Shown here in pieces: positions 1 to 64,000 of a stretch of DNA of 64,000 bases; positions within the stretch are counted from its first letter, which is position 1, and the number at the start of each line of letters is the position of its first letter. The notes beneath the pieces were generated by a model, which did no database searches, was not told the DNA's origin, and saw only the letters and a program-made list of their open reading frames with translations. The DNA is from Cyclobacteriaceae bacterium (GTDB lineage Bacteria; Bacteroidota; Bacteroidia; Cytophagales; Cyclobacteriaceae): the NCBI GenBank assembly GCA_019638395.1, contig JAHBTX010000004.1, positions 1-64,000 of the forward strand, read 5' to 3'. The position numbers were made by a program, and so were the translations under genes.

Positions 1-10
1 GCATGAAATC

Positions 11-295
11 ATGGCGGTATTTTCTCGTAACAATATAGTTGAATGGTATGCAAGATGTGATGATTTCCCTCAATGGCCTTTTCGATTTAAAGTTCATGGC
101 ACTATACCACCAACAACGGTAGCAGGAGAATTTTATACAAAAAAGGATAGTAAGTATACAGGTGTCGAAAAAGTGAGTGCGGATGATTGGTTCTATCCGT
201 TCAAGGATGACGCCAGAGCAGATCGTCAAATGTATGAGCAATGTTATTATTCTGATAGCTACGACTACGTTATTAGTCTGATCTGGTTCGACTAG
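11..295 (+). CDS. Small hypothetical protein, possibly 5'-truncated by the window edge
   Basis: Encodes 94 residues from the first in-frame ATG. The same frame stays open to the window edge (codons for His-Glu-Ile precede this Met), so it may be the tail of a longer protein. It is rich in aromatic and acidic residues and has no signal peptide or membrane segment. I do not recognise a family. It lies about 95 bases upstream of the methyltransferase gene on the same strand, so it could belong to the same cargo block, but nothing assigns a function. Confidence 0.5.
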   Translation: MAVFSRNNIVEWYARCDDFPQWPFRFKVHGTIPPTTVAGEFYTKKDSKYTGVEKVSADDWFYPFKDDARADRQMYEQCYYSDSYDYVISLIWFD

Positions 296-389
296 GAAAA
301 AGGTAAAACTGCAACAATTTCGGCCTTTTGAATAATCCAAGGGTTTTATCAGACCTCTCGAATCTTTATCTTCAACCCAAAAAATTTAC

Positions 390-2381
390 ATGACCGAACT
401 CCATTGGGAAGGCAAGTACAAAGACGGCAAGAAAGTGGCCCCTGTGCGCTTGGCGTTACCCTTCCAGACCGTTGAAACTATAAACGAAAGTGCTGCCGAC
501 CGGAAACGGAATCTGGAAAGCCTGTTTGGCAATCCTAACAAACCCACTGAATGGAGGAACAGACTGATATGGGGAGATAAGAAGTATGTACTCCCATCCT
601 TGCTGCCGGAGTTTGCAGGAAAAGTTAACCTAATCTACATCGACCCTCCATTTGATACGGGTGCCAATTTCTCCTTTACTGCCACCATTGCCGATCACCC
701 AGATACTGACGAAGATGAGACTACATCATTCGTTAAGGAACCAAGCATGATTGAACAGAAGGCTTACCGTGATACATGGGGCCGTGGCCTTGATAGTTAC
801 ATGCAATGGTTTTATGAAACTATAGTCCTACTTAGAGAACTTCTGGCTGAAGATGGCAGTATCTACGTTCATCTTGACTGGCACGTTGGGCACTATGCTA
901 AGGCAATTATGGATGAAGTTTTTGGCTACGAGAATTTCAGAAGTGAAATCATATGGAAAAGAACCACTGCGCACAGTGATGCTAAGTACTACGGAATGAA
1001 CTATGATCAAATCCTTTTCTACACCAAGTCAGAGAAGGCAACATTCAATACTGTCTATCAGCCTTATGATGATGATTACATCGCGAGATTTAAAAACTCC
1101 GATCCTAACGGTAGGAAATGGACTGATGATAACTTGACAGCGAAAGGCCTAAGTGGTGGTGGTTATGAGTACGAATACAAAGGAGCCAAATCTTTATGGA
1201 GGATGCCTATCGAAACGATGAAGAGATTAGATTCTGAGAATAGGCTTCACTTCACAAGTAAAGGAGGTATTCGGCTAAAGAGATATCTTGATGAACTGCC
1301 AGGAATGCCAAGTCAAGCACTCTGGTTGGATATCAACGCAATAAATTCACAGGCTAAGGAGAAGATAAATTACCCTACACAAAAGCCTGAGCCGCTACTG
1401 GAAAGAATAATTAAAGCAAGTAGCAACGAAGACGATCTCATCCTCGACTGCTTTTGTGGAAGCGGATCAACAGCAGCAGTGTCGGAAAGAATGAAGAGAA
1501 GGTGGATCACTTGCGATTTAGGCAGATTTTCAATTCATACTGCACGAAAGCGCTTCTTGGGCATCGCCAATGTAAAACCCTTTGTTGTTCAAAACTTGGG
1601 TAAGTATGAGCGTCAACAATGGATGGTGAATGAACTAACATTGGATGGTGGTCTAAAGAACGCCTCAGAGGTTGAAAAGCGAGCCGCAATAGAAAATCAA
1701 TACCGTAATTTCATTCTTGAACTGTATCATGCTAAGTCTATTTCAGGATATACTTGGCTTCACGGTGCTAAAGCTGGCAGGCTCGTACATGTGGGCAGTG
1801 TGGATGCACCGGTATCCAACGATGATGTCAAACGAATGGTGCAAGAATTCTGGAAAACGGTTGGCAAAAATACTGATCAGAAAAGTAATGGTATTGATGT
1901 ACTTGGATGGGACTTCGCGTTTGAGTTGAACGAAACTGCCAGTCAGTTTGCGGCCGCCAACAAAATTGATTTGAAGTTTAAGAAAATACCACGTGAGGTC
2001 CTTGAACGCAAAGCGGTGGAACAAGGAGATATCAAGTTTTTTGAAATGGCGTCACTTGGACTAAAGGTCAAGACTTCAAAAAATCAGGTGAGCGTAACGT
2101 TAGACAACTTCATGATTCCTCCGGATGATGTACCGCAAGAAGTCCAGAGTAAGATTACACATTGGAGTCAGTGGGTGGATTACTGGTCAATTGATTGGAA
2201 CTTTAAGGAAGATACTTTTCATAACGAGTGGCAGAGTTACAGAACCCGACAAAACACCAAGATTGAATTGACGACTGGAAAAACCTACGATAAACCGGGC
2301 AAATACACGATATTGGTTAAGGTTATTGATATTCTGGGAAATGATACTACCAAAGCAGTTCAGGTAGAAATCAAGGGATAG
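390..2381 (+). CDS. Type III-like DNA methyltransferase (Mod, N6_N4_Mtase family)
   Basis: Predicted SAM-dependent amino-methyltransferase (663 aa) acting on adenine or cytosine in DNA, the modification half of a restriction system. The catalytic motif is DPPF at residues 85-88 (context IYIDPPFDTG). The SAM-binding FxGxG motif is in LDCFCGSGST near residue 353. Catalytic motif before SAM motif is the beta-class order used by type III Mod enzymes. The region between them should carry target recognition. About 260 residues follow the SAM motif, longer than a bare methyltransferase and ending in an Ig-like beta-rich stretch (TYDKPGKYTILVKV). The helicase-nuclease gene starts 25 bases downstream, which supports the Mod role. 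DPPF instead of DPPY is an accepted variant. The recognition sequence cannot be predicted. Confidence 0.88.
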   Translation: MTELHWEGKYKDGKKVAPVRLALPFQTVETINESAADRKRNLESLFGNPNKPTEWRNRLIWGDKKYVLPSLLPEFAGKVNLIYIDPPFDTGANFSFTATIADHPDTDEDETTSFVKEPSMIEQKAYRDTWGRGLDSYMQWFYETIVLLRELLAEDGSIYVHLDWHVGHYAKAIMDEVFGYENFRSEIIWKRTTAHSDAKYYGMNYDQILFYTKSEKATFNTVYQPYDDDYIARFKNSDPNGRKWTDDNLTAKGLSGGGYEYEYKGAKSLWRMPIETMKRLDSENRLHFTSKGGIRLKRYLDELPGMPSQALWLDINAINSQAKEKINYPTQKPEPLLERIIKASSNEDDLILDCFCGSGSTAAVSERMKRRWITCDLGRFSIHTARKRFLGIANVKPFVVQNLGKYERQQWMVNELTLDGGLKNASEVEKRAAIENQYRNFILELYHAKSISGYTWLHGAKAGRLVHVGSVDAPVSNDDVKRMVQEFWKTVGKNTDQKSNGIDVLGWDFAFELNETASQFAAANKIDLKFKKIPREVLERKAVEQGDIKFFEMASLGLKVKTSKNQVSVTLDNFMIPPDDVPQEVQSKITHWSQWVDYWSIDWNFKEDTFHNEWQSYRTRQNTKIELTTGKTYDKPGKYTILVKVIDILGNDTTKAVQVEIKG

Positions 2382-2406
2382 CAAAAGAACATAGCGTACT
2401 ATAATA

Positions 2407-4968
2407 ATGGGTAAACGTAAAAAGGCGGACCTGAGTCAAAAGAATGTATTTGACATAACGGAGCAGTTAAGCACTGCTGCCTGCGTTCCCTCTATTCGAC
2501 CAAAAGTGAAGGAGTGGGTACAAAAGGATTATCCCGGAATAACTGAGACAACACGGGAACTACTCAACTTCTGGTTTTTTACGGATCATACACTCCCCAA
2601 TGGCACCAACTTCCGGTATCACAATGCGCAGAAGGAGTCTATTGAGACGCTGATTTACTTATTTGAAGTTGAGAAGATCAGAACCCGGAAGGATTTGCTT
2701 GAGAAATACGCTTTCAGTAGCAAAGGCCTTACTCACCTTCCGCCTCATGATGACTTTGCCCGTTTCTGTATTAAGATGGCCACTGGTAGTGGTAAGACAA
2801 AAGTGATGGCGTTGTCTATCGTTTGGCAGTTCGCAAATGCCATTAAGGAGGATGATACCCTCTATGCTAAAAACTTCCTTATACTCGCACCCAACGTAAT
2901 TGTCTATGACAGACTGCGTACAGATTTTGAGAGTGGCAGAATTTTTCGCACTGATCCGTTAATCCCAAGGCACTACAATCTATGGTGGGACTTGGAGTAC
3001 TACATGCGAGGTGATACAGAGCGAACTCACAGCGAAGGTGCCATCTACCTTACCAACATTCAACAATTCTACGAAAGGGCGGATCGTAAGGCTAAGAAAG
3101 AAACCGATATCATGACTGCCGTAATGGGCAGTGCGCCTCCAACCACAAAGACTGAAATATCTGACTTCGATGATCGAATTGGCAGGCGCGAAGGCCTGCT
3201 TATGGTTCTGAATGACGAAGCTCATCATACATGGGATGAAGAAAGTGAATGGAATAAGTTTATTCGCAAGATGCATGGAGAACGACCACTCTCTTTGCAG
3301 TTGGATGTGTCAGCTACACCACGTTTCTCCGGTAGCGGTACGCTTTTCCCTTGGACAATATTTGACTATCCCCTCAAGCAGGCAATCATCGACAATGTTG
3401 TCAAGCGACCAATCAAGGGTATCTCCAAAATCGAGGAGGCCAAATCAGACATTGCGAGTGTCCGATATCAGGGATTCATAACTGCCGGTGTTGAGCGATG
3501 GAAGGAATACAATACCCAACTCACCCCACTAAGGAAAAAGCCGATTCTGTTTGTGATGATGAACAACACAGAAGAAGCAGACGATATTGGAGATTGGTTA
3601 CAAAGAAAGTATCCTTCAGAGTTTGGTGGAGAGAAGACTCTTGTCATCCACACAGACCGTTCCGGTGAGGTATCCAAAAAGGATTTAGAGGCTGCCCGAA
3701 AAGTTGCGCGAGATGTTGATGATGAGAAGTCTCCTGTGAATGCGATTATTTCCGTATTGATGCTGCGCGAAGGATGGGATGTTCAAAATGTAACAGTGGT
3801 TGTTGGATTGCGACCCTATTCTGCAAAAGCTAACATTCTGCCTGAGCAAACCATTGGTCGTGGGCTGCGCTTGATGTTTAGGAATCTCAACTTTCAAGAA
3901 CGTGTTGACATCATTGGCAACAAGGCCTTCATGGAGTTTGTTGCCGATCTTGAAAAACTGGAAGACCTGAAGCTTGAAACATTTCAGGTTGGTAAGGATA
4001 AATTGCAGATCATTACGATCCATGCAGTTGATAGTAAAATGGATTTTGATATTGGCATTCCTGAAATCTCTCCATTACTGAGCCGGAAGAAAAGTTTATC
4101 GGAAGAAATTGCCTCTATCGATGTTACTAAGTTCAAGAGCAATCCTCTTCCTTTAAAAGAGAAAGAAATCGAAGAAACCAAGTCCTTCATCTATGAAGGC
4201 ATTGATATCCTAACGAACGAGAAACTCTTGGAGCGTGAGTATAAAATTCCACCGGCACAAACGGCTGAAGAAGTGGTAGGCTACTACGCCCGGAGGATAG
4301 CACAAAATATAAAGCTCCCTTCTCAGTTTGCGGCACTTGCCCCTAAGGTTCGTGAATTCTTTGAGGTAAAAGCATTCGGAAAGAAAGTGGATATGACAGA
4401 CTCGCTTGTCATTCGTGCAATGAGTACCAACCTTGCCAGTTACGTAGTTATAAGAGAGTTTGAGAAAGTGTTGCGGGATTTGATAGTGCAGCAGCAGGAG
4501 CCAGAACTTATCAGTAAAGAAAGGAAGCTATCAACTACAACTCCATTCCCATTCTCTAATACACGAGCAATGACGGAATCAGGAAAGACAGTCTTTAACT
4601 ATGTGACATCTTCAAACGAGTTTGAGAAGTCCTTTGCTCGTTTCTTGGATCAAGCTGAAGATATAGTTGCGTTTGCAAAACTACCCGATCAGTTCGGTTT
4701 CTGCATCCAGTATACCGACACTCGCGCTAACATACGAAACTACTTCCCAGATTTTATACTTCGCTTGCAAGATGGTAGTCACTGGATCGCAGAGACTAAA
4801 GGTCGGGAAGATGTTGATGTTGCAATGAAGGACCAAGCCGCCAACAATTGGTGTGAAACTGCCACATTATTGACAGGCGTTTCATGGAGCTACATTAAAG
4901 TTCTTCAAAAGGAATTTGATGACTTACATCCGGATAGTTTTGAGGAGTTGAAAGTCGCTTTAGAGTAA
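2407..4968 (+). CDS. Type III-like restriction subunit: SF2 helicase plus PD-(D/E)XK nuclease
   Basis: 853-aa ATP-dependent restriction enzyme, partner of the methyltransferase just upstream. Walker A ATGSGKT is at about residues 125-131 and the DEAH box (NDEAHH) near 270, followed by SATPRFSG (motif III). Motif VI reads QTIGRGLRL. The C-terminus has a PD-(D/E)XK nuclease signature: FPDF near residue 781, then AETKG about 15 residues later. This order matches Res subunits, which translocate or switch on DNA and cleave unmodified sites. The protein is somewhat shorter than classical EcoP1 Res. It resembles the DEAD/DEAH restriction proteins often paired with stand-alone Mod-like enzymes. Only 7 bases separate it from the deaminase gene, so the three genes are probably one transcript. 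Confidence 0.87.
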   Translation: MGKRKKADLSQKNVFDITEQLSTAACVPSIRPKVKEWVQKDYPGITETTRELLNFWFFTDHTLPNGTNFRYHNAQKESIETLIYLFEVEKIRTRKDLLEKYAFSSKGLTHLPPHDDFARFCIKMATGSGKTKVMALSIVWQFANAIKEDDTLYAKNFLILAPNVIVYDRLRTDFESGRIFRTDPLIPRHYNLWWDLEYYMRGDTERTHSEGAIYLTNIQQFYERADRKAKKETDIMTAVMGSAPPTTKTEISDFDDRIGRREGLLMVLNDEAHHTWDEESEWNKFIRKMHGERPLSLQLDVSATPRFSGSGTLFPWTIFDYPLKQAIIDNVVKRPIKGISKIEEAKSDIASVRYQGFITAGVERWKEYNTQLTPLRKKPILFVMMNNTEEADDIGDWLQRKYPSEFGGEKTLVIHTDRSGEVSKKDLEAARKVARDVDDEKSPVNAIISVLMLREGWDVQNVTVVVGLRPYSAKANILPEQTIGRGLRLMFRNLNFQERVDIIGNKAFMEFVADLEKLEDLKLETFQVGKDKLQIITIHAVDSKMDFDIGIPEISPLLSRKKSLSEEIASIDVTKFKSNPLPLKEKEIEETKSFIYEGIDILTNEKLLEREYKIPPAQTAEEVVGYYARRIAQNIKLPSQFAALAPKVREFFEVKAFGKKVDMTDSLVIRAMSTNLASYVVIREFEKVLRDLIVQQQEPELISKERKLSTTTPFPFSNTRAMTESGKTVFNYVTSSNEFEKSFARFLDQAEDIVAFAKLPDQFGFCIQYTDTRANIRNYFPDFILRLQDGSHWIAETKGREDVDVAMKDQAANNWCETATLLTGVSWSYIKVLQKEFDDLHPDSFEELKVALE

Positions 4969-4975
4969 TAGAAAT

Positions 4976-6562
4976 ATGGAAGCCATAAAAGTCACTCAAT
5001 CATTTCCGGATCAAGAAAAACAAAAGAGCGCCAAGGAGCGTGTGCTTGAGACTTATTCTGACGAAATAATTATTGGATTATGTGCTCCAATTGGCTCCCT
5101 GAAAAGCGATGTTAAAAAAGCACTTATTGAAGTATTGGGAGAGTACAAGTATGATATTCAGTATATACGCCTTAGTGAAATGTACATCGATAAGTACTAC
5201 AAGAATGGAGTCACTTCTATTGATGGCAAGTCACCGGGCTATGTCAACCTGTTTAATAAAATTAAAGGTGGTGATTTTCTTCGTAGTGAATCGAAGAGTA
5301 AATCGATCCTTGTTGAACTGGCAATTCAAGACATAACACTTGAGAGGCAAGAGTTTTTTCAGAAGGAGGTCGGGAAGATACCTGATGCAACAGATATCTT
5401 GTCTCGTAGAAAATGTTACATAATTGATTCTTTAAAGAATAAAGAAGAGTTGTCCCTCCTTAGATCAATCTACAAAGAACTTTTTTACTGCATAAGTATT
5501 TTCTCTCCAAAGCATGAACGACATGAGAATCTGAGACAGCAATTTGACCTTACTGACAATGAGATCAAGGATATTATGGATATCGATGAATTTGAAGTTA
5601 ATTCAAAAGGATTCGGGCAGGACGTTAGAAACACTTTTGTTGACGCTGACTTCTTCATGAGGGTTTCTAATGCAAAGAAAGATTATGAGACGGAGATTAA
5701 AGAAAAAGTAAAGCGCTATTTCAAAATTATCTTTGAGAGTGAGATTGTTACTCCATTCAATCATGAGAAGGCTATGTATGCCGCGAAATCTGCAGCAGGC
5801 AATTCAGCGTGTCTTTCGAGACAAGTAGGCGCATCAATAATGTCAAATGATGGTACTATCCTATCGAAAGGGTGGAACGATGTTCCGCGAGCTGGGGGAA
5901 ATTTATACAATGAGGATGACCAAAACGATGATGGTCGTTGTTTTTCACTTAATGGTTATTGTAGGAATGACGCTAACAAGGATTTTCTGTCCAATGAGAT
6001 TATATCCCAAATTGAGAATATCCCTCAGTTGAAAGAGGTCTTTGAAAAGGTTGGTGTCAAAAAGCAAGCCTTAGATTTGATTAGGAATTCCAGTAAAATC
6101 AGAGATTTGATTGAGTTTTCAAGGTCGGTGCATGCCGAAATGCACGCTATTATTATTGGGAGCCAGATTTGCGGGGATAAAATCGTTGGATGTAAATTAT
6201 TTACCACAACATATCCTTGCCATAATTGTGCTCGACATATAATTTTGGCTGGAATAAAAGAGGTATATTACATAGAACCATATACAAAGAGTTTGTGCTT
6301 AGACCTTCATTCCGATGCAATCACAGAGGACGAAAGCGATAAATCAAACAAAGTGAAAATTCTGGTGTATGATGGAGTGGCTCCAAGGCGATATCTGGAA
6401 TTTTTCTCCAAGAGTAGGTCTAGAAAGAAGGATGATGGTTCAAAGTCTTCTTATGGAAAGGATACGATTGGACCAAAGGTTAGAATGTCATTACAGGCAT
6501 TGAAAACCTTAGAAGAACAAGCAATACATTCTCTAAAGAACTTAGAATTTTTAAACCCATGA
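4976..6562 (+). CDS. AvcD-like antiphage deoxycytidylate deaminase (P-loop plus deaminase)
   Basis: 528-aa two-domain protein. The N-terminus has a P-loop-like segment (GLCAPIGSLKS, about residues 34-44) followed by IQYIRLSE, the layout I know from AvcD / defence dCTP deaminases of about 530 aa. The C-terminal half has a zinc deaminase site: HAE at 386-388 (Glu388 the proton shuttle) and PCHNC with Cys415 and Cys418. Family knowledge: these enzymes deaminate dCMP/dCTP during phage infection and exhaust the nucleotide pool. Length and both domains fit that family better than housekeeping dCMP deaminase (about 150-200 aa). In Vibrio the partner is a small inhibitory RNA, avcI, just upstream; here only 7 bases separate this gene from the restriction gene, leaving no room for it. 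A small ORF overlaps the 3' end. Confidence 0.85.
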   Translation: MEAIKVTQSFPDQEKQKSAKERVLETYSDEIIIGLCAPIGSLKSDVKKALIEVLGEYKYDIQYIRLSEMYIDKYYKNGVTSIDGKSPGYVNLFNKIKGGDFLRSESKSKSILVELAIQDITLERQEFFQKEVGKIPDATDILSRRKCYIIDSLKNKEELSLLRSIYKELFYCISIFSPKHERHENLRQQFDLTDNEIKDIMDIDEFEVNSKGFGQDVRNTFVDADFFMRVSNAKKDYETEIKEKVKRYFKIIFESEIVTPFNHEKAMYAAKSAAGNSACLSRQVGASIMSNDGTILSKGWNDVPRAGGNLYNEDDQNDDGRCFSLNGYCRNDANKDFLSNEIISQIENIPQLKEVFEKVGVKKQALDLIRNSSKIRDLIEFSRSVHAEMHAIIIGSQICGDKIVGCKLFTTTYPCHNCARHIILAGIKEVYYIEPYTKSLCLDLHSDAITEDESDKSNKVKILVYDGVAPRRYLEFFSKSRSRKKDDGSKSSYGKDTIGPKVRMSLQALKTLEEQAIHSLKNLEFLNP

Positions 6563-6729
6563 AGTCGAAAATCAAGACTGAAAAGAAAAGTGAAAGTCAG
6601 CTTAAAATTGATTTCACAAAGAAAACTTCGATGGATGGCAAGGTCGTTAGCATTAATAGATTTGGTGTCTTTACCGCTAATAAGGTTTCGCTAAGGGATC
6701 AAATTATTAACAACACCAAATCATTCTAA
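6559..6729 (+). CDS. 56-aa lysine-rich ORF overlapping the deaminase gene
   Basis: Begins at an ATG that overlaps the deaminase stop codon (ATGA), a classic translational-coupling arrangement, and ends in TAA at 6727-6729. The product is 56 residues: a very basic first third (MKSKIKTEKKSES) and then a mixed polar/hydrophobic stretch (VVSINRFGVFTANKV). It has no signal peptide or membrane segment, and I recognise no family. Position alone suggests an accessory or inhibitor of the deaminase, since this family is normally held in check by a partner and no room exists for an upstream RNA. This is inference. It could also be a chance ORF. Confidence 0.5.
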   Translation: MKSKIKTEKKSESQLKIDFTKKTSMDGKVVSINRFGVFTANKVSLRDQIINNTKSF

Positions 6730-6851
6730 TCTGCTGTCTGTTGCTACACTAATAGCTATTCAGAAATTTTATCTACTTTAGCAAGAGCCCAAGAGTCGAA
6801 TTGACTCATTTTTTGGTTATTAAAATTTTTTTAAACTCAAATGGGCACAAT

Positions 6852-7700
6852 ATGTCTACAAGGTTCAGACCGCTTATCCAAGTCCAAGACGATGGTCTAC
6901 ACATTCCAGAGGTGAGAGAGTGGGCGCTTGAAAAGTATTCCCTTGTTGGTGGGTATGGTGATATTTTTACTTCCGGGATGTATAAAAAATGGAACCAGCT
7001 CGCATACATCGATTTATTTGCAGGCGCAGGCTATGCTCGTATCAAAGAAACTGGAAAAATTTACAAATCCTCTGCTTTAATATCACTATCCCTTCCTCAC
7101 CAGTATACTAAGTATGTTTTCTGTGAGAAGGATGATAAATGCTTTGAAGCTCTCCAAATAAGGGTGAAGAGAGATTTTCCAAATGCCGATGTATCCTTTG
7201 TTCATGGAGACTGTAACGAAAAAATTAATGAGATTAAAGGTAGTATGCCGTCATTCAGTCGAGGCAACACTTTGCTCCCATTTTGCTTTGTTGATCCATA
7301 TTCATTGAACCTATGTTTCAAAACAATCCAAGTTCTCGCTGAAACCCTGATGGACTTCCTAATACTGCAAGCACTTCACATGGATGCAAATCGGAATTTT
7401 GATAACTATATGTCAGAAAATAGTCAGAAGATAGAACAATATTTAGATGATAAAGAATGGCGGAAGAAATTTGATGAGAACTCGTTGAATAAGAAAGACT
7501 TTGTCAAATTCTTGTTCGACCAATATCATTCCAAAATGCTGGAGATGCAATATCAGCCTGAGAAACAGGCACACCAGATCAAATCAAACGTGAAAAATCT
7601 TCCCCTATATTATCTTGCGTTTTACACCAAACATCCAAGGGGTAATGACTTCTTTGATAAGGCGAGAAAGTATGTAAACCCACAGCTGGGACTATTCTAA
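6852..7700 (+). CDS. tcmP: Three-Cys-motif partner protein TcmP
   Basis: 282-aa protein of the TcmP family, named for its constant pairing with a three-Cys-motif protein, which is indeed the next gene. Recognisable features are the N-terminal DGLHIPEVREWALEKY segment, YIDLFAGAGYARI (a Rossmann-type glycine-rich motif like SAM-dependent methyltransferases) and the following FCEKDD acidic strand end. An in-frame TTG at 6801 would add 17 hydrophobic residues. I prefer the ATG at 6852 because the family-like sequence begins just after it. The stop codon shares one base with the next ATG. The biochemical role of TcmP is not established; a methyltransferase-like fold is inferred from the motif. Confidence 0.82.
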   Translation: MSTRFRPLIQVQDDGLHIPEVREWALEKYSLVGGYGDIFTSGMYKKWNQLAYIDLFAGAGYARIKETGKIYKSSALISLSLPHQYTKYVFCEKDDKCFEALQIRVKRDFPNADVSFVHGDCNEKINEIKGSMPSFSRGNTLLPFCFVDPYSLNLCFKTIQVLAETLMDFLILQALHMDANRNFDNYMSENSQKIEQYLDDKEWRKKFDENSLNKKDFVKFLFDQYHSKMLEMQYQPEKQAHQIKSNVKNLPLYYLAFYTKHPRGNDFFDKARKYVNPQLGLF

Positions 7701-8434
7701 TGGCACAGTCAAAAATTGAATGGACAGAACTAACATGGAACCCAATAACGGGGTGCTCAAAAATTTCCGCAGGATGCAAGTTTTGCTATGCTGAAATAAT
7801 GTCCCGTAGATTAAAGGCTATGCATGTAGAGAAATACAAAAATGGTTTCAAATTAGCTTTGCACCCTTCAGTTCTTAACGAACCATACACTTGGAAGAAC
7901 CCAAAAATTGTCTTTGTCAATTCAATGAGTGATTTGTTCCACAAAGATGTTCCAATAAAGTTTATTCAAAAGGTTTTTGCGGTCATGAACGATAACCCTA
8001 ATCACGTCTTTCAAGTGTTAACAAAAAGGGCCGATATTCTTCTTGAGTATGATCGAGCGAAGCTTCTGAAGTGGACACACAACATATGGATGGGTGTTAG
8101 TGTTGAGGATGCACGTTTCAAGAACAGAATACAACTTCTATCAAAAACAAAGGCTAAGGTAAAATTTTTGTCATGTGAACCTTTGATAGGTTCTATAGGA
8201 AAAATGAATCTCAAAAAGATTGATTGGGTTATCGTAGGAGGTGAAAGTGGAAGAAAACCACGTCCAATGAATGTCGATTGGGTTTTAGAAATAAAGGAGC
8301 AATGCGACATCTCTGATGTTGCCTTCTTCTTCAAACAGTGGGGAGGAACAAGCAAAAAGAAGACTGGTCGTTTGTTGGAAGGACGTACTTATGATGAAAT
8401 GCCAAGCACTGAACGAATGAGAGTTGAAAGATGA
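7700..8434 (+). CDS. Three-Cys-motif protein, phage Gp37/Gp68 family (DUF5131)
   Basis: 244-aa protein whose N-terminus carries the signature GCSKISAGCKFCYAE with Cys19, Cys26 and Cys29 (C-x6-C-x2-C). This triad suggests an iron-sulfur or zinc centre and recalls radical-SAM-like enzymes, although the spacing is not the canonical CX3CX2C. Other family blocks visible are FVNSMSDLFH, VLTKRA, MGVSVED, FLSCEPLIG and WVIVGGESG. The C-terminus has FFFKQWGG, also typical of the family. It overlaps tcmP by one base and the next gene by four, so all three proteins are probably made together. Relatives occur in phages and mobile islands; their reaction is unknown. Nucleic acid or nucleotide modification is a guess from fold and context. 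Confidence 0.88.
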   Translation: MAQSKIEWTELTWNPITGCSKISAGCKFCYAEIMSRRLKAMHVEKYKNGFKLALHPSVLNEPYTWKNPKIVFVNSMSDLFHKDVPIKFIQKVFAVMNDNPNHVFQVLTKRADILLEYDRAKLLKWTHNIWMGVSVEDARFKNRIQLLSKTKAKVKFLSCEPLIGSIGKMNLKKIDWVIVGGESGRKPRPMNVDWVLEIKEQCDISDVAFFFKQWGGTSKKKTGRLLEGRTYDEMPSTERMRVER

Positions 8435-9384
8435 TTGGTTCTAATTGGAACGATCTGGACAACCCTCTTATTCCATGGGTTAAGTCATTCAATAGAATTG
8501 TCAAGTCAAGTGGCCCTCCTTATATTCATGGAGATACAATACTAATTTCATCAGATTATAGTGGAGAGCATCCAAAATCAAAATACACAGTGTATTCTTT
8601 GGTCGCTATTGACCTTTCTCGCGTTGGTAATTGGAATGGAGAGCGCACAAGGATAAGGGCAGAGTTACTCGCGAATGATCGAAGAATATCTTTCAAATCG
8701 CTGAATGATGCTCAAAAAAAGAAAGCAATTCCATCCTTTGTTCGAGCAGCCAATTCATTACACGGGCTTATGGTAAATGTTGTAATAAACAAAAAGCTAA
8801 CTGACATCAATTATTCTGGTTCGTTACAGAGACTCGTGACTGAACTAAATTTACTCGAACATAAGTGGACAATAAATTCATTTAATCGTATGGCTACGTT
8901 ACTACATTTCGTGGCGTTGACGATCGGTGGAATGATAAGGGAAATGCAGAACGTATACTGGTATTCAGATGAAGATAATATTTTTTCTAATGAACGAATG
9001 TCACGTGATGTCTCGGTAATTCTTGGTAGGCTTTCCTCAATGTACGTAAAAGTTAATCCAGGAGAGCTCGGTATTGGAACAACTAAACTAAATGAAAAAG
9101 ATTATTTTGAAGAGGACCTAAATTCAATTTCGGACCTTGCCGCAGGTACTTTGTCAGAGTTTTTTGATAAGGTACACTCGATTACAGACCAAAATAGTAT
9201 GGGCGATTTTGCTTACAAGTTTCCTCTAAATCTAACGGACAAAGCAAAGTACCTAATAGACTGGGTGACTGAACCGAGTAGAACTCTTAAAAAAGTAACA
9301 GTTGTATTTGACAGAGGAAGAAAGACCGGTTCATATAAAATTTGGAGATTTGATGTTAAGACCGATCCACGGTATGTCGATTAA
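8431..9384 (+). CDS. DUF3800-like protein (possible RNase H-fold), third gene of the TcmP operon
   Basis: 317-aa protein starting inside the stop region of the three-Cys gene (ATGA). I do not recognise a close family, but the layout resembles DUF3800: an N-terminal beta strand ending in Asp with a small-residue turn (ILISSDYSGEH, Asp42), a mid-protein acidic strand (YWYSDEDN) and a C-terminal DLAAG motif followed by a helix. In DUF3800 such residues form an RNase H-like active site. If right, this would be the nuclease or effector of the TcmP/three-Cys pair. No signal peptide or membrane segment. The family assignment is tentative. Tight coupling with its neighbours is directly visible. Confidence 0.6.
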   Translation: MIGSNWNDLDNPLIPWVKSFNRIVKSSGPPYIHGDTILISSDYSGEHPKSKYTVYSLVAIDLSRVGNWNGERTRIRAELLANDRRISFKSLNDAQKKKAIPSFVRAANSLHGLMVNVVINKKLTDINYSGSLQRLVTELNLLEHKWTINSFNRMATLLHFVALTIGGMIREMQNVYWYSDEDNIFSNERMSRDVSVILGRLSSMYVKVNPGELGIGTTKLNEKDYFEEDLNSISDLAAGTLSEFFDKVHSITDQNSMGDFAYKFPLNLTDKAKYLIDWVTEPSRTLKKVTVVFDRGRKTGSYKIWRFDVKTDPRYVD

Positions 9385-9434
9385 TTCTTTCGACATTGTC
9401 CTTATGATTTAACCCGTGATTTGTGAAAGTAGAA

Positions 9435-9460
9435 GGGCCAGAGAAATATTTCTCTGGCCC
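9435..9460. terminator. Bidirectional hairpin between convergent genes
   Basis: A near-perfect inverted repeat (GGGCCAGAGAAA and its complement with a two-base centre) sits between the plus-strand operon ending at 9384 and the minus-strand gene ending at 9490. A short A run follows (AAAATT). Position and symmetry fit a shared terminator. Confidence 0.75.
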
Positions 9461-9489
9461 AAAATTGTGATCCCACGGAGGTCATAATC

Positions 9490-9858
9490 TTACCTTAGTG
9501 CACGCTTTACTTTATTCAACCATGCTACATCTGGAACTACATTAAGTCTTTCCGAAAGGAGTGCAACGGTACACTGGTAATAATCTCTCCACGATTGTGA
9601 CCGTATGTACTTTAGTTTGCGTTCGAAATGCTCCGGAGCTGGAATTCCTGTAGTTTTAAGTACGACAAGTGCATCCAAAGGTGGATCACCGTTTCGAATG
9701 TCTTCATCTGCTATGTAGTCCAATTCAAAATTTACCTTAGAGATTGGAACGCCAAGTTGGTTCGCAAGTTCCTCGTAGTAAACCCCTCTTCTTAGGTCAA
9801 GAAACAATTGAATTATTACTTGCCGAATGGTTTTCCTTAAACGACTATTGGTTTTCAT
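9490..9858 (-). CDS. Hypothetical protein (122 aa) with a possible N-terminal HTH
   Basis: 122-aa basic protein. The segment VYYEELANQLGVPISKVNFELDYIADE (about residues 26-52) reads like a helix-turn-helix: a short helix, the turn-like LGVPISKV and a recognition-type helix. The rest is not recognised. Its start overlaps the stop of the upstream 201-aa gene by four bases, so the pair is co-translated on the minus strand. It sits downstream of the replication protein, so it probably belongs to the mobile element backbone rather than to cargo. Confidence 0.55.
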   Translation of the reverse strand: MKTNSRLRKTIRQVIIQLFLDLRRGVYYEELANQLGVPISKVNFELDYIADEDIRNGDPPLDALVVLKTTGIPAPEHFERKLKYIRSQSWRDYYQCTVALLSERLNVVPDVAWLNKVKRALR

Positions 9859-10460
9859 AGATCAAATACAAAGTGATTGTTGAACTTTACTTTTAGGTTG
9901 TTGACAGCATTTTCAAACTCGTATAGACATTTTACGCTATGATCATCCCAATAGAACTGACCCTTTATCTTTGCGGACTTGATAGGCCACATAACCTTGG
10001 GTATAAGGCGTAGAAATATGCTATAACCATCCCCTATTTCGTCCATATAGTTTTCGTAAAACTTGTATGTTGGGTAGTCGAAGAAGCATGCTTCAAGCTT
10101 TTGACGCTCAGAAACTGGCCAGCACAAGTATGATGAATCGTAGCGTTGTGAGAAATCAACAACACTAATCCGTGTTTGATCGAGGTAGTCAAATACATCG
10201 AATTGCTCATCGCCTGGCTCGTAGCCAATTTCCTTCTTGATATCTTCAATGATGGCATCAAAGTGAGCCGCAGTGGCCTCAATTGATTCAGACACGTTTG
10301 AGATTTCGTAAGAGTGTTTTTGTAGCAACCTGAGATTAATCAAAGAGTTGCTTAAATGGTATGCGTTGAAAACACTTTCGCATGGATATACAAGCGCGTC
10401 TGGCCCGTACTCCTTTAGAGTTAGTTCAGCATCCCACATGTTGTTCGTAAATGGTTCCAT
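9855..10460 (-). CDS. Hypothetical protein (201 aa), mobile-element backbone
   Basis: 201-aa acidic protein, rich in Tyr, Phe and Asp, with no signal peptide, membrane segment or nucleotide-binding motif that I can see. I do not recognise a family. It lies on the same strand as the primase-helicase gene and is separated from it by a GC-rich hairpin (10502-10524). The downstream 122-aa gene overlaps it by four bases. It may help the element's replication or regulation, but this rests on position only. Confidence 0.55.
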   Translation of the reverse strand: MEPFTNNMWDAELTLKEYGPDALVYPCESVFNAYHLSNSLINLRLLQKHSYEISNVSESIEATAAHFDAIIEDIKKEIGYEPGDEQFDVFDYLDQTRISVVDFSQRYDSSYLCWPVSERQKLEACFFDYPTYKFYENYMDEIGDGYSIFLRLIPKVMWPIKSAKIKGQFYWDDHSVKCLYEFENAVNNLKVKFNNHFVFDL

Positions 10461-10501
10461 AATAGATTGATTTTAATATTTGTTTTAATGTCAATTTGAA
10501 T

Positions 10502-10524
10502 TGGGCCCGTTCATCGCGGGCCCA
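10502..10524 (-). terminator. GC-rich hairpin downstream of the primase-helicase gene
   Basis: TGGGCCCG pairs with CGGGCCCA across a seven-base loop, seven bases past the primase-helicase stop codon on the minus strand. The sequence after it on that strand is A/T rich but lacks a clean T run, so termination may be partial. Confidence 0.6.
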
Positions 10525-10530
10525 TTAGCT

Positions 10531-12786
10531 TTAGTCGAGCCCTGTTAATGCGTCAGTATCTTGTTGAGAGAGTACAGTGCTTGCCGGCAGGAGACTGCGT
10601 ATGGCTTCATCCAGTGGAGTGGGCTCCGCACCTCTCATGGCTGGCGTAACGTCACAATAGTACTTCCAGACCTTGGATATCTTACCGTTGTATGTTACAG
10701 TAACAGATGTCTTGCCTTCGTAGCCCAAGCGATCAACGGCCATGCCGACTTGCGTGAAATTGAATGTTCTTTTTGTCCTTTCGAAAAGAAGATCGCACAT
10801 TTCACGTACGGATAGCAGAGTTGCATCCGGGTGCTTAGGATCAAAAGGAGGACAATGCATAAGTAGTAGTTCGTCAGCCTCCGTTCTAACTTCGAAATCC
10901 TTGCTAATTTGAGAGATGGCGTGGAGTAGGTCATCATTCAATGTAGTGTCATACCCCGCTTTATAGAGTTGATAGACCTCGTAAAACAAATCCATCTTCT
11001 TTATGCTATTATAAGTTTCTTTGTTTATGTCCTCAAGCCAGAGAGGCACAAACCTTCTGTTCCCTCGCGGGTCACGCAGTATGAACATATTGTTTCCTGT
11101 TCCAGCAAGAGATGCAATGCGTTTTCTCAATTTTGGTTTTCTTGCATAAGGTACCCTTAGTGGGAATGCTGGAGTCGACATAGTCATTTTCATGAATTCG
11201 TTAGAGCTCATGTCTTTTTCTCTGATCTCATCTATGACTAACAAGGCACTTTCCGCAAGCTGTACTTTAAAATCCTTATCATTGGTAAACTGAGTAATAC
11301 GGCACAGGTCAGATAGCTCATCTGGTAATAGGTGAGTTAGCCAATAGGTCTTCCCCAAATGCATATCACCGAGAAGTACAAGACATAGGTCGTTTGCCTT
11401 TGGTTCGAAGAATTGTTCCATCATCTTTACAAGGTAGACCTCCAGCACAACATCGATGAACGGTCGCTTTTCCCCGCGCCACTCAACGATAAGGTTCTCA
11501 CCTGTCTTTGTTATCAAAGACTGCCTGAGCTTATGGATGTTTCCTGTGGTACCTGTAGGAACGTGGTTTTTTATAAGGTCAAGTATCCTGTGTGTTTCTT
11601 CCACATAGTCGGACTCAAGCACAGATTGAATAAAATCTTTATTGATCTGCTTCAAACCATATTTTGCTTGTGCGAAGACAAGAATGTTATTAAGATCACG
11701 TTCTTCAAATGGTCTTCCATCAATGAAGACTGTGTCTGTAAACCGATCTCTGGTAACCTTGTGTCTTGAAAAGATGATGCGTACAACTGCGTAAAACGCA
11801 TTAGGTTCAGTTGGGGTCAGTTCGGCACGTTGATGAACGCGAGGTCTTATGCCATGTTGCCTGCACAAATAGAAGAACGATCTGGTGGTTCGCTTACTGG
11901 TCTTCTTTTTCTCTTGTGCTTTGAGGAAGCTGGTGTATGCTTTATCACATTCGGTTGGATTGTACTTAGGAGACAGGCGGCTAAACTCATGAAACAGATC
12001 GCGTCCTGCCTCACCAAGATCATTACCAAAAGCAAGCCCGGATTTGTGCCACTCTTCATAACCGTGTGAGAGGTTTACATTTTTCTCCTTTAGTTGTTCT
12101 ATGCAGTCCATGATTGACTCTCGAAGGTTAGTGTCAACGGATTTGGGCGTTTGTTCTTGAGAACTCTGTGCATTGGGTTCATTCAGTTCGTAACCAAGTT
12201 TTGAAATGACGTCTTTAACTTGTTCTGGAGATAGGTGAGCTATTGGTTTATCAAATTCGTGGTGATTGACAAACTCATAATAGTTCCCGGACTCATGCTC
12301 GCTTCCCGGAGCAACTATTAATCCGTTGATCCTCAATTCAACCTGACTGCAATTAATCATGGAGTCCTTGACTACAATGACTTTTTGATTATTGAATGCC
12401 GGGAGCAAATCTTGACTTTTAAAGTAGATATGGAACCCTGATCCACTTCCGGAACGGACTAGCCACGGGTATTCTTTGGGAAGACCAAGGAGGTCCAGGA
12501 GTTTAAGGGGTTCTTCATCTCCTGCAGCTTTATCGATGTCGAATGCATGAATGTTTCCGACTGGTCCGAGTACGATTCCAATGCCAGTTAGGATTCCCCA
12601 CTTACATTTGAAAGCTTCATCCTCGGTTTGGCGTTCGACTTGGAAGCGTTCCCATTTACCAATTGGCTTCTTGCTTCGCTTTTCATACCCAACTATGTTG
12701 AAGCCAAGGGTTAGGTAAAGTACTTCGGCAATCTTTCTTAAGTTATACTTCAGTTTTTTCATTTTTCGAATTTCGTTTAGGCACAT
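10531..12786 (-). CDS. Primase-helicase replication protein (Prim-Pol plus VapE-type ATPase)
   Basis: 751-aa replication initiator of the left island. The N-terminal third is a bifunctional primase/polymerase domain: FDIDKA near residues 80-85 gives the catalytic Asp pair, and GSGSGFHIYF about 30 residues later is the matching nucleotide-binding block. The C-terminal part is a virulence-associated E (VapE/P4-like) helicase: Walker A GDMHLGKT near 471-478 and Walker B LLVIDE near 514-520, followed by RNRRFVPLWL, the family's arginine-finger block. Such proteins prime and unwind the excised circle of phage satellites and islands. An internal ATG nine codons in (MKKLKYNLRK) is an equally good start. 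The gene is on the same strand as the recombinase and the excisionase-like gene. Confidence 0.85.
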   Translation of the reverse strand: MCLNEIRKMKKLKYNLRKIAEVLYLTLGFNIVGYEKRSKKPIGKWERFQVERQTEDEAFKCKWGILTGIGIVLGPVGNIHAFDIDKAAGDEEPLKLLDLLGLPKEYPWLVRSGSGSGFHIYFKSQDLLPAFNNQKVIVVKDSMINCSQVELRINGLIVAPGSEHESGNYYEFVNHHEFDKPIAHLSPEQVKDVISKLGYELNEPNAQSSQEQTPKSVDTNLRESIMDCIEQLKEKNVNLSHGYEEWHKSGLAFGNDLGEAGRDLFHEFSRLSPKYNPTECDKAYTSFLKAQEKKKTSKRTTRSFFYLCRQHGIRPRVHQRAELTPTEPNAFYAVVRIIFSRHKVTRDRFTDTVFIDGRPFEERDLNNILVFAQAKYGLKQINKDFIQSVLESDYVEETHRILDLIKNHVPTGTTGNIHKLRQSLITKTGENLIVEWRGEKRPFIDVVLEVYLVKMMEQFFEPKANDLCLVLLGDMHLGKTYWLTHLLPDELSDLCRITQFTNDKDFKVQLAESALLVIDEIREKDMSSNEFMKMTMSTPAFPLRVPYARKPKLRKRIASLAGTGNNMFILRDPRGNRRFVPLWLEDINKETYNSIKKMDLFYEVYQLYKAGYDTTLNDDLLHAISQISKDFEVRTEADELLLMHCPPFDPKHPDATLLSVREMCDLLFERTKRTFNFTQVGMAVDRLGYEGKTSVTVTYNGKISKVWKYYCDVTPAMRGAEPTPLDEAIRSLLPASTVLSQQDTDALTGLD

Positions 12787-12840
12787 GCACCCCTTCAGGG
12801 CTTATTTCCTGCACATTTTTTATAATTGATTTTGGAAGTT

Positions 12841-12862
12841 AGGAGGGGCGGTCGCCCCTCCT
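12841..12862 (-). terminator. Strong GC-rich hairpin after the 198-aa gene
   Basis: AGGAGGGGCG and its exact complement are separated by two bases, immediately downstream of the minus-strand gene ending at 12869. It separates that gene from the primase-helicase transcript. Confidence 0.65.
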
Positions 12863-12868
12863 TTCAGG

Positions 12869-13465
12869 TTATATTTCTTCGCTGGTGTACTCAGCCATCC
12901 AATCAAAGTTTGCAACCCGTTTCTTTCGTTCTTCCTTCGGCACGAACGCATTCCACGATCCTCTTGCTGGCCAGCGATTAGCCTTGGCTATGTCGCTCAT
13001 TTTCGACTCTGCTTCTTTGAAGCGATCTCCCAATTGCTTCTTGTAAGTGTAAGCAAAGTTGTAAGTCATTACTGCATCAACAACACTTTCTACATCGTCA
13101 ACCAGCAAAACCGGTGCGTTATTGCCATGCTTCCCTATGACTTCATGTCCAGCTAGTGCTCTGTCAGTCAATAGCTTTAAGAAGGGATCACCGTTGGATA
13201 AGTTATGATTCTGAAGTTCAGGAAAATTTTTCATCATTTCCTTTAGTTCAGCATGCAAGAGTTCCAGTGTAGTGGTTCGCTTTAGCTGAAGCTCGTCACG
13301 GTAATCAGTCATAAGTTTGAGCCAGCGGTAACGTGATGTCAGTTCGGAGTACTCAATTACCTCTTGAAGGAGTACGAACTTGGCATCCATACCAAAGAGT
13401 TCAATCATCTTACTTGCAGTTTTAGAAAGGCTTCGTAAAGCCATTATTAAGAATGAAATTTTCAT
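12869..13465 (-). CDS. Hypothetical protein (198 aa), mobile-element backbone
   Basis: 198-aa, helix-rich, highly charged protein. The first ten residues (MKISFLIMAL) are hydrophobic; a later Met at residue 8 (MALRSLSKT) could be the true start, which would remove the signal-like look. The C-terminal third (KANRWPARGSWNAFVPKEERKKR) is basic and may bind nucleic acid. I do not recognise a family. It lies between the replication gene and the HTH gene on the same strand, where islands usually carry regulators or replication accessories. Confidence 0.5.
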   Translation of the reverse strand: MKISFLIMALRSLSKTASKMIELFGMDAKFVLLQEVIEYSELTSRYRWLKLMTDYRDELQLKRTTTLELLHAELKEMMKNFPELQNHNLSNGDPFLKLLTDRALAGHEVIGKHGNNAPVLLVDDVESVVDAVMTYNFAYTYKKQLGDRFKEAESKMSDIAKANRWPARGSWNAFVPKEERKKRVANFDWMAEYTSEEI

Positions 13466-13591
13466 GTGTGAATAAATGTTTTTGTTACAGGTCTTAATGT
13501 TCCTTCAGTCATGCTGTCGTGACCTATCAAACAGAAATGGCGCAGAACCGGTATGAGCGCATTCTGAAGGTTATATTTACAATCGATCAAT

Positions 13592-13888
13592 TCATTTCGA
13601 ATCTCTTTTTGCCATGAACTCGTTGATGTCCTCTATACGGAGTTTATATCCCTTACCAGCCTTTACAGCAGGTAGGCCTTCTTTGATATACTTATATAGA
13701 GTGTGGCGGTTGATACCACCGAGCAGCTTAAGCGCAGTGTCTGTATCTATATAGGCTTTGTCCTGCGCTGGCTTTGTGGATAATAAAGACAGATGATTTT
13801 CGGCAAACCACTCGGTCAACGCTTGCTTGATGACTGGTTTGGCGTGTTGCTCAAATATTGCGCGTAGGTAACTTCTCTCGTGATTCAT
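13592..13888 (-). CDS. Excisionase-like helix-turn-helix protein
   Basis: 98-aa protein with a C-terminal MerR/excisionase-type winged helix: YIDTDTALKLLGGINRHTLY, then the basic wing KAGKGYKLRIEDINEF. This is the HTH_17 pattern found beside Bacteroidota recombinases. The frame extends to a GTG at 13954, but the ATG at 13888 (MNHERSYLRAIFE) gives the usual family length and N-terminus, so I chose it. Expected role: recombination directionality factor or element regulator. It lies just downstream of the 296-aa gene and the recombinase, all on the minus strand. Confidence 0.75.
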   Translation of the reverse strand: MNHERSYLRAIFEQHAKPVIKQALTEWFAENHLSLLSTKPAQDKAYIDTDTALKLLGGINRHTLYKYIKEGLPAVKAGKGYKLRIEDINEFMAKRDSK

Positions 13889-13980
13889 ATGGACATTCTT
13901 TGCGTAACTGACTATGCAAAGATTGCCCGCGTTCTGTTCACTGAACGGAAACACTTTTTTTTTAATAGTGAAAAATCTGA

Positions 13981-14871
13981 CTACCGCTTCAGGTAGTTAC
14001 GGACGGTTATATCAACATACTTGAAGTATAAGTCATTGGACTCCTTCTGCCCGGTGTCATATGGCGTAAAGGACTGGATGGATTTGATAGTCCCAAGAAC
14101 AACAAGGAGGCTTCCAATTATGCCGGACTCTTTATAGGTAACTTTAGCTGTTTCTTTCTGTTTAGTCTCTTTTTCTTTTCGCAAAAAGCGCAAGACGACC
14201 GAGCTAACCATATTAGCAAAAATCTTGTCAATTGGCTGCTTTGAATTTACCTTTGGATTGGTGGACAGGCGCTGAATGTCATCGATGAAGAGTCTAAATT
14301 TAGACTTCGTATATTCTACAAAATCACTAATCATGAAAGGGGGGATGTCATACGATTTACTATCCATTTTGAGAATCATCCTTTTTACATGCGGCACGGT
14401 AGTTCGGAAAGAATTTGGGTCGGACTTTAGTCTTGCTCGGTAGTCGGCCTCCATTTTGTCAAATCCCTTTACATACTTCTCAATCTTGTTGATGCTGGTA
14501 CGGTTGGCCTTGTATGACATTAACTGCATGGATGGATCGCTTATGTATGTAAGTTGCATGAAGTATTCTTGCAGCAAGGGATCGTCATCATCGCAGTAGT
14601 AGCTAGTACAAAGTTTCTTGTCCTCTAACTCGAAGTATTCGATGGTCTTTTCGCTGAAAAGGAATAGAATGATAGCCAAAATCGTAAGTTCGTCACTTGA
14701 CACCTCATGATTGAAACTCTTGCATTTTAAATGGCTAAGCACTTCTTTGATCCTTAGTTTATGATATTCGTGCTGCGCATCAGGTAGATGGTAATACTTA
14801 AGGTCGCAAAGTAGAGACACAGAAAAGTAGGTATCGATAATCTTCTTATGCTTCTTTAATAGTGAGTGCAT
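13981..14871 (-). CDS. Hypothetical protein (296 aa) next to the recombinase
   Basis: 296-aa helical protein of unknown family. It begins with a basic stretch (MHSLLKKHKKI) and contains the acidic cluster CDDDDP near residue 93. A basic patch occurs near residue 230 (RFLRKEKETKQKE), followed by a hydrophobic run (GIIGSLLVVLGTI). Genes of this size and position, directly downstream of a Bacteroidota tyrosine recombinase, are frequent in mobile elements but usually unassigned. Eight bases separate it from the recombinase, so the two are probably co-transcribed. Confidence 0.55.
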   Translation of the reverse strand: MHSLLKKHKKIIDTYFSVSLLCDLKYYHLPDAQHEYHKLRIKEVLSHLKCKSFNHEVSSDELTILAIILFLFSEKTIEYFELEDKKLCTSYYCDDDDPLLQEYFMQLTYISDPSMQLMSYKANRTSINKIEKYVKGFDKMEADYRARLKSDPNSFRTTVPHVKRMILKMDSKSYDIPPFMISDFVEYTKSKFRLFIDDIQRLSTNPKVNSKQPIDKIFANMVSSVVLRFLRKEKETKQKETAKVTYKESGIIGSLLVVLGTIKSIQSFTPYDTGQKESNDLYFKYVDITVRNYLKR

Positions 14872-14879
14872 AACCCAAT

Positions 14880-16118
14880 TTACCTTTTTTCAAGCGTATC
14901 CCAAGCCTTGCTCACCTCCTCCCTCAATTTTGGTTCAGCGACATGAACGTACCTCATAAATGAACGAAGGTCGCGGTGGCCGGTTACCCTCATGACGAAT
15001 GCCATTTGCATCCCGCGTTGCAAGCTTTGGGTTGCGAAGGTACGTCTTGCCGTGTGTGAGGTAAGTAGTTGATAGGCAGGTCGGTAATGCTTTTGCTTCT
15101 TTCCTGATTTAAAGGTAGTGACTTCATGCTCTTCGAAGAATTTTGCTCGGATACCAACTTCCTTCAGGTATTTGTTTAGGTTGACATTACTAATGGTTGG
15201 TAATCCGTTTGGGTACTTCGCTATGATGGCTCTGCTATAATCGTTCAATGGTATTGTAACTGCTTTGTCCATTTTTTCGGTCGAGATAGTTATGCTGTCG
15301 TCTTTTATGTTGGCTGGTGTGATGGCTGAGTAGTCGCTGTATCTCAATCCGGTTACACACCCTATTAGGAACAGGTCACGTGCTTTTTCTAATCTTGGTT
15401 CGCCTGATAGGTCGAGATAGAACAACGTATCCAATTGTTGTTGCGTCAACGCGAAAATTGTGGTTTCGTTGCTTGGCTTTTTGAACTCTCGGAACTTGAC
15501 ATTTTCTGTTAGCAGCTTTGCCACTGCCCAGTTAAGGTAACTTTTCAAATGCTTTATTTTGCTTCCAAGAGAGTTATGCGAGAAATTCTTCTCGTTGTAC
15601 ATGAAGCTATTGAAGTCATCAATAAAATTATTATCGATCATATCAAACGTTAGCTTTAGATTCATGTGTTGCTCAAAGTCTTCAAGTTTTACCTTGGTTC
15701 CCTCGTATTGCCGAATGGTACTTTCTTCTAACCGTTTCACGTTTCTCTGATGTGAGATAAAAGCCGCCCAATGATCAAGCAGGTACGGAGAATGCACTAC
15801 TACATTTTCTGGTTCTGAATTGGCTTTGTTGTATTCGCGCTTGACTGCTTCTGTTGTTGGTTCAACTTTGCGGCTTTTTAGTTCCAGCCGGATAGTGTCA
15901 ACCTCTATTCTCTTTTGTTCGATGAATGCGTTAATTCCGGAGTGACCCTTGAGAGACTTTCTAACTTGCTTGTGTGTGTCATCCCAGTACCGCGGTTGGA
16001 CTCGTTCGCCAGTACTGAAGTCAACGGTTTTATCGTTGTGACTATAGCGTACAAAAATGATTGCTTCGCCTTTGGCGTTGAGTTTACTTTTCCTTAAAAA
16101 GAGTTTTGCTTTTCCCAT
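14880..16118 (-). CDS. Tyrosine recombinase (integrase) of the left island
   Basis: 412-aa site-specific recombinase of the Bacteroidota type. The N-terminus (AKLFLRKSKLNAKGEAIIFVRYS) is an arm-binding domain and is followed by a SAM-like core-binding domain. Catalytic residues: Arg in TGLRYSD near residue 256, HxxR in HTARRTFAT near 354, His in GHRD near 378 and the nucleophile Tyr in FMRYVHV near 387. All five are present, so the enzyme should be active. An upstream in-frame Met adds 14 hydrophobic residues; I took the ATG at 16118 (MGKAKLF), where family homology starts. It probably integrates the island at the tRNA-like site whose copy lies 2.2 kb to the right. Confidence 0.92.
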   Translation of the reverse strand: MGKAKLFLRKSKLNAKGEAIIFVRYSHNDKTVDFSTGERVQPRYWDDTHKQVRKSLKGHSGINAFIEQKRIEVDTIRLELKSRKVEPTTEAVKREYNKANSEPENVVVHSPYLLDHWAAFISHQRNVKRLEESTIRQYEGTKVKLEDFEQHMNLKLTFDMIDNNFIDDFNSFMYNEKNFSHNSLGSKIKHLKSYLNWAVAKLLTENVKFREFKKPSNETTIFALTQQQLDTLFYLDLSGEPRLEKARDLFLIGCVTGLRYSDYSAITPANIKDDSITISTEKMDKAVTIPLNDYSRAIIAKYPNGLPTISNVNLNKYLKEVGIRAKFFEEHEVTTFKSGKKQKHYRPAYQLLTSHTARRTFATQSLQRGMQMAFVMRVTGHRDLRSFMRYVHVAEPKLREEVSKAWDTLEKR

Positions 16119-16332
16119 GATTTTTGTTGCAAAAAAAATCACGGAGAATGAAGGATACAAATTCGTACCTGATCTGAGAGTTAACGTGACCTATTATGAG
16201 GAATGTTTTTGGCTACAAAGACTCAACCCGACACTTGAACTTTGGCGAATCATGGTGGTTACAGTTGGTTTAAGGTAAAGTATCTGGGTTTAACTCGTTC
16301 AAAGAAACTGTTAGGCCTAAAAAAACACCACC

Positions 16333-16953
16333 TTATGTAAGGCAACGCTCGTACATGTCAATCAATTCATTAAATGTTGCTCGCTTTTTCTCTATTACTG
16401 TCCGGGAGGTAGAATATGGAACAAGCAACTCAATTTCTCGCCCTTCAAAGATTAAATGACCCTCTTTAACCTTGTCATATTCATTCAACTCTGGAGGGTC
16501 GTAGTTGTTCTGGAGCAAGTAGGTTTCAAAGAGGCCTAAGGCTCCGATTATTTTTGTGCGACTTGTAAAAACTATTGTTTCAATGGAATCGAACTTGCGC
16601 ATTGCCTCAAAAATGTTCCTAAAAGTTATGGGGAAGATATAATCGTCTTGTGATTTACCATCTTTTCTGTAGGCCTTCTGCAACATGTCAGTTAGCCCAA
16701 TCCCTTTCTTTTCCATAAATACTTGTCGCTCCAAAATAGCATCAGCTCCAGTTGAGTGTTTAAAATCATGATGATAGACCTTTTCGATAACTGGCCAAAA
16801 AACGTTTCCATTTCCAGCATAGTAGTAAGGAAATGTATCACGATAGTTTCTCTGATGAGTAGGGAATGTTCCAATTATGAGAAGTTTACAATTTGGTTTG
16901 ATGAATTGATCAAACGGATGGTCGCATATTTCAAAATTATCGTACTGACTCAT
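16333..16953 (-). CDS. Uracil-DNA-glycosylase superfamily protein
   Basis: 206-aa protein of the UDG fold (Mug/deoxyinosine-glycosylase-like branch). The nucleotide pocket block is LLIIGTFPTHQR near residues 24-35, followed by YYYAGNGNVFWPVI, which corresponds to the family's GRN.FW element. The C-terminal block is VPYSTSRT, in the place of the usual S-P-S loop. Known relatives excise deaminated bases, or act as phage-defence glycosylases that remove modified bases. Here it is cargo between the recombinase and the attachment site, 41 bases downstream of a HEPN-like gene on the same strand, which favours a defence role. Substrate unknown. Confidence 0.75.
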   Translation of the reverse strand: MSQYDNFEICDHPFDQFIKPNCKLLIIGTFPTHQRNYRDTFPYYYAGNGNVFWPVIEKVYHHDFKHSTGADAILERQVFMEKKGIGLTDMLQKAYRKDGKSQDDYIFPITFRNIFEAMRKFDSIETIVFTSRTKIIGALGLFETYLLQNNYDPPELNEYDKVKEGHLIFEGREIELLVPYSTSRTVIEKKRATFNELIDMYERCLT

Positions 16954-16994
16954 ACAGTATACTTAGTCCTAGTGTGAACTGAAGCGAATAGATT

Positions 16995-17543
16995 TTACTT
17001 CAGCTTTTCTTCTTGAAGAGTCACGATGGTCTCAAGTATTCTAATCATTGGTTCTAACAACAAACGTTGGTGTTCTTCAAAATGCTTTTCGCCATGTTGC
17101 ATGTTATTTCTCACGTTGTAAATGGCACTCACAACCGCCTGTGCTTTTGTTTCGTTATTCTCACTTCGTAGGTTATGCATTAGAGCTTCGTCTTGAGCCT
17201 TCTGTGAGACGCCATTTGCAAGGTTAATGTGAAAAATATCATTGTCGATCAGATTTGCGACTGTTTCAACATCAACAATGTTATTGTTTTCAGTCAAGCG
17301 AGTGACTATGTCATCAGCTGAATTGAAAAGAACAACCAGAGATGTCGCTTTTTCAAAATCAGAATACCTCGACTTTGTCAGTTGCCCGTTATTGCTTAAA
17401 ACTCTGTATGAGTCATTGTAAAACCTATTGTATAATGTGAATAAGATCGAGAATCTGTCAAAGACAGAGCGAAGATCGTTTCCGTTAGTTTCAGAGAATC
17501 TCCTTCTCCAGCTTTGTAAGTATTCTTGTGTGTCTTGGTTCAT
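16995..17543 (-). CDS. HEPN-like protein, candidate toxin RNase
   Basis: 182-aa helical protein. Near the C-terminus YNVRNNMQHGEKHFEEHQRLL gives an R-x4-H motif in the sequence RNNMQH, the catalytic signature of HEPN ribonucleases. The frame extends to 17654, but those residues look unlike protein and include an odd Leu/Cys run, so I chose the ATG at 17543 (MNQDTQEYLQSW). It is followed by the UDG-like gene on the same strand, so the two are probably a pair. A DNA-base sensor plus HEPN effector is a plausible reading but unproven. An alternative is an unrelated ApeA-like HEPN domain without catalysis. Confidence 0.6.
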   Translation of the reverse strand: MNQDTQEYLQSWRRRFSETNGNDLRSVFDRFSILFTLYNRFYNDSYRVLSNNGQLTKSRYSDFEKATSLVVLFNSADDIVTRLTENNNIVDVETVANLIDNDIFHINLANGVSQKAQDEALMHNLRSENNETKAQAVVSAIYNVRNNMQHGEKHFEEHQRLLLEPMIRILETIVTLQEEKLK

Positions 17544-17615
17544 ATTATTACATAATAATAGGAGTTGCCAACTGGAACCCTTACGAACATAACTTTTTTT
17601 GAGACTATTTGGAAA

Positions 17616-17640
17616 TAAAAAAGCCACCGACTGGTGGCTT
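17616..17640 (-). terminator. Rho-independent terminator, minus strand
   Basis: AAGCCACC pairs with GGTGGCTT across a short loop at 17621-17640. On the minus strand it is followed by six T residues. It would end a leftward transcript from the small ORF at 17748-18002. Confidence 0.65.
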
Positions 17641-17747
17641 TGATTGGTTTGCAAGCATCTTCACTGGGCCCATAAGTGTTCTAAGCGGTTATATTTGAAT
17701 TAAGTGGCCTGACCTATTACTTTTCCCAAGAAGCGCTTGCGGAAGTT

Positions 17748-18002
17748 TTAAATGGGATACCCAGTGAAAAGTAAGAGGTACGCACTACTCACTATCAGTC
17801 CAACGGTCAGATGTAGAATAGTCATACTGTTATTGCGGATACGTTTTTTGAATCCACGGATCAACTTATTGTAGGTTTTTGTTATGTTCTTTTTCATTTG
17901 CTTCAACGTTTTTGTTTTCAGATTATTAAAGAATGCTCCTGCTTGGTAAATATGCTTCGCAAGAAATCCCACAACTACTTCCTGAATAAGTTCAAGAGCC
18001 AC
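17748..18002 (-). CDS. Possible small membrane protein or gene remnant
   Basis: 84 residues from a GTG start. The C-terminal 25 residues (TILHLTVGLIVSSAYLLLF) form one hydrophobic segment; the middle is very basic (KTKTLKQMKKNITKTYNK, then RGFKKRIR). The frame stays open about 20 codons upstream of the GTG with protein-like sequence but no ATG, so this may be the 3' end of a truncated gene. A terminator follows downstream on the same strand. No family recognised. Confidence 0.35.
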   Translation of the reverse strand: MALELIQEVVVGFLAKHIYQAGAFFNNLKTKTLKQMKKNITKTYNKLIRGFKKRIRNNSMTILHLTVGLIVSSAYLLLFTGYPI

Positions 18003-18361
18003 ATTTTCAAAGAGCGCAGAGAACGTTATATTTTCAAAATCGTCAACTTCTGGATTAACAATTTATTCAAAACGTCTACGATATAAATACGTTTCAAACC
18101 AAAAAAGTTACCAATTGATCCAAAATATTTTATTTTTTCGTTTCAGAAGCTCCCGGTATGATGGGGTAGCGGGGTTGGTGGGTCCCCCACGCATATCGCG
18201 CAGGTACCATTAGCCGCTTATAAACATTGCTGGATCACGGAAGAAGTCATGGAAAATCCTGCTGATCATAGTTGAATCCGGGTTACCAGACTTAGAAGAA
18301 AAGTTTAACTCCGGAGGATTGCTGGCATTTCGAGCCATTTGATGTTGTAACTACTTGATTC

Positions 18362-18378
18362 CCAGCGGGATCACAAAA
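18362..18378 (+). repeat. Attachment-site core (tRNA 3'-end-like), copy 1
   Basis: CCAGCGGGATCACAAAA is identical to 53322-53338. With the preceding GATTC it reads like the end of a tRNA: T-loop tail, T-stem strand CCCAG, acceptor strand CGGGATC and discriminator A. No matching 5' half lies upstream here, so this is a fragment left by integration. It marks the right end of the left island and the left end of the right island. Confidence 0.75.
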
Positions 18379-18385
18379 TGTCACT

Positions 18386-18411
18386 AAAGCACCTAAACCG
18401 GGTGCTTTTTT
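18386..18411 (+). terminator. Terminator directly after attachment-site copy 1
   Basis: AAAGCACC pairs with GGTGCTTT across a seven-base loop, followed by a T run. A terminator a few bases after a tRNA 3' end is the usual arrangement; the right-hand copy is also followed by a terminator, but with a different stem. Confidence 0.75.
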
Positions 18412-18417
18412 CATTTC

Positions 18418-18437
18418 TTTAACACCTTTTTAACACC
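18418..18437 (+). repeat. Degenerate copy of the 19-bp end repeat
   Basis: TTTAACACCTTTTTAACACC resembles TTTAACACCGTTTTAACAT, found exactly at 53197-53215 and inverted at 27206-27224. Each copy consists of two TTTAACA half-sites 11 bases apart. Location near both island ends suggests arm-type recombinase or Xis binding sites. Confidence 0.55.
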
Positions 18438-18619
18438 AACACCAAATTTCACCAGATTAGTACTAATCCATATCATTTGATACTGATCTTTTTTGGATCA
18501 GACGTCATGTTATTCTGGTCCAATAAAATCCGTAAATGCACCTGGGAAGTCCAATTTTTGCAGGGAGTCTGTGAAGTATTGAAAACTGTGATTTCAAAAA
18601 GAAATCATATCTTCAACAG

Positions 18620-19576
18620 ATGAGTCTATCTAAAGTGCCTAATTGGGTTCGAGTACTTGAGCATTTTGAACGCAATCACTATATTACTAATGGCCTTACT
18701 ATTCCCTTCCTAATAGGATGTCGCCCACATATATACCCAAATCAACACGTTGTAGATATAGAGGAATTTCTGTCTGAACTAATGCTATCGAGTCGGAAGA
18801 CATCATTAATGACTTGTGGAAATAATGGACAAATTGTTGTCGGATTACTAGATCTGGAGAGTAGCAAGGTTGTCGATCAATGTGGCTATCGCAGCTTCGG
18901 CAATATCTATTTCATTGATGATACCTTTAAAAGTGCAACATGCATCGAGGATGTAATTTCTGATTGCAAATCACGTTATTCGGACCTGATTAGCGCGGAG
19001 AGATACTCTTTTGAAAATGGGAAATGGAGTAGATTTTCTGAAATTGATATGAATAGGTTTAGTGAGGTTTCGCAACCGGCCATTCTGGAATTTATGAATC
19101 CAAAAGATGTTAATATAAATACACGATTAGAAGAGATTTTTAAAGAATATGAATCAGGACAACTAGATAAAATAGTTCCGCTTTGGCACACTGATATCGT
19201 AGATATAGATTTGCGTTGCCAACGGCACAATTTACCAGCTGCGAAATTGCGACATGGTATTGAAATAATTCAAAATGTTGATATTGAATTACTATTTGAC
19301 AACATGTTTTCTTCGGAAGCTGAGTATTATAGAGAGAAGAAATTGTTTCGAGACGACTCTGATTGGAGTATATCACGTGTTATGGATCACTGGATCAAGG
19401 GTGAGAAACTCATTCCACCCACAATCACATTTGAATCACATGTTACGAGTAGAAATTTATATCCTGCTGATGGTAAGCATAGGATCAATGTTGCATATTT
19501 TTATGGAGCGTGTCAGATTCCGATCCTGATATTGAAATCTCAGAGGCAACAAATTCTTGATCTGTTGGGTATCTAA
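18620..19576 (+). CDS. Protein with a C-terminal ParB/sulfiredoxin-like domain
   Basis: 318-aa protein. The last 70 residues read like the ParB/Srx fold: MDHWIKGEKLIPPTITFES, then YPADGKHRINVAYFYGACQI with the DGKHRI box that in this fold binds nucleotide. The N-terminal 200 residues are not recognised; they contain alternating strands and a conserved-looking region FGNIYFIDDTF. ParB-like domains of this type occur in nucleases, CTPases and defence proteins. It is the first cargo gene after the junction, on the plus strand, with a following minus-strand gene, so it stands alone. Function not assigned. Confidence 0.6.
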   Translation: MSLSKVPNWVRVLEHFERNHYITNGLTIPFLIGCRPHIYPNQHVVDIEEFLSELMLSSRKTSLMTCGNNGQIVVGLLDLESSKVVDQCGYRSFGNIYFIDDTFKSATCIEDVISDCKSRYSDLISAERYSFENGKWSRFSEIDMNRFSEVSQPAILEFMNPKDVNINTRLEEIFKEYESGQLDKIVPLWHTDIVDIDLRCQRHNLPAAKLRHGIEIIQNVDIELLFDNMFSSEAEYYREKKLFRDDSDWSISRVMDHWIKGEKLIPPTITFESHVTSRNLYPADGKHRINVAYFYGACQIPILILKSQRQQILDLLGI

Positions 19577-19636
19577 AGTGAAATAGGATTTAGGACAAAG
19601 ATTGATCTGTTTAAAGCCTAGAACAATATGACGATT

Positions 19637-19957
19637 TCAAAATGGAGTCTCATCCTCATAATTCTCCTCCTTCATCTTCCTAAACTCTTTAAAAGTAGGC
19701 AACTGTTCAATGGGCGAGATGCTGAACCCTCCAGATTGTCCGATTCCTTTTTGGCTCTTCGTTGAAATGTTTTCAGCTAAAAAATCAGCATAACTGACCA
19801 ATACATCTAATCCACCTGCTATATATTCCATGTATTGAATTGAGCTTTTTAAACGAGCATCTATTGTTCGAATCTTACCTAACAAGTCAGACAATCGTAA
19901 ATAAATTGCTTGAAGCTCTGCTCGTTCGGGGTTTGTGGTTTTATAATTCTCTTCCAT
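19637..19957 (-). CDS. Hypothetical protein (106 aa)
   Basis: 106-aa acidic protein with a long predicted helix in the first half (ERAELQAIYLRLSDLLGKIR) and a polar, Ser/Gly-rich second half. It has no signal peptide or membrane segment and no family that I recognise. It lies on the minus strand between two plus-strand genes, so it has its own promoter, somewhere in 19958-20035. Confidence 0.5.
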   Translation of the reverse strand: MEENYKTTNPERAELQAIYLRLSDLLGKIRTIDARLKSSIQYMEYIAGGLDVLVSYADFLAENISTKSQKGIGQSGGFSISPIEQLPTFKEFRKMKEENYEDETPF

Positions 19958-20035
19958 GTTTTTTGACTATTTGAATTATATATCAGTTCTCCGAGTCGCG
20001 GATCGGATTTAATTTTATGCCAACAAGAGTTAAGG

Positions 20036-20641
20036 ATGATGAATAAGCTTACTATAGTGGAAAGAAGGTTTCCATTGGATCATTATTTAGTTAGGAAGAT
20101 TTTTGGAACAATGTCTATTGGCAAGAATTCTGATGCTTATGGCCAAATAGTTTATTATAATGAAAGCAATCCGCAAATAATCACGGCTAAATTGGTATAC
20201 ATTCAAGATTGGGAGGCCGAATCCAAACGTTTTTGTAGTCTTATTGAAGAAGACGTAAACTTCAATGAGTGTCTTCTTATTTCTACACTTTATTTTAATA
20301 AACCAACATCAACGATTAAGACTATCCTACAAAAGAGAATTGAGTCAACCGAGGACTTCCTAAAACATATTGTCCAGCAAACTAATGGCTATTTAGTTTA
20401 CTCATTTCAGTTTGAGCAGTTAGCGCAACTCATGCTTAATGTTCCACTTGACGAAGCTATTCGACTTCGTAGATTATACAATAAAATGCCCTCATCATTT
20501 ATCAAGAGTTGTGATTCGGATGATGAAAATTTAGGACTCTTTAAGGATACAATCCGAGCAAGAAATATTTCTGGGTCTGTTCATATACCCAATTATCAGG
20601 GAGCACTAAATCTATTTCATTATGCCACATCATTTGCATGA
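20036..20641 (+). CDS. Hypothetical protein (201 aa), first of a two-gene unit
   Basis: 201-aa protein with no recognised domain. Two ATG codons stand in tandem at the start (MMNKLTIVERRF). The body mixes beta-like stretches (NPQIITAKLVYIQDW) with helices. Its last 20 bases overlap the next gene in another frame, so the two are translationally linked. Function unknown; as cargo of a defence-rich island a two-gene immunity or toxin role is possible but unsupported. Confidence 0.55.
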   Translation: MMNKLTIVERRFPLDHYLVRKIFGTMSIGKNSDAYGQIVYYNESNPQIITAKLVYIQDWEAESKRFCSLIEEDVNFNECLLISTLYFNKPTSTIKTILQKRIESTEDFLKHIVQQTNGYLVYSFQFEQLAQLMLNVPLDEAIRLRRLYNKMPSSFIKSCDSDDENLGLFKDTIRARNISGSVHIPNYQGALNLFHYATSFA

Positions 20642-20996
20642 TTGTGTGCAGAAGTTGAATAAGATCAATAAGCTTTATGACTATTCAATTTTAAACGCAA
20701 GGCAGTATAGGATTGGAAAAATCCGTACGCTCTATCTGAAAATGTTTGAGTTTGCAAATGTTCATTTCGGAATCAACGATTTCAGCTCCAACTCATACAT
20801 TGAATTATTCGGAAGGAACGAAGACCTTGAAGCAATTCTTCAAAAAAAGAAAGAGGCGATTGATTCAAATGAATATGAGGTGGCGGCAGGATTAAGGGAT
20901 AAAGAAAAGGTCTTTCTGTATGCGCTCCTATCAGAATTTGGAGTGAGTAGTTCAACGAAGTTTTTCATCGTGGATGGGAAGATTTATAAAATCTAA
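20622..20996 (+). CDS. Small protein with a UVR-like motif
   Basis: 124-aa protein overlapping the previous gene by 20 bases. The segment LEAILQKKKEAIDSNEYEVA followed by AGLRDKEK matches the UVR motif (E..L...M..A....dFE.AA.lRD.I) that mediates contacts in UvrB/UvrC and Clp-associated proteins. Here it probably serves as a protein-interaction hairpin with the partner from the upstream gene. The first 60 residues are unrecognised and basic. It has no nuclease domain, so it is not a UvrC. Confidence 0.6.
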   Translation: MPHHLHDCVQKLNKINKLYDYSILNARQYRIGKIRTLYLKMFEFANVHFGINDFSSNSYIELFGRNEDLEAILQKKKEAIDSNEYEVAAGLRDKEKVFLYALLSEFGVSSSTKFFIVDGKIYKI

Positions 20997-21002
20997 TGAC
21001 TT

Positions 21003-21245
21003 CTATCCTTTGTACTTAAAATCCAATAGGACTTTAGGTTCTACATCTAATCCCCTAGCTAAAATCAAGATTGTACTCAAAGTCGGGCTTCTCACTCCAC
21101 GCTCAAATCTACCGACCTGACTAAGGGGAATGTCACATCGATGTGCCAGTTCTTCCTGAGCCATATCTTTTGAAGTCCTAAGTTTTCTGAGGTGTTCCCC
21201 GAATGCTTTTATGTATTTCTGATCTCTGTTGTGTCCCATTGTCAT
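21003..21245 (-). CDS. XRE-family transcriptional regulator
   Basis: 80-aa single-domain regulator with a Cro/C1 helix-turn-helix: FGEHLRKLRTSKDMAQEELA, then HRCDIPLSQVGRFERGVRSP, then LSTILILARGLDVEP. The second Met (MGHNRDQ) two codons in is an alternative start. It is transcribed away from the three-gene secreted cluster, and the 98-base gap holds a perfect 24-bp palindrome overlapping the promoter of that cluster. It therefore probably represses that promoter and perhaps its own. No sensor domain is present. Confidence 0.85.
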   Translation of the reverse strand: MTMGHNRDQKYIKAFGEHLRKLRTSKDMAQEELAHRCDIPLSQVGRFERGVRSPTLSTILILARGLDVEPKVLLDFKYKG

Positions 21246-21288
21246 CCGGATTGACTCCGGATGAAATCTGGTAAAATGGGTAACTAAT

Positions 21289-21323
21289 AATTAGAGCCAA
21301 TTGGCTCTAATTATTTATATTTG
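21289..21323 (+). promoter_or_regulatory. Perfect 24-bp palindrome plus Bacteroidota -7 element
   Basis: AATTAGAGCCAA is followed directly by its exact complement at 21301-21312, a dyad long enough for an XRE dimer. Four bases later TATATTTG (21316-21323) matches the Bacteroidota -7 consensus TAnnTTTG. The dyad covers the -15 to -33 zone, the usual place for a repressor site. A second hairpin, CATCCGGA / TCCGGATG (21243-21263), lies at the regulator start. Confidence 0.7.
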
Positions 21324-21343
21324 ACATCTAAATCTTAAATAAA

Positions 21344-21727
21344 ATGAAAAGAATTACAATCATTCAATTGCTCTTGAGTTTTGTTGTTGTATCCAATGCT
21401 CAAATAAAAAATGTGTTGGATAAAGGAAAGTATGCACAAATCGAACTAGAGTCCGAATTCTATAAAAATGGCCCGCCCCGTGACATTATTCTTAAGGATG
21501 GCTATGTAGCAGGTTGGAATGCCAAAATAGTTGTTGTTGCAGAGCATGTAAGTGACCAAAGTGGCGGCACATTATACATCTATGATCACAGAGGTAGTAT
21601 ACTTAACAATGGATCACTTAGACTCGAGTCCATAAAGAACGCCAAGATTTCTGTTACCGCAAATAGTATTGTCATAACAAGAAACGGCACATCACGCTAT
21701 TTTGATCTTAAAGGACAGCCTAAATAA
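21344..21727 (+). CDS. Secreted hypothetical protein (127 aa)
   Basis: 127 residues with a clear signal peptide: basic start (MKRITI), a hydrophobic core (LLLSFVVV) and cleavage after SNA (before QIKN). The mature part is beta-rich (GGTLYIYDHRGSILNNGSLR), suggesting a small beta-sandwich or WD-like strand repeat. I do not recognise a family. It is the first gene of a three-gene cluster controlled by the palindrome upstream; three bases separate it from the next gene. Confidence 0.65.
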   Translation: MKRITIIQLLLSFVVVSNAQIKNVLDKGKYAQIELESEFYKNGPPRDIILKDGYVAGWNAKIVVVAEHVSDQSGGTLYIYDHRGSILNNGSLRLESIKNAKISVTANSIVITRNGTSRYFDLKGQPK

Positions 21728-21730
21728 ATT

Positions 21731-22381
21731 ATGGTGTTGATTCAATGCATTCACCGATACTCCATAATCATATTGATTGTTCTCTGTTCATTGAGCGGAA
21801 ATGCTCAAACGATCATATTTGAGACAAACCCAGTTAATCTCACAAAAGTAGACATTGAAAGAGAACTCGCTAAATACCCGAATGGATTGCTTTCAAAATA
21901 TTTGAAGCAAGTTGTAGTCGTAAAAACTGATAAATACTGCGGACTTTCTTATGGTCGAACACCTCGAATCAATCTTAATGACGATTGCCGTTGTAAATTA
22001 GGTGCCACTATTCACCACGAATTAAGCTCTATTTTCTTATATCAATATAATAGCGTTTCTCCAGTTATTGATGAGATGCAACAAACATTCATATCCTTAA
22101 ACGGAGAATATTCTTATACACAGCAAATTGTTCATTCCAAAATAGAACCCGGCACTAAAATCTCTAACCATTTTTATGGGAGAATGTATGCAACACATTC
22201 ATTTGAAAACGACTTCAATGTAATAGCAGAATCTCTTTTTGTTAATGGTCGTGAAACTATTCAGTTTATGAATGATCGTCCGAATTTACCAGTTTCAAAG
22301 AAAATCAAACTGGTTTTAGAGCTTTATCAGAAAATATCGTCTGATTTTACAACCGCTTATTTTGAAAAACAAAAAATATGA
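21731..22381 (+). CDS. Secreted protein resembling a degenerate zinc metallopeptidase
   Basis: 216-aa protein with an N-terminal signal peptide (hydrophobic IIILIVLCSLSGNAQ, cleavage after NA). The segment ATIHHELSSIF looks like the zinc helix HExxH, but the second His is replaced by Ser. FENDFNVIAESLF downstream resembles the third-ligand helix of gluzincins. Similar substituted pseudo-peptidases exist in ATLF-like and putative zinc-binding families. The Tyr/Cys-rich block KYCGLSYGRTPRINLNDDC may be structural. It overlaps the next gene by four bases. Either an inactive binding relative or an unusual enzyme. Confidence 0.55.
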   Translation: MVLIQCIHRYSIIILIVLCSLSGNAQTIIFETNPVNLTKVDIERELAKYPNGLLSKYLKQVVVVKTDKYCGLSYGRTPRINLNDDCRCKLGATIHHELSSIFLYQYNSVSPVIDEMQQTFISLNGEYSYTQQIVHSKIEPGTKISNHFYGRMYATHSFENDFNVIAESLFVNGRETIQFMNDRPNLPVSKKIKLVLELYQKISSDFTTAYFEKQKI

Positions 22382-23040
22382 AAAATTTAACATACATCTT
22401 TTTGTTTTGTGTAACATCAGTGTTCGCGCAGATTGAGGTGCAAAACATCTCACAATTAACTCAACACGAACAAGAGCAAGTTATGCAGTATTTGGAGTCT
22501 CATGACGAGGTAATTCTAACATCACCAAATACTGACACGTTATTATTTGAAGTTATCAATCAATATCGTGTAAGTAAGGGGCTTAATAAACTGGGACACT
22601 CTATTAGATTAGACACTTTAGCTAATTTGGTTATTCGTCATGAATTGAGATACGACCCGGTACATTATTCACAATATACAAACACATATCGCGATCTATT
22701 AAGTATTGAAAATTTGCGATACGGTATTCTATTTGGCAGCAATTTTGATCGTAATGATCTCATTAAACATCTTACAACTTTTAATCATAATTTTAATCCT
22801 GACAACGTTTTACAAGGCTGGATAAAGTCACCAGGTCATCATAAAAATTTGTTAGCTGAAGCTGAAATAGGTACTGCAATGGTCTTAATGGTTATTTGGA
22901 AAAATGATAATCGTTATGATATTACACATCGTGCTATCTATGAAGCTGATTACAAGCTATCAAAAAGAGAGCTTGATGAAAATGTTAAAAAGAAAAACCA
23001 ACAAATATTGCAACGTAAAATCGTAATTAAAAGATCATGA
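22378..23040 (+). CDS. Secreted CAP (SCP-like) domain protein
   Basis: 220-aa protein with a signal peptide (FLFCVTSVFAQ). The mature part has CAP-domain blocks: FEVINQYRVSKGLNKL at the start, RHELRYD (the position of the conserved His) and GWIKSPGHHKNLLAEAEIG, equal to the family's W..SpgHr.nil.....iG motif. CAP proteins are secreted and often act on lipids, cell walls or other cells. The C-terminal 25 residues are strongly basic. It is the third member of the XRE-linked cluster and overlaps the gene before it. Confidence 0.8.
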   Translation: MKNLTYIFLFCVTSVFAQIEVQNISQLTQHEQEQVMQYLESHDEVILTSPNTDTLLFEVINQYRVSKGLNKLGHSIRLDTLANLVIRHELRYDPVHYSQYTNTYRDLLSIENLRYGILFGSNFDRNDLIKHLTTFNHNFNPDNVLQGWIKSPGHHKNLLAEAEIGTAMVLMVIWKNDNRYDITHRAIYEADYKLSKRELDENVKKKNQQILQRKIVIKRS

Positions 23041-23114
23041 AAACTGTAATATCGTTTGAAAAGATTAAAAATCCATTTTCATCCATGAATTTAGACACAG
23101 GGCTTGCTAAATAA
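23037..23114 (+). CDS. 25-codon ORF overlapping the CAP gene stop
   Basis: An ATG inside the CAP stop (ATGA overlap) opens a 25-residue frame (MKTVISFEKIKNPFSSMN...) ending in TAA at 23112-23114. The coupling geometry is like the real gene pairs upstream, but the peptide is too short to judge. It may be chance. Confidence 0.2.
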   Translation: MKTVISFEKIKNPFSSMNLDTGLAK

Positions 23115-23351
23115 TTCATAGTAGACACATCTATTGGGGGTCTGTATTTAAGCAGGAGTGGCAATTCGCCAGCCTTAACAACTATTTCAATCGTGACTTA
23201 AATGTCAAAAAAATTCTCACTTTCCATACATATAACAGCACCTCTTGCTTGTCCCTATACACCCAAAGCATAAACCTTTCATTCTCATTTTCTTCTACTA
23301 CTATTGTATAAAATAAACGTACACAAACTGAGAACACTCCTATGTTCTCAG
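23115..23351. other. Gene-free stretch with a terminal hairpin
   Basis: No gene seen. At its right end CTGAGAACA (23328-23336) pairs with TGTTCTCAG (23343-23351), directly abutting the primase-helicase stop codon. On the minus strand an A/T-rich tract follows. It most likely terminates that gene. Confidence 0.55.
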
Positions 23352-26300
23352 TCAGTATATGTTGGGAAGCTGGAAAATATCGTGAGAATCTTTCTGTGAT
23401 TCCAAATATTCGGCTTCTGTTGGAGTGCTCCAGAGCCTAGTTTTATAATTGGCTATAAGTCGCTTGTCCAGAGATGACTCGAACTTATTGTCCTTGCTAG
23501 AGAAAGGCTCAATAGCCTCTCCTTTGGCATTCCTTAGAGGATGGTGGCTTACTATTTTTAATGCATTCACGTATTTCGTTTTTCTTCCTTTGGGAGCGAT
23601 TGCTCCCGGCTCGGGCTTCTTCGTTCTTTTTGTCTCAACAAAAAGATTTAAGACCTGAGTTGCCATTGTTCTACTTGTAATACCATTCCTGCGGATAAAT
23701 TCCGGAATTGTATTTCTATGAATTGATGTGATTGCCTTTAATATTTCGTCACTACTCCATATGGAGTTTAGAGGAAATGTATCGAAGATGACATTGGCAA
23801 ATTGACGTAAATCACCTTGCGAAAATAGCAGTGCTTGCCGAATTCTAATTTGCTTTATTATTATTTCATACGCCCTCTTATCTACAGCTTGGGTGATTAG
23901 TTCGTTTGCGTTCTCTTCCTTTACCAGATGTCCGAGGTAGGCATACTTCTTTCTAATATCAATCTGCCACTCTGCACTACCATATGATTTCTCACTCAAA
24001 ACCACTAAGTTATCGAGTGCCCCCCGGCTGACTAATTGTTTTATAAAGCAATCAATACTTTCAGCTCTCTCTTTTTTTCTAGCTTTTAATTCTGATTTAT
24101 CAATTTTGTCCTTATTGACACGTGAAACCTCTTCTCCTAGAACAACCCAATTGTATTGTTTGAGATATTCATATAGCTGGTTGGGGTTATGACTATAGAG
24201 CTGAACTTGCTGTTCCTGAGTATTGAAGTCACAATTCAAATAGTCACATTCCAATACAATAGTGGTACCATGTTCATGTAAAGGACTTAAACCACTATCA
24301 TTCGTTTGGAATGTGACTCTTTTTTTTCTTACCACCTCTGCGCCACCAAAAGTTTCTCTATGAATGTCGTCCCACTCGGTGTCTTCATAAGCCTTTATTA
24401 GGTTAGCAGCCCAATTAATCTGCCCTTGGTAATATCTTTCTTGATCAAACCAATATGAGCTATCTCTATCTTCAAGACTATTAGCATGCCAGTACAGGTA
24501 GACATCACATTGCTTGTTGTTCCTTGGTCTAGTTACCAGTTGTTGCATGTATGCGCCATGAATAGGTGATAGGATATGAAACGCCTCTACTTGGTCATAT
24601 AGGTTTAGTGCTTCAACAAATATTTTAGTTGCAATGATAATTTTTAAACCCGCTTCTACCCTTCCTGTCAAAATCATGTTCTGATATTTCGCATCTGATT
24701 TCTGATCAGCGTTAGCAAGCTGAATTTCACTTTCAGAGTATCCTTGTTTCTTTAAACTCTGTATCAATTTACCTAGACTACCAGACGCACTCTTATTGTC
24801 CAAATAAATGACTTGAAGGCCAGCGTAAGAACTGACCTTTTTCATTATAGTATTCCAATGATTGGACGAATCGTGATATACGATTTTTAAGTTCTTTTCA
24901 GTATCTTTTTCATATCTGACTTTTAATTTTTTAAAACTGTTTAGAATAGGATGATGGCACTTTAGATTAGTACCAGTCATTAACACCACAAATTGAAATT
25001 TGTGGATACGATCAAGAATAACATTCAACTCTCTATTGCGATATCCTTTTGATGTTGATAACACGACATTATGGAATTCATCCACAACCAAAAACCGATC
25101 ATAAATATTAATTTGCTTGTATAGCTTTTCAAAACTTGCGTATGTCGTGCAAATTAGCACATCATTAAAGCTAATCTCCTTACTTTTCTCATAGAACAAT
25201 TTTGCTTCTGGATAGTCGGCATGTATTTGTTCCAAGGCACCTTGAGTGGGAACAACAATTAAGCCTTTAATTTTTTGCTTCAAAAAATATCGTGTGAATG
25301 TGGATGTTTTTCCAGAATTAGTAGGACTATCCAGCAGGTACTTATTCCAGCCTTTCCAATCTTTACCTTCATAGAGTTCGTTAAGCTCATTTTCGGTGAA
25401 CAAAATCGGTAGATGTAGACTGCTTAACTTTTCACCAACTGGAAGAGTCAACTCCATATCGTAATTTTCTCTACAAAGTGAAGCTTCTTTCTGTTTGTCG
25501 AAATCAAAAAGATGATGTTGATTTTGATAGCTTCGATAAAAGCCCGTAAAGTCTTGCAGAATCCTGTCGACATCATGGCTCTTACTTATTATGTAGGGAT
25601 GATCCTTAAAAAAATTATTCCATGACCACTGAACTGCATAGCTCAAACTTAAACCATAGTGATTAAAGGCCCAATGGTAGTATTGAAGAAAGGTGTGCAA
25701 GTGATCTCCGATATCGCCTTCATTTAGTTTTAAATTTTTTGCTGCATTTTTAAGCCCTTTCTTGTGACAGGCTTTTGCATATTCACCTGTATCATAGTTA
25801 GTTGTGGCACCAAGTGGTTGTATTGGGTTTTCTTTTGACCCTCTATTGATTCTTACTTCATCGGGTACTTCATATACGTCCTCAAAAGGTTTGACATTCT
25901 CATTTATAATTACATCATCAGGAGGCGACCAGTATCTGAGCCGAGTTACATCTTTTAAAGGGTCAAGGCCAATCCCATTCTTTTGCATTAATAGATTAAT
26001 TGCTTCAAAGTGTCCAATTAAATTATCTGTAGATACTGGAACGAGTGCATAGACTCCGGTGCCTGTTATGGATTTGCTGATCCAAAAACAAATATCAAGT
26101 GATTTTAATTTTTTTATTGTGTGTTCAGTGTCAACCCCATCAATGTCCAATGCGATCATTTTGTTCACTTGATGCGGTTCCTTCTTGCTTCTAGTCTTGT
26201 TAAAGCAAGCGCTTACAGTTGCACCTGGTATCATTTTCTTTACGGCATCAACAACACCGTCTTTACCATGAATTGATACATAATTTCTCAGGGCTTCCAC

Positions 26301-26567
26301 GATGTCAGGTATGAATTTGCCATCAACAATATTCCTTATTTGACTGTATAGCTTAGGGTCGGCAATCGTCTTGTTATTATATTTTGTATTCGGCTTGAAG
26401 AACCAGTCAAAATCGCGCATCCTTATTCTAACATTTCTTTCGATGAACACTTTTCCGCTTAAGAAATCACCTAGGTTTTCATTCCAAGGTTCCTTAGCAT
26501 TAAGTGAATGACTCCATATACTTACGGGTAATTCAAAATATCGACTGTTCGGCAATTGTATTAGCAT
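23352..26567 (-). CDS. Primase-helicase replication protein (BT4734-like plus SF2 helicase)
   Basis: 1071-aa replication protein of the right island. The N-terminal part resembles the BT4734/VirE-N primase-like domain: KMIALDIDGVD near residue 137 supplies the acidic pair and SKSITGTGVYALVPV the next block, followed by RLRYWSPPDD. The C-terminal half is a helicase: Walker A DSPTNSGKTSTF near 413-420, Walker B as VVDEFHNV near 494, and VLMTGTNLK as motif III. It differs from the VapE-type initiator of the left island, so the two islands replicate with unrelated ATPases. The helicase has DEFH instead of DEAD/H. Located with an upstream 169-aa gene on the same strand. Confidence 0.78.
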   Translation of the reverse strand: MLIQLPNSRYFELPVSIWSHSLNAKEPWNENLGDFLSGKVFIERNVRIRMRDFDWFFKPNTKYNNKTIADPKLYSQIRNIVDGKFIPDIVEALRNYVSIHGKDGVVDAVKKMIPGATVSACFNKTRSKKEPHQVNKMIALDIDGVDTEHTIKKLKSLDICFWISKSITGTGVYALVPVSTDNLIGHFEAINLLMQKNGIGLDPLKDVTRLRYWSPPDDVIINENVKPFEDVYEVPDEVRINRGSKENPIQPLGATTNYDTGEYAKACHKKGLKNAAKNLKLNEGDIGDHLHTFLQYYHWAFNHYGLSLSYAVQWSWNNFFKDHPYIISKSHDVDRILQDFTGFYRSYQNQHHLFDFDKQKEASLCRENYDMELTLPVGEKLSSLHLPILFTENELNELYEGKDWKGWNKYLLDSPTNSGKTSTFTRYFLKQKIKGLIVVPTQGALEQIHADYPEAKLFYEKSKEISFNDVLICTTYASFEKLYKQINIYDRFLVVDEFHNVVLSTSKGYRNRELNVILDRIHKFQFVVLMTGTNLKCHHPILNSFKKLKVRYEKDTEKNLKIVYHDSSNHWNTIMKKVSSYAGLQVIYLDNKSASGSLGKLIQSLKKQGYSESEIQLANADQKSDAKYQNMILTGRVEAGLKIIIATKIFVEALNLYDQVEAFHILSPIHGAYMQQLVTRPRNNKQCDVYLYWHANSLEDRDSSYWFDQERYYQGQINWAANLIKAYEDTEWDDIHRETFGGAEVVRKKRVTFQTNDSGLSPLHEHGTTIVLECDYLNCDFNTQEQQVQLYSHNPNQLYEYLKQYNWVVLGEEVSRVNKDKIDKSELKARKKERAESIDCFIKQLVSRGALDNLVVLSEKSYGSAEWQIDIRKKYAYLGHLVKEENANELITQAVDKRAYEIIIKQIRIRQALLFSQGDLRQFANVIFDTFPLNSIWSSDEILKAITSIHRNTIPEFIRRNGITSRTMATQVLNLFVETKRTKKPEPGAIAPKGRKTKYVNALKIVSHHPLRNAKGEAIEPFSSKDNKFESSLDKRLIANYKTRLWSTPTEAEYLESQKDSHDIFQLPNIY

Positions 26568-26616
26568 AGATTATTTTGCTTTTAACTTTTAAAGGGATTA
26601 GTGAAAATGTTTCATT

Positions 26617-27126
26617 TTAATAGGTGCTTACTATATGGATTCCATTTTCTTTCAGAATGGCGGATAAGAAAATGTAATCTCTTTTTGAGATTGTTCTCGT
26701 TGGGTATCTAAGGAGATGAGTTTTGTTTATAACAAAGCTGAAGCGATCAAACGAATCGTCTACACTTTGAATGACGTGTTGCATAGTATAATTGAGGTGA
26801 CAATTAACTTGCTTATCCGTTAGCCGAATTATCATTTCATGAGTTCCTTCATATTTCTTTTTTGTTTTCTTCACCGTTTTCACTTTTGTTTTTCTTTGTT
26901 TCATTTCATCTATTTTGTTTAGGGAAATTTTTATGTTCAAATTCCCATCTGAAAGCGACTCTGGAAGGAAATTAAATTGGCTAAGACCGATTTTCATCCT
27001 TAAAACCAGATTTGAAATTTGTTCAGCGTATCCGCCTGAAAAATTAAATTGCTTGTAATTATTTTGAGTTTCACTTCCGGATGGTTCTATTTCCAGATGC
27101 TTGATGTCATATATGTTCTTTTTCAT
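26617..27126 (-). CDS. Hypothetical protein (169 aa) upstream of the primase-helicase
   Basis: 169-aa, very basic protein (for example KTKVKTVKKTKKKYEG in the middle), with an N-terminal IYDIKHLEIEP strand. It has no signal peptide or recognised domain. It lies 49 bases upstream of the primase-helicase gene on the same strand and probably shares its transcript. A DNA-binding accessory role in replication fits the charge but is inference. Confidence 0.5.
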   Translation of the reverse strand: MKKNIYDIKHLEIEPSGSETQNNYKQFNFSGGYAEQISNLVLRMKIGLSQFNFLPESLSDGNLNIKISLNKIDEMKQRKTKVKTVKKTKKKYEGTHEMIIRLTDKQVNCHLNYTMQHVIQSVDDSFDRFSFVINKTHLLRYPTRTISKRDYIFLSAILKENGIHIVSTY

Positions 27127-27534
27127 AATGACAAAGTTCTGAAGAACCCCATTTTCGAAATAGCGACAATTACGGACTATCCCAGACGCCCCAGATACAT
27201 TGAAAATGTTAAAACGGTGTTAAAGCCACCTGTAGAATGTGCCTCTGGGCACCCCATTTGCACAAAGTTCAAGTCCTACTAGAACTTGAACCTTTGGCTG
27301 ATTAGGAATTTTTGACCCGAGTGATTCAGGTGACGCCAGCTAAATTGATATTAAAAGTTAAAGTCTACTATTAGCTAAGCTGTTTGGGTGTGACAGGAGT
27401 GATTTGGAGAGGCCATTTTTGCTAATCAAGGCTTAGAATGTACAAAAAACCCTTAAAATCTAATGGATTTCCTTATTTTTGGTTGATGCCTATGGCTCAA
27501 TTCCTTACACATTACTCTTTTATCATTCACTTGA
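27127..27534. other. Divergent intergenic region with repeat and two hairpins
   Basis: This 400-base gap between the element core and the SNF2 operon has no gene. It carries an inverted copy of the end repeat (27206-27224), a small hairpin GTGCC/GGCAC (27239-27252) and a longer inverted repeat (27263-27296) whose arms CAAAGTTCAAGT and ACTTGAACCTTTG pair with one bulge. It must contain the divergent promoters. No clear TAnnTTTG was pinned down. Confidence 0.5.
27206..27224 (-). repeat. 19-bp end repeat, inverted internal copy
   Basis: On the minus strand this reads TTTAACACCGTTTTAACAT, identical to 53197-53215. It lies exactly where the island core meets the SNF2/R-M cargo block. Confidence 0.75.
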
Positions 27535-30408
27535 ATGCAGTTGACCGAATATCATGCAAAATACTTCGCTTACGAACTCACGAAGAGAAGTTCCTCTGAC
27601 AGCATGCAGAAATTGGCATCGACTCTGGTTGATGCACAAGTTGATCTCAATCCTCACCAAGTAGACGCGGCTTTATTCGCTTTCCAATCACCACTTTCAA
27701 AAGGGGCTATTCTTGCGGACGAAGTCGGACTTGGTAAAACTATTGAGGCTGGATTAGTAATTGCACAGAAGTGGGCTGAGAGGAAGCGAAGAATACTAAT
27801 TATCACCCCTGCACACCTTCGGAAACAATGGTCACAAGAATTACTTGACAAGTTCTTTCTTCCTACTCTTATCCTTGAGGCAAAATCATTTAATGATACT
27901 ATTAAATCTGGAAACTTAAATCCATTTGATCAATCAGAGATCATACTTTGCTCTTATCAATTTGCTCGTTCCAAAGAATCTTATCTCCGACTTGTCAGAT
28001 GGGATTTGGTTGTCATTGATGAAGCTCACCGCTTAAGAAATGTCTATAAGCCAAACAATAAAATAGCTAAGTCAATCAAATCTTCATTGGAGGATGCTCC
28101 AAAGATTTTGCTTACAGCCACACCACTTCAAAATAGTTTAATGGAGTTGTATGGATTAGTTAGCATTATTGATGACTACACCTTTGGAGACTTAAAAAGC
28201 TTTCGATCACAATATAGTCGTGTTAATGGTACTGCTGATGAGACCCTTTTTGATGAACTAAAGGAAAGACTTAAGCCAATATGTAAGAGAACCTTAAGAA
28301 GGCAAGTACTGGAATACATCAGCTATACGAATCGTATCGCTCTTGTAGAAGAGTTTTATCCAACGGATGAAGAGCAAAAGTTGTATGACCTTGTTTCCGA
28401 ATACTTACAGGCTGAAAATTTATATGCACTTCCTGCTAGTCAAAGGATGTTAATGACTTTGATATTAAGAAGGTTATTAGCTTCATCCACCTATGCTATA
28501 TCAGGAACACTGGAAGGACTTGTTGCCAAGCTTGAAGGCATATTTCAAGGTAAAGACACCTCTGATTTGGAAGGTAACATACAGGATAACTTTGAAACTT
28601 ATGAAGAGTTAAAGGATGAATGGGATGAAGATGACGGACAAAGTAACTCTTTAACGTATTCAAAATCCGATTTTGATAATATTAAAAAGGAAATTGAATC
28701 ACTTAAGGAATTCGAAAATCTTGCCAAGTCAATACAGAAAAATTCAAAGGGAGAAAAATTGTTCACTGCTCTTGACAATGGGTTTAAAGAACTTGAGCGA
28801 TTAGGAGCAGCACGAAAAGCTATTATTTTTACTGAAAGCAAACGAACCCAAGAATATTTACGCGGATTGTTGGAATCACGAGGATATGAAGGGAAAGTTA
28901 TTCTGTTCAATGGAACCAATAACGATTTAAAGTCAAGAGAAGTATATAAAGAGTGGTTTTCAAAATATGAAAATACGGACAAGGTTACTGGCTCCCGATC
29001 TGCCGACATGAGAGCTGCTTTGGTTGATTATTTCAGGGAACGTGCTACCATAATGATTGCCACAGAGGCAGCTGCTGAAGGAATTAACCTTCAATTCTGT
29101 TCATTGATCATAAATTATGACTTACCGTGGAACCCACAAAGAATAGAACAAAGAATAGGCAGGTGTCATAGATACGGACAAAAGTTTGATGTTGTAGTTG
29201 TCAACTTTCTCAATAAAGCTAATGCAGCTGACCAAAGAGTCTACGAACTACTAAAGGATAAATTTAGATTGTTTGATGGAGTGTTTGGCGCGAGCGATGA
29301 AGTGCTAGGTAGTATCGAAAGCGGTATTGACTTCGAAAAAAGGATTGCCAGCATTTATCAGGAGTGCAGAACAACCGGACAAATTGAAATTGCTTTTAAC
29401 CAACTTCAGGCAGACTTAGAAGCGAATATTTCTGATGAATTAAAAAGAACTCGACAACAGCTACTGGAGAATTTTGATGAAGAGGTTCACGAAAAATTAA
29501 GAATCAACCTGGAGGAAAGTCGGCAGTATCTCAATAAATACGAAAACTTACTATGGGAGATCACCAAATTTAAGTTGGGTAATAATGCAAAGTATGCAGT
29601 TGATCATTATTCCTTTCAATTAAAGAGTAATCCTTTCTCAGAAGAACGAATTCATCCGGGGCCATATAGGATTGGAAAGCATATTGACGATGCAAATGTT
29701 TATAGAATTAATCATCCACTGGCGCAGAATATCATCGCAAGCTGTAAAGCTGAAAAGTTAAAGATCGCATCACTTGTATTTGATTATTCTTCAACTGAAA
29801 AGAAGATTAGTATTATTGAAGAATTGGTTGGACAAAAGGGCTGGCTGACTGCTAAATGTTTTTCTGTATCAACGTTTGAAACGGAAGATTACGTAGTTCT
29901 TTCAGCATTAACTGAAGAAGGTTTAGTACTGGACTCAGAGCAATGCTCAAGATTGTTTTCAATACCAGCTACAATAAAGGAAGAGGAAGTAACCATCAGC
30001 GATAAGTTTGATGATCTCCTTAAAGATGAAAATAAGCGACAAGAGAATTCAATTTTAGAAGAAGTAGGAGTTAGAAATTCGAAGTTCTTTACAATTGAAT
30101 TGGACAAGCTGGATAAATGGGGAGAAGACAGAAGAAATTCTTTGAAAGTGACACTAAAGGATTTTGATGATCAAATAAAGGAGATCAAAAAGCTAGGCAG
30201 ACTTGCCCCCAACCTTCCGGAAAAACTAAAGCTCGAAAAGGATCGAAAGGTTTTAGAGTCCGAACGAGATAAAGCGTGGCATGAGTATGACGGAGCAGCC
30301 AAAGCTATAGAGAAGAGCAAAGATGAATTGATCGATCATATTGAGAAGAGACTAAGCCAGCAGATTACGGAAGATTCGTTATTCACCATTAAATGGGAAA
30401 TGATTTGA
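27535..30408 (+). CDS. SNF2-family helicase/translocase of a multi-gene R-M operon
   Basis: 957-aa SF2 translocase of the RapA/SNF2 type. Motifs: Q-motif region LNPHQVDAALFAF, Walker A ADEVGLGKTIEAGL near residues 61-74, DEAH at 162-165, LLTATPLQNS (motif III) and the C-terminal motif VI QRIEQRIGRCHRYGQ at about 535-549. The last 350 residues are coiled-coil-like and acidic. Relatives include the DrmD helicase of DISARM, but no DISARM drmA/B/C genes are present. One base separates it from the next gene, starting a six-gene run on the plus strand. Expected role: ATP-driven remodelling or translocation on foreign DNA. Confidence 0.88.
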   Translation: MQLTEYHAKYFAYELTKRSSSDSMQKLASTLVDAQVDLNPHQVDAALFAFQSPLSKGAILADEVGLGKTIEAGLVIAQKWAERKRRILIITPAHLRKQWSQELLDKFFLPTLILEAKSFNDTIKSGNLNPFDQSEIILCSYQFARSKESYLRLVRWDLVVIDEAHRLRNVYKPNNKIAKSIKSSLEDAPKILLTATPLQNSLMELYGLVSIIDDYTFGDLKSFRSQYSRVNGTADETLFDELKERLKPICKRTLRRQVLEYISYTNRIALVEEFYPTDEEQKLYDLVSEYLQAENLYALPASQRMLMTLILRRLLASSTYAISGTLEGLVAKLEGIFQGKDTSDLEGNIQDNFETYEELKDEWDEDDGQSNSLTYSKSDFDNIKKEIESLKEFENLAKSIQKNSKGEKLFTALDNGFKELERLGAARKAIIFTESKRTQEYLRGLLESRGYEGKVILFNGTNNDLKSREVYKEWFSKYENTDKVTGSRSADMRAALVDYFRERATIMIATEAAAEGINLQFCSLIINYDLPWNPQRIEQRIGRCHRYGQKFDVVVVNFLNKANAADQRVYELLKDKFRLFDGVFGASDEVLGSIESGIDFEKRIASIYQECRTTGQIEIAFNQLQADLEANISDELKRTRQQLLENFDEEVHEKLRINLEESRQYLNKYENLLWEITKFKLGNNAKYAVDHYSFQLKSNPFSEERIHPGPYRIGKHIDDANVYRINHPLAQNIIASCKAEKLKIASLVFDYSSTEKKISIIEELVGQKGWLTAKCFSVSTFETEDYVVLSALTEEGLVLDSEQCSRLFSIPATIKEEEVTISDKFDDLLKDENKRQENSILEEVGVRNSKFFTIELDKLDKWGEDRRNSLKVTLKDFDDQIKEIKKLGRLAPNLPEKLKLEKDRKVLESERDKAWHEYDGAAKAIEKSKDELIDHIEKRLSQQITEDSLFTIKWEMI

Positions 30409-30409
30409 T

Positions 30410-30613
30410 ATGGACACTGAATTAACAAGTAATGAAACCGTAGCAAAGACTGTTCTTGAAAAACTCAAGGAGAGCAAACTAATACTTAATGATGAATCTG
30501 TAGCAGAAAAGAAGATTGCTAACGGAACTATTAAAGAAAATGACTGGAAAGTGTTGTTTGAATCTAAATTAAAGGAAGTTATTCAAGACGAACCACCAAG
30601 TGAAGCTAAGTAG
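30410..30613 (+). CDS. Small acidic/basic protein in the SNF2-ATPase operon
   Basis: 67-aa charged helical protein (KTVLEKLKESKLILNDESVA). It starts one base after the helicase stop and overlaps the ATPase start by 14 bases, so it is embedded in the operon and surely translated with it. No family recognised; a linker or regulator of the neighbouring ATPases is possible. Confidence 0.6.
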   Translation: MDTELTSNETVAKTVLEKLKESKLILNDESVAEKKIANGTIKENDWKVLFESKLKEVIQDEPPSEAK

Positions 30614-32924
30614 TCTACATATAAAATCATTTCGTGGTGCCACCCAACCATTCACTCTTAACTTTAGTCAGGGTAAGAATATCACCTTGGTCTATGCTGA
30701 GAATGGAAATGGCAAGACTACCATTGCAGATGCTTTTGCATGTCTGTGCACTAATAGTATTGGTTCGTTAACTGACAAATCCGATGCGGAAGCCACCTAT
30801 TTAAAATCATTAGGTGCTAGTAATACCGAATTATTAATAAAACTCACCACCGATAATGGTGTTTATGAGGCAACGCTTTCAGGTTCCAATAAAATATTAA
30901 AGAACCCCGATAAGGGACAACCAAAACTCAAAGCATTACGAAGAGCGCAAGTGACTTCGTTTATCGAAGATCGCCCTTCTGAGAGATATAAAGTATTAAG
31001 TTATTTCATTGATGTTTCGGGTATTCAAAAATCCGAATCCGAACTAAAGAAATTAATCAGCACTCTTGAAAACGATCTCGAACGAAATGTAAAAAGCCTT
31101 TCCGATGCAAATGCCACATTAAATTCAATCTGGGAAAAAGAAGGCAAACCACTTGGTACGATTGAGGCTTGGTTAGCAGCTGAAATTTCAAAAGATAATA
31201 CCAAGCTGGCAGCCGAATTATCAACCAATAGTGGGGTACTTAAAGCGTGGCATTCTTTTCAATCTATTGTTGAAAGTATCCAACTAGAAAAGGCCAAGTA
31301 CACAAAAGTTCTTGAGCTATTTACAACGGCAGAAGGTGAATTAAAAGCATATCAAGAAAAGCATGGTGAGGGAGAAAAGGATTTATTGGCTCTTCTCAAT
31401 GAGACGAAAAAGTTCCTAACCGTAAAACCTATTGTCGATAAGTGCCCGGTTTGTGGTAAGGATAATAAGAAAGATCATTTACTAAAGCATGTGAACGAGC
31501 AGATTGATCGAATGAAAGAATTGACCAATCTCACTAATGCATTTAATTTAGCAAAGAAGGAAAAAGATCAACTTCTTCAAAAGTTGAAGGGACTGATTGA
31601 ACCCTTTAACAAAGGGGTTATTATTTTTCAAACAGGGGCATCAAAGCTCGATAGCTATAAATTCAAGGATATTTTGTCTGACATATCTTCTTCTAAAGAA
31701 ACGAAAGAGAATTATGATGCCTTTACTGTTGTCCAAAGTCAGGCGGCTAATGAAATAGAAGCTCTTCAAAGCGAAACGGAAGCTATTAATAAATCATTAG
31801 TACTTAGTAACTCAATAAAGACTAATCATGCTTCCGTGCAACAACTCACAAAAAAATGTGAGGAATTAAGTGCGTTATTGGTTTTGGCTAAGCCAGCACT
31901 TACAATTTTGGAAACATCCAGAAAAGAATTTATTGATAGCGAACTAGAATCTATTTCAGGAGATGTGGAAGCAATGTACAATAGAATCCATCCCAATGAA
32001 GGACTGGGTGGTGTAAAGTTGTTTCTTAATCGAACGTATCAAAGCTCATTAAGCTTAACTGCCAAGTTTCACTCTGAAACCGATATTGCACCACAATCAC
32101 TATACAGTGAATCACATCTTGATACTTTGGGGATTTGTATCTTCATTGCTTTAGCCAAAAAAGAGAGTCACGGAGATATGATTTTAGTACTCGATGATGT
32201 TGTGATGTCCGTTGATGAAAAGCATTTGGATCGGATTATCAATTTGATTCACGATGAATCCCCAAACTTTGCTCACGTTATCATCTCAACACATTACAGA
32301 CCTTGGCGAGAGCGTTACCGAAACAATAGAGCCCCAAATGCGAATGTTCAGTTTGTTGAGCTACGTGGGTGGACTAAAGAAAGAGGTATTACGCAAGCCA
32401 AGCCTCAACTGGTCTTGGATGAGATAAAACATTTGTTAGAACCAGCGAACTTTCACAGAGAAAATTTGTCAGGAACGACAGGAAGATTTTTGGAAGCGCT
32501 ACTTGATTTTTTAACGTTAAACTTCCAGTGTAGACTGAAGCGGAAACCAGCAAGTGATTTTACATTAAGTGAATTACTTGATTCTCTTTCTTCTGGCTTG
32601 CTTAGACTGTTAAAGGTTCAGCAAATGGAGAAGGGAGAAGATGGCAAGTACAACAGTACGGTAGTGAAGGAAATTGATTTGAAACCTATAATTGATAATA
32701 TTAAAGCCTTAAAGGCTGTTCGTAATCAAGTTGGTGCTCACTTTACCTTTGATGGGGCTCTGGTTAGTGACAGTGACATTGAAGATTTTGCTAAAGCAAC
32801 AGTACAGTTGGCTGAGTTGCTAATTTGTCCGAAAGACGGAAATTTACCTGACCGAAATAAAACTGGTTCCTATTGGGAAACAAAGAGCGGATCAATCCGA
32901 CTATTCCCATTAATTGAACCTTAA
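30600..32924 (+). CDS. Rad50/RloC-like zinc-hook ATPase with a HEPN-like C-terminus
   Basis: 774-aa ABC/SMC-type ATPase. N-terminal LHIKSFRGATQPF leads to Walker A ENGNGKTT (34-41). A coiled-coil middle carries a zinc-hook CPVCGK (Cys282, Cys285). The ATPase C-lobe has Walker B ILVLDDVVMSVD near 528-540 and the switch VIISTHYRPW. After this the protein continues 170 residues, ending in a helical domain with AVRNQVGAHF, an R-x5-H motif (Arg708, His714) like HEPN RNases. The start is GTG, overlapping the upstream ORF; homology begins at the second residue, which supports it. Zinc-hook ATPases fused to RNases (RloC, PrrC) are DNA-damage or restriction-triggered anticodon nucleases. Confidence 0.75.
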   Translation: MKLSSLHIKSFRGATQPFTLNFSQGKNITLVYAENGNGKTTIADAFACLCTNSIGSLTDKSDAEATYLKSLGASNTELLIKLTTDNGVYEATLSGSNKILKNPDKGQPKLKALRRAQVTSFIEDRPSERYKVLSYFIDVSGIQKSESELKKLISTLENDLERNVKSLSDANATLNSIWEKEGKPLGTIEAWLAAEISKDNTKLAAELSTNSGVLKAWHSFQSIVESIQLEKAKYTKVLELFTTAEGELKAYQEKHGEGEKDLLALLNETKKFLTVKPIVDKCPVCGKDNKKDHLLKHVNEQIDRMKELTNLTNAFNLAKKEKDQLLQKLKGLIEPFNKGVIIFQTGASKLDSYKFKDILSDISSSKETKENYDAFTVVQSQAANEIEALQSETEAINKSLVLSNSIKTNHASVQQLTKKCEELSALLVLAKPALTILETSRKEFIDSELESISGDVEAMYNRIHPNEGLGGVKLFLNRTYQSSLSLTAKFHSETDIAPQSLYSESHLDTLGICIFIALAKKESHGDMILVLDDVVMSVDEKHLDRIINLIHDESPNFAHVIISTHYRPWRERYRNNRAPNANVQFVELRGWTKERGITQAKPQLVLDEIKHLLEPANFHRENLSGTTGRFLEALLDFLTLNFQCRLKRKPASDFTLSELLDSLSSGLLRLLKVQQMEKGEDGKYNSTVVKEIDLKPIIDNIKALKAVRNQVGAHFTFDGALVSDSDIEDFAKATVQLAELLICPKDGNLPDRNKTGSYWETKSGSIRLFPLIEP

Positions 32925-32936
32925 GAGAATTGATAT

Positions 32937-34949
32937 ATGAGCAAAATAGAAAAGCAAGAATTAACATCAATGAGTATTACCGACTTGCAAAAAGAAAAGC
33001 TTAAAGAACTTTTCCCTGAAGCATTTACGGAAGATCACAAGATTGATTGGGATAAGCTTCGCCTGACTCTTGGTGAAACTATTGATGTTGGTAAGGAGCG
33101 GTTTGGTATGATTTGGCCGGGTAAGTCAGAATGCTTCAAAACTATTCAGCAGCCCAGCATTGCAACATTGGTTTCAGCGCGTGATGAAAGCGTAAACTTT
33201 GATACAACCGAAAATCTATTTATTGAAGGTGATAATCTTGAAGTTCTTAAGCTTTTGCAGAAGAGTTATTTGGGAAAGATAAAAATGATTTACATCGATC
33301 CTCCTTACAATACTGGTAATGAATTCATTTATCCAGACAATTTCAGTGAGAGTTTAGAGACGTATTTGGAGTATACTGGACAGCTTGATAGCGAGGGAAA
33401 GAAATTTTCAACTAACACGGAAACTGATGGCCGTTTTCATAGCAAATGGATGAATATGCTGTATCCTAGGTTATTTTTGGCTAGGAATCTGTTAAAAGCA
33501 GATGGACTGATATTCATTTCGATTGATGACAGTGAGGTATCAAACCTGAAATTCATTTGCAACGAAGTCTTTGGAGAAGAAAATTTTGTGGCATGTTTAG
33601 TCTATGATAAAAATAGAAAGAATGATGCGAAGTATTTTTCTGTCGGTCATGAATACATATTGGTCTACTTTAAAGATTATCAAAAAGTCTTTGAATCGGG
33701 CACCATATTTCGAATTCAAAAAGAAGGAATCGATGAGGTGAAGACAGAATTCGAAAGATTAAAATTGATTCATAATGGAGATTGGTCAAAGGTTGCTGAC
33801 AGTTTAAAAGAGTATTATTCAAAATGGGGTAAGGATGATCCCAGAAAGTCACTTGCAAGATATACTAAGGTTGACGCGGATGGTCCGTTTCGAGACGATG
33901 GGAATATTAGTTGGCCAGGCGGGGGCGGACCAAAATATGAGGTTATTCATCCCGTAACGAAGAAGCCATGCAAAGTGCCAGATGCAGGTTGGCGTTTCCC
34001 ATCAAAGAAAAGAATGGACGAGGAAATAGAAAAAGGTAGAGTTGTCTTTGGGCAGGACGAATCAACCCTACCCAGAATTAGAAGAAACTTGTTTGAATCC
34101 GATAAAGAAGTAATGACTAGTGTGCACTACAGTTATGCTCAAACTGCGACCATGGAATTCAATAAAATTTTCGACAATAAACGCGTCTTTGAGAACCCTA
34201 AAAACTATCAGGATATTAAAAGGCTAATTGACTATGTTACTTTTAAAAATGATGATGATATCATTCTAGACTTCTTTGCCGGAAGTGGAACAACTGCTCA
34301 TGCCGTTCTTGATCTTAATAATGAGGATGGTGGAAATAGAAAATTTATATGCGTACAACTCCCAGAGCCATGTGATGAAGCAAGTGAAGCATTCAACGCT
34401 GGATATAAAACAATAGCCGACATAAGTAAGGAACGAATTAGAAGGATTATCAACAATTTAGTTAAAGAACAAAAACTGCGAGTATCGAAGGAAAGGGCAA
34501 CTTTGTTTGGAGAACAATCTACGAATGTTATGGATTGGGGTTTTAGGGTCTTCAAACTATCAATATCAAATTTCAAAATTTGGGATAGCAATACAGCCAA
34601 AGAACCAGAAGCAATTCAGCAAGCACTATTTGGTCATGTTGATCACATTTCACCAGAAGCAAAACAAGAGGCAATTCTTTTTGAATTACTGCTAAAATCC
34701 GGTTTCAAGCTTACTACTCCAATTGAACAGCTAACTATTGAAGGTAAACATGTCTTTAGCATTGCGGATGGACTTCTCTTGATATGCTTAGAAAAAGAGC
34801 TTACCAATGACTTGATTAAAGCAATTGCAGAACGTCAACCGTCAAGAGTAATATGTTTGGATGAGGGATTCCATAACAACGATCAGCTTAAGACAAATGC
34901 TGTTCAGATCATGAAGAGTAAAGGTGTTTTGAATTTTAGAACTGTATAG
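32937..34949 (+). CDS. Type III restriction-modification methyltransferase (Mod)
   Basis: 670-aa beta-class methyltransferase. DPPY at 121-124 (IYIDPPYNTGNEF) is catalytic and DFFAGSGTTAHAVL near 445 binds SAM. N-terminal EGDNLEVLKLL and the preceding block are typical of Mod subunits. Size and order match EcoP1/EcoP15-type Mod (about 650 aa). The large insert between the motifs should hold the target recognition domain. Res follows six bases later. It is only distantly similar to the other Mod in this window, at 390-2381, so the islands carry two independent systems. Methylated base probably N6-adenine by family. Confidence 0.92.
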   Translation: MSKIEKQELTSMSITDLQKEKLKELFPEAFTEDHKIDWDKLRLTLGETIDVGKERFGMIWPGKSECFKTIQQPSIATLVSARDESVNFDTTENLFIEGDNLEVLKLLQKSYLGKIKMIYIDPPYNTGNEFIYPDNFSESLETYLEYTGQLDSEGKKFSTNTETDGRFHSKWMNMLYPRLFLARNLLKADGLIFISIDDSEVSNLKFICNEVFGEENFVACLVYDKNRKNDAKYFSVGHEYILVYFKDYQKVFESGTIFRIQKEGIDEVKTEFERLKLIHNGDWSKVADSLKEYYSKWGKDDPRKSLARYTKVDADGPFRDDGNISWPGGGGPKYEVIHPVTKKPCKVPDAGWRFPSKKRMDEEIEKGRVVFGQDESTLPRIRRNLFESDKEVMTSVHYSYAQTATMEFNKIFDNKRVFENPKNYQDIKRLIDYVTFKNDDDIILDFFAGSGTTAHAVLDLNNEDGGNRKFICVQLPEPCDEASEAFNAGYKTIADISKERIRRIINNLVKEQKLRVSKERATLFGEQSTNVMDWGFRVFKLSISNFKIWDSNTAKEPEAIQQALFGHVDHISPEAKQEAILFELLLKSGFKLTTPIEQLTIEGKHVFSIADGLLLICLEKELTNDLIKAIAERQPSRVICLDEGFHNNDQLKTNAVQIMKSKGVLNFRTV

Positions 34950-34954
34950 TAGCA

Positions 34955-37858
34955 ATGAAACTAAAATTCGATAGCACACAACCTTACCAGACTCATGCAG
35001 TTTCGGCTATTGTCGATCTCTTCGATGGCCAACCCCTTGCTCAAGGTGATTTTACCGTAGAGATAAATGCATCAAATCGGGCAGAACAAAAAAGCATTTT
35101 TCAATCTGAACTTGGTATCGGAAATAATATTGTTATTAATGAAGAAGCTATCTACAAAAATCTAGCGGCAATTCAGGAACATAATGATCTCGACCCCATA
35201 AGCAAGGAAGATTTCATAAGCAACGGAATGAACTTTTCAGTTGAAATGGAAACTGGAACGGGAAAAACCTATGTGTATCTAAGAACAGTTTTCGAGTTAA
35301 ACCAAAAATACGGCTTCAAAAAATTCATCATTGTTGTTCCCAGCGTAGCCATTCGTGAAGGCACACTCAAGAATCTTGACATTACGCGTGATCACTTCTT
35401 GGCTCTATATAATAATGTTGAGTTCGAATACTTTGTGTACGATAGCAAGAAGCCAGGCAAGACCGCTCAGTTTGCCCGAAGTAATCAGTTGCAGGTGATG
35501 GTGATTAACATTGACGCCTTCAATAAGGATGTTAATAAGTTCAATCAGGAGTTGGATAAAACATTATGTGGCTTTAGCCCAAAGGAATTTGTTCAAGCTA
35601 CTAACCCGTTCGTAATAATAGATGAACCTCAAAGCGTTGACAACACACCAAAAGCGCAAGAGGCTATTCAATCGTTAAATCCATCATGCATTCTCAGATT
35701 CTCGGCAACACATAAAAACCTCTATAACTTAGTTTACAAACTCGATCCTGTTAAAGCTTACGAGCTTAGATTGGTAAAGCAAATAGTAGTGGCTTCGGTA
35801 ATGGGAGCCAATGCGCAAAATGATGGATACGTTAAGCTATTGGACGTTGACAATAAGAAAGGCATAAGGGCAAGAATAAGAATTCAAGTGCAGGGCAAGA
35901 GTGGTGTTGCTGAAAAGGATTTTTGGGTAACACAAAACACTGACCTGTTTACTCTTTCAAATGAAAGACCTGTTTACCAAAATGGTTTCGAGGTATTGGA
36001 TATTAGTGCGGAACCGGGAAATGAATACATTGACTTTACAGTTGGCAGATTATCAAAAGGTCAGGAGCGTGGTGGTATCAAAGAAGATTTGATGGATATT
36101 CAGATCAGGAATACCATCAAGAAGCACCTCGATAAAGAACTTCAGCTTAAAGGCCAAGGTATAAAAGTTTTGAGTTTGTTTTTCATTGATCGGGTAGCCA
36201 ACTATAGAAGTTATGATGAAAGCGGGGCAACTGTTAAGGGTAAATTTAACGTTGCTTTTGAGAACCATTACAAAGACCTGATAAAATTACCTCAATACAA
36301 AGAGCTTGATCAGTACTCTGTTGAGCAAATACATAACGGATATTTCTCTCAGGATAAGAAAGGAATTGTAAAAGATACAAACGGAAGCACTCAAGCGGAT
36401 GATGATACTTACTCTTTGATCATGAAGGACAAGGAGAAGTTACTTTCAATAGATGAACCTTTGAAATTCATTTTCTCACATTCAGCGTTACGAGAAGGTT
36501 GGGATAATCCGAATGTGTTTCAAATCTGCACGTTGAATGAGACTCGCTCCGTCTCTAAAAAACGTCAGGAGATTGGAAGGGGATTACGTTTGCCAGTCAA
36601 TCAAAATGGAGATCGTGTTTTTGATGACAACATTAATAAACTAACCATCGTTGCAAATGAAAGTTACGATGAGTTTGCTAAGAAGCTCCAAACGGAGTAT
36701 GAGGAAGATTGCGGTGTTACTTTTGGAAAGGTGCTCAAGCTTGCCTTTAAGGGCATCAGCCAATTGATCGGAGATGAAGAGGTGATTCTCAATAGAGAGC
36801 AGTCTGAAAGTATTTGGGAGAATCTCGTATCAAATGGAATACTCGATAATAGTGGTAAAATAAAGCCATCATTTAAACCTTCAGAAAGTGGCTTTACGTT
36901 GGGCTTGCCTGAAAGCTTTGCATCTATTGAGCCGGAAATAATTACTGTTCTCCAGAGTTATCAACTTGAAAGACACATCAAGTCCGATGAGGAACCGAAA
37001 CGACTTAAACTCAATAAGCAAATCTTTCTCGATCAAGAGTTTGAAAAACTCTGGAACAAGATTAAACACAGAACAACTTATCAGGTTGACTACAAGACTC
37101 CCAAGCTTGTTTCAAATTGTATTGATGCCATTAAGCGGATGGAGAAGATTGAACCTGTAACGATTAATTACAAAGAAGCTCAGCTTGGAGTGAAGGTTAA
37201 GGGAGTAACAACGGTAGAAACAAGAGCAAATATTCACAAAGTCGAGTACACTGGTGGCTTGCCAGACATTATAGCATATCTACAAAAACAAACTGAGTTA
37301 ACCCGAAAGACATTAGTTGATATTCTTACAGGGTGCGAAAGGTTAGCTGAGTTTGCGATTAACCCTCAAAAATTTATGGATGAAGTATCGTCCATCATAA
37401 ATCGAGAGCTTTATAAAGTGATGATTGATGGTATTAAGTATGAGAAGCTAACCATTGGTCAAACGGAATGGAGTATGCAGCTACTAAGGGAAGATGAATT
37501 GAAAGATTATTTCGAGCAATGTATGGCTGTAGAGAAGTCAATTTTTGATCGTGTTATCTATGAAAGTGAAATAGAGCGAAAATTCGCTGAAGACCTTGAC
37601 AAGCGCACCGACATAAAGTTGTTTGTTAAACTACCTAAGTGGTTCAGAGTGGAAACTCCAGTTGGTGAGTATATTCCAGATTGGGCTATCGTTAAACATA
37701 ATGATGAGACTATTTATTTGGTGCGTGAGACGAAGTCAACCAAGAACTTTGAGAAGCTGAGAAATACAGAGGCTGATAAGGTTAGGTGTGGAAGGAAACA
37801 CTTCGCGGCACTTGATGTCGACTTTGCAGTTGTTACTTCAGCCTCAGATATCGATTAA
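34955..37858 (+). CDS. Type III restriction subunit (Res)
   Basis: 967-aa restriction helicase-nuclease, the normal length for Res. Walker A METGTGKTYVY at about 98-108 and a DEPQ box (IIDEPQSVD, 223-226) are the Res-specific form of motifs I and II. FSATHKN is motif III and EIGRGLRLP motif VI. The C-terminus has the PD-(D/E)XK nuclease: IPDW (Asp909) and RETKS (Glu925, Lys927). With the preceding Mod it forms a complete type III enzyme that cuts near paired unmodified sites after ATP hydrolysis. The operon context with an SNF2 helicase and a zinc-hook ATPase is unusual for a plain type III system. Confidence 0.93.
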   Translation: MKLKFDSTQPYQTHAVSAIVDLFDGQPLAQGDFTVEINASNRAEQKSIFQSELGIGNNIVINEEAIYKNLAAIQEHNDLDPISKEDFISNGMNFSVEMETGTGKTYVYLRTVFELNQKYGFKKFIIVVPSVAIREGTLKNLDITRDHFLALYNNVEFEYFVYDSKKPGKTAQFARSNQLQVMVINIDAFNKDVNKFNQELDKTLCGFSPKEFVQATNPFVIIDEPQSVDNTPKAQEAIQSLNPSCILRFSATHKNLYNLVYKLDPVKAYELRLVKQIVVASVMGANAQNDGYVKLLDVDNKKGIRARIRIQVQGKSGVAEKDFWVTQNTDLFTLSNERPVYQNGFEVLDISAEPGNEYIDFTVGRLSKGQERGGIKEDLMDIQIRNTIKKHLDKELQLKGQGIKVLSLFFIDRVANYRSYDESGATVKGKFNVAFENHYKDLIKLPQYKELDQYSVEQIHNGYFSQDKKGIVKDTNGSTQADDDTYSLIMKDKEKLLSIDEPLKFIFSHSALREGWDNPNVFQICTLNETRSVSKKRQEIGRGLRLPVNQNGDRVFDDNINKLTIVANESYDEFAKKLQTEYEEDCGVTFGKVLKLAFKGISQLIGDEEVILNREQSESIWENLVSNGILDNSGKIKPSFKPSESGFTLGLPESFASIEPEIITVLQSYQLERHIKSDEEPKRLKLNKQIFLDQEFEKLWNKIKHRTTYQVDYKTPKLVSNCIDAIKRMEKIEPVTINYKEAQLGVKVKGVTTVETRANIHKVEYTGGLPDIIAYLQKQTELTRKTLVDILTGCERLAEFAINPQKFMDEVSSIINRELYKVMIDGIKYEKLTIGQTEWSMQLLREDELKDYFEQCMAVEKSIFDRVIYESEIERKFAEDLDKRTDIKLFVKLPKWFRVETPVGEYIPDWAIVKHNDETIYLVRETKSTKNFEKLRNTEADKVRCGRKHFAALDVDFAVVTSASDID

Positions 37859-37875
37859 TTTAAAGCTAAACCTAT

Positions 37876-38361
37876 ATGGCAAAAAAGCTAGAATTCTCAT
37901 ACGACAAAAATTCCCCGGAATCGTGGAAAAGGCATTTCATAAGATTACTAGATGACTTGAAGCATGATCGATTGACAGATGACGATATAGCGGAGGCATT
38001 TGCTGATTTTAATTTGAGTGATGATGACGCGAAAGAGTTGATGAATTTGTTCGGTTCAGCTGTCGTTAAAATGGAAAAACGGATATGGGTAGATAAAAAA
38101 TCTATGGCAGAAGTTCTGGGGGTTTCGGAAAAAACATTAGAGCGATTTAAAACGGATCATGCGAGTAAGCTTACGATAAATGAAACTCACAAAAAATTAG
38201 ACGGTAAGACACAACGATATCACATTAATAATTTTGCTGATGTTTATCGAAAGGTAAGAGATCAGGAGAGTTGGGAAGCGATAGTGAATAGACAAAATGA
38301 AGAGTTAGTCGCGAACCCCGCAAAGCCAAAAATCACGAAAAATAAAAAAAAGAAGGGCTAA
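37876..38361 (+). CDS. Small HTH-like protein closing the type III operon
   Basis: 161-aa protein. The N-terminal 60 residues are acidic (DDDIAEAFADFNLSDDDAKE). The middle reads like a winged helix: DKKSMAEVLGVSEKTLERFK, then a basic strand KLDGKTQRYHINNFADVYRK. The C-terminal tail is Lys-rich (KITKNKKKKG) and overlaps the terminator hairpin. It follows Res by 17 bases and is probably the last gene of the operon. DNA-binding regulator of the restriction genes is the simplest idea; no family name is certain. Confidence 0.55.
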   Translation: MAKKLEFSYDKNSPESWKRHFIRLLDDLKHDRLTDDDIAEAFADFNLSDDDAKELMNLFGSAVVKMEKRIWVDKKSMAEVLGVSEKTLERFKTDHASKLTINETHKKLDGKTQRYHINNFADVYRKVRDQESWEAIVNRQNEELVANPAKPKITKNKKKKG

Positions 38362-38377
38362 GTTTCCTTGCCCTTCT
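38351..38377 (-). terminator. Hairpin shared by convergent transcripts
   Basis: AGAAGGGC pairs with GCCCTTCT across 11 bases. On the minus strand it is followed by seven T residues, so it is a proper terminator for the gene at 38421-38762. The left arm lies inside the end of the plus-strand gene. Confidence 0.7.
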
Positions 38378-38420
38378 TCCTGAATAGCACACAACTTAAA
38401 GACTATTTTTGAGTGTTCGA

Positions 38421-38762
38421 TTAAGCTGCCTTTCCAATCTTTGATTTTACATCAGCTTTGGGCTCCTTCGCTTTCTTCACTCTGGGCAATTTCATACGAG
38501 TGAGTTGTACGAAATTGGCATAGTTTTCATCCGATAAAGGGTATTCTCCGAACAACTCTTGAGAGATAGCATGGTCAATTACTTTAACCACGCCTTTTGA
38601 CCCTGTCGTCATGGGGGTGTAGGTTCCATTTTCACCCAGTACCACGAAATCGTTTTTGCCTTTCTTTAGTGTAAGTAAAACGCTTAAGTTTTTCATTGTT
38701 AGTTTTGTGACGTTGAACATTTCGGAATTGGATTTTCCATTTCCGGCTGCTTTCATTTTCAA
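38421..38762 (-). CDS. Hypothetical protein (113 aa) of the right island core
   Basis: 113-aa basic protein with a beta-like middle (NDFVVLGENGTYTPMTTGSK) and a Lys/Ala-rich tail (KKAKEPKADVKSKIGKAA) resembling histone-like tails. No family recognised. Located downstream of the excisionase-like gene on the same strand, so part of the mobility core. The plus-strand R-M operon begins on its other side, the likely point of cargo insertion. Confidence 0.5.
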   Translation of the reverse strand: MKMKAAGNGKSNSEMFNVTKLTMKNLSVLLTLKKGKNDFVVLGENGTYTPMTTGSKGVVKVIDHAISQELFGEYPLSDENYANFVQLTRMKLPRVKKAKEPKADVKSKIGKAA

Positions 38763-38886
38763 TGGTTTTTGATTTCACTGGAACCATTCAAAAGACAGCA
38801 TGCCTACAAAAATTCCTACCAGTACGTTAGCTAACAATGCTAAAATAATTTGGGGTTTTGAGTCGGAAAAATATGGGATATATAGT

Positions 38887-39357
38887 TTACACTTTTATTT
38901 TAATAATCTCACCAGTAACCTCAGGGGTGACTTTTTCTACCCGAACAGATGCCCTGAAAGACTCAAGTTCCCCTACGGTGATCTTGACAACCTTATTATT
39001 GTACCTCTTTGTATTCAGCTTACCTTGACCTACCAGACGTTTGATTGTGCTCACGCTACAATCCAGATATGTAGCTGCATCTTCATAGCTTAACTCCCTA
39101 TCCAATTCCTTTTCCTTCATTCGTTCATCAAAGTCATGTCGACTAAATTCCTGTAAGGCTGATAATGCCGATTCAAAAAGCATCCGCTGGCATTGCACTA
39201 TGTGCTTGGCATCATAGCTATCAGTTTGTTGAAAGAGGATCAGCCAGACCTTTTCAAGATCATTCATTTTGACCTTGTCATTTTGCATAGCCTTGTACAT
39301 TTGCTCGTTTGAATCAAGCATAATGGGTATTTGTTTATCAGGACTTAGATATGTCAT
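38887..39357 (-). CDS. Excisionase-like HTH protein of the right island
   Basis: 156-aa protein. The C-terminal region LSYEDAATYLDCSVSTIKRL, then the wing GKLNTKRYNNKVVKITVGELESF, is an HTH_17/excisionase winged helix. The N-terminal 90 residues are helical and unassigned. It starts eight bases downstream of the recombinase, same strand, the classic int-xis arrangement. Expected function: directionality factor or repressor for the recombinase below. Confidence 0.78.
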   Translation of the reverse strand: MTYLSPDKQIPIMLDSNEQMYKAMQNDKVKMNDLEKVWLILFQQTDSYDAKHIVQCQRMLFESALSALQEFSRHDFDERMKEKELDRELSYEDAATYLDCSVSTIKRLVGQGKLNTKRYNNKVVKITVGELESFRASVRVEKVTPEVTGEIIKIKV

Positions 39358-39364
39358 ATTTCTT

Positions 39365-40525
39365 TCATTTAAGTTTAGCCATCCAATCGGTGGTTTGGAG
39401 TTTCATCTTTTCAGAATAGTAGAAAAGCATATCGCTGTTTGTCCAGCCACACCAACCCATAATTATATTGTGAGGAATTCCATTTAGCAATGCTCGAGTC
39501 GCGAACGTATGTCGACCCACTGAGGTGCAAAGCATATCATAGAAGGGAACCGTTACAAATTCATTTATATCTTTTCGATATCGTATTACTTCTGTCCATC
39601 CTAGTGTTTTACCAATTGACTGAATTCCCTTATTCACTTTTTGACCCGACATTTTGGGAGGATTTTTAAGGATATGTTTGATTGCATCGTGTATAGGTAT
39701 TTTAAACCTTACCTTAGTCTTCCGAGCTACTTTATCGATACAACCGTTGTGTATGTCAGTTTTGATATTAAGGTGGAAGTAATCACTATATCGCATTCCG
39801 GTATATATCAACACGAGGAAAATATTCTTGATACTTTCCTCGAACTCACTTTTGGGAGCGTAATCCGATAGTTCCTTAATTCTCTCATCAGTGAGAAAGA
39901 TAAAATCCGGTTTGAATGTTGGTTTACTTAGCCTCTTCCATTCTATTCTTGGCAGAGGGTAACCTCCATCCTGGCACCATGTAACAAAACGCTTAAAATT
40001 CTTGTACCGTGTATAACCAGTATTAGCGTTTACATTACCCCGAAACTCATCAAGAATTTCATGTAAATAAGGAACACGTATAACCTTGCATACACGATCA
40101 TTGTTTATGATGATCTTTTGAAGAAGCTCATATCGCCAACGCAACCCCCTATTCATCTTTGGCTGATTGGAGATAAAGTCTTTGAATGCTTCACTTAAGA
40201 GTGCAGAACTATAATCCGCTATTGAATTATCTATTACCGATTCTTCCGGCTGCTTTAGTAGCTTAAGTATTTCCTTAATTCGATCAACATCAATAGTTCC
40301 ATGCGCTCTTAAGTCACTCAGAATTGCATCATCCAATTGTTTCTTATGAATCAGTATTTGCTCATTAAGGTTCTGCCAATTACGCATTGACTTAGGCTTA
40401 ATCAATCCCTTGCTATCTATTGCGCTCTTTGGCACTTTAACATTAGTTGTATGAAATATTCTCTTTCTCTGATTTGAGAAATGAACCTTCACACAACCCA
40501 TATGATATATTATAGTACTCTCCAT
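39365..40525 (-). CDS. Tyrosine recombinase (integrase) of the right island
   Basis: 386-aa Bacteroidota-type recombinase. The N-terminal region has an arm-binding/SAM-like domain (KRIFHTTNVKVPKSAIDSKG). Catalytic residues: Arg in TGMRYSD; SVGRHTFAT, where the first His of the HxxR box is Ser; Trp in GWCGW at the H/W position; and Tyr in MLFYYSE. The second Arg is kept. Such His substitutions occur in some Bacteroidota recombinases, so activity is possible. It lies in the middle of the island, over 12 kb from either attachment repeat, because of cargo on both sides. It is clearly not a recent duplicate of the recombinase at 14880-16118. Confidence 0.88.
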   Translation of the reverse strand: MESTIIYHMGCVKVHFSNQRKRIFHTTNVKVPKSAIDSKGLIKPKSMRNWQNLNEQILIHKKQLDDAILSDLRAHGTIDVDRIKEILKLLKQPEESVIDNSIADYSSALLSEAFKDFISNQPKMNRGLRWRYELLQKIIINNDRVCKVIRVPYLHEILDEFRGNVNANTGYTRYKNFKRFVTWCQDGGYPLPRIEWKRLSKPTFKPDFIFLTDERIKELSDYAPKSEFEESIKNIFLVLIYTGMRYSDYFHLNIKTDIHNGCIDKVARKTKVRFKIPIHDAIKHILKNPPKMSGQKVNKGIQSIGKTLGWTEVIRYRKDINEFVTVPFYDMLCTSVGRHTFATRALLNGIPHNIIMGWCGWTNSDMLFYYSEKMKLQTTDWMAKLK

Positions 40526-40843
40526 TTAACTATGCTTTCCTGTTCTTGCTAAAATATACTGATCCGTATTCCCGTGACACTTTCTTATGAACGAATTCTA
40601 AAATAATCACAATACAAAAGTAGGTAGCATGTAGTTGGTAGAATACCGACAATGAAAGACGTTGTGAGACATCCATTAAAGAATTAAGTAGTCTAAAAAG
40701 AATAGGTTAGTCCCGATGGGTAAGAATGTCTCATATCGTCCGATAAAGTCGCTGTTCTAGGGTGTTGCTCTGAAGTAATTTTGTTCCCGGAATCATGCAT
40801 GAATCCAGGTTTAGAAGTCATAACGAATTAAAATTAAAACAAA
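40526..40843. other. Divergent promoter region, no gene seen
   Basis: 318 bases between the recombinase and the small-paralogue operon. I see A/T-rich promoter-like sequence before both starts but no exact TAnnTTTG, and no ORF or strong hairpin. A short tRNA D-arm-like phrase at 40631-40647 is not part of a tRNA. Confidence 0.4.
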
Positions 40844-41203
40844 ATGAAGCACAAGGAAAGAAAGAATCTTAACAAAAAAGTGTTAAAGAAAAACAGAATC
40901 AATTTCTACAGAGTTCAGGGAGCATCAATAGCTTTCATTGAATTCTTAAGCATGTCTAATAATTTCAATGAAATTGTCAGCATGTGGCGATGGCTAACAA
41001 CTGAATTTGAAGAGAACGGAGTTGAAGACCGAATGATATTTGCTTTTTTCAAGAATGCTGGGGAATGGGGGTATGATATTCAATCACTATCATCGAAGTT
41101 GATTAATTCTTTAATGATAGTCGATTGGGATGAATTAGAGGTTGGTTGGTTGCAAAGTCATTTTGCGATTGCCAGCACACTTAATGTTAAGCAACCAAAA
41201 TAA
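40844..41203 (+). CDS. Small hypothetical protein, paralogue 1 of the glucosyltransferase operon
   Basis: 119-aa protein with a very basic N-terminal tail (KHKERKNLNKKVLKKNR) and a helical body (VQGASIAFIEFLSMSN, IVSMWRWLTTEF, FAFFKNAGEWG). The body matches the next gene in order and spacing, so the two come from a duplication. No family recognised. It is the first of four plus-strand genes that end with the T4-type glucosyltransferase. Confidence 0.6.
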   Translation: MKHKERKNLNKKVLKKNRINFYRVQGASIAFIEFLSMSNNFNEIVSMWRWLTTEFEENGVEDRMIFAFFKNAGEWGYDIQSLSSKLINSLMIVDWDELEVGWLQSHFAIASTLNVKQPK

Positions 41204-41238
41204 AAATAATAAGCATTATAAAACTTAAACAAATTAAC

Positions 41239-41619
41239 ATGAACACTGAAGAAAAATTTGACTGGATGCAGGGTGAACCGATCCCGGAGTTATCTAAAAA
41301 TGATTACTTCAAAATGCAAGGAGCCACGATGGCCTTTATTGAAGCATTGTATTATTCAAATGATGAAAAGCTTATTCATCACCTATGGGAATGGTTATTG
41401 AATCAATATTATATCCATAAGATCGATGATGACCACCTCTTTACGTTTTTTAAAATGGCTCAACAAGATGGGTGCAATATTGAAAGAATTTTAAGCAGGT
41501 TATTTTCGATACTCTTCAATAATCGTACTGACATCGAAGATGATACACCCGAAAGGATAGCTTGTGCCCTTGGAAGTTCATACTTCACTGATGAAAACTC
41601 TAAACCTAACAAAGTATGA
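41239..41619 (+). CDS. Small hypothetical protein, paralogue 2 of the glucosyltransferase operon
   Basis: 126-aa protein sharing the blocks MQGATMAFIEALYYSN, HHLWEWLLNQYY and FTFFKMAQQDGCNI with the gene before it, but with an acidic rather than basic N-terminus. The charge swap suggests a heterodimer or divergent roles (inference). Its stop overlaps the start of the next gene (ATGA). Confidence 0.6.
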   Translation: MNTEEKFDWMQGEPIPELSKNDYFKMQGATMAFIEALYYSNDEKLIHHLWEWLLNQYYIHKIDDDHLFTFFKMAQQDGCNIERILSRLFSILFNNRTDIEDDTPERIACALGSSYFTDENSKPNKV

Positions 41620-42038
41620 AACCATCAACAATAAAAAGACACCAAGCCAGATTACAACAAGAATATCTTCAACTCGCAAAGTTTGAAGGAAGGATTGCTG
41701 TAGAGAATTGCCAAGACATTTGTACACCTCTTTTTTATAGTGAGAATATTTCCAAAGGAGATGCAATTCAAATACTCTCGGAAATATTAGAAATCATATC
41801 TGAGACAAGAGCTTTTAGAATGGCTGAGTTCTACGCTACACCAAACGACCACCATGCGTTCAATGAGCTTCATAAGGAAATGTTTACTGCCCGTCACGTT
41901 ATTCAGTTTGTTGATGGCGCACTTCCTGTGGTAGAAACACTGTATCATGCTCTCAATAAGATTGCAAACGGGATAAGAGAACTGTCATGGAATGCAGACC
42001 GTGAGCTTGTGGTGAATTATCAAATAAGCAAAAATTAA
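41616..42038 (+). CDS. Hypothetical protein (140 aa) upstream of the glucosyltransferase
   Basis: 140-aa helical protein, basic at the N-terminus (KRHQARLQQEYLQLAK). Its central HHAFNELHKEMFTARHVIQF has several His. No family recognised. It overlaps the previous gene by four bases and ends four bases before the glucosyltransferase ATG, so it is co-expressed with it. Confidence 0.6.
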   Translation: MKPSTIKRHQARLQQEYLQLAKFEGRIAVENCQDICTPLFYSENISKGDAIQILSEILEIISETRAFRMAEFYATPNDHHAFNELHKEMFTARHVIQFVDGALPVVETLYHALNKIANGIRELSWNADRELVVNYQISKN

Positions 42039-42042
42039 ACTT

Positions 42043-43119
42043 ATGAAAATAGCAGTTATTAGTTTAAACCAAAGAACGAAGCTTCAGGAACAGAACATTA
42101 GGTCACTAGAAGCAATATACCTCCGGCAATGGATAATGAAAACATTGAATTGTGAACACGTAGACTATGTGAGCACGAAGACGAAGCGAAGAATTCCCAT
42201 TGAAGATGTAGATTATTACAAGGATTCATTCTGCACAAATCTACTGGACTACGATCAGGTATTCGTTCACAATGACACCGATAATTTTATGGGAGGAGCT
42301 CTTCAGCGGCATACTATTAAGCAGATTAAAGAATTGTGTCAGTTTAAGGGAAGTATTTACTACTTCTACACCGACCCCAATTTGCATCTGCAAAATATGG
42401 CGAGAATCATTTATGATAGGCAAATTCGTGGCACGAAAACAGAGTTCAACACGGAATTACGGATAACCGAAGATGAGACTGTGAAATTTGCAAATTTGAA
42501 ATGGAAGATTATCTGGTGTGGTAAGAATTTTGAGGAATACTATAAAAACACCTACCTGAAATTAAAGCCATCCCTTCGTTGTCATGTCGCTCGTTCAAGA
42601 AATATCAAGGATTTCTTTGAGTTCATTTTTAAGTCAAGAATGAAAGAACTTCCAGAAAAAGCCCTTAGTCAACGTACCGTTGACATTACCTACTATGGGA
42701 ATTGGCGTCCAAAACGATTTCCGAAAATCAGATTATTTTTAACAAACGGCTTATCGAAACGAGTGATTGGGTTTGATAGTAAGAAAGTCACGTTGTCAAA
42801 TACAGAGTATTATGAGTATCTCAAACCGGAAGAACTTGGCCCGATGGTTCAGCAATCAATCGCAAGTATTGTCATTGGTGACCCAGATCACAATAATAAC
42901 ATCGTGACAGCCAGATTCTATGAAAACATACTTTTCAATGTGTGCTCCTTCATCGACTTAGAATATGACCCGGCAAAAGAGCTGTATAAATCTGATTTCC
43001 TAAAGGAGTTTATGTATGTGACTAATGGAACTGAATTGAGCAAAAAGATTCAGATGATAAAGGAAGATGAAGCATTGTTCAATAAAATTCTCAATCTGCA
43101 ACGTCTGGAGTTGAATTAA
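42043..43119 (+). CDS. Homologue of phage T4 DNA beta-glucosyltransferase
   Basis: 358-aa protein that I align, from memory, with T4 beta-glucosyltransferase (351 aa) over nearly its whole length. Shared blocks: N-terminal MKIAVISLN (T4 MKIAIINMG); LEAIYL with Glu23 (T4 Glu22); DYDQVFVHNDTDNFMGG; IYYFYTDPNL with Asp111 (T4 catalytic Asp100); YYGNWRPKR (the Arg loop); and VIGDPDHNNNIVTARFYENI with Arg291 and Glu294 (T4 Arg269/Glu272, UDP contacts). T4's enzyme transfers glucose from UDP-glucose to 5-hydroxymethylcytosine in DNA. All key residues seem kept. No hydroxymethylase gene is in the window, so the natural acceptor is open. It is the last gene of a four-gene operon with a terminator after it. 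Confidence 0.82.
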   Translation: MKIAVISLNQRTKLQEQNIRSLEAIYLRQWIMKTLNCEHVDYVSTKTKRRIPIEDVDYYKDSFCTNLLDYDQVFVHNDTDNFMGGALQRHTIKQIKELCQFKGSIYYFYTDPNLHLQNMARIIYDRQIRGTKTEFNTELRITEDETVKFANLKWKIIWCGKNFEEYYKNTYLKLKPSLRCHVARSRNIKDFFEFIFKSRMKELPEKALSQRTVDITYYGNWRPKRFPKIRLFLTNGLSKRVIGFDSKKVTLSNTEYYEYLKPEELGPMVQQSIASIVIGDPDHNNNIVTARFYENILFNVCSFIDLEYDPAKELYKSDFLKEFMYVTNGTELSKKIQMIKEDEALFNKILNLQRLELN

Positions 43120-43147
43120 TTTTCAATCTCTTGGTTTAAAATGGATA

Positions 43148-43179
43148 AACGGGCTCTTAAATAGAGTCCGTTTTTTTTT
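43148..43179 (+). terminator. Rho-independent terminator after the glucosyltransferase
   Basis: AACGGGCTC pairs with GAGTCCGTT (one mismatch) over a seven-base loop and is followed by nine T residues. It separates the glucosyltransferase operon from the GmrSD-like gene. Confidence 0.85.
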
Positions 43180-43244
43180 CGAGACAGCAATTTTTGATCA
43201 TTTGAGCTTATTTTCGTTACTTAAACTGGTACAATCTTGGAATT

Positions 43245-45032
43245 ATGGATGCAAAGTCAAAATCTCTGTCCTTTCTCTCAAACGAGGGTCTTGTTACAAT
43301 ACCATTTTTCCAACGTAGCTATGTTTGGGCGGAGGATAATTGGGAGGATCTTCTGGCTGATCTCCTGAATTTTAAGAAAAGTCATTTTCTTGGTTCGCTT
43401 ATATTAAAGCAACAGCCACCAAGAAGTGGCGAGCCGAAGGAGGTTCATGTGATAGACGGTCAACAACGACTTACTACCTTAAGTGTTTTGGTGAAAGCTC
43501 TATACGATTCTTTTGCTGATGACCTTAAAAGAAATTGTGAGATTTCGGTTAGATCAAATCTTTTTCATAAGCAGTATCAAACGGATAGTGAATACTTTGT
43601 AAAGATTCAGCACTCACACGTAGATGCTGCCTTTTTTCAACAAGTAATTAGATTCGGCATAGATGATGTGAATATCACTGAGGAAGAGCTAACAGACAAC
43701 CGGATTATTAAGTGCTATTGGTTTTTTAGACGTAAGCTGAGTGACATTGAAGAGAGCATTAGAAAGCGGCTCTTCAATAGTATCCTTGATCAGGAGAATA
43801 AAATGTTGGTTGTAATTGACCTCACTAGAGATGACGATGAGCAATCAATATTTGATACAATAAATAGTGCTGGTGTTCGGTTGAGTAGTGCAGACATAAT
43901 TAAGAACTCACTCTTTCAAAAACTATTGGAAATTCAAAAGGATCAGTCTAAGGCAGCGGCTATTTATAGAAGGACGTGGGAGAAATCATTCTTGAATGAC
44001 GAGGAAACAATTTCTTATTGGGAAAGAGAGAGAATAACAGGTCGATTAAAGAGGGATAATATAGAACTCCTTCTTCATGCGATAGCAGTCATAAAGGGAT
44101 TCTACGATCCAGACAAACATACATTGTCAGACCTGTCGCAGCTCTACAAAGAAATGATTGATGAATTCAGTGATGTCAAAAGCCTCACTGAATTCATTGA
44201 GGAAATATGTGAGTATTCGTCAATTTACAAAGACAAAATTCTTGAGTTTGAGAGTACTACATTGTTTGATTTCAAAAATTACAACCAAAGACTGTTTCAT
44301 ATTCTAGAAGCTTCGCAGATTTCCACATTTCATCCATTCATACTCTTTCTTCACAAGAAATATGGGAATAATGAGATTAAAGTTACTAAGCTACTATTTG
44401 ACTTAGAGAGATACTTAGTCAGAAGGATTATTGGAAAGGCTGAGACTAAAGGCTACAACAAGATATGCAGAGATTTTATTGACGACCCGGAATCAATTGA
44501 GCCTAAATTGGAAAAGGACTCGATTGTAATTGAAGGCTTAAAGGGGATTACAAATAAGAGTGCCGCAATAATACTTTTTTGGGTTGAGTTAGCTAGGAGG
44601 GCGAAGGAGAAGAAATTTGATACTAAGGAGCTGAAGTATAGCTATTCACTTGAACACTTAATGCCTCAGAAATGGGAAGAGTATTGGACAGACATTCCAT
44701 CGAAGAAAACCCCAGATGGATTAGAAATGAATGATGATCAGGCAAAAGCCGATAGATATGAGAAGATTTATTGGATCGGAAACATGACACTACTAACTTC
44801 TTCCTTAAACACATCTCTTCGTAACTACTCGTACGAAATAAAGATGAATGGTGAAGGTAGAAAGAAGGGAATCAAAGCCTATTCCGACTTATCAATAACT
44901 AAACACGATCTTGTCGAGCTATTCGATAGTGGAGACAAAACTTGGGATGAAGAAAAAATAATAGCACGAACTAATGCTCTATTCACAGAGATTGATTCGA
45001 TATGGGGTATCACGGCATCTGTAATCAAATAG
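43245..45032 (+). CDS. GmrSD-like type IV restriction enzyme (DUF262 plus DUF1524)
   Basis: 595-aa single-chain GmrS-GmrD fusion. DUF262 at the N-terminus: PFFQRSYVWAEDNW, then VIDGQQRLTTL (Asp71-Gly-Gln-Gln-Arg75), the ParB-like nucleotide-binding box. DUF1524 at the C-terminus: YSLEHLMPQ (His471) and IGNMTLLTSSLN ... N, an HNH-type nuclease. Both active blocks look intact. Family knowledge: GmrSD cleaves DNA carrying glucosylated hydroxymethylcytosine, as in T4, using NTPs. The gene directly upstream is a T4-type glucosyltransferase, though a terminator lies between. The 3' end overlaps the end of jetD on the opposite strand by eight bases. Confidence 0.88.
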   Translation: MDAKSKSLSFLSNEGLVTIPFFQRSYVWAEDNWEDLLADLLNFKKSHFLGSLILKQQPPRSGEPKEVHVIDGQQRLTTLSVLVKALYDSFADDLKRNCEISVRSNLFHKQYQTDSEYFVKIQHSHVDAAFFQQVIRFGIDDVNITEEELTDNRIIKCYWFFRRKLSDIEESIRKRLFNSILDQENKMLVVIDLTRDDDEQSIFDTINSAGVRLSSADIIKNSLFQKLLEIQKDQSKAAAIYRRTWEKSFLNDEETISYWERERITGRLKRDNIELLLHAIAVIKGFYDPDKHTLSDLSQLYKEMIDEFSDVKSLTEFIEEICEYSSIYKDKILEFESTTLFDFKNYNQRLFHILEASQISTFHPFILFLHKKYGNNEIKVTKLLFDLERYLVRRIIGKAETKGYNKICRDFIDDPESIEPKLEKDSIVIEGLKGITNKSAAIILFWVELARRAKEKKFDTKELKYSYSLEHLMPQKWEEYWTDIPSKKTPDGLEMNDDQAKADRYEKIYWIGNMTLLTSSLNTSLRNYSYEIKMNGEGRKKGIKAYSDLSITKHDLVELFDSGDKTWDEEKIIARTNALFTEIDSIWGITASVIK

Positions 45033-46191
45033 AGTGTAGAGTTCTCTTAAATAATAGCCTGATCTTCTCGTCAGCGTATGTCTGATCAATCTTTTCCTGC
45101 TCTAGTCGCAAATTATTCTCCTTTACGTGAGTATACAATTTCTGTTCGGCCTCTGACAAGGTTTTTAGGATTTGATTTGAGGCTGGCTGACCTCTTGAGT
45201 GTTTAAATCTATAAAAAGTTTCTTCATCCATCATTACTGCGGTGGTATCATTAAAATATGTTCTGAATTGATTTAGGATTTGAAACCCATGTGCATCAAT
45301 ATCACCCCAATAGAAGAAACACTTCTGTTTCAACCATATTATATTCTTTAGGTAACTAACCTGAAAGCCGCCACCACTCCAAAGTGCTATTGTATTTGGA
45401 AGTTCAGGGAGTGCCAAGAAATTCATCTCGTTTTCTGCAACAAATACGTACTTGCAAGCGATGTTCAGATGATCTAATTCGTAGACCAGAAAAGACAAAT
45501 CTGTGAACTTCTCCAGTGGAGACAACGTCTTATCCAAGAAACGGATTCGGATTCGTTTCTCTTTCTCCTTTAAATGAAATATCTGCTCAAATGTCTCACC
45601 TTTTAAATCAATTTTTGTAGGTATCAGATAACTAAGCAGTGACCTCATTAGGGGTTTATTTTCCTCAATATATTTGGTATGGATTTCTATTGGCAGTTGC
45701 CTAATGTAAAGATTGGGTGAAGGATTATTTAGAAAATACTCACATACCTTTAATGTTTCTGCCCAAGTATCATGTTCAATCAATCTCTGGGGATTAGAAA
45801 TTATCCATTCTTTCAAAATGGGGAGTCGACCAACAATTAGCTCCCAGTTTCGACAGAAAATAGCAAATTCTTTTTCTTTTTTTGTTAAGGCCAGATAATC
45901 CTCTAAACTGTCAATTGTTATTCTGACTGGTACTATCTGCACACCAATCCTATTGAATATTCTCTCCTCAGTAACGAGAGAGTAACCATGCTTTTTCGAA
46001 CCCTTCGAGTTTGCACTAAGCAAGTTAATTTCATCCTTATAGGTAGTCAGCTTGCTCAAAATATCCTTCGAGTTAACCTTGCCAATTCGATTGATCTCTC
46101 TCGGAAAGGATGAGTTACCCAAAATATATTCTACAAGAATATCCTTCCACCACTTCGTGCATTGTTCTTTGATATCATTCGGTGTAATCAT
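45025..46191 (-). CDS. jetD: Wadjet nuclease subunit JetD
   Basis: 388-aa JetD (DUF3322/DUF2220 type). The TOPRIM-like motif WGDIDAHGF lies at about residues 295-303, and this is the metal-binding core that cuts plasmid DNA. The upstream half contains the DUF3322 segment. Last gene of jetABCD; its ATG overlaps the jetC stop (ATGA). JetD is the subunit that makes Wadjet cleave closed circular DNA after loop extrusion by JetABC. Confidence 0.92.
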   Translation of the reverse strand: MITPNDIKEQCTKWWKDILVEYILGNSSFPREINRIGKVNSKDILSKLTTYKDEINLLSANSKGSKKHGYSLVTEERIFNRIGVQIVPVRITIDSLEDYLALTKKEKEFAIFCRNWELIVGRLPILKEWIISNPQRLIEHDTWAETLKVCEYFLNNPSPNLYIRQLPIEIHTKYIEENKPLMRSLLSYLIPTKIDLKGETFEQIFHLKEKEKRIRIRFLDKTLSPLEKFTDLSFLVYELDHLNIACKYVFVAENEMNFLALPELPNTIALWSGGGFQVSYLKNIIWLKQKCFFYWGDIDAHGFQILNQFRTYFNDTTAVMMDEETFYRFKHSRGQPASNQILKTLSEAEQKLYTHVKENNLRLEQEKIDQTYADEKIRLLFKRTLHSI

Positions 46192-49100
46192 TCGCTGATA
46201 TCAGTTACCTCAACACTCGTTTTTCTATTATTGAATATGAATTTGGCATTCCTGTATTCATCCACGGTCATGTTCTTTATTTCCGAATTATTACCCTCTG
46301 TATTTGAGACGTAGTGAACCGAGTTGATGTAGTTTTCAATGACATGAATTTTTTGGAGTGGCGTTACTATGAGTAATTGCAAATTCAGCTTTTTGAATAG
46401 TTCCAAACCATACTCAGCACTTGCATCGCTTCCTTTTCCGAATGCCTCATCAATAACCGCAAATCGAAATGACTTGCTTTTGGGTTCACCGATTTTCAAT
46501 CCAAATTGGTATGCTAGGGCAGATGCAATTATTGTATAGGCTAGCTTTTCCTTCTGCCCGCCAGATTTCCCGGAACTGCCAGAATAAAATTCTTTCTCCT
46601 CATTATTCTCAGAATATTTTTCACTGGCATTAAAGTCAAACCAATTTCGTACATCAGTTACTTTATTCGTCCAGTCTATATCCTTGTTTTCATTTCCTCG
46701 AAATCTGTTTAGGATTTTCTGAACATCATTAAATCTGTCTTCTGTGTAGGCATCATTAGCGTCCAGGATATTGCTATAACATGCCTTTAAATCTTCTCTG
46801 AAAGTTCTTATCTCTTGGTCTCTGTTTCTATCTGCAATCAATTCAATATATGTTCCTCTGTTGTATTCAATTTCCTTAAGGTGTTCGTTGATGTTCTTAA
46901 TTTTATTTTTTATCTCTTTTTCGTGAATGTCAAGTTTGTTATCGAATGCTACGATATCATTTATTGTATTCTCATTGAGCATGGTTTTTAAAGTTGCTTC
47001 ATGAGCAGGCAATCCCTCATATAAAATCTTTTCAAATTTATCGAGATACTCTCCCCTTGATTCTATCTCGACAGACAAGCTAAGCGCCTCGGACGGAAAT
47101 TCATCCTTGTATTCTTTCATTGTCTGAATAATTTTGTTGCTCTCTTTACCTTTTCGTTCGGAAAGCCTATCCTTTTCTTTGTTCTTTTTAGTAAACAAAT
47201 CGTCCCTTATCCCATCTATGCTTTTAATGGTATAAATTTGATCTTCTGTTTCTTTTTCAATTTTTGCGAAGAACGATTCTATTTCATTCTGTTGTAGAGT
47301 ATCAACTATCTTTCTACAAATTTCTATGTCTTCTTTATGACTTACTATTTTGCCATTCAACTGCCCTCGGGTTTCCAAGAGTTTATCTTTTGATTTTTCA
47401 TGATCTTTGATTTCATTTTGTATTGACTCCAGTTGAGCTTGTAATGTTCTGAAAATATCGTTGCTATTCCTCAATTCGTCTCGCTCTTTCTCCAACTGAA
47501 CTATTGCCTCGACTTCATCTTTCCAGTTAAGCTCAAACCAATTGCGATACCCAAGTATTTGACCCAGCTTGGATTGAAGGTTAGTGTTGCTTTCGCTTTC
47601 AGTAAGTAACTCTTTGATTTTATTGTTTAAAGTCTCCTTTTCGGTTTTCAGTTGATTTAGGTTCTTTTCGATAACACTAATCTTCTCCCTATTACTCCAA
47701 CCTAAAATGAAGTTTCTCCTATCCCATAGGTCTCGCCTATCATCTTTAATGTGACGATGATTGCCAACTTTATACTGCCCCTCCCTTGTGATGACATCGC
47801 TTGGGATTCGTTGAAACTCATCAAGAGATACGCACCGCAAATTGAATCGTTTTTGTAATTCAGAGTCCACCCAATCCTCAAATGGACTATCAGATTTAAT
47901 TTGAATTTTGTGTACGACTGACTCAGTATCAAGGTGGATATTTTGATTCAATTTGAAGGAATGTGGCACTTTAAAATACTCAAGTCTCATGCCCTTGCTC
48001 CGCGTGTCCAACAGCCGTATCTGATTGATGTAGTTACTTATTTGCGGGTAATGCCGCTCAGGCACTAACATACTTAAACCAAATCCTCTCAATAGTCTCT
48101 CTAACGCACCCTCCCAGTCCTTTTCTGAATCAATTACCTTCATCAGCTCTCCAACAAAAGGGATATCAGATTCAGAGACATTTAGAGACTGTGACAATTG
48201 TTTTCTAATTGATAAATAGTCAAGTGGAATTTGGTTCTCTCTTTGTTTCAATGAATCGAGTTCATTTGTTTCGATCTCGATCTCTTCTTCAATATTTGTT
48301 CTTTTCGCAGCAAATTTTCCATGTTCCTCTAGTATTTGCTTCTGCCGTAATTTCAAGTTATCAATTTTGATTTCTGCATTCTTCAAATTCCCAAAAAAAG
48401 TGGCTTCAGATTGAGCGATTTCCAATTCGCAGAATTGAGTTAATTTGGAATACTCTTCATGCCTCTCCTTCTTCGTTTTTTGTAGCTTCTCTTTAGTCAG
48501 TATTTCCTCATCGATCTTTTCCAATCGCTCACCACCATTACTTCTAATGTCTTGCTTGATCTGACTTGCCGTGTTTCTTTTATTAGAAAGAGCCTCTTCA
48601 ATTTCACTTAGTTGTCCGGTCAATTGCAGAAGTTTACGTTCACTGTCTTCGATTTCATCAGCTAACAACTTCATCTTTTTGGATGAGAAGAATCCGGGGA
48701 TAGAACTTATAGTATTTTCAATGTCTTGAATTCTTTCTTCGAACTCTCGAAAGTTCCGACAAAGGGCAACGAGCGGTTCCAGAACGTCTCTCTGTCTTCT
48801 AGCATCTAGAACTGCCTGATGAGCTTTGTTTAAGTCATCAAATCTTTTCTTAAGATCTTCGATCTGAATTTTAATATCAGTTCGCTCTAGCATTTGTTCT
48901 CTAACAAAAGTTGTTAGATTACTAACTGACTTCATTGAAACAGTCTGATAGAACAGATCGACTGCTTTATCTGTTTGCATTCCAAACAAATGTCGGAACC
49001 GTTGACTATATCTTGAGAAATTGTCATCAAAAACTTCGGTATGAGCAAGCTCCTTCAATCTCTTTCTTAACTCCTTAACATCTTCAATATTTGAAAACTG

Positions 49101-49601
49101 TTCTTTTATTGACAGAGGTAGCTTCTCTCTGATTATCAAAAGTTTGTGGGCTTTGTCATTCTCAATCCAAAATACCTGCGCCAGTGAGATTGACTCATGG
49201 TATCCCACATTAGAAAAGTTGGCTACTATGACACTGAAAGTGGTGTCCGAAGGATTGTTGTAACGTAAGGTTACGGATTTTTCTCTTGAGTCTTTTAGAT
49301 CACTATCCTCCGTTTTGGTGTTTTTAAACTCACCTTTAATATATGTTGCTAAGCTGCGTTCGTTTTTTTCGGCTCCAGCCGCTTTGTTGAAGCTTATTTT
49401 TTGATGTGGAACAATTAAACAAGTTATTGCATCAACCAATGTAGATTTTCCAGACCCAACATCTCCAGTCAAAAGGGAATTATTGCCGTTCGGTTCAATC
49501 TTCCAAATGTTTCTATTGAAAGTTCCCCAGTTGAGAACTTCCACAGATTGAAGACGAAACCCAATTTGCGAGCTGTTATTATTTGATCCTATTTCATTCA
49601 T
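46188..49601 (-). CDS. jetC: Wadjet SMC-like ATPase JetC
   Basis: 1137-aa SMC/MukB-like protein. Walker A GDVGSGKST at 46-54, long coiled coils with a hinge-like central region, the signature GSSGKSGGQKEK and Walker B FAVIDEAFGKGSD near the C-terminus. It drives ATP-dependent extrusion of DNA with JetA and JetB. Length and motif order match type I Wadjet. Start overlaps the jetB stop by four bases. Confidence 0.95.
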   Translation of the reverse strand: MNEIGSNNNSSQIGFRLQSVEVLNWGTFNRNIWKIEPNGNNSLLTGDVGSGKSTLVDAITCLIVPHQKISFNKAAGAEKNERSLATYIKGEFKNTKTEDSDLKDSREKSVTLRYNNPSDTTFSVIVANFSNVGYHESISLAQVFWIENDKAHKLLIIREKLPLSIKEQFSNIEDVKELRKRLKELAHTEVFDDNFSRYSQRFRHLFGMQTDKAVDLFYQTVSMKSVSNLTTFVREQMLERTDIKIQIEDLKKRFDDLNKAHQAVLDARRQRDVLEPLVALCRNFREFEERIQDIENTISSIPGFFSSKKMKLLADEIEDSERKLLQLTGQLSEIEEALSNKRNTASQIKQDIRSNGGERLEKIDEEILTKEKLQKTKKERHEEYSKLTQFCELEIAQSEATFFGNLKNAEIKIDNLKLRQKQILEEHGKFAAKRTNIEEEIEIETNELDSLKQRENQIPLDYLSIRKQLSQSLNVSESDIPFVGELMKVIDSEKDWEGALERLLRGFGLSMLVPERHYPQISNYINQIRLLDTRSKGMRLEYFKVPHSFKLNQNIHLDTESVVHKIQIKSDSPFEDWVDSELQKRFNLRCVSLDEFQRIPSDVITREGQYKVGNHRHIKDDRRDLWDRRNFILGWSNREKISVIEKNLNQLKTEKETLNNKIKELLTESESNTNLQSKLGQILGYRNWFELNWKDEVEAIVQLEKERDELRNSNDIFRTLQAQLESIQNEIKDHEKSKDKLLETRGQLNGKIVSHKEDIEICRKIVDTLQQNEIESFFAKIEKETEDQIYTIKSIDGIRDDLFTKKNKEKDRLSERKGKESNKIIQTMKEYKDEFPSEALSLSVEIESRGEYLDKFEKILYEGLPAHEATLKTMLNENTINDIVAFDNKLDIHEKEIKNKIKNINEHLKEIEYNRGTYIELIADRNRDQEIRTFREDLKACYSNILDANDAYTEDRFNDVQKILNRFRGNENKDIDWTNKVTDVRNWFDFNASEKYSENNEEKEFYSGSSGKSGGQKEKLAYTIIASALAYQFGLKIGEPKSKSFRFAVIDEAFGKGSDASAEYGLELFKKLNLQLLIVTPLQKIHVIENYINSVHYVSNTEGNNSEIKNMTVDEYRNAKFIFNNRKTSVEVTDISE

Positions 49602-50179
49602 TCAGTTGGCTCATTTGATGATTGGTTTGCATAGTTTTGAAGAATTTCCAAGGATTCTTTCACAACGTCAGCATTCACGAATGCTTTGATAATCCGATTA
49701 ATTTCATACTGCTCATCTTCCGTTTTCATTTTCCGTAAGAACCCCTCATCAATTACCCGCTTGAAGGCAGCCTCTATCTGTTTTTGTTGAAGAGCCTCAT
49801 TCGTTGTTTCCTTATAAAAAGGCTTTAGTAAATTGACAATTTCCTCTTTTGTTAAAATTGCCTTCGATGACTCTCCCTCCCTGTCGTTTTCTATTAAGTG
49901 CTTTCTAAGGAGTAAGCACAGCAAAGACACATGAAAATTAAGTTGCCTTCTTTCGAGTAATCTTGGAAGGTCATCCTCATCGGAGTCTTCTGACATTTTT
50001 TGCTTTAGATAGGCGTATCCTTCAGATTTGTCAATTATCAAATCTAGATTGATATCTGCAAAGTATTTCTTAACGCCAGACTCATGTTCTGGTCGTATTA
50101 AATCGTCCCATACCTTTTCGTTGTGGCTATAAACAACTCCTTTTAATAGAGCAATTAAAATATGTGAGTATGGTTTCAT
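49598..50179 (-). CDS. jetB: Wadjet subunit JetB (DUF4194)
   Basis: 193-aa JetB, the MukE-like kite subunit (DUF4194). Recognised by position between jetA and jetC and by its winged-helix-type sequence (VSLLCLLLRKHLIEND, VIDEGFLRKM). It links JetA to the SMC heads. It overlaps jetA by one base and jetC by four, so the complex is made in balanced amounts. Confidence 0.88.
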   Translation of the reverse strand: MKPYSHILIALLKGVVYSHNEKVWDDLIRPEHESGVKKYFADINLDLIIDKSEGYAYLKQKMSEDSDEDDLPRLLERRQLNFHVSLLCLLLRKHLIENDREGESSKAILTKEEIVNLLKPFYKETTNEALQQKQIEAAFKRVIDEGFLRKMKTEDEQYEINRIIKAFVNADVVKESLEILQNYANQSSNEPTE

Positions 50180-51633
50180 TATTTACAAAAAATGATCTGT
50201 GGAATTTTCAATTTGAATTTCTTGTCCGTTTTTGAATTCACAATTTCTATGAACTCTATACTGTCTTCTTTTATGATATGTTTTTTCTCATTTGTTGCGA
50301 TTTCGATGTAGGCTACGACTTCAGCAACTCCTTTTTTGATTTCAAATTCGTGTATAAAGTCTGAAAATGTAATGTGAGTTTTGTTTTTAAGAGAGTTCCT
50401 TATGTTGTCCTTAAGCTCCGTCATGTTAATTTCGAATTGAGTAAATAGTGCTGCATCATTATCAGATGTAGTAACTCCATCTTCGAAGTTGCTATCGGCA
50501 AATTTAACTTTTTGAGGTGGTTTAAACCCCCTAATTTTCCAGTCGTAGGCCATGATCAGTTCAATGTCAATCACATCTTCTATTCTCAAAAAATCTATTT
50601 TACTGAAATCAAGATCACTATTATTAGCAATAACCTTTAGAATTTCATTTATGTTATCATAGATTCTTTTGTTCTCGGTGAAAGACTTATGCTCCAAGTA
50701 CTTTCTTAATTGCTCAAGTAATGAATTGGTAGACCGTTTCGTTTTGTCACCAGCCTCTATCAAATCATTTCTGATATTCGCTATGTTTAAATTTTCACGC
50801 TGAACTTCCTGAACTGCTGGGAGACTTAAAACATCATTGATATATTGCTCAAGTTCTTCTTGCTTTGACTGAGACAAAAGGAATTCCCAAAATGCATTAA
50901 AACTTTTTCCTTGATCTTGCTCTAGTAAATTGGCTTGTTGTTGAAACAAATCTTCCAATACTTTTCCTTTGACCAAAGTAGTGGTAATGATTTTCTGTCT
51001 AAAATGCTTGTCTAAGTCACGGAAGTTCTGCTCTACTTGTTTGAAATCTGCCAACAGATTCTGTGCGGTATCCTCTATAATAAAATATTGCTCCTTTATC
51101 TGTCGGTCATCGAGAACATCCATTTTACCACCCTTTACGTCCTCAATTTCCTTTTCGATTTGCTTTTTTCTTTGCTCCAATTCTTTTAATCGCGAGAGAT
51201 AGTCTCGTTTCGACTTAGTTGCCAGTTCTTTCAGGCTTTCGAATAATTGTTTCAATCTTGACTCTTGGCCTATAAATTCCCTTTTGTCTAAGCTATCAAT
51301 CCATTTGAAAGCATTTTCGGTAGCTGGTGTTAGCTCAAAAGCAAATTCATCATTTTTTGTAGGGTACTTTCGTAAGTATCCCGCATTGCTCCACTCTGTC
51401 AGATATTGCTTAGGTGGTCTCGGGAACTGTGCTTTATCTGCGTTGAGAATAAATAGGTAGTCTGAGAGTTGTTCAGTTAAATCTTTTTCAGAAACAATAT
51501 CGGTTTTAAACCCATTAGGATTTTGCTTAAATGACCGGAAGAGAAAACTAATAATTAATGCAGCATTATCTGCTGTGATCAGCGTCACGGTTCTATGAGT
51601 CTTTAAGAGCTGATATAATTTCTCGAAGGTCAT
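50179..51633 (-). CDS. jetA: Wadjet subunit JetA (DUF3375)
   Basis: 484-aa JetA, the MukF-like kleisin (DUF3375). Family start visible as MTFEKLYQLLKTHRTVTLIT, then ADNAALIISFLFRSF; I therefore moved the start to the ATG at 51633, dropping 15 residues of the longer frame (MTKEIRYFIVL). The middle is a coiled coil (SRLKELEQRKKQIEKEIED), and the C-terminus is a winged domain. First gene of jetABCD; divergent from the reverse transcriptase. Confidence 0.9.
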   Translation of the reverse strand: MTFEKLYQLLKTHRTVTLITADNAALIISFLFRSFKQNPNGFKTDIVSEKDLTEQLSDYLFILNADKAQFPRPPKQYLTEWSNAGYLRKYPTKNDEFAFELTPATENAFKWIDSLDKREFIGQESRLKQLFESLKELATKSKRDYLSRLKELEQRKKQIEKEIEDVKGGKMDVLDDRQIKEQYFIIEDTAQNLLADFKQVEQNFRDLDKHFRQKIITTTLVKGKVLEDLFQQQANLLEQDQGKSFNAFWEFLLSQSKQEELEQYINDVLSLPAVQEVQRENLNIANIRNDLIEAGDKTKRSTNSLLEQLRKYLEHKSFTENKRIYDNINEILKVIANNSDLDFSKIDFLRIEDVIDIELIMAYDWKIRGFKPPQKVKFADSNFEDGVTTSDNDAALFTQFEINMTELKDNIRNSLKNKTHITFSDFIHEFEIKKGVAEVVAYIEIATNEKKHIIKEDSIEFIEIVNSKTDKKFKLKIPQIIFCK

Positions 51634-51716
51634 TTTATGGCATTTGAGCACTATAAAATAGCGAATTTCCTTCGTCAAGTAGTGTCATTATGGGCTTTTT
51701 GGCTCAATTCTGTTTG

Positions 51717-51752
51717 AGAATTGGGGTTTTTCAAGGAAAAATCTCAAATTCT
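51717..51752. other. Long imperfect hairpin between jetA and the reverse transcriptase
   Basis: AGAATTGGGGTTTTTC pairs with GAAAAATCTCAAATTCT around a three-base loop, using two G-T pairs and one bulge. It lies in the divergent gap, 115 bases before the reverse transcriptase start. It could be part of an RT-associated RNA or a regulatory site. Confidence 0.4.
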
Positions 51753-51867
51753 GAACCAACTATATTTGTGGGTTAGGTAGTCATAGGCCGTTTCATCCTT
51801 GAATTTAGTCACTGTGCTTCCATCCATCAACTCCTTTCAACAGAGATAAGGGTAAAAATTAATAAAA

Positions 51868-53166
51868 TTGAATGAGTTAATGACAAATGAATCACTCATC
51901 TCGCAGCTAGCATCTATTGATAGGCTCAAAAATGCTTGGGGGTTATTGAACAAAGAAAATGAAGATTCATATGGATTTTCAGGAAAGACTATAAAAGATT
52001 TCAGTCAGGATTTAGATTCGAATTTGACTAAGCTTAGCGAAGTACTTCTAGATGGATCATTTCGCTTTTCTCCAACGAGGGCTGCTATCATTAAGAAGGA
52101 TAATGGCGAATACCGACCGTTGCAGATACCTGAAGTCAAGGATAGAGTCGTTCTCAAAGCATTAGCGATTTTATTGGAGGAACAATTAGACACTCTTTTG
52201 TCCAAGAGTGAAGGAGTAAGCTTTGCATACCAACAAGGTAAGGGAGTGCGAGAGGCAATTCTTCAAATGAAAGCAAACTACCTTCAAGGTGGTAAGGTAA
52301 TCCTCAAGGCTGACATTGTGAACTTTTTCGAAGAGGTGAAAAAGGACAAGCTTCTAAACGAGCTGATCTATCCGAACTTAAGGGATAAAACAATCAACAA
52401 ATTGATTGCCGATTCAATGTCTCAGAAACTTAAACTAAAAAGACTTAACAGGAAACATTGGGGTTTATTCAAGAACGCAGGTAAGGGTATACCACAAGGC
52501 AATCCGCTATCACCACTTTTATCCAATATCTACTTATCGAAATTTGATATTCAGTTAAAAGAAGCAGGATATTCGCTAATTAGATACGCGGATGATTTTA
52601 TTGTCATTTTTAGTTCAGAAGAGGAAGCAAAAGAGGGTTATGAAAAACTTGTAGCCTTACTGCGAGATCAATTTTCATTGAAGATTCATGCGCTTGGTGA
52701 CAAGAACGAAAAGACTAAAATTGTGCATCCTGCTAAAAATGAATTCTCATTCCTTTCGGTGAAATTTGATGGAGAAAATGTTTATCCTGGTCATGAAACT
52801 GTCGGCTATCTGAAGCACATAGTCAGGGAAATTGTTAAAAAAGGACAGCTAAATTCTCAGCTATTTGCTTCCATCTATGATGCAATTGAAAAATGGATAG
52901 CAATCTATTCATACTTAGATATTGAAAGGTATTTTGACGAGATTGATTCATTTGTTAAAAATCTACTCATCAAAAAATTTGGTAAGAAAAGGTATAAAAT
53001 CACAACATGTAGTAAACTGGCCCACAGGAGGAGAGCCAAACAATATGATAAAAACAAAAAGAGCTTTTGGCGAAACCCTGATTTAACAGGCCTTCTACCA
53101 AATTTCATTAGACATAGATTTGTCCGAAATCCAGAGCCAATTGAAGCCTCGCTTGAGGCCTCTTAA
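51868..53166 (+). CDS. Group-II-like reverse transcriptase, stand-alone (possible defence RT)
   Basis: 432-aa reverse transcriptase. Palm motifs: RPLQIPEVKDRVVLKAL (RT1-2), SEGVSFAYQQGKGVREAI, LKADIVNFFEEV (RT3), GIPQGNPLSPLLSNIYL (RT4) and YADD at 240-243 (RT5), then LSVKFDG. The C-terminus is a basic helical thumb with no HNH endonuclease and no clear intron RNA around it. GxPQG fits group II or group II-like RTs; DGR RTs have SQ at that position and retron RTs a C-terminal VTG, neither of which is seen. Last cargo gene before the right attachment site. Class uncertain; a DRT/Abi-type role is possible. Confidence 0.85.
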   Translation: MNELMTNESLISQLASIDRLKNAWGLLNKENEDSYGFSGKTIKDFSQDLDSNLTKLSEVLLDGSFRFSPTRAAIIKKDNGEYRPLQIPEVKDRVVLKALAILLEEQLDTLLSKSEGVSFAYQQGKGVREAILQMKANYLQGGKVILKADIVNFFEEVKKDKLLNELIYPNLRDKTINKLIADSMSQKLKLKRLNRKHWGLFKNAGKGIPQGNPLSPLLSNIYLSKFDIQLKEAGYSLIRYADDFIVIFSSEEEAKEGYEKLVALLRDQFSLKIHALGDKNEKTKIVHPAKNEFSFLSVKFDGENVYPGHETVGYLKHIVREIVKKGQLNSQLFASIYDAIEKWIAIYSYLDIERYFDEIDSFVKNLLIKKFGKKRYKITTCSKLAHRRRAKQYDKNKKSFWRNPDLTGLLPNFIRHRFVRNPEPIEASLEAS

Positions 53167-53196
53167 TCCATTGTTACGTTTTAATGATATTTGAAT

Positions 53197-53215
53197 TTTA
53201 ACACCGTTTTAACAT
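53197..53215 (+). repeat. 19-bp end repeat, right copy
   Basis: TTTAACACCGTTTTAACAT, exact match (inverted) to 27206-27224 and similar to 18418-18437. It lies about 107 bases inside the right attachment core. Confidence 0.75.
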
Positions 53216-53321
53216 CAAAATTAAAATCAATCAAAACCAACTGATCCCTATAAACTACAAATGAGCCTAATCTGAATGACCAGAGTACTAAATGATACTG
53301 ATTGACACTAATGTCCCTGTT

Positions 53322-53338
53322 CCAGCGGGATCACAAAA
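53322..53338 (+). repeat. Attachment-site core (tRNA 3'-end-like), copy 2
   Basis: CCAGCGGGATCACAAAA is identical to 18362-18378. Chromosomal housekeeping genes begin right after, so this is the right boundary of the island array. It is followed at once by a terminator, as a tRNA would be, but no tRNA 5' half precedes it. Confidence 0.75.
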
Positions 53339-53340
53339 AA

Positions 53341-53363
53341 GCCTCAGAAATTTTTTCTGAGGC
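53341..53363 (+). terminator. Terminator after the right attachment core
   Basis: GCCTCAGAAA and TTCTGAGGC form a stem with a T-rich loop and a following TTTTG. Probably the original terminator of the target tRNA gene. Confidence 0.8.
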
Positions 53364-53436
53364 TTTTGTTTGAGGTATCAGTTCTCTACCCGTAGTTGAT
53401 TTTGGTATTCAGCTAAATAGATTATTTCCTTCATGT

Positions 53437-53811
53437 TTATTTTATAAGCGGAATAAATTTGTTTCTGTTATCAAAAATAACCCAGATTAAGAGTATCCAA
53501 ATAGCTAAAGCAATGGGTAATCCTTCTTTTGCTACTGTAAGATGGGTTAATAACACACCAACCATAACTGGAAAAACAACCAAAGCCCCTAACGCCCTAG
53601 TTCTTGGAATAAGAATGAGCAATCCTCCCAGCACTTCGGCAAAACCAACCAACGGCATTAACCACGAAATCTCCATAAGTGCCTCTGTATCTTTCATCAA
53701 TTCTTCCGGCAGGCCTTCCGGTACCGGCATGTAGTTTAGAAATTTATTTAAGCCACCATTAAGTAGTAGTAGTCCAAAGAGTGAGAATAAAATTGTTTTA
53801 ACGATTTTCAT
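53437..53811 (-). CDS. DoxX-family membrane protein
   Basis: 124-aa integral membrane protein with four hydrophobic segments (ILFSLFGLLLLNGG; SWLMPLVGFAEVLGGLLIL; ALGALVVFPVMVGVLL; ALAIWILLIWVIF). The GxxKF block (GGLNKF) after the first segment and GFAEVLGGLLIL are typical of DoxX-like proteins, which are linked to redox and sulfur metabolism in other bacteria. First chromosomal gene beyond the islands, transcribed leftward. Confidence 0.8.
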   Translation of the reverse strand: MKIVKTILFSLFGLLLLNGGLNKFLNYMPVPEGLPEELMKDTEALMEISWLMPLVGFAEVLGGLLILIPRTRALGALVVFPVMVGVLLTHLTVAKEGLPIALAIWILLIWVIFDNRNKFIPLIK

Positions 53812-53893
53812 AATGTTTAAATAGTGAGTTAAGCTAACGTAGAAGTTATTAGTATAAGGTGATCTTATTTTTTTTAAAGCAGGGTTGTAAACC

Positions 53894-54298
53894 TTATTTC
53901 AACCGGATCAATTTGCCCTTTCGTTTTATTATGTTTTTATAATCCCATTGAATTTCTCTTGCTTTGGTAAGCCAGCGTTTCAGGTCTTTTAAGTTAATTT
54001 CATCAACCGATGTAAAGAAGATGGATGCATCTTTAAATTTTTTGCCTACTTGGTTTAAACCTTCTTCTTCAAAATCGGCACCACTCCAGAACATCAAGCG
54101 TATGCCAGCCTTCAACTTATTGTAGCCAGTTATGGGGTTGCCATCCAGAAACCAAACGGGGTGAGCATGCCAGATTTTATTCTCAGCCTCTGGTAAGTGT
54201 TTGGAGATTTCGCGCGCCAATACTTCGCAGATAGCTTTGTCTTCGGCTTCTTTAGAAGCATTGTATTCCAGTATTTCTGGTGCAATCTTATTTGCCAT
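53894..54298 (-). CDS. DUF1801-domain protein
   Basis: 134-aa soluble protein with the DUF1801 pattern: EVLAREISKHLPEAENKIWHAHPVWFLDGNP and a beta strand RLMFWSGADF. The family is small and of poorly known role. It lies four bases downstream of the AHSA1-like gene and probably belongs to the ArsR-led operon. Confidence 0.75.
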   Translation of the reverse strand: MANKIAPEILEYNASKEAEDKAICEVLAREISKHLPEAENKIWHAHPVWFLDGNPITGYNKLKAGIRLMFWSGADFEEEGLNQVGKKFKDASIFFTSVDEINLKDLKRWLTKAREIQWDYKNIIKRKGKLIRLK

Positions 54299-54302
54299 AC
54301 TG

Positions 54303-54806
54303 CTATTTCTTTAAAGTTGGTAATAAACTTTCCAATTGATTCAAACCCATGGTAAAGCCTTCTTTGAAACCCATGGCAATTATTTTCTCCAGCGTTTCCC
54401 AGGTATCAACTGTTATGGTGATGTTTACCACAGTGCCACTTTTAGAGTTGCTGAAAATGTTTTCCCAGTGCATTCTGGAAAAATCAGTGTTAAGTGTTCC
54501 GGCTTCATCGCAAAAAGCATCCAAACCACTATAGCTTTTTTCTGTTTCAACTTTTTCGTAATCGAAACGGCACCAATGCGTTTCGTTTTCAGGACTAATC
54601 ATAGAATATAACCAGGTACCACCCGCGCGCAAATCCAGCGATTTGGTTTTATTGCGATAGGGCAGGGGTGCCCACCATTGATCTAACAGTTCGGCAGTAG
54701 TCCAGGCTTTCCATACCAGTGGTAACTCGGCTGCAAACTCACGTTTTACAAGGATGGTTCGCGTTTCTTTGTTTACTGTAAAGTCGAATAGCAGGTTAGT
54801 GTTCAT
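54303..54806 (-). CDS. SRPBCC / AHSA1-like ligand-binding protein
   Basis: 167-aa START-fold protein: [26 protein letters not shown] (AHSA1 opening), [11 protein letters not shown], and C-terminal [14 protein letters not shown]. Such proteins bind hydrophobic ligands or help Hsp90-like partners. They are often co-encoded with an ArsR regulator, as here: its ATG overlaps the ArsR stop codon by four bases. Confidence 0.85.
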
Positions 54807-55123
54807 TTCTTTGGCTTTTTTAAGGTGGATAATAATGTATCTAATTGTGTGAAGCGCTTTTCCCAGATTTTACGAAACTGTTCAAGCCATTTGTCAATCT
54901 CTTTCATTTTATTGATTTCGAGTTGGTAATAAATCTCGCGACCGCGTTGTTCCGGTTTTACCAGTTCGCATTCGGTTAAAATGCGCAAGTGTTTGGATAC
55001 CGCTTGCCGCGATGTATCAAAATGCTCGGCAATGGCATTGGGTGTCATGGCCTGCAAGGCAATAAGAGTAATGATGGCGCGCCTCGATGGGTCGGCTATG
55101 GCTTGAAAAATATCTCTTCGCAT
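54803..55123 (-). CDS. ArsR-family transcriptional regulator
   Basis: 106-aa winged-helix regulator: [20 protein letters not shown] (opening), [21 protein letters not shown] (HTH) and the wing [11 protein letters not shown]. No metal-binding Cys pair is visible, so it is the metal-independent kind that usually regulates an AHSA1 neighbour. I chose the ATG at 55123 (MRRDIFQ) over an upstream one because the family starts there. Confidence 0.9.
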
Positions 55124-55244
55124 GGTGTTAATTTCTTTTAAGAAACCATTCGGTTGCAAATATATATGCAACCAATTGATTTCACAATGTTCGTTAAAAT
55201 TATTTTTCAGAAAGATTGAGAGGGAGGTTTTGGTTAAACTGTTG

Positions 55245-55274
55245 TTGCTACTCGTTTTAAAATTGATACTTTAG
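55245..55274 (+). promoter_or_regulatory. Bacteroidota promoter for the sugar isomerase-like gene
   Basis: TTG at 55245-55247, then 19 bases, then TACTTTAG at 55267-55274. This matches the Bacteroidota -33/-7 pattern (TTG, N19, TAnnTTTG) with one change, 22 bases before the ATG. Confidence 0.6.
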
Positions 55275-55295
55275 TAAACACTAACCGCTACCACC

Positions 55296-56237
55296 ATGCA
55301 GTCGCGCAGACAATTTATAAAAACACTTGCCACAGGAGCGTTGTACGTTCCAGCGCTTAATCTTCTATCTTGTAAGCCTGAAAAGAATAATACATTGAAA
55401 GCTGGCCTTAACATATCGCTTGCACAATGGTCGTTGCACCGGGCCTTTGAAAAAGCTGAGTTAAATGCAGCCGACTTTGCTGCGATTGCACGCCAGTATA
55501 GTATTAGCGCAGTTGAATATGTAAATGGTTTTTATCGCGATAAGGCAACAGATGAAAAATTCTGGAACGATATGAAACGCAGAGCCGATAATGAAGGTGT
55601 GAAAAATTTATTGATCATGATTGATGAAGAAGGCGATTTGGGAAATCCTGACGGGGCCGCGCGTACCCAAGCCATCGAAAATCATTATAAGTGGTTGAAT
55701 GCAGCAAACGTATTGGGTTGTCATTCTGTTCGGGTAAATGCATTTGGCGAAGGTAGCCGTGAAGAAGTACAAAAGGCAATGATTGATTCGATGCAACGGT
55801 TAGAAGAATATGCAGCACCACTTAATCTGAACGTGTTGATTGAGAATCATGGCTTATTCAGCAGCGATGGTAAATGGGTGGCTGAGGTAATACAGCAAAG
55901 TGGTAAAACAAATTGTGGTACATTACCCGATTTTGGTAATTGGTGCCTGAGCGCCAAGTGGGGCACTACGCAAATTGAATGTGCTGAAGTATATGATCGC
56001 TATCAGGGTGTAGCCGATCTGCTGCCGTTTGCAAAAGGTGTTAGTGCCAAATCGTATGCTTTTGATAGCGATGGAAATGAAACGCGAATCGATTATCTGC
56101 GCTTGTTAAGGTTGGTAAAGGATTCTGGTTTTGATGGGTACATAGGTATTGAGTTTGAAGGCTTTGATATGGCTGAGCCAGATGGCATAACAGCAACACA
56201 AAAATTATTGGAGCGTTGTTGGGAACAGTTGTCTTAG
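55296..56237 (+). CDS. Tat-exported sugar phosphate isomerase/epimerase-like TIM barrel protein
   Basis: 313-aa protein. N-terminal SRRQFIKTLATGAL is a twin-arginine signal and LNLLSC a lipobox-like end, so it is probably a periplasmic or lipid-anchored protein. The body is an AP-endonuclease-2/xylose-isomerase-like barrel: ISLAQWSLHRAFEK, NVLIENHGLFSS, GTLPDFGNW and YIGIEFEGFD, whose acidic residues would bind metal. Role in sugar or polyol metabolism is inferred from family; the neighbouring Gfo/Idh protein, also Tat-exported, supports it. Confidence 0.85.
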   Translation: MQSRRQFIKTLATGALYVPALNLLSCKPEKNNTLKAGLNISLAQWSLHRAFEKAELNAADFAAIARQYSISAVEYVNGFYRDKATDEKFWNDMKRRADNEGVKNLLIMIDEEGDLGNPDGAARTQAIENHYKWLNAANVLGCHSVRVNAFGEGSREEVQKAMIDSMQRLEEYAAPLNLNVLIENHGLFSSDGKWVAEVIQQSGKTNCGTLPDFGNWCLSAKWGTTQIECAEVYDRYQGVADLLPFAKGVSAKSYAFDSDGNETRIDYLRLLRLVKDSGFDGYIGIEFEGFDMAEPDGITATQKLLERCWEQLS

Positions 56238-56257
56238 CTTAAACCTTAGAGTAAACA

Positions 56258-56337
56258 GGGACTCCGTTAGGAGTCGGATATTGGTAGAATAGCATAATAA
56301 TGAGAAACGACCCCGTAGAGGTTGAATGTTGTGGTGC
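56258..56337. repeat. Pair of short intergenic repeats
   Basis: GGGACTCCGTTAGGAGTCGG followed by ATATTGGTAGAA (56258-56290) and a decayed second unit CGACCCCGTAGAGGTTGAATG (56309-56337). Each unit begins with a small G/C hairpin. This phrase is one I associate with dispersed intergenic repeats in Bacteroidota, but I cannot test that here. Confidence 0.4.
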
Positions 56338-56389
56338 GGCAATTTGAAATGCACCCTTTCAGATACAGTATTTAAGTGCAAACTCCAGA

Positions 56390-57487
56390 TTAGAGTTTCA
56401 ACTCCATGCGTTTACCGGTTTTAACCGCCAGGTAAATGGTATCGATAATTTTCATATCCTTCAACCCTTCTTCACCATCTACAGGTACTTCCGGTTTTTT
56501 GTTTTCTAAAATAATCTGAGCCATTTCATCCATTTGCGTAGTTTGATGGGTAACATGTGGTAAGTTAAGTAAACCGCGGTGTGTACGACCTTGTATGGGC
56601 CCGTATCCTGTTGAAGGTTGTAATTCGGCAAATCCTTTTTCGCCATTCAAAAAGAATTTATCTAAGTTGTTCATGCTGTAGGTTGAAAGACAAGAGGCAA
56701 CCGCACCACTGGCAAAGCCTAATTGAAACTGAATAGTTTCGTCCACTCCTTCTTTAAATTTCTGAGGATCGGTTTTGGTTTCCTGAGCCGCAACCCAAAC
56801 AGGTTCTTCACCCAACATGTATCGCGAACCATTGATGGAATAAATCCCAATATCCATCATGGCACCACCGCCTGCAAGATTTTTTGTGAGTCGCCATTGA
56901 CCGGGATCACCAATTCGAAAACCACTTAACCCTTGAAAGAACAATGGCTTACCGAACTCACCCGCTTTGCGCATGCGCACTACTTCTAATGTGTTTGCTT
57001 CAAAGTGCATCCTATACCCAATCAACAGTTTTACGTTCGCTTGCTTGCATGCATTCACCATTTCCAATCCCTCCATGGCGTTTAATGCCATGGGTTTTTC
57101 ACAAATAACATGCTTACCAGCTTTTGCTATGCGTAAAGCCTGGCTGTGGTGTAGCGCATTGGGTGTAATAATATAAACCGCATCAATATCAGGGTTGTTC
57201 TTAATCTGATCGAAGTTTTCGTAATTGTAACAATTCTTATCAGCAATACCATATTTGGCTTGCCAGGTTTTTATTTTAGATGGTGTTCCACTAATTACAC
57301 CGGTAAGTTTTGCCCGTTTACAAGCAAGCATAGCCTCAGCTACACGCGTGCCGTAACTGCCCAACCCCATAATAGCAACTTTTAGTACGGGGCCTTGCGG
57401 GATGGTTTCGGGATAGGACCAACCGGCAAGTGTGGGTAGTGCAACCGCTGCTGAAAGTTGTTGCAAAAATTGTCTGCGCGATTTCAT
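56390..57487 (-). CDS. Tat-exported Gfo/Idh/MocA-family oxidoreductase
   Basis: 365-aa protein with a twin-arginine signal (SRRQFLQQLSAAVALP). Rossmann motif VAIMGLGSYGTRVAEAML binds NAD(P), CEKPMALN is the family's EKP catalytic block, and GGGAMMDIGIYSIN opens the second domain. Full length. Acts on sugars or inositols in the periplasm by family analogy. It faces the isomerase-like gene tail to tail. Confidence 0.9.
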   Translation of the reverse strand: MKSRRQFLQQLSAAVALPTLAGWSYPETIPQGPVLKVAIMGLGSYGTRVAEAMLACKRAKLTGVISGTPSKIKTWQAKYGIADKNCYNYENFDQIKNNPDIDAVYIITPNALHHSQALRIAKAGKHVICEKPMALNAMEGLEMVNACKQANVKLLIGYRMHFEANTLEVVRMRKAGEFGKPLFFQGLSGFRIGDPGQWRLTKNLAGGGAMMDIGIYSINGSRYMLGEEPVWVAAQETKTDPQKFKEGVDETIQFQLGFASGAVASCLSTYSMNNLDKFFLNGEKGFAELQPSTGYGPIQGRTHRGLLNLPHVTHQTTQMDEMAQIILENKKPEVPVDGEEGLKDMKIIDTIYLAVKTGKRMELKL

Positions 57488-57665
57488 TTAAATGATAAGT
57501 TAGATAGGTAAGGTACAGTTTATTACTAAAATTGACAATCTGATTTAGTTGAAAGGGGTGAGTTCCATCTTTCTCCAGACATGATCGGATAACCCGACAA
57601 TAATTTTTTCTATAATAAACTGTATCTTTTTAGCGTAACCTCATTTTGATAACAGGAATTAGAAA

Positions 57666-58238
57666 ATGATAGATACGGAACGTTTAAGCAGCGGTAAGGC
57701 AGATATTGAACAGGAGGCTATTCTCATTCGCAGGGCAGTGAATAATCCTGCTGAATTCAGACCGCTGTATGACCGGTACTTTAAAGAAATATTCCGGTAT
57801 GTTTTTAAACGCGTAGGCGAAAAGGAACTTACGGCAGATCTTACCCAGCAGGTCTTTTTAAATGCACTTACTAATCTGGGTAAATATCAATTCAGAGGCG
57901 CACCATTTGCAGCCTGGCTTTATAGAATTGCATCCAACCAGTGTATGGATTACTTCCGTAAGAGTAAGCGCGTAAGACATGTTGTAATTGAAGAGTCGGC
58001 ATTGGTTAACCTGGTGGATGAACTAACATCCGATCAGACAATTGAAGAATGGCATCAACGGCTTCCTCAAATTCTTGAATTGTTAACAGAATCAGAATTG
58101 CAGCTTATTGAATTGAGATTTTTTGAAGCGAGGCCTTTTAAAGAAGTAGCCGAAATATTGGACTTAACAGAGAATAACACCAAGGTGCGTACGTATCGGG
58201 TTCTTGATAAAATGAAAAAATTATTTGTGCAGCGATGA
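57666..58238 (+). CDS. ECF-type RNA polymerase sigma factor
   Basis: 190-aa sigma-70 family protein. Region 2: FRPLYDRYFKEIFRYVF, LTADLTQQVFLNAL, PFAAWLYRIASNQCMDYFRK. Region 4: LLTESELQLIELRFFEARPF, KEVAEILDLTENNTKVRTYR. Typical ECF size. The TonB-like gene overlaps its stop (ATGA), where an anti-sigma factor often lies. Confidence 0.93.
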   Translation: MIDTERLSSGKADIEQEAILIRRAVNNPAEFRPLYDRYFKEIFRYVFKRVGEKELTADLTQQVFLNALTNLGKYQFRGAPFAAWLYRIASNQCMDYFRKSKRVRHVVIEESALVNLVDELTSDQTIEEWHQRLPQILELLTESELQLIELRFFEARPFKEVAEILDLTENNTKVRTYRVLDKMKKLFVQR

Positions 58239-58915
58239 AACGGAAGATACAAATTATGAAACAAACTTTAACCGATGATGAAATTGAAGTCTATCAGAAC
58301 TTTGATTCGATTATCAAACAAACTCGTGCCCATTCCGGCAAATGGGTTTATTATGCTGGTGGCACTTTTGTTGTGGCTGTCCTGATAGTATCAATCTGGT
58401 GGAAAAACCACCCGGTTACTGCACCCAATAGTGTAAAGATTGATGAGCCGGCTATACCCAGGATACCGGAAGTAAATAAACCCGAGCTGATCAATTTGGA
58501 TTCTGTACAAGCTGTTGTTGCGGAAAAGCAACCTTTGCCAAAGAAAAAAATTTCGAAGCCCGATGCGAAGACTTTTAGCGAGGAGAAACCAAAACCGGTT
58601 GGATACAAGCAAGCCGAGCCAGCCGGTGGCTATGAAAAATTGTATGACTATTTCAATCACGAACTTCAATATCCGGAAAGTGCCCTTCGCGATTCAATAC
58701 AAGGAGTTGTAGTAATTGATTTTGTGATTAACGTTTCAGGTAAACCGGAACAAATCCAGATTCAACAGTCGCTTGATAAAGCATGCGACATGGAAGCTAA
58801 GCGAGTTATAGAAAGTATGGACCCCTGGTTGCCGGCTTCCTTAAATGGCAAACCAGTTCCTGCACGCGTTTCGGTTCCGGTTACGTTTCAGTTACTTAAA
58901 CCAAAACAAGAATGA
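58235..58915 (+). CDS. TonB-like protein in the anti-sigma position
   Basis: 226-aa protein: short cytoplasmic part (about 30 residues), one membrane segment (YYAGGTFVVAVLIVSIWW), a Pro/Lys-rich periplasmic linker and a TonB C-terminal domain (GVVVIDFVINVSGKPEQIQI, VPVTFQLL). It could transfer energy to an outer membrane receptor. The short N-terminus contacting the sigma factor and the overlap with its gene suggest an anti-sigma-like role. A second Met (MKQTLTDDE) seven codons in is an alternative start. Confidence 0.8.
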   Translation: MKRKIQIMKQTLTDDEIEVYQNFDSIIKQTRAHSGKWVYYAGGTFVVAVLIVSIWWKNHPVTAPNSVKIDEPAIPRIPEVNKPELINLDSVQAVVAEKQPLPKKKISKPDAKTFSEEKPKPVGYKQAEPAGGYEKLYDYFNHELQYPESALRDSIQGVVVIDFVINVSGKPEQIQIQQSLDKACDMEAKRVIESMDPWLPASLNGKPVPARVSVPVTFQLLKPKQE

Positions 58916-61296
58916 GACTCCTAATCCTATGCGGTTTGTTGTGTGGGAGTATTACACTTAAGGCACAACAGTTTAAGCAACTTACCAAAGTAAAACTAAG
59001 CGAAAAGTTAGAAGTAAGCCAGGCAGCCTGGATAGCTTTAAATAGTGATACACTGCTGGACGTAGTAGTGGCTGGTAAGAATCAAGCGGGTGAGGTAAAA
59101 ATTGTTACACTCCAAAATGAAGCAGGCACAAATCTGCTTGAAAGGGTATCATTTACAGCAGAAATTCCAGAAGGAAAATTTCTTTTAACCGATGTTAATA
59201 ACGATAACCAGATAGACCTGCTTGCCGCGACTGGTAATAAAGTAAAAAGCTTTCTTAACCGTGGTGATTACTCGTTTACTGCATCCGAGGTAAATCTACC
59301 AACTCAAATTCTAAATGCAACAACCGCTGATCTGAATCGCGATGGTGTTCTGGAGTTGATCACTTTTGAACATGTTTTGGATAAACCGCATATACGCATT
59401 TATGAACGCGTAGCAGGCCAGTTTAAATTACGATCGGATACCACCGGTATTTTCGTTACCGACTTTAAATTGTTTGATCTGAATCAGGATAATTTTACTG
59501 ACCTTATTCTATCCGGTACTAACCCCGCTGGGCAGCCGGTTGTACAACAATGGATGAATGAAGGTCAATTCAAGTTTAAGAAAAAATCACTTACAAATCC
59601 GGTAAACGGAAAACTATCACTACTTGATTTTAATGAAGATGGTTATTTCGATTTGTGGGCCATTGGTTTAAATCAATCGGGAAATTCCATTTATGTAAAA
59701 TGGCTGAATGAGGCCGGGCTATTGAAAGTAACATCCGAAGCAGATGGGTTAATACCCACACAATTATTCAGCGGAAATTTCGATGCCGATGGTTTGGCCG
59801 ATCAGTGGATTTTCGGAAGCTTGAACGATAAGAAGATTAATTACATCCTAACGGCAACAGATACAATTAAACTGGATACGGCTGGTGTTGTATTAATACA
59901 ACCCGGAGATTTTGACCGCGATGGTAAGCTGGATTTTTTACAAGTACTTGATTCTGCTGGCGCAACCTGGTTAAAGCTATTTAGAAATATCCTCGATGTA
60001 AAAGATAGCCGGCCAAAAGGTTCCTCGTTTTCGTTTGCCATTTCCACTTTCAACCGAACCTTCATTTATTGGGCACCAGCAAGCGATGAAAGTACAACAA
60101 CAGCTTCACTTACTTATGATGTGTGGTTGGGAACAAATTCTGAGACGCTTATTTCCCCATCTTTTAGTCTGAATCACAGTAGAAGGGCAATTGTTGAACA
60201 TGGAAATGTTTATTCGAATAATCACAAAATAATTGAGGGCCTTACCGACAACCGTTACTATTACCTGATACAAACAGTGGATAATGCATTTAACGGTAGT
60301 TATGACGTTTGTACAGGAGGTGTACTTCCTTGTTTTGACTTGACGCGCGAAACGGTACAAGCCTGTAAAGGAAACGAGGTTGAATTAACAAGTGAAGGTG
60401 TTGCATACTGGTTCTCACTTTCACGGGGTTTCCTGGGCTTGTCGGAAACCTACACCTATTTTGCAACCGAAGCCGATACCGTTTATTCATTTGTTCCGCA
60501 AGGCAACGATTGTTCAAAACATAAAGCGTGGCTCATTCATGTAAACGATGGCAATCAATCGGAAAGCAAAACCATTTATGCTTGTGCAGGCAGTACGATT
60601 AAACTTGGCATTGCACCGGGTTGGGGTTCCATCAGGTGGTTAACCAACCCGATTATTACCAACCAGGATTCTATTTCGGTGGTGGTTGCTCAACCGCAGC
60701 TTATTCAGGTGCAGGCAAGTGTAGGAGGATGTCGGCTAAATAATTTATTCGATATTAAACTGAGTAAACCTGAGTTGAGCATAGGCACAACACAATTTAA
60801 TATTCAACGGGGCGAGTCGGTGCAGTTTGAAGTAGTCACCAATGCGGAGGTCGTTATGTGGATTCCGCCAGACGGGTTGTCGGATAATACCATTCCAAAT
60901 CCTTTTGCAAGCCCGGTACAAAACACGCAATACACCATTGAAGTAATAGATTCAATTGGTTGCAAAAACACAGGTAGTATTTTAGTGCAGGTACAACAAA
61001 CCGGGTTTATTCCCGATTTGTTTACACCCAACAGCGATGGAAGCAACGATGTATTATTGGTTTATGGATTAACACAGGTATCATCATTCCGGTTTAGAAT
61101 TTTTAATCGCGAAGGTTCGGTTGTTTATCAAACCGATAATGTAAGCGAGGCAGTTGCATCTGGTTGGAATGGGAGCACCAACGGAAATGCGCAACCAACC
61201 GGCATGTACTTCTGGCGTGTAGAAGGAGTACTACCAAATGGAGAATCGGTATTGCTGAATGGGAATAGAAATGGTTCGGTTTTTTTAATGCGATAG
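58912..61296 (+). CDS. Secreted FG-GAP repeat protein with CHU_C (gliding motility-associated) C-terminus
   Basis: 794-aa exported protein. Signal peptide LLILCGLLCGSITLKAQ. At least six Ca-binding FG-GAP/VCBS repeats follow (DVNNDNQIDLL, DLNRDGVLELI, DLNQDNFTDLI, DFNEDGYFDLW, DADGLADQW, DFDRDGKLDFL), then Ig-like/PKD stretches. The C-terminal domain IPDLFTPNSDGSNDVL ... GMYFWRVEG is the CHU_C type sorted by the type IX secretion system. Overlaps the upstream gene by four bases and is followed by the PorP-like gene. Confidence 0.9.
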   Translation: MRLLILCGLLCGSITLKAQQFKQLTKVKLSEKLEVSQAAWIALNSDTLLDVVVAGKNQAGEVKIVTLQNEAGTNLLERVSFTAEIPEGKFLLTDVNNDNQIDLLAATGNKVKSFLNRGDYSFTASEVNLPTQILNATTADLNRDGVLELITFEHVLDKPHIRIYERVAGQFKLRSDTTGIFVTDFKLFDLNQDNFTDLILSGTNPAGQPVVQQWMNEGQFKFKKKSLTNPVNGKLSLLDFNEDGYFDLWAIGLNQSGNSIYVKWLNEAGLLKVTSEADGLIPTQLFSGNFDADGLADQWIFGSLNDKKINYILTATDTIKLDTAGVVLIQPGDFDRDGKLDFLQVLDSAGATWLKLFRNILDVKDSRPKGSSFSFAISTFNRTFIYWAPASDESTTTASLTYDVWLGTNSETLISPSFSLNHSRRAIVEHGNVYSNNHKIIEGLTDNRYYYLIQTVDNAFNGSYDVCTGGVLPCFDLTRETVQACKGNEVELTSEGVAYWFSLSRGFLGLSETYTYFATEADTVYSFVPQGNDCSKHKAWLIHVNDGNQSESKTIYACAGSTIKLGIAPGWGSIRWLTNPIITNQDSISVVVAQPQLIQVQASVGGCRLNNLFDIKLSKPELSIGTTQFNIQRGESVQFEVVTNAEVVMWIPPDGLSDNTIPNPFASPVQNTQYTIEVIDSIGCKNTGSILVQVQQTGFIPDLFTPNSDGSNDVLLVYGLTQVSSFRFRIFNREGSVVYQTDNVSEAVASGWNGSTNGNAQPTGMYFWRVEGVLPNGESVLLNGNRNGSVFLMR

Positions 61297-61300
61297 CTGC

Positions 61301-62827
61301 GTGATCCGGATTGTTGCTTTGCTACTGTTTGTTGCTATTGGCGGAAAAACCTGCGCACAATATTTTCAATACTCCCAATATAATTTTACAAGCTTGCGGG
61401 TAAACCCGGCACTGGCAGGCAATACCAACTATGCAGAAGCAACTTTTCTGCATCGAACACAAAATACCGGTGGTGATTTTAAAATTCAAAGTAATTTTCT
61501 TTCAGGTTCTTATCCATTACTAAATCCCAGTACGGGTAAACCCTGGTCGGGCTTGGGCATATTGGTACATAGCGATCGTACAGCCGGAGTGTTTCAGGTG
61601 CAGGAAGCAGCATTGAGCTATGCCGTACATGTAGCGGTTGGTCATCTTCAAACACTCTCTTTCGGAACATCCTTTTTATATCAAAACAGATCGGTAAAAC
61701 TGGATGGGTTTACAACCGGCTCTCAATATGTTCCGGATCGGGGATTTGATCGCTTTGCTTTTTCGGGCGAGAGTTTTTCACAATTCAGAGGAAGTCACGT
61801 AACTTTTAATATGGGTCTTCAATGGCAACAACTCAACCGGAAAGGTTTGCTCTTAAATTATTTTGGTATTTCCATTTTTGATCTTAACAAACCTGTTAGT
61901 TCGTTTACCGATGTTCAGTACCAAACACCCATTACGATGGTGGCAAATGCAGTTTTTAAATTATATTCAATTGAGAACCTCAGCATTTTTCCAGAGGGGT
62001 TGATTACGCTTTCAGCCGGTAATTTTTCCGCAAATGTTGGTGCACGTTTTCAGTGGGAATTGAATGGCGATCCGCGCACGATTGGCGATCGGGTTGATTT
62101 GATTACCAGGTTAGTCCCGGGCCGGTCGGGTATTCTGGGTGTTCAGTTGCATCGCGAAACAATTTCGCTCGGTATGTCTTATGATTTTCCGGTGTTTAGT
62201 AATCCCTCCAATCAGGGAGCGCTGGAAGTGGGGTTGCAGGTTCGTAAGTTAGTAAAGACACGGTATCAGAAAATGCGCGAAAAGCGATTAGCAGAAGTAG
62301 CCCGGAAAAAGGAAGCAAACAAAAAGCCTGTTGCAAAATCAAACATTACAGCAGTAGATTCAATCAAGTCTGCTACTCCGGTTGATTCCGCCATGCAAAC
62401 AACCGCACGAGCGGATTCGCTTAAACAAACTACACCTAACCCTGTGGTTAATGTTGGGCCATTTGCACAGCAGCCATTGGTAGTAGAGCGCAAGGTGCTG
62501 CATTTTAACTTTGAATTTAATTCGGCTGATCTGGATGAGGAAGCGGAAGACTTTTTAAAAAATCTTGCTCATACCCTTCAGCAAAACGAATTGTTAAACC
62601 TTATAATTGAAGGCCACACCGATAATATAGGCAGCGATAAATTTAACCTGCGATTATCGCAAAGGCGTGCCGATGCCGTGAGGCATCAACTGATAAAAGC
62701 TGGGATAAATCCAGGCCGCATAAAAAGTGAAGGAAAAGGCATGCGCGAACCACTGAATGAAAACCTGACAGATAAACAACGTGCTGAAAATCGCAGAGTG
62801 GTATTAACGCTGGTTCAAGAGCAATAA
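61301..62827 (+). CDS. PorP/SprF-like outer membrane protein with OmpA C-terminus
   Basis: 508-aa protein starting at GTG. Signal peptide VALLLFVAIGGKTCAQ, then the PorP/SprF opening QYNFTSLRVNPALAG and beta-barrel strands. A linker rich in Lys, Thr and Pro is followed by an OmpA peptidoglycan-binding domain: FNSADLDEEAEDFLKNLA, LIIEGHTDNIGSDKFN, LSQRRADAVRHQL. PorP/SprF-like proteins work with CHU_C partners in type IX secretion, and the upstream gene is one. Four bases separate the two genes. Confidence 0.92.
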   Translation: MIRIVALLLFVAIGGKTCAQYFQYSQYNFTSLRVNPALAGNTNYAEATFLHRTQNTGGDFKIQSNFLSGSYPLLNPSTGKPWSGLGILVHSDRTAGVFQVQEAALSYAVHVAVGHLQTLSFGTSFLYQNRSVKLDGFTTGSQYVPDRGFDRFAFSGESFSQFRGSHVTFNMGLQWQQLNRKGLLLNYFGISIFDLNKPVSSFTDVQYQTPITMVANAVFKLYSIENLSIFPEGLITLSAGNFSANVGARFQWELNGDPRTIGDRVDLITRLVPGRSGILGVQLHRETISLGMSYDFPVFSNPSNQGALEVGLQVRKLVKTRYQKMREKRLAEVARKKEANKKPVAKSNITAVDSIKSATPVDSAMQTTARADSLKQTTPNPVVNVGPFAQQPLVVERKVLHFNFEFNSADLDEEAEDFLKNLAHTLQQNELLNLIIEGHTDNIGSDKFNLRLSQRRADAVRHQLIKAGINPGRIKSEGKGMREPLNENLTDKQRAENRRVVLTLVQEQ

Positions 62828-62830
62828 GCA

Positions 62831-63085
62831 CTACTTAAATCGCAACTTGAAATATAAAAGTGAAGAAGCCAGCACCAGCGTAAGCATGTTGGCAACTATT
62901 ACTGGTACATCGCCAATAATAATTCCATAAATCAACCACAACAGCACTCCAAAGCAAAAGAACGAAAACATCCCTAACGATAAATCTTTAGCCGAACCGC
63001 TTTTCCAGGTTTTAATTACTTGCGGCAAAAAAGCGATGGTTGTGCAGGAGCCCGCAGCCAATCCAAGCAATTGAGTAATATTCAT
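62831..63085 (-). CDS. SemiSWEET-family sugar transporter
   Basis: 84-aa protein with three membrane helices and the SemiSWEET pattern: GLAAGSCTTIAFLPQVIKTW (PQ motif in the first helix), KDLSLGMFSFFCFGVLLWLIYG and VANMLTLVLASSLLYF. These form dimers that move small sugars through the inner membrane. Complete, convergent with the PorP-OmpA gene. Confidence 0.92.
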   Translation of the reverse strand: MNITQLLGLAAGSCTTIAFLPQVIKTWKSGSAKDLSLGMFSFFCFGVLLWLIYGIIIGDVPVIVANMLTLVLASSLLYFKLRFK

Positions 63086-63167
63086 AGTTTTTATTTTTCA
63101 ATGCAAAGATACGGCTACGAAAGTAGCGGGTTGTGTGCGTGTAAGATTATTCGCTATGTAACTCAGT

Positions 63168-63488
63168 TCAATCGTTTGCTGAGTTTTTATTTGCTAACCA
63201 AATAAGTGAATTAAGAATTAATGTGTTCTGGTCTGAACTGGAAAATGTATTGGATAAGGTTCGGTTTGTGCCTCCTTCGTAATCCATATCATTATGGCCC
63301 ATGTTAAAATATATCATCCGATACCGGGTATTTGTCCACACAACAGGATAGTAACCACTATGCCAGATTTCGTGGGGCTTGGGGCCGGTGCCTACCGGAA
63401 AACTGGTTGAATCGATGGAAACAAGAATTTGAATGTTGGTATTGAGCCGTAGGTCATGTTGCCACCGATACCATTCGTTGTAGTAGTT
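63168..63488 (-). pseudogene. Truncated ThuA-like (trehalose utilisation) gene remnant
   Basis: An open frame of 106 codons without a start, closed upstream by TGA at 63489-63491 and downstream by TGA at 63168-63170. It reads NYYNEWYRWQHDLRLN, FPVGTGPKPHEIWHSGYY, PVVWTNTRYRMIYFNMGHND and ends in NSLIWLANKNSAND. This is the C-terminal part of a ThuA-like domain (P-V-W-T, GHnD, final I-W-A helix). The N-terminal half is missing, so it is a remnant or the gene is broken by a deletion. Directly downstream of a Gfo/Idh gene, a usual ThuA partner. Confidence 0.65.
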
Positions 63489-63522
63489 TCAACATCAATC
63501 CAAAATTATGAGTACCGATACT

Positions 63523-64000
63523 TTAATAATCATCGGTTAATGCAAATTCATTTTTTCGCTGCATCCATTTGCCTTGTGTAAAATCCGGAAACTCCACGCT
63601 CTCGCCACCTAATTGAATAGAAGATTCTGAAAGCGGGGTAATGGCGCTCCAAGTCACAGCATCATATACATCTTGTGGTGTATTGGTTTTCCGTTTTACC
63701 GATTCAATAAAGGCATGTAACACAAACCAATCCATGCCACCGTGCCCGGCCCCACTGGCATCGTTGCCATATTTTTTCCAGAGCGGATGATCGTATTTAT
63801 CCAACCACGCCTTGGCATCTTCCCATTGGTGTGGTTTGGGGCTTTGCCCTTCTATGTAAATAGATTTATTCACATCCATCCAAATGCCTTTGGTGCCTTG
63901 CACGCGAAACCCTAATGAATAGGGCCGAGGTAAGTTGGTGTCGTGTTGTAGTAAAATAGTTTCTTTGTTAGCGGTGCTGATCATGGTAGTAACCACATCG
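63523..64000 (-). CDS. Gfo/Idh/MocA-family protein, C-terminal part (cut by window edge)
   Basis: At least 158 residues; the frame stays open to the window edge, so the N-terminus lies outside. The visible part is the C-terminal domain of Gfo/Idh oxidoreductases: GFRVQGTKGIWMDV, GAGHGGMDWFVLHAFIES, DVYDAVTWSAITPLSESSI. The HGGMDW block is common in the secreted members. Followed by a ThuA remnant on the same strand, consistent with a broken sugar-catabolic unit. Confidence 0.85.
   Translation of the reverse strand, partial: DVVTTMISTANKETILLQHDTNLPRPYSLGFRVQGTKGIWMDVNKSIYIEGQSPKPHQWEDAKAWLDKYDHPLWKKYGNDASGAGHGGMDWFVLHAFIESVKRKTNTPQDVYDAVTWSAITPLSESSIQLGGESVEFPDFTQGKWMQRKNEFALTDDY

What the first reader, a model, noticed from the sequence alone, without database searches (positions are those of the whole stretch)
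42043..43119. A T4-type DNA beta-glucosyltransferase encoded in a bacterial genomic island
Aligned from memory with T4 beta-glucosyltransferase, nearly the whole length matches, including LEAIYL (T4 Glu22), YFYTDP (catalytic Asp100), the Arg loop YGNWRPKR and R-x2-E in VTARFYEN (UDP contacts). T4 beta-GT homologues are known mainly from phages that make hydroxymethylcytosine. This one sits in a non-phage island with three small co-transcribed genes and no hydroxymethylase. It might protect island DNA, glucosylate incoming hmC-phage DNA, or act on another acceptor such as a nucleotide.
Basis: partly seen in the sequence, partly recalled or inferred. Interest (0 to 1): 0.85.

Follow-up and report, generated by a model that had tools for sequence, protein, structure and literature searches.

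The report
Phage-type DNA glucosyltransferase in bacterial island
A bacterium carries, inside a mobile cluster of anti-virus genes, a relative of the virus enzyme that puts sugar on modified viral DNA, yet no recognisable gene to make that modified DNA was found in it, so the target may come from an invading virus.

Summary
Confirmed: window 42043-43119 (+) encodes a 358-aa full-length homologue of T4 DNA beta-glucosyltransferase (PF09198, PHROG 7922, PDB 1bgt; profile-profile E 1.8e-30) with the main catalytic and UDP-glucose residues kept. The host is a Cytophagales bacterium (inferred from a named congener). One other carrier was found among the genomes sampled, a congener (61% identity); the pair forms a deep branch apart from the sampled phage enzymes. 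Of 41 viral loci with this gene (many near-identical; 18 clusters among 40), 40 hold a thymidylate-synthase/dCMP-hydroxymethylase-family gene; the two bacterial loci hold none, and each genome has one ThyA-like gene and no TET/JBP over cut-off. The gene sits among defence genes (type III RM, GmrSD, Wadjet, DrmD-like, RT) and goes with the backbone of a rare integrative element in both species, not with GmrSD, which the second lacks. The acceptor-side stretch (T4 101-137) looks rewritten (1 of 6 conserved columns kept, 19 of 34 elsewhere; p 0.09). Best reading: an element-borne glucosyltransferase acting in trans on hydroxymethylated DNA of invading phages.

The parts
42043..43119 (+). T4-type beta-glucosyltransferase homologue, 358 aa (E23, N81, D111, R222, R225, R291, E294)
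42376..42453 (+). codons of residues 112-137, acceptor-side stretch next to the catalytic Asp; similar in the two bacterial proteins and unlike the phage enzymes, with extra residues relative to T4
   Evidence: the exact register differs between the alignments
40844..41203 (+). small gene 1 of the putative operon, 119 aa, no family over cut-off; 32% identical to small gene 2
41239..41619 (+). small gene 2, 126 aa, no family over cut-off; no match in the phage collection
41616..42038 (+). small gene 3, 140 aa, no family over cut-off; no match in the phage collection, and in 235 family genomes only its own
43147..43173 (+). terminator-like hairpin plus T run between the glucosyltransferase and GmrSD genes
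   Evidence: 3 such sites found in the region, 1.5 expected; this one has the longest stem
43245..45032 (+). [quoted passage not shown] two other published motifs not matched by the pattern used)
39365..40525 (-). tyrosine integrase, divergent from the glucosyltransferase operon
38887..39357 (-). excisionase-like HTH protein
38421..38762 (-). 113-aa element backbone protein, about 60% identical in G137
20036..23040 (+). genes shared with the G137 element (201, 124, 216, 220 aa; an 80-aa XRE regulator on the other strand at 21003-21245; the 127-aa gene at 21344-21727 showed no G137 relative)
23352..26567 (-). primase/helicase-like protein, 1071 aa (Pfam BT4734-like_N and DEAD just under cut-off; PHROG primase/helicase E 8.5e-7)
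32937..37858 (+). type III restriction-modification (methyltransferase 32937-34949, nuclease 34955-37858)
45025..51678 (-). Wadjet type I genes JetD, JetC, JetB and a DUF3375 protein in the place of JetA (that last name recalled)

Best explanation
The gene encodes a UDP-glucose-dependent glucosyltransferase of the T4 beta-GT family that belongs to a rare, defence-loaded integrative element of one Cytophagales genus. The cell has no recognisable route to hydroxymethyl-pyrimidines, so the acceptor is most likely hydroxymethylated DNA that appears only during infection by a phage with modified pyrimidines. The enzyme would take such a base into its N-domain pocket and add glucose from host UDP-glucose. 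The outcome I think most likely is that element DNA, or the infecting phage DNA, becomes glucosylated on the element's terms: this either shields element copies from modification-dependent nucleases while they replicate in an infected cell, or disturbs the phage's own modification programme. Shown: homology, kept catalytic and donor residues, missing hydroxymethylase, element and defence context, amino-acid constraint between two species. Inferred: activity, acceptor, timing and benefit.
For: Full-length homology. Of 17 columns invariant in 22 phage rows both bacterial proteins keep 14, among them E22, G73, G74, D100, R191, R195, G214, R269; N70 and E272 (95% in phages) are kept too. Intact in two species, dN 0.34 (NG86), synonymous change saturated, third-position difference 0.62 against 0.23 at second positions. 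40 of 41 viral BGT loci have a TS/dCMP-hydroxymethylase-family gene, median gap 485 bp; window and G137 loci none. By clusters at 90% identity this is 17 of 18 (L059 not clustered). Each genome holds one ThyA-like gene and no TET/JBP over cut-off. In 62 genus genomes the two with BGT are the two with a close copy of the 201-aa backbone protein. In G137 the gene is next to a 205-aa gene and a VapE-type primase, type I RM beyond. Both loci lie among defence genes. Precedent for host editing of phage base modification: BapA removes glucose so that Brig3 can excise hmC (PMC13160076, abstract and discussion read).
Against: The acceptor-side stretch is changed (1 of 6 conserved columns kept, W117 and Q137 lost), so hmC in DNA may not be the acceptor; some donor-side neighbours are changed as well (Y261 to His, G187 to Tyr, F190 to Trp, G193 gone). 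Only two carriers are known, so the link with the backbone rests on n = 2, and the backbone profile was built from those same two. The place of the gene in the element differs: between backbone and primase in G137, beyond the integrase in the window. No hydroxymethylated phage of this host was found or sought by name. The element ends are not established (17-bp repeat at 18362/53322; 6 of 60 simulations also have a shared 17-mer).
Confidence: 0.42

Rival explanations
1. Tag-and-cut defence: the host enzyme glucosylates hydroxymethylated phage DNA and the neighbouring GmrSD nuclease then recognises and cuts it, a mirror image of the BapA-Brig3 pair.
For: GmrSD gene 125 bp downstream on the same strand; GmrSD is known to target glucosyl-hmC (PMC4619093 abstract start and passages; PMC13216743 passages); host editing of phage modifications has a precedent (PMC13160076 abstract and discussion).
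Against: A terminator-like hairpin lies between the genes; the second carrier G137 has no GmrSD_N match; a single-chain GmrSD already cuts hmC DNA without glucose (PMC4437046 passages), and BrxU cuts a range of C5-modified cytosines (PMC13390438 passages); GmrSD genes are common in defence islands in general (PMC4619093 passages).
Confidence: 0.15
2. Changed acceptor: the enzyme kept the UDP-glucose site but now glucosylates another target, for example a different modified base, a nucleotide, an RNA or a small molecule, perhaps as an infection-triggered effector together with the three small proteins.
For: Acceptor-side stretch changed and alike in the two bacterial proteins; long stem branch of 3.17 changes per column; no hydroxymethylase in the cell; C-terminus shorter than in T4.
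Against: Catalytic base D100, E22 and N70-G73-G74 of the N domain are kept (their closeness to the flipped base in T4 is recalled); the contrast of the stretch with the rest is only p 0.09, one-sided; no toxin- or antitoxin-like family over cut-off among the small genes (a sub-threshold RnlA_toxin_N match E 0.062 for small gene 1).
Confidence: 0.27
3. Relic: a phage gene captured by an island, without present function.
For: The gene is rare: accepted matches only in G000 and G137.
Against: Intact in two species with amino-acid constraint and the catalytic residues kept; the pair is not nested within either of the two phage groups of the tree, whose root is unknown and which warns of long branches.
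Confidence: 0.08

Closest known systems
Phage T4 DNA beta-glucosyltransferase (Pfam PF09198, PDB 1bgt; CAZy GT63 recalled)
   Same: Full-length homology; equivalents of E22, N70, D100, R191, R195, R269, E272 kept
   Different: About 26% identity; bacterial island without hydroxymethylase; conserved columns of T4 101-137 changed; shorter C-terminus
BapA-Brig3 (PMC13160076, abstract and discussion read)
   Same: Host enzyme that edits phage base modification, within a defence island (analogy only)
   Different: BapA removes glucose; here glucose would be added. No sequence comparison with BapA or Brig3 was made.
GmrSD / BrxU type IV restriction (PMC4619093, PMC13390438, PMC4437046, passages seen)
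   Same: A member lies next to the gene in the window
   Different: Absent from the second carrier genome; a terminator-like site lies between

Membership tests
T4 DNA beta-glucosyltransferase family (PF09198) | Match to the family model above its curated cut-off | tested here: met
   36.9 bits against 27; G137 protein 27.4; PHROG 7922 E 1.6e-21; hhalign E 1.8e-30
T4 DNA beta-glucosyltransferase family (PF09198) | Catalytic base D100 and donor-site residues R191, R195, R269, E272 (roles recalled) | tested here: met
   D111, R222, R225, R291, E294
T4 DNA beta-glucosyltransferase family (PF09198) | Columns of T4 101-137 conserved in the phage enzymes (L103, Q107, W109, W117, Y121, Q137) | tested here: not met
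   1 of 6 kept in both bacterial proteins, L103; not a published definition of the family
T4 DNA beta-glucosyltransferase family (PF09198) | GT-B fold | not testable with these tools
   structure job interrupted, then tool switched off
T4 DNA beta-glucosyltransferase family (PF09198) | Glucose transfer from UDP-glucose to hmC in DNA | not testable with these tools
   needs an enzyme assay
Phage hydroxymethyl-pyrimidine modification pathway | Hydroxymethylase gene in the same genome | tested here: not met
   one ThyA-like PF00303 gene each, no TET/JBP over cut-off in G000 or G137; no T4 gp42 or VPE25 TS match in the window or the G137 loci L009, L010, L064
Two-gene BGT-GmrSD defence system | Conserved co-occurrence | tested here: not met
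   1 of 2 BGT genomes has GmrSD_N genes
Prophage | Phage structural genes around the gene | tested here: inconclusive
   no structural-gene match at E below 0.01 among the proteins scanned; the 161-aa protein at 37876-38361 has weak tail and terminase-named PHROG matches (E 0.013, 0.052). Not every island ORF was scanned

The most novel reading that the evidence does not exclude
A two-step, modification-adding immune strategy: a mobile defence element uses its own glucosyltransferase to complete or overwrite the sugar coat on hydroxymethylated phage DNA, so that a glucose-sensing nuclease such as the adjacent GmrSD destroys it.
Probability: 0.15. Interest if true: 0.9.

Novelty: new variant of a known kind. 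Interest (0 to 1): 0.62.

Why it matters
T4-type beta-GT is known as a phage protection enzyme and a laboratory reagent. A cellular, element-borne lineage without a hydroxymethylase would mean that mobile elements use phage-type DNA glycosylation in trans, for self-protection or for attack, and would give a natural beta-GT with a changed acceptor side. It makes a direct test possible: purified protein, UDP-glucose and hmC DNA.

Tried and rejected
Close relatives in viral contigs: the single-protein and the pair queries gave nothing, nor did a DNA pattern. Two apparent hits with a 53-residue query were judged chance: one motif lies inside an 811-aa ORF of a phage contig (portal-like by eye), the other in no ORF listed there. 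Weak partial matches were not accepted as BGT: G571, G488, G600 and G1286. The G571 one is a DUF1972/glycosyltransferase-1 protein, G488 and G600 lie in frames of over 2400 aa; G1286 (72 model positions, E 6e-4) was not followed up.

Plasmids: no match in 72,556 records. Genome contigs: first scan nothing, second only the G137 record. Relatives of the small genes: none in phages for small genes 2 and 3 (small gene 1 not searched there), none in viral contigs for the pair 1+2, none in 235 family genomes besides the own one for small gene 3.

Island ends: a 17-bp direct repeat at 18362/53322 is not significant (6 of 60 simulations share a 17-mer). G137 has a 17-bp repeat at 48974/72818 with a third similar copy near 73726, not tested against simulations.

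Conserved BGT-GmrSD pair: rejected as an obligate unit because G137 lacks GmrSD_N. YN00 dN/dS failed with an error; only NG86 gave dN.

Full report
Observation. The ORF at 42043-43119 (+) is intact, 358 aa. It passes the PF09198 cut-off (36.9 against 27 bits, residues 1-126), matches PHROG 7922 over residues 1-355 (E 1.6e-21) and T4 BGT in the PDB over residues 1-355 (E 1.3e-14). A profile of the two bacterial proteins against 13 phage BGTs gives probability 99.8, E 1.8e-30 over 329 columns. NCBIfam and PADLOC have no match. The homology is well beyond chance.

Site residues. On an alignment with T4, Acinetobacter, Erwinia and Enterococcus (VPE25) phage proteins and one from a 462-kb uncultured phage, T4 E22, N70, G73, G74, D100, R191, R195, R269 and E272 map to E23, N81, G84, G85, D111, R222, R225, R291 and E294. 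Of 40 columns at least 90% conserved in 22 phage rows, both bacterial proteins keep 20: 6 of 12 in the rest of the N domain, 1 of 6 in T4 101-137, 13 of 22 in the C domain (domain limits recalled). Of 17 invariant columns they keep 14; W117, Q137 and P232 are lost. The contrast of 1 of 6 with 19 of 34 has a one-sided p of 0.09, for invariant columns only 0.06, so it is suggestive. In the C domain Y261, G187, F190 and G193 also differ. The register of the loop differs between alignments (W117 faces I128, T137). What this stretch touches in T4 is recalled, not tested.

Distribution. Matches accepted as BGT: 2 of 245 family genomes, 2 of 62 genus genomes, 2 of 390 order genomes, always G000 and G137; in the phylum and class samples only the own genome of 395 each, after dropping 3 and 1 weak partial matches. 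The samples overlap. Its protein is 354 aa from the ATG and 61% identical. tblastn finds 116 of 50,697 phage records and none of 72,556 plasmids. In a maximum-likelihood tree of 24 rows the two bacterial proteins group together (100/100) on a stem of 3.17 changes per column, between two phage groups; the program warns of long branches. dN is 0.34 and synonymous change is saturated.

Missing partner. Of 41 viral loci found with a phage-wide profile, 40 hold a gene similar to T4 gp42 or the VPE25 thymidylate-synthase-family protein, 37 within 2 kb of the BGT, median gap 485 bp; only L029 lacks one. Many loci are near copies: 40 of the 41 fall into 18 clusters at 90% identity, 17 of them with the partner. 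The five annotated phage loci L012-L016 have it too. Similarity cannot tell hydroxymethylase from thymidylate synthase in every case. The window and the G137 loci have none. Each of the two genomes has a single PF00303 gene of ThyA type and no PF12851 match over cut-off.

Surroundings. Upstream lie three small genes with gaps of 35, -4 and 4 bp, two of them paralogues (32%), none with a family over cut-off. Divergently lie an integrase and an excisionase-like gene. Downstream, after a terminator-like hairpin, is a single-chain GmrSD enzyme, then Wadjet genes and a reverse transcriptase. To the left are type III RM, a DrmD-like helicase and an AAA protein. In 4-kb steps G+C is 0.355-0.384 from 20 to 52 kb, 0.389 to 0.427 from 52 to 64 kb, and 0.377-0.433 before 20 kb.

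Element. Window genes at 20036-23040, the 113-aa gene and the integrase have relatives in G137 within about 23 kb around its BGT. There the BGT is next to a 205-aa gene and a VapE-type primase; a type I RM locus with an AAA_13 gene and a candidate defence pair lie beyond. The 201-aa backbone protein is found in 4 of 62 genus genomes: G000 and G137, from which the profile was made, and more distantly G684 and G241. The 113-aa protein is in 3 of 196 family genomes. The third, G084, also has a related integrase (43%), excisionase-like gene and XRE regulator, with another integrase and efflux genes between; its handle falls in the range given out, where only G000 and G137 matched (inferred). BGT goes with the close backbone in 2 of 2 cases while the rest of the cargo differs. 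That is suggestive at n = 2, not proof.

GmrSD link. G137 has no GmrSD_N match, G000 has two. A single-chain GmrSD cuts hmC DNA without glucose, and in cells it restricted wild-type T4 and glucosyltransferase-less T4 only weakly unless an internal protein was missing (PMC4437046 passages); BrxU has a broad range (PMC13390438 passages). An obligate pair is not supported; a functional link in the window is possible.

Literature. A 2026 survey of T-even GTs searched viruses, and from fold comparison proposes a cellular origin of alpha- and beta-GT (PMC13216743, passages and discussion read). BapA-Brig3 shows that hosts edit phage modifications (PMC13160076, abstract and discussion). CMoRE is another type IV nuclease for hmC and ghmC (PMC12923530, abstract and passages). 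In the rows listed (titles and abstract starts, lists partly cut) I saw no report of a cellular T4-type BGT; subscription papers are mostly not held and protein databases such as nr were not searched.

Verdict. A real, rare, bacterial branch of the T4 BGT family in a defence-loaded integrative element, most likely acting on hydroxymethylated DNA brought by phages, with a changed acceptor side that leaves the acceptor open. Not shown: activity, fold, acceptor, benefit.

Noticed in passing
L009:6026-9178 (G137): The HsdR-type gene of a type I RM locus appears as two ORFs (842 aa and a 196-aa C-terminal part), and an AAA_13 protein (PADLOC PDC-S06) lies between the specificity and methylase genes.
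   Followed up: no
window 7700-8434 and L009:4052-4798: An 86% identical protein (PADLOC PDC-M41B/M30B) is shared by the window and G137 although it lies in different surroundings, which suggests exchange of a candidate defence pair.
   Followed up: no
window 10531-16160: A second element-like stretch with a primase distantly related to the G137 VapE primase (23% identity) and an ORF at 14880-16160 with similarity to the G137 integrase (20%).
   Followed up: no
window 51868-53166: A reverse transcriptase beside Wadjet that matches generic RT, UG17 and group II models, none over the NCBIfam cut-off.
   Followed up: partly
L015 (Enterococcus phage VPE25): A BGT homologue beside a thymidylate-synthase-family gene and a dUTPase in a phage of a Gram-positive host.
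   Followed up: no
L029: The only one of 41 viral BGT loci without a recognisable TS-family gene in its 20.8 kb.
   Followed up: no
L064:9060-9194 (G137): A 44-residue basic ORF whose stop codon overlaps the start of the BGT gene, as in translational coupling.
   Followed up: no
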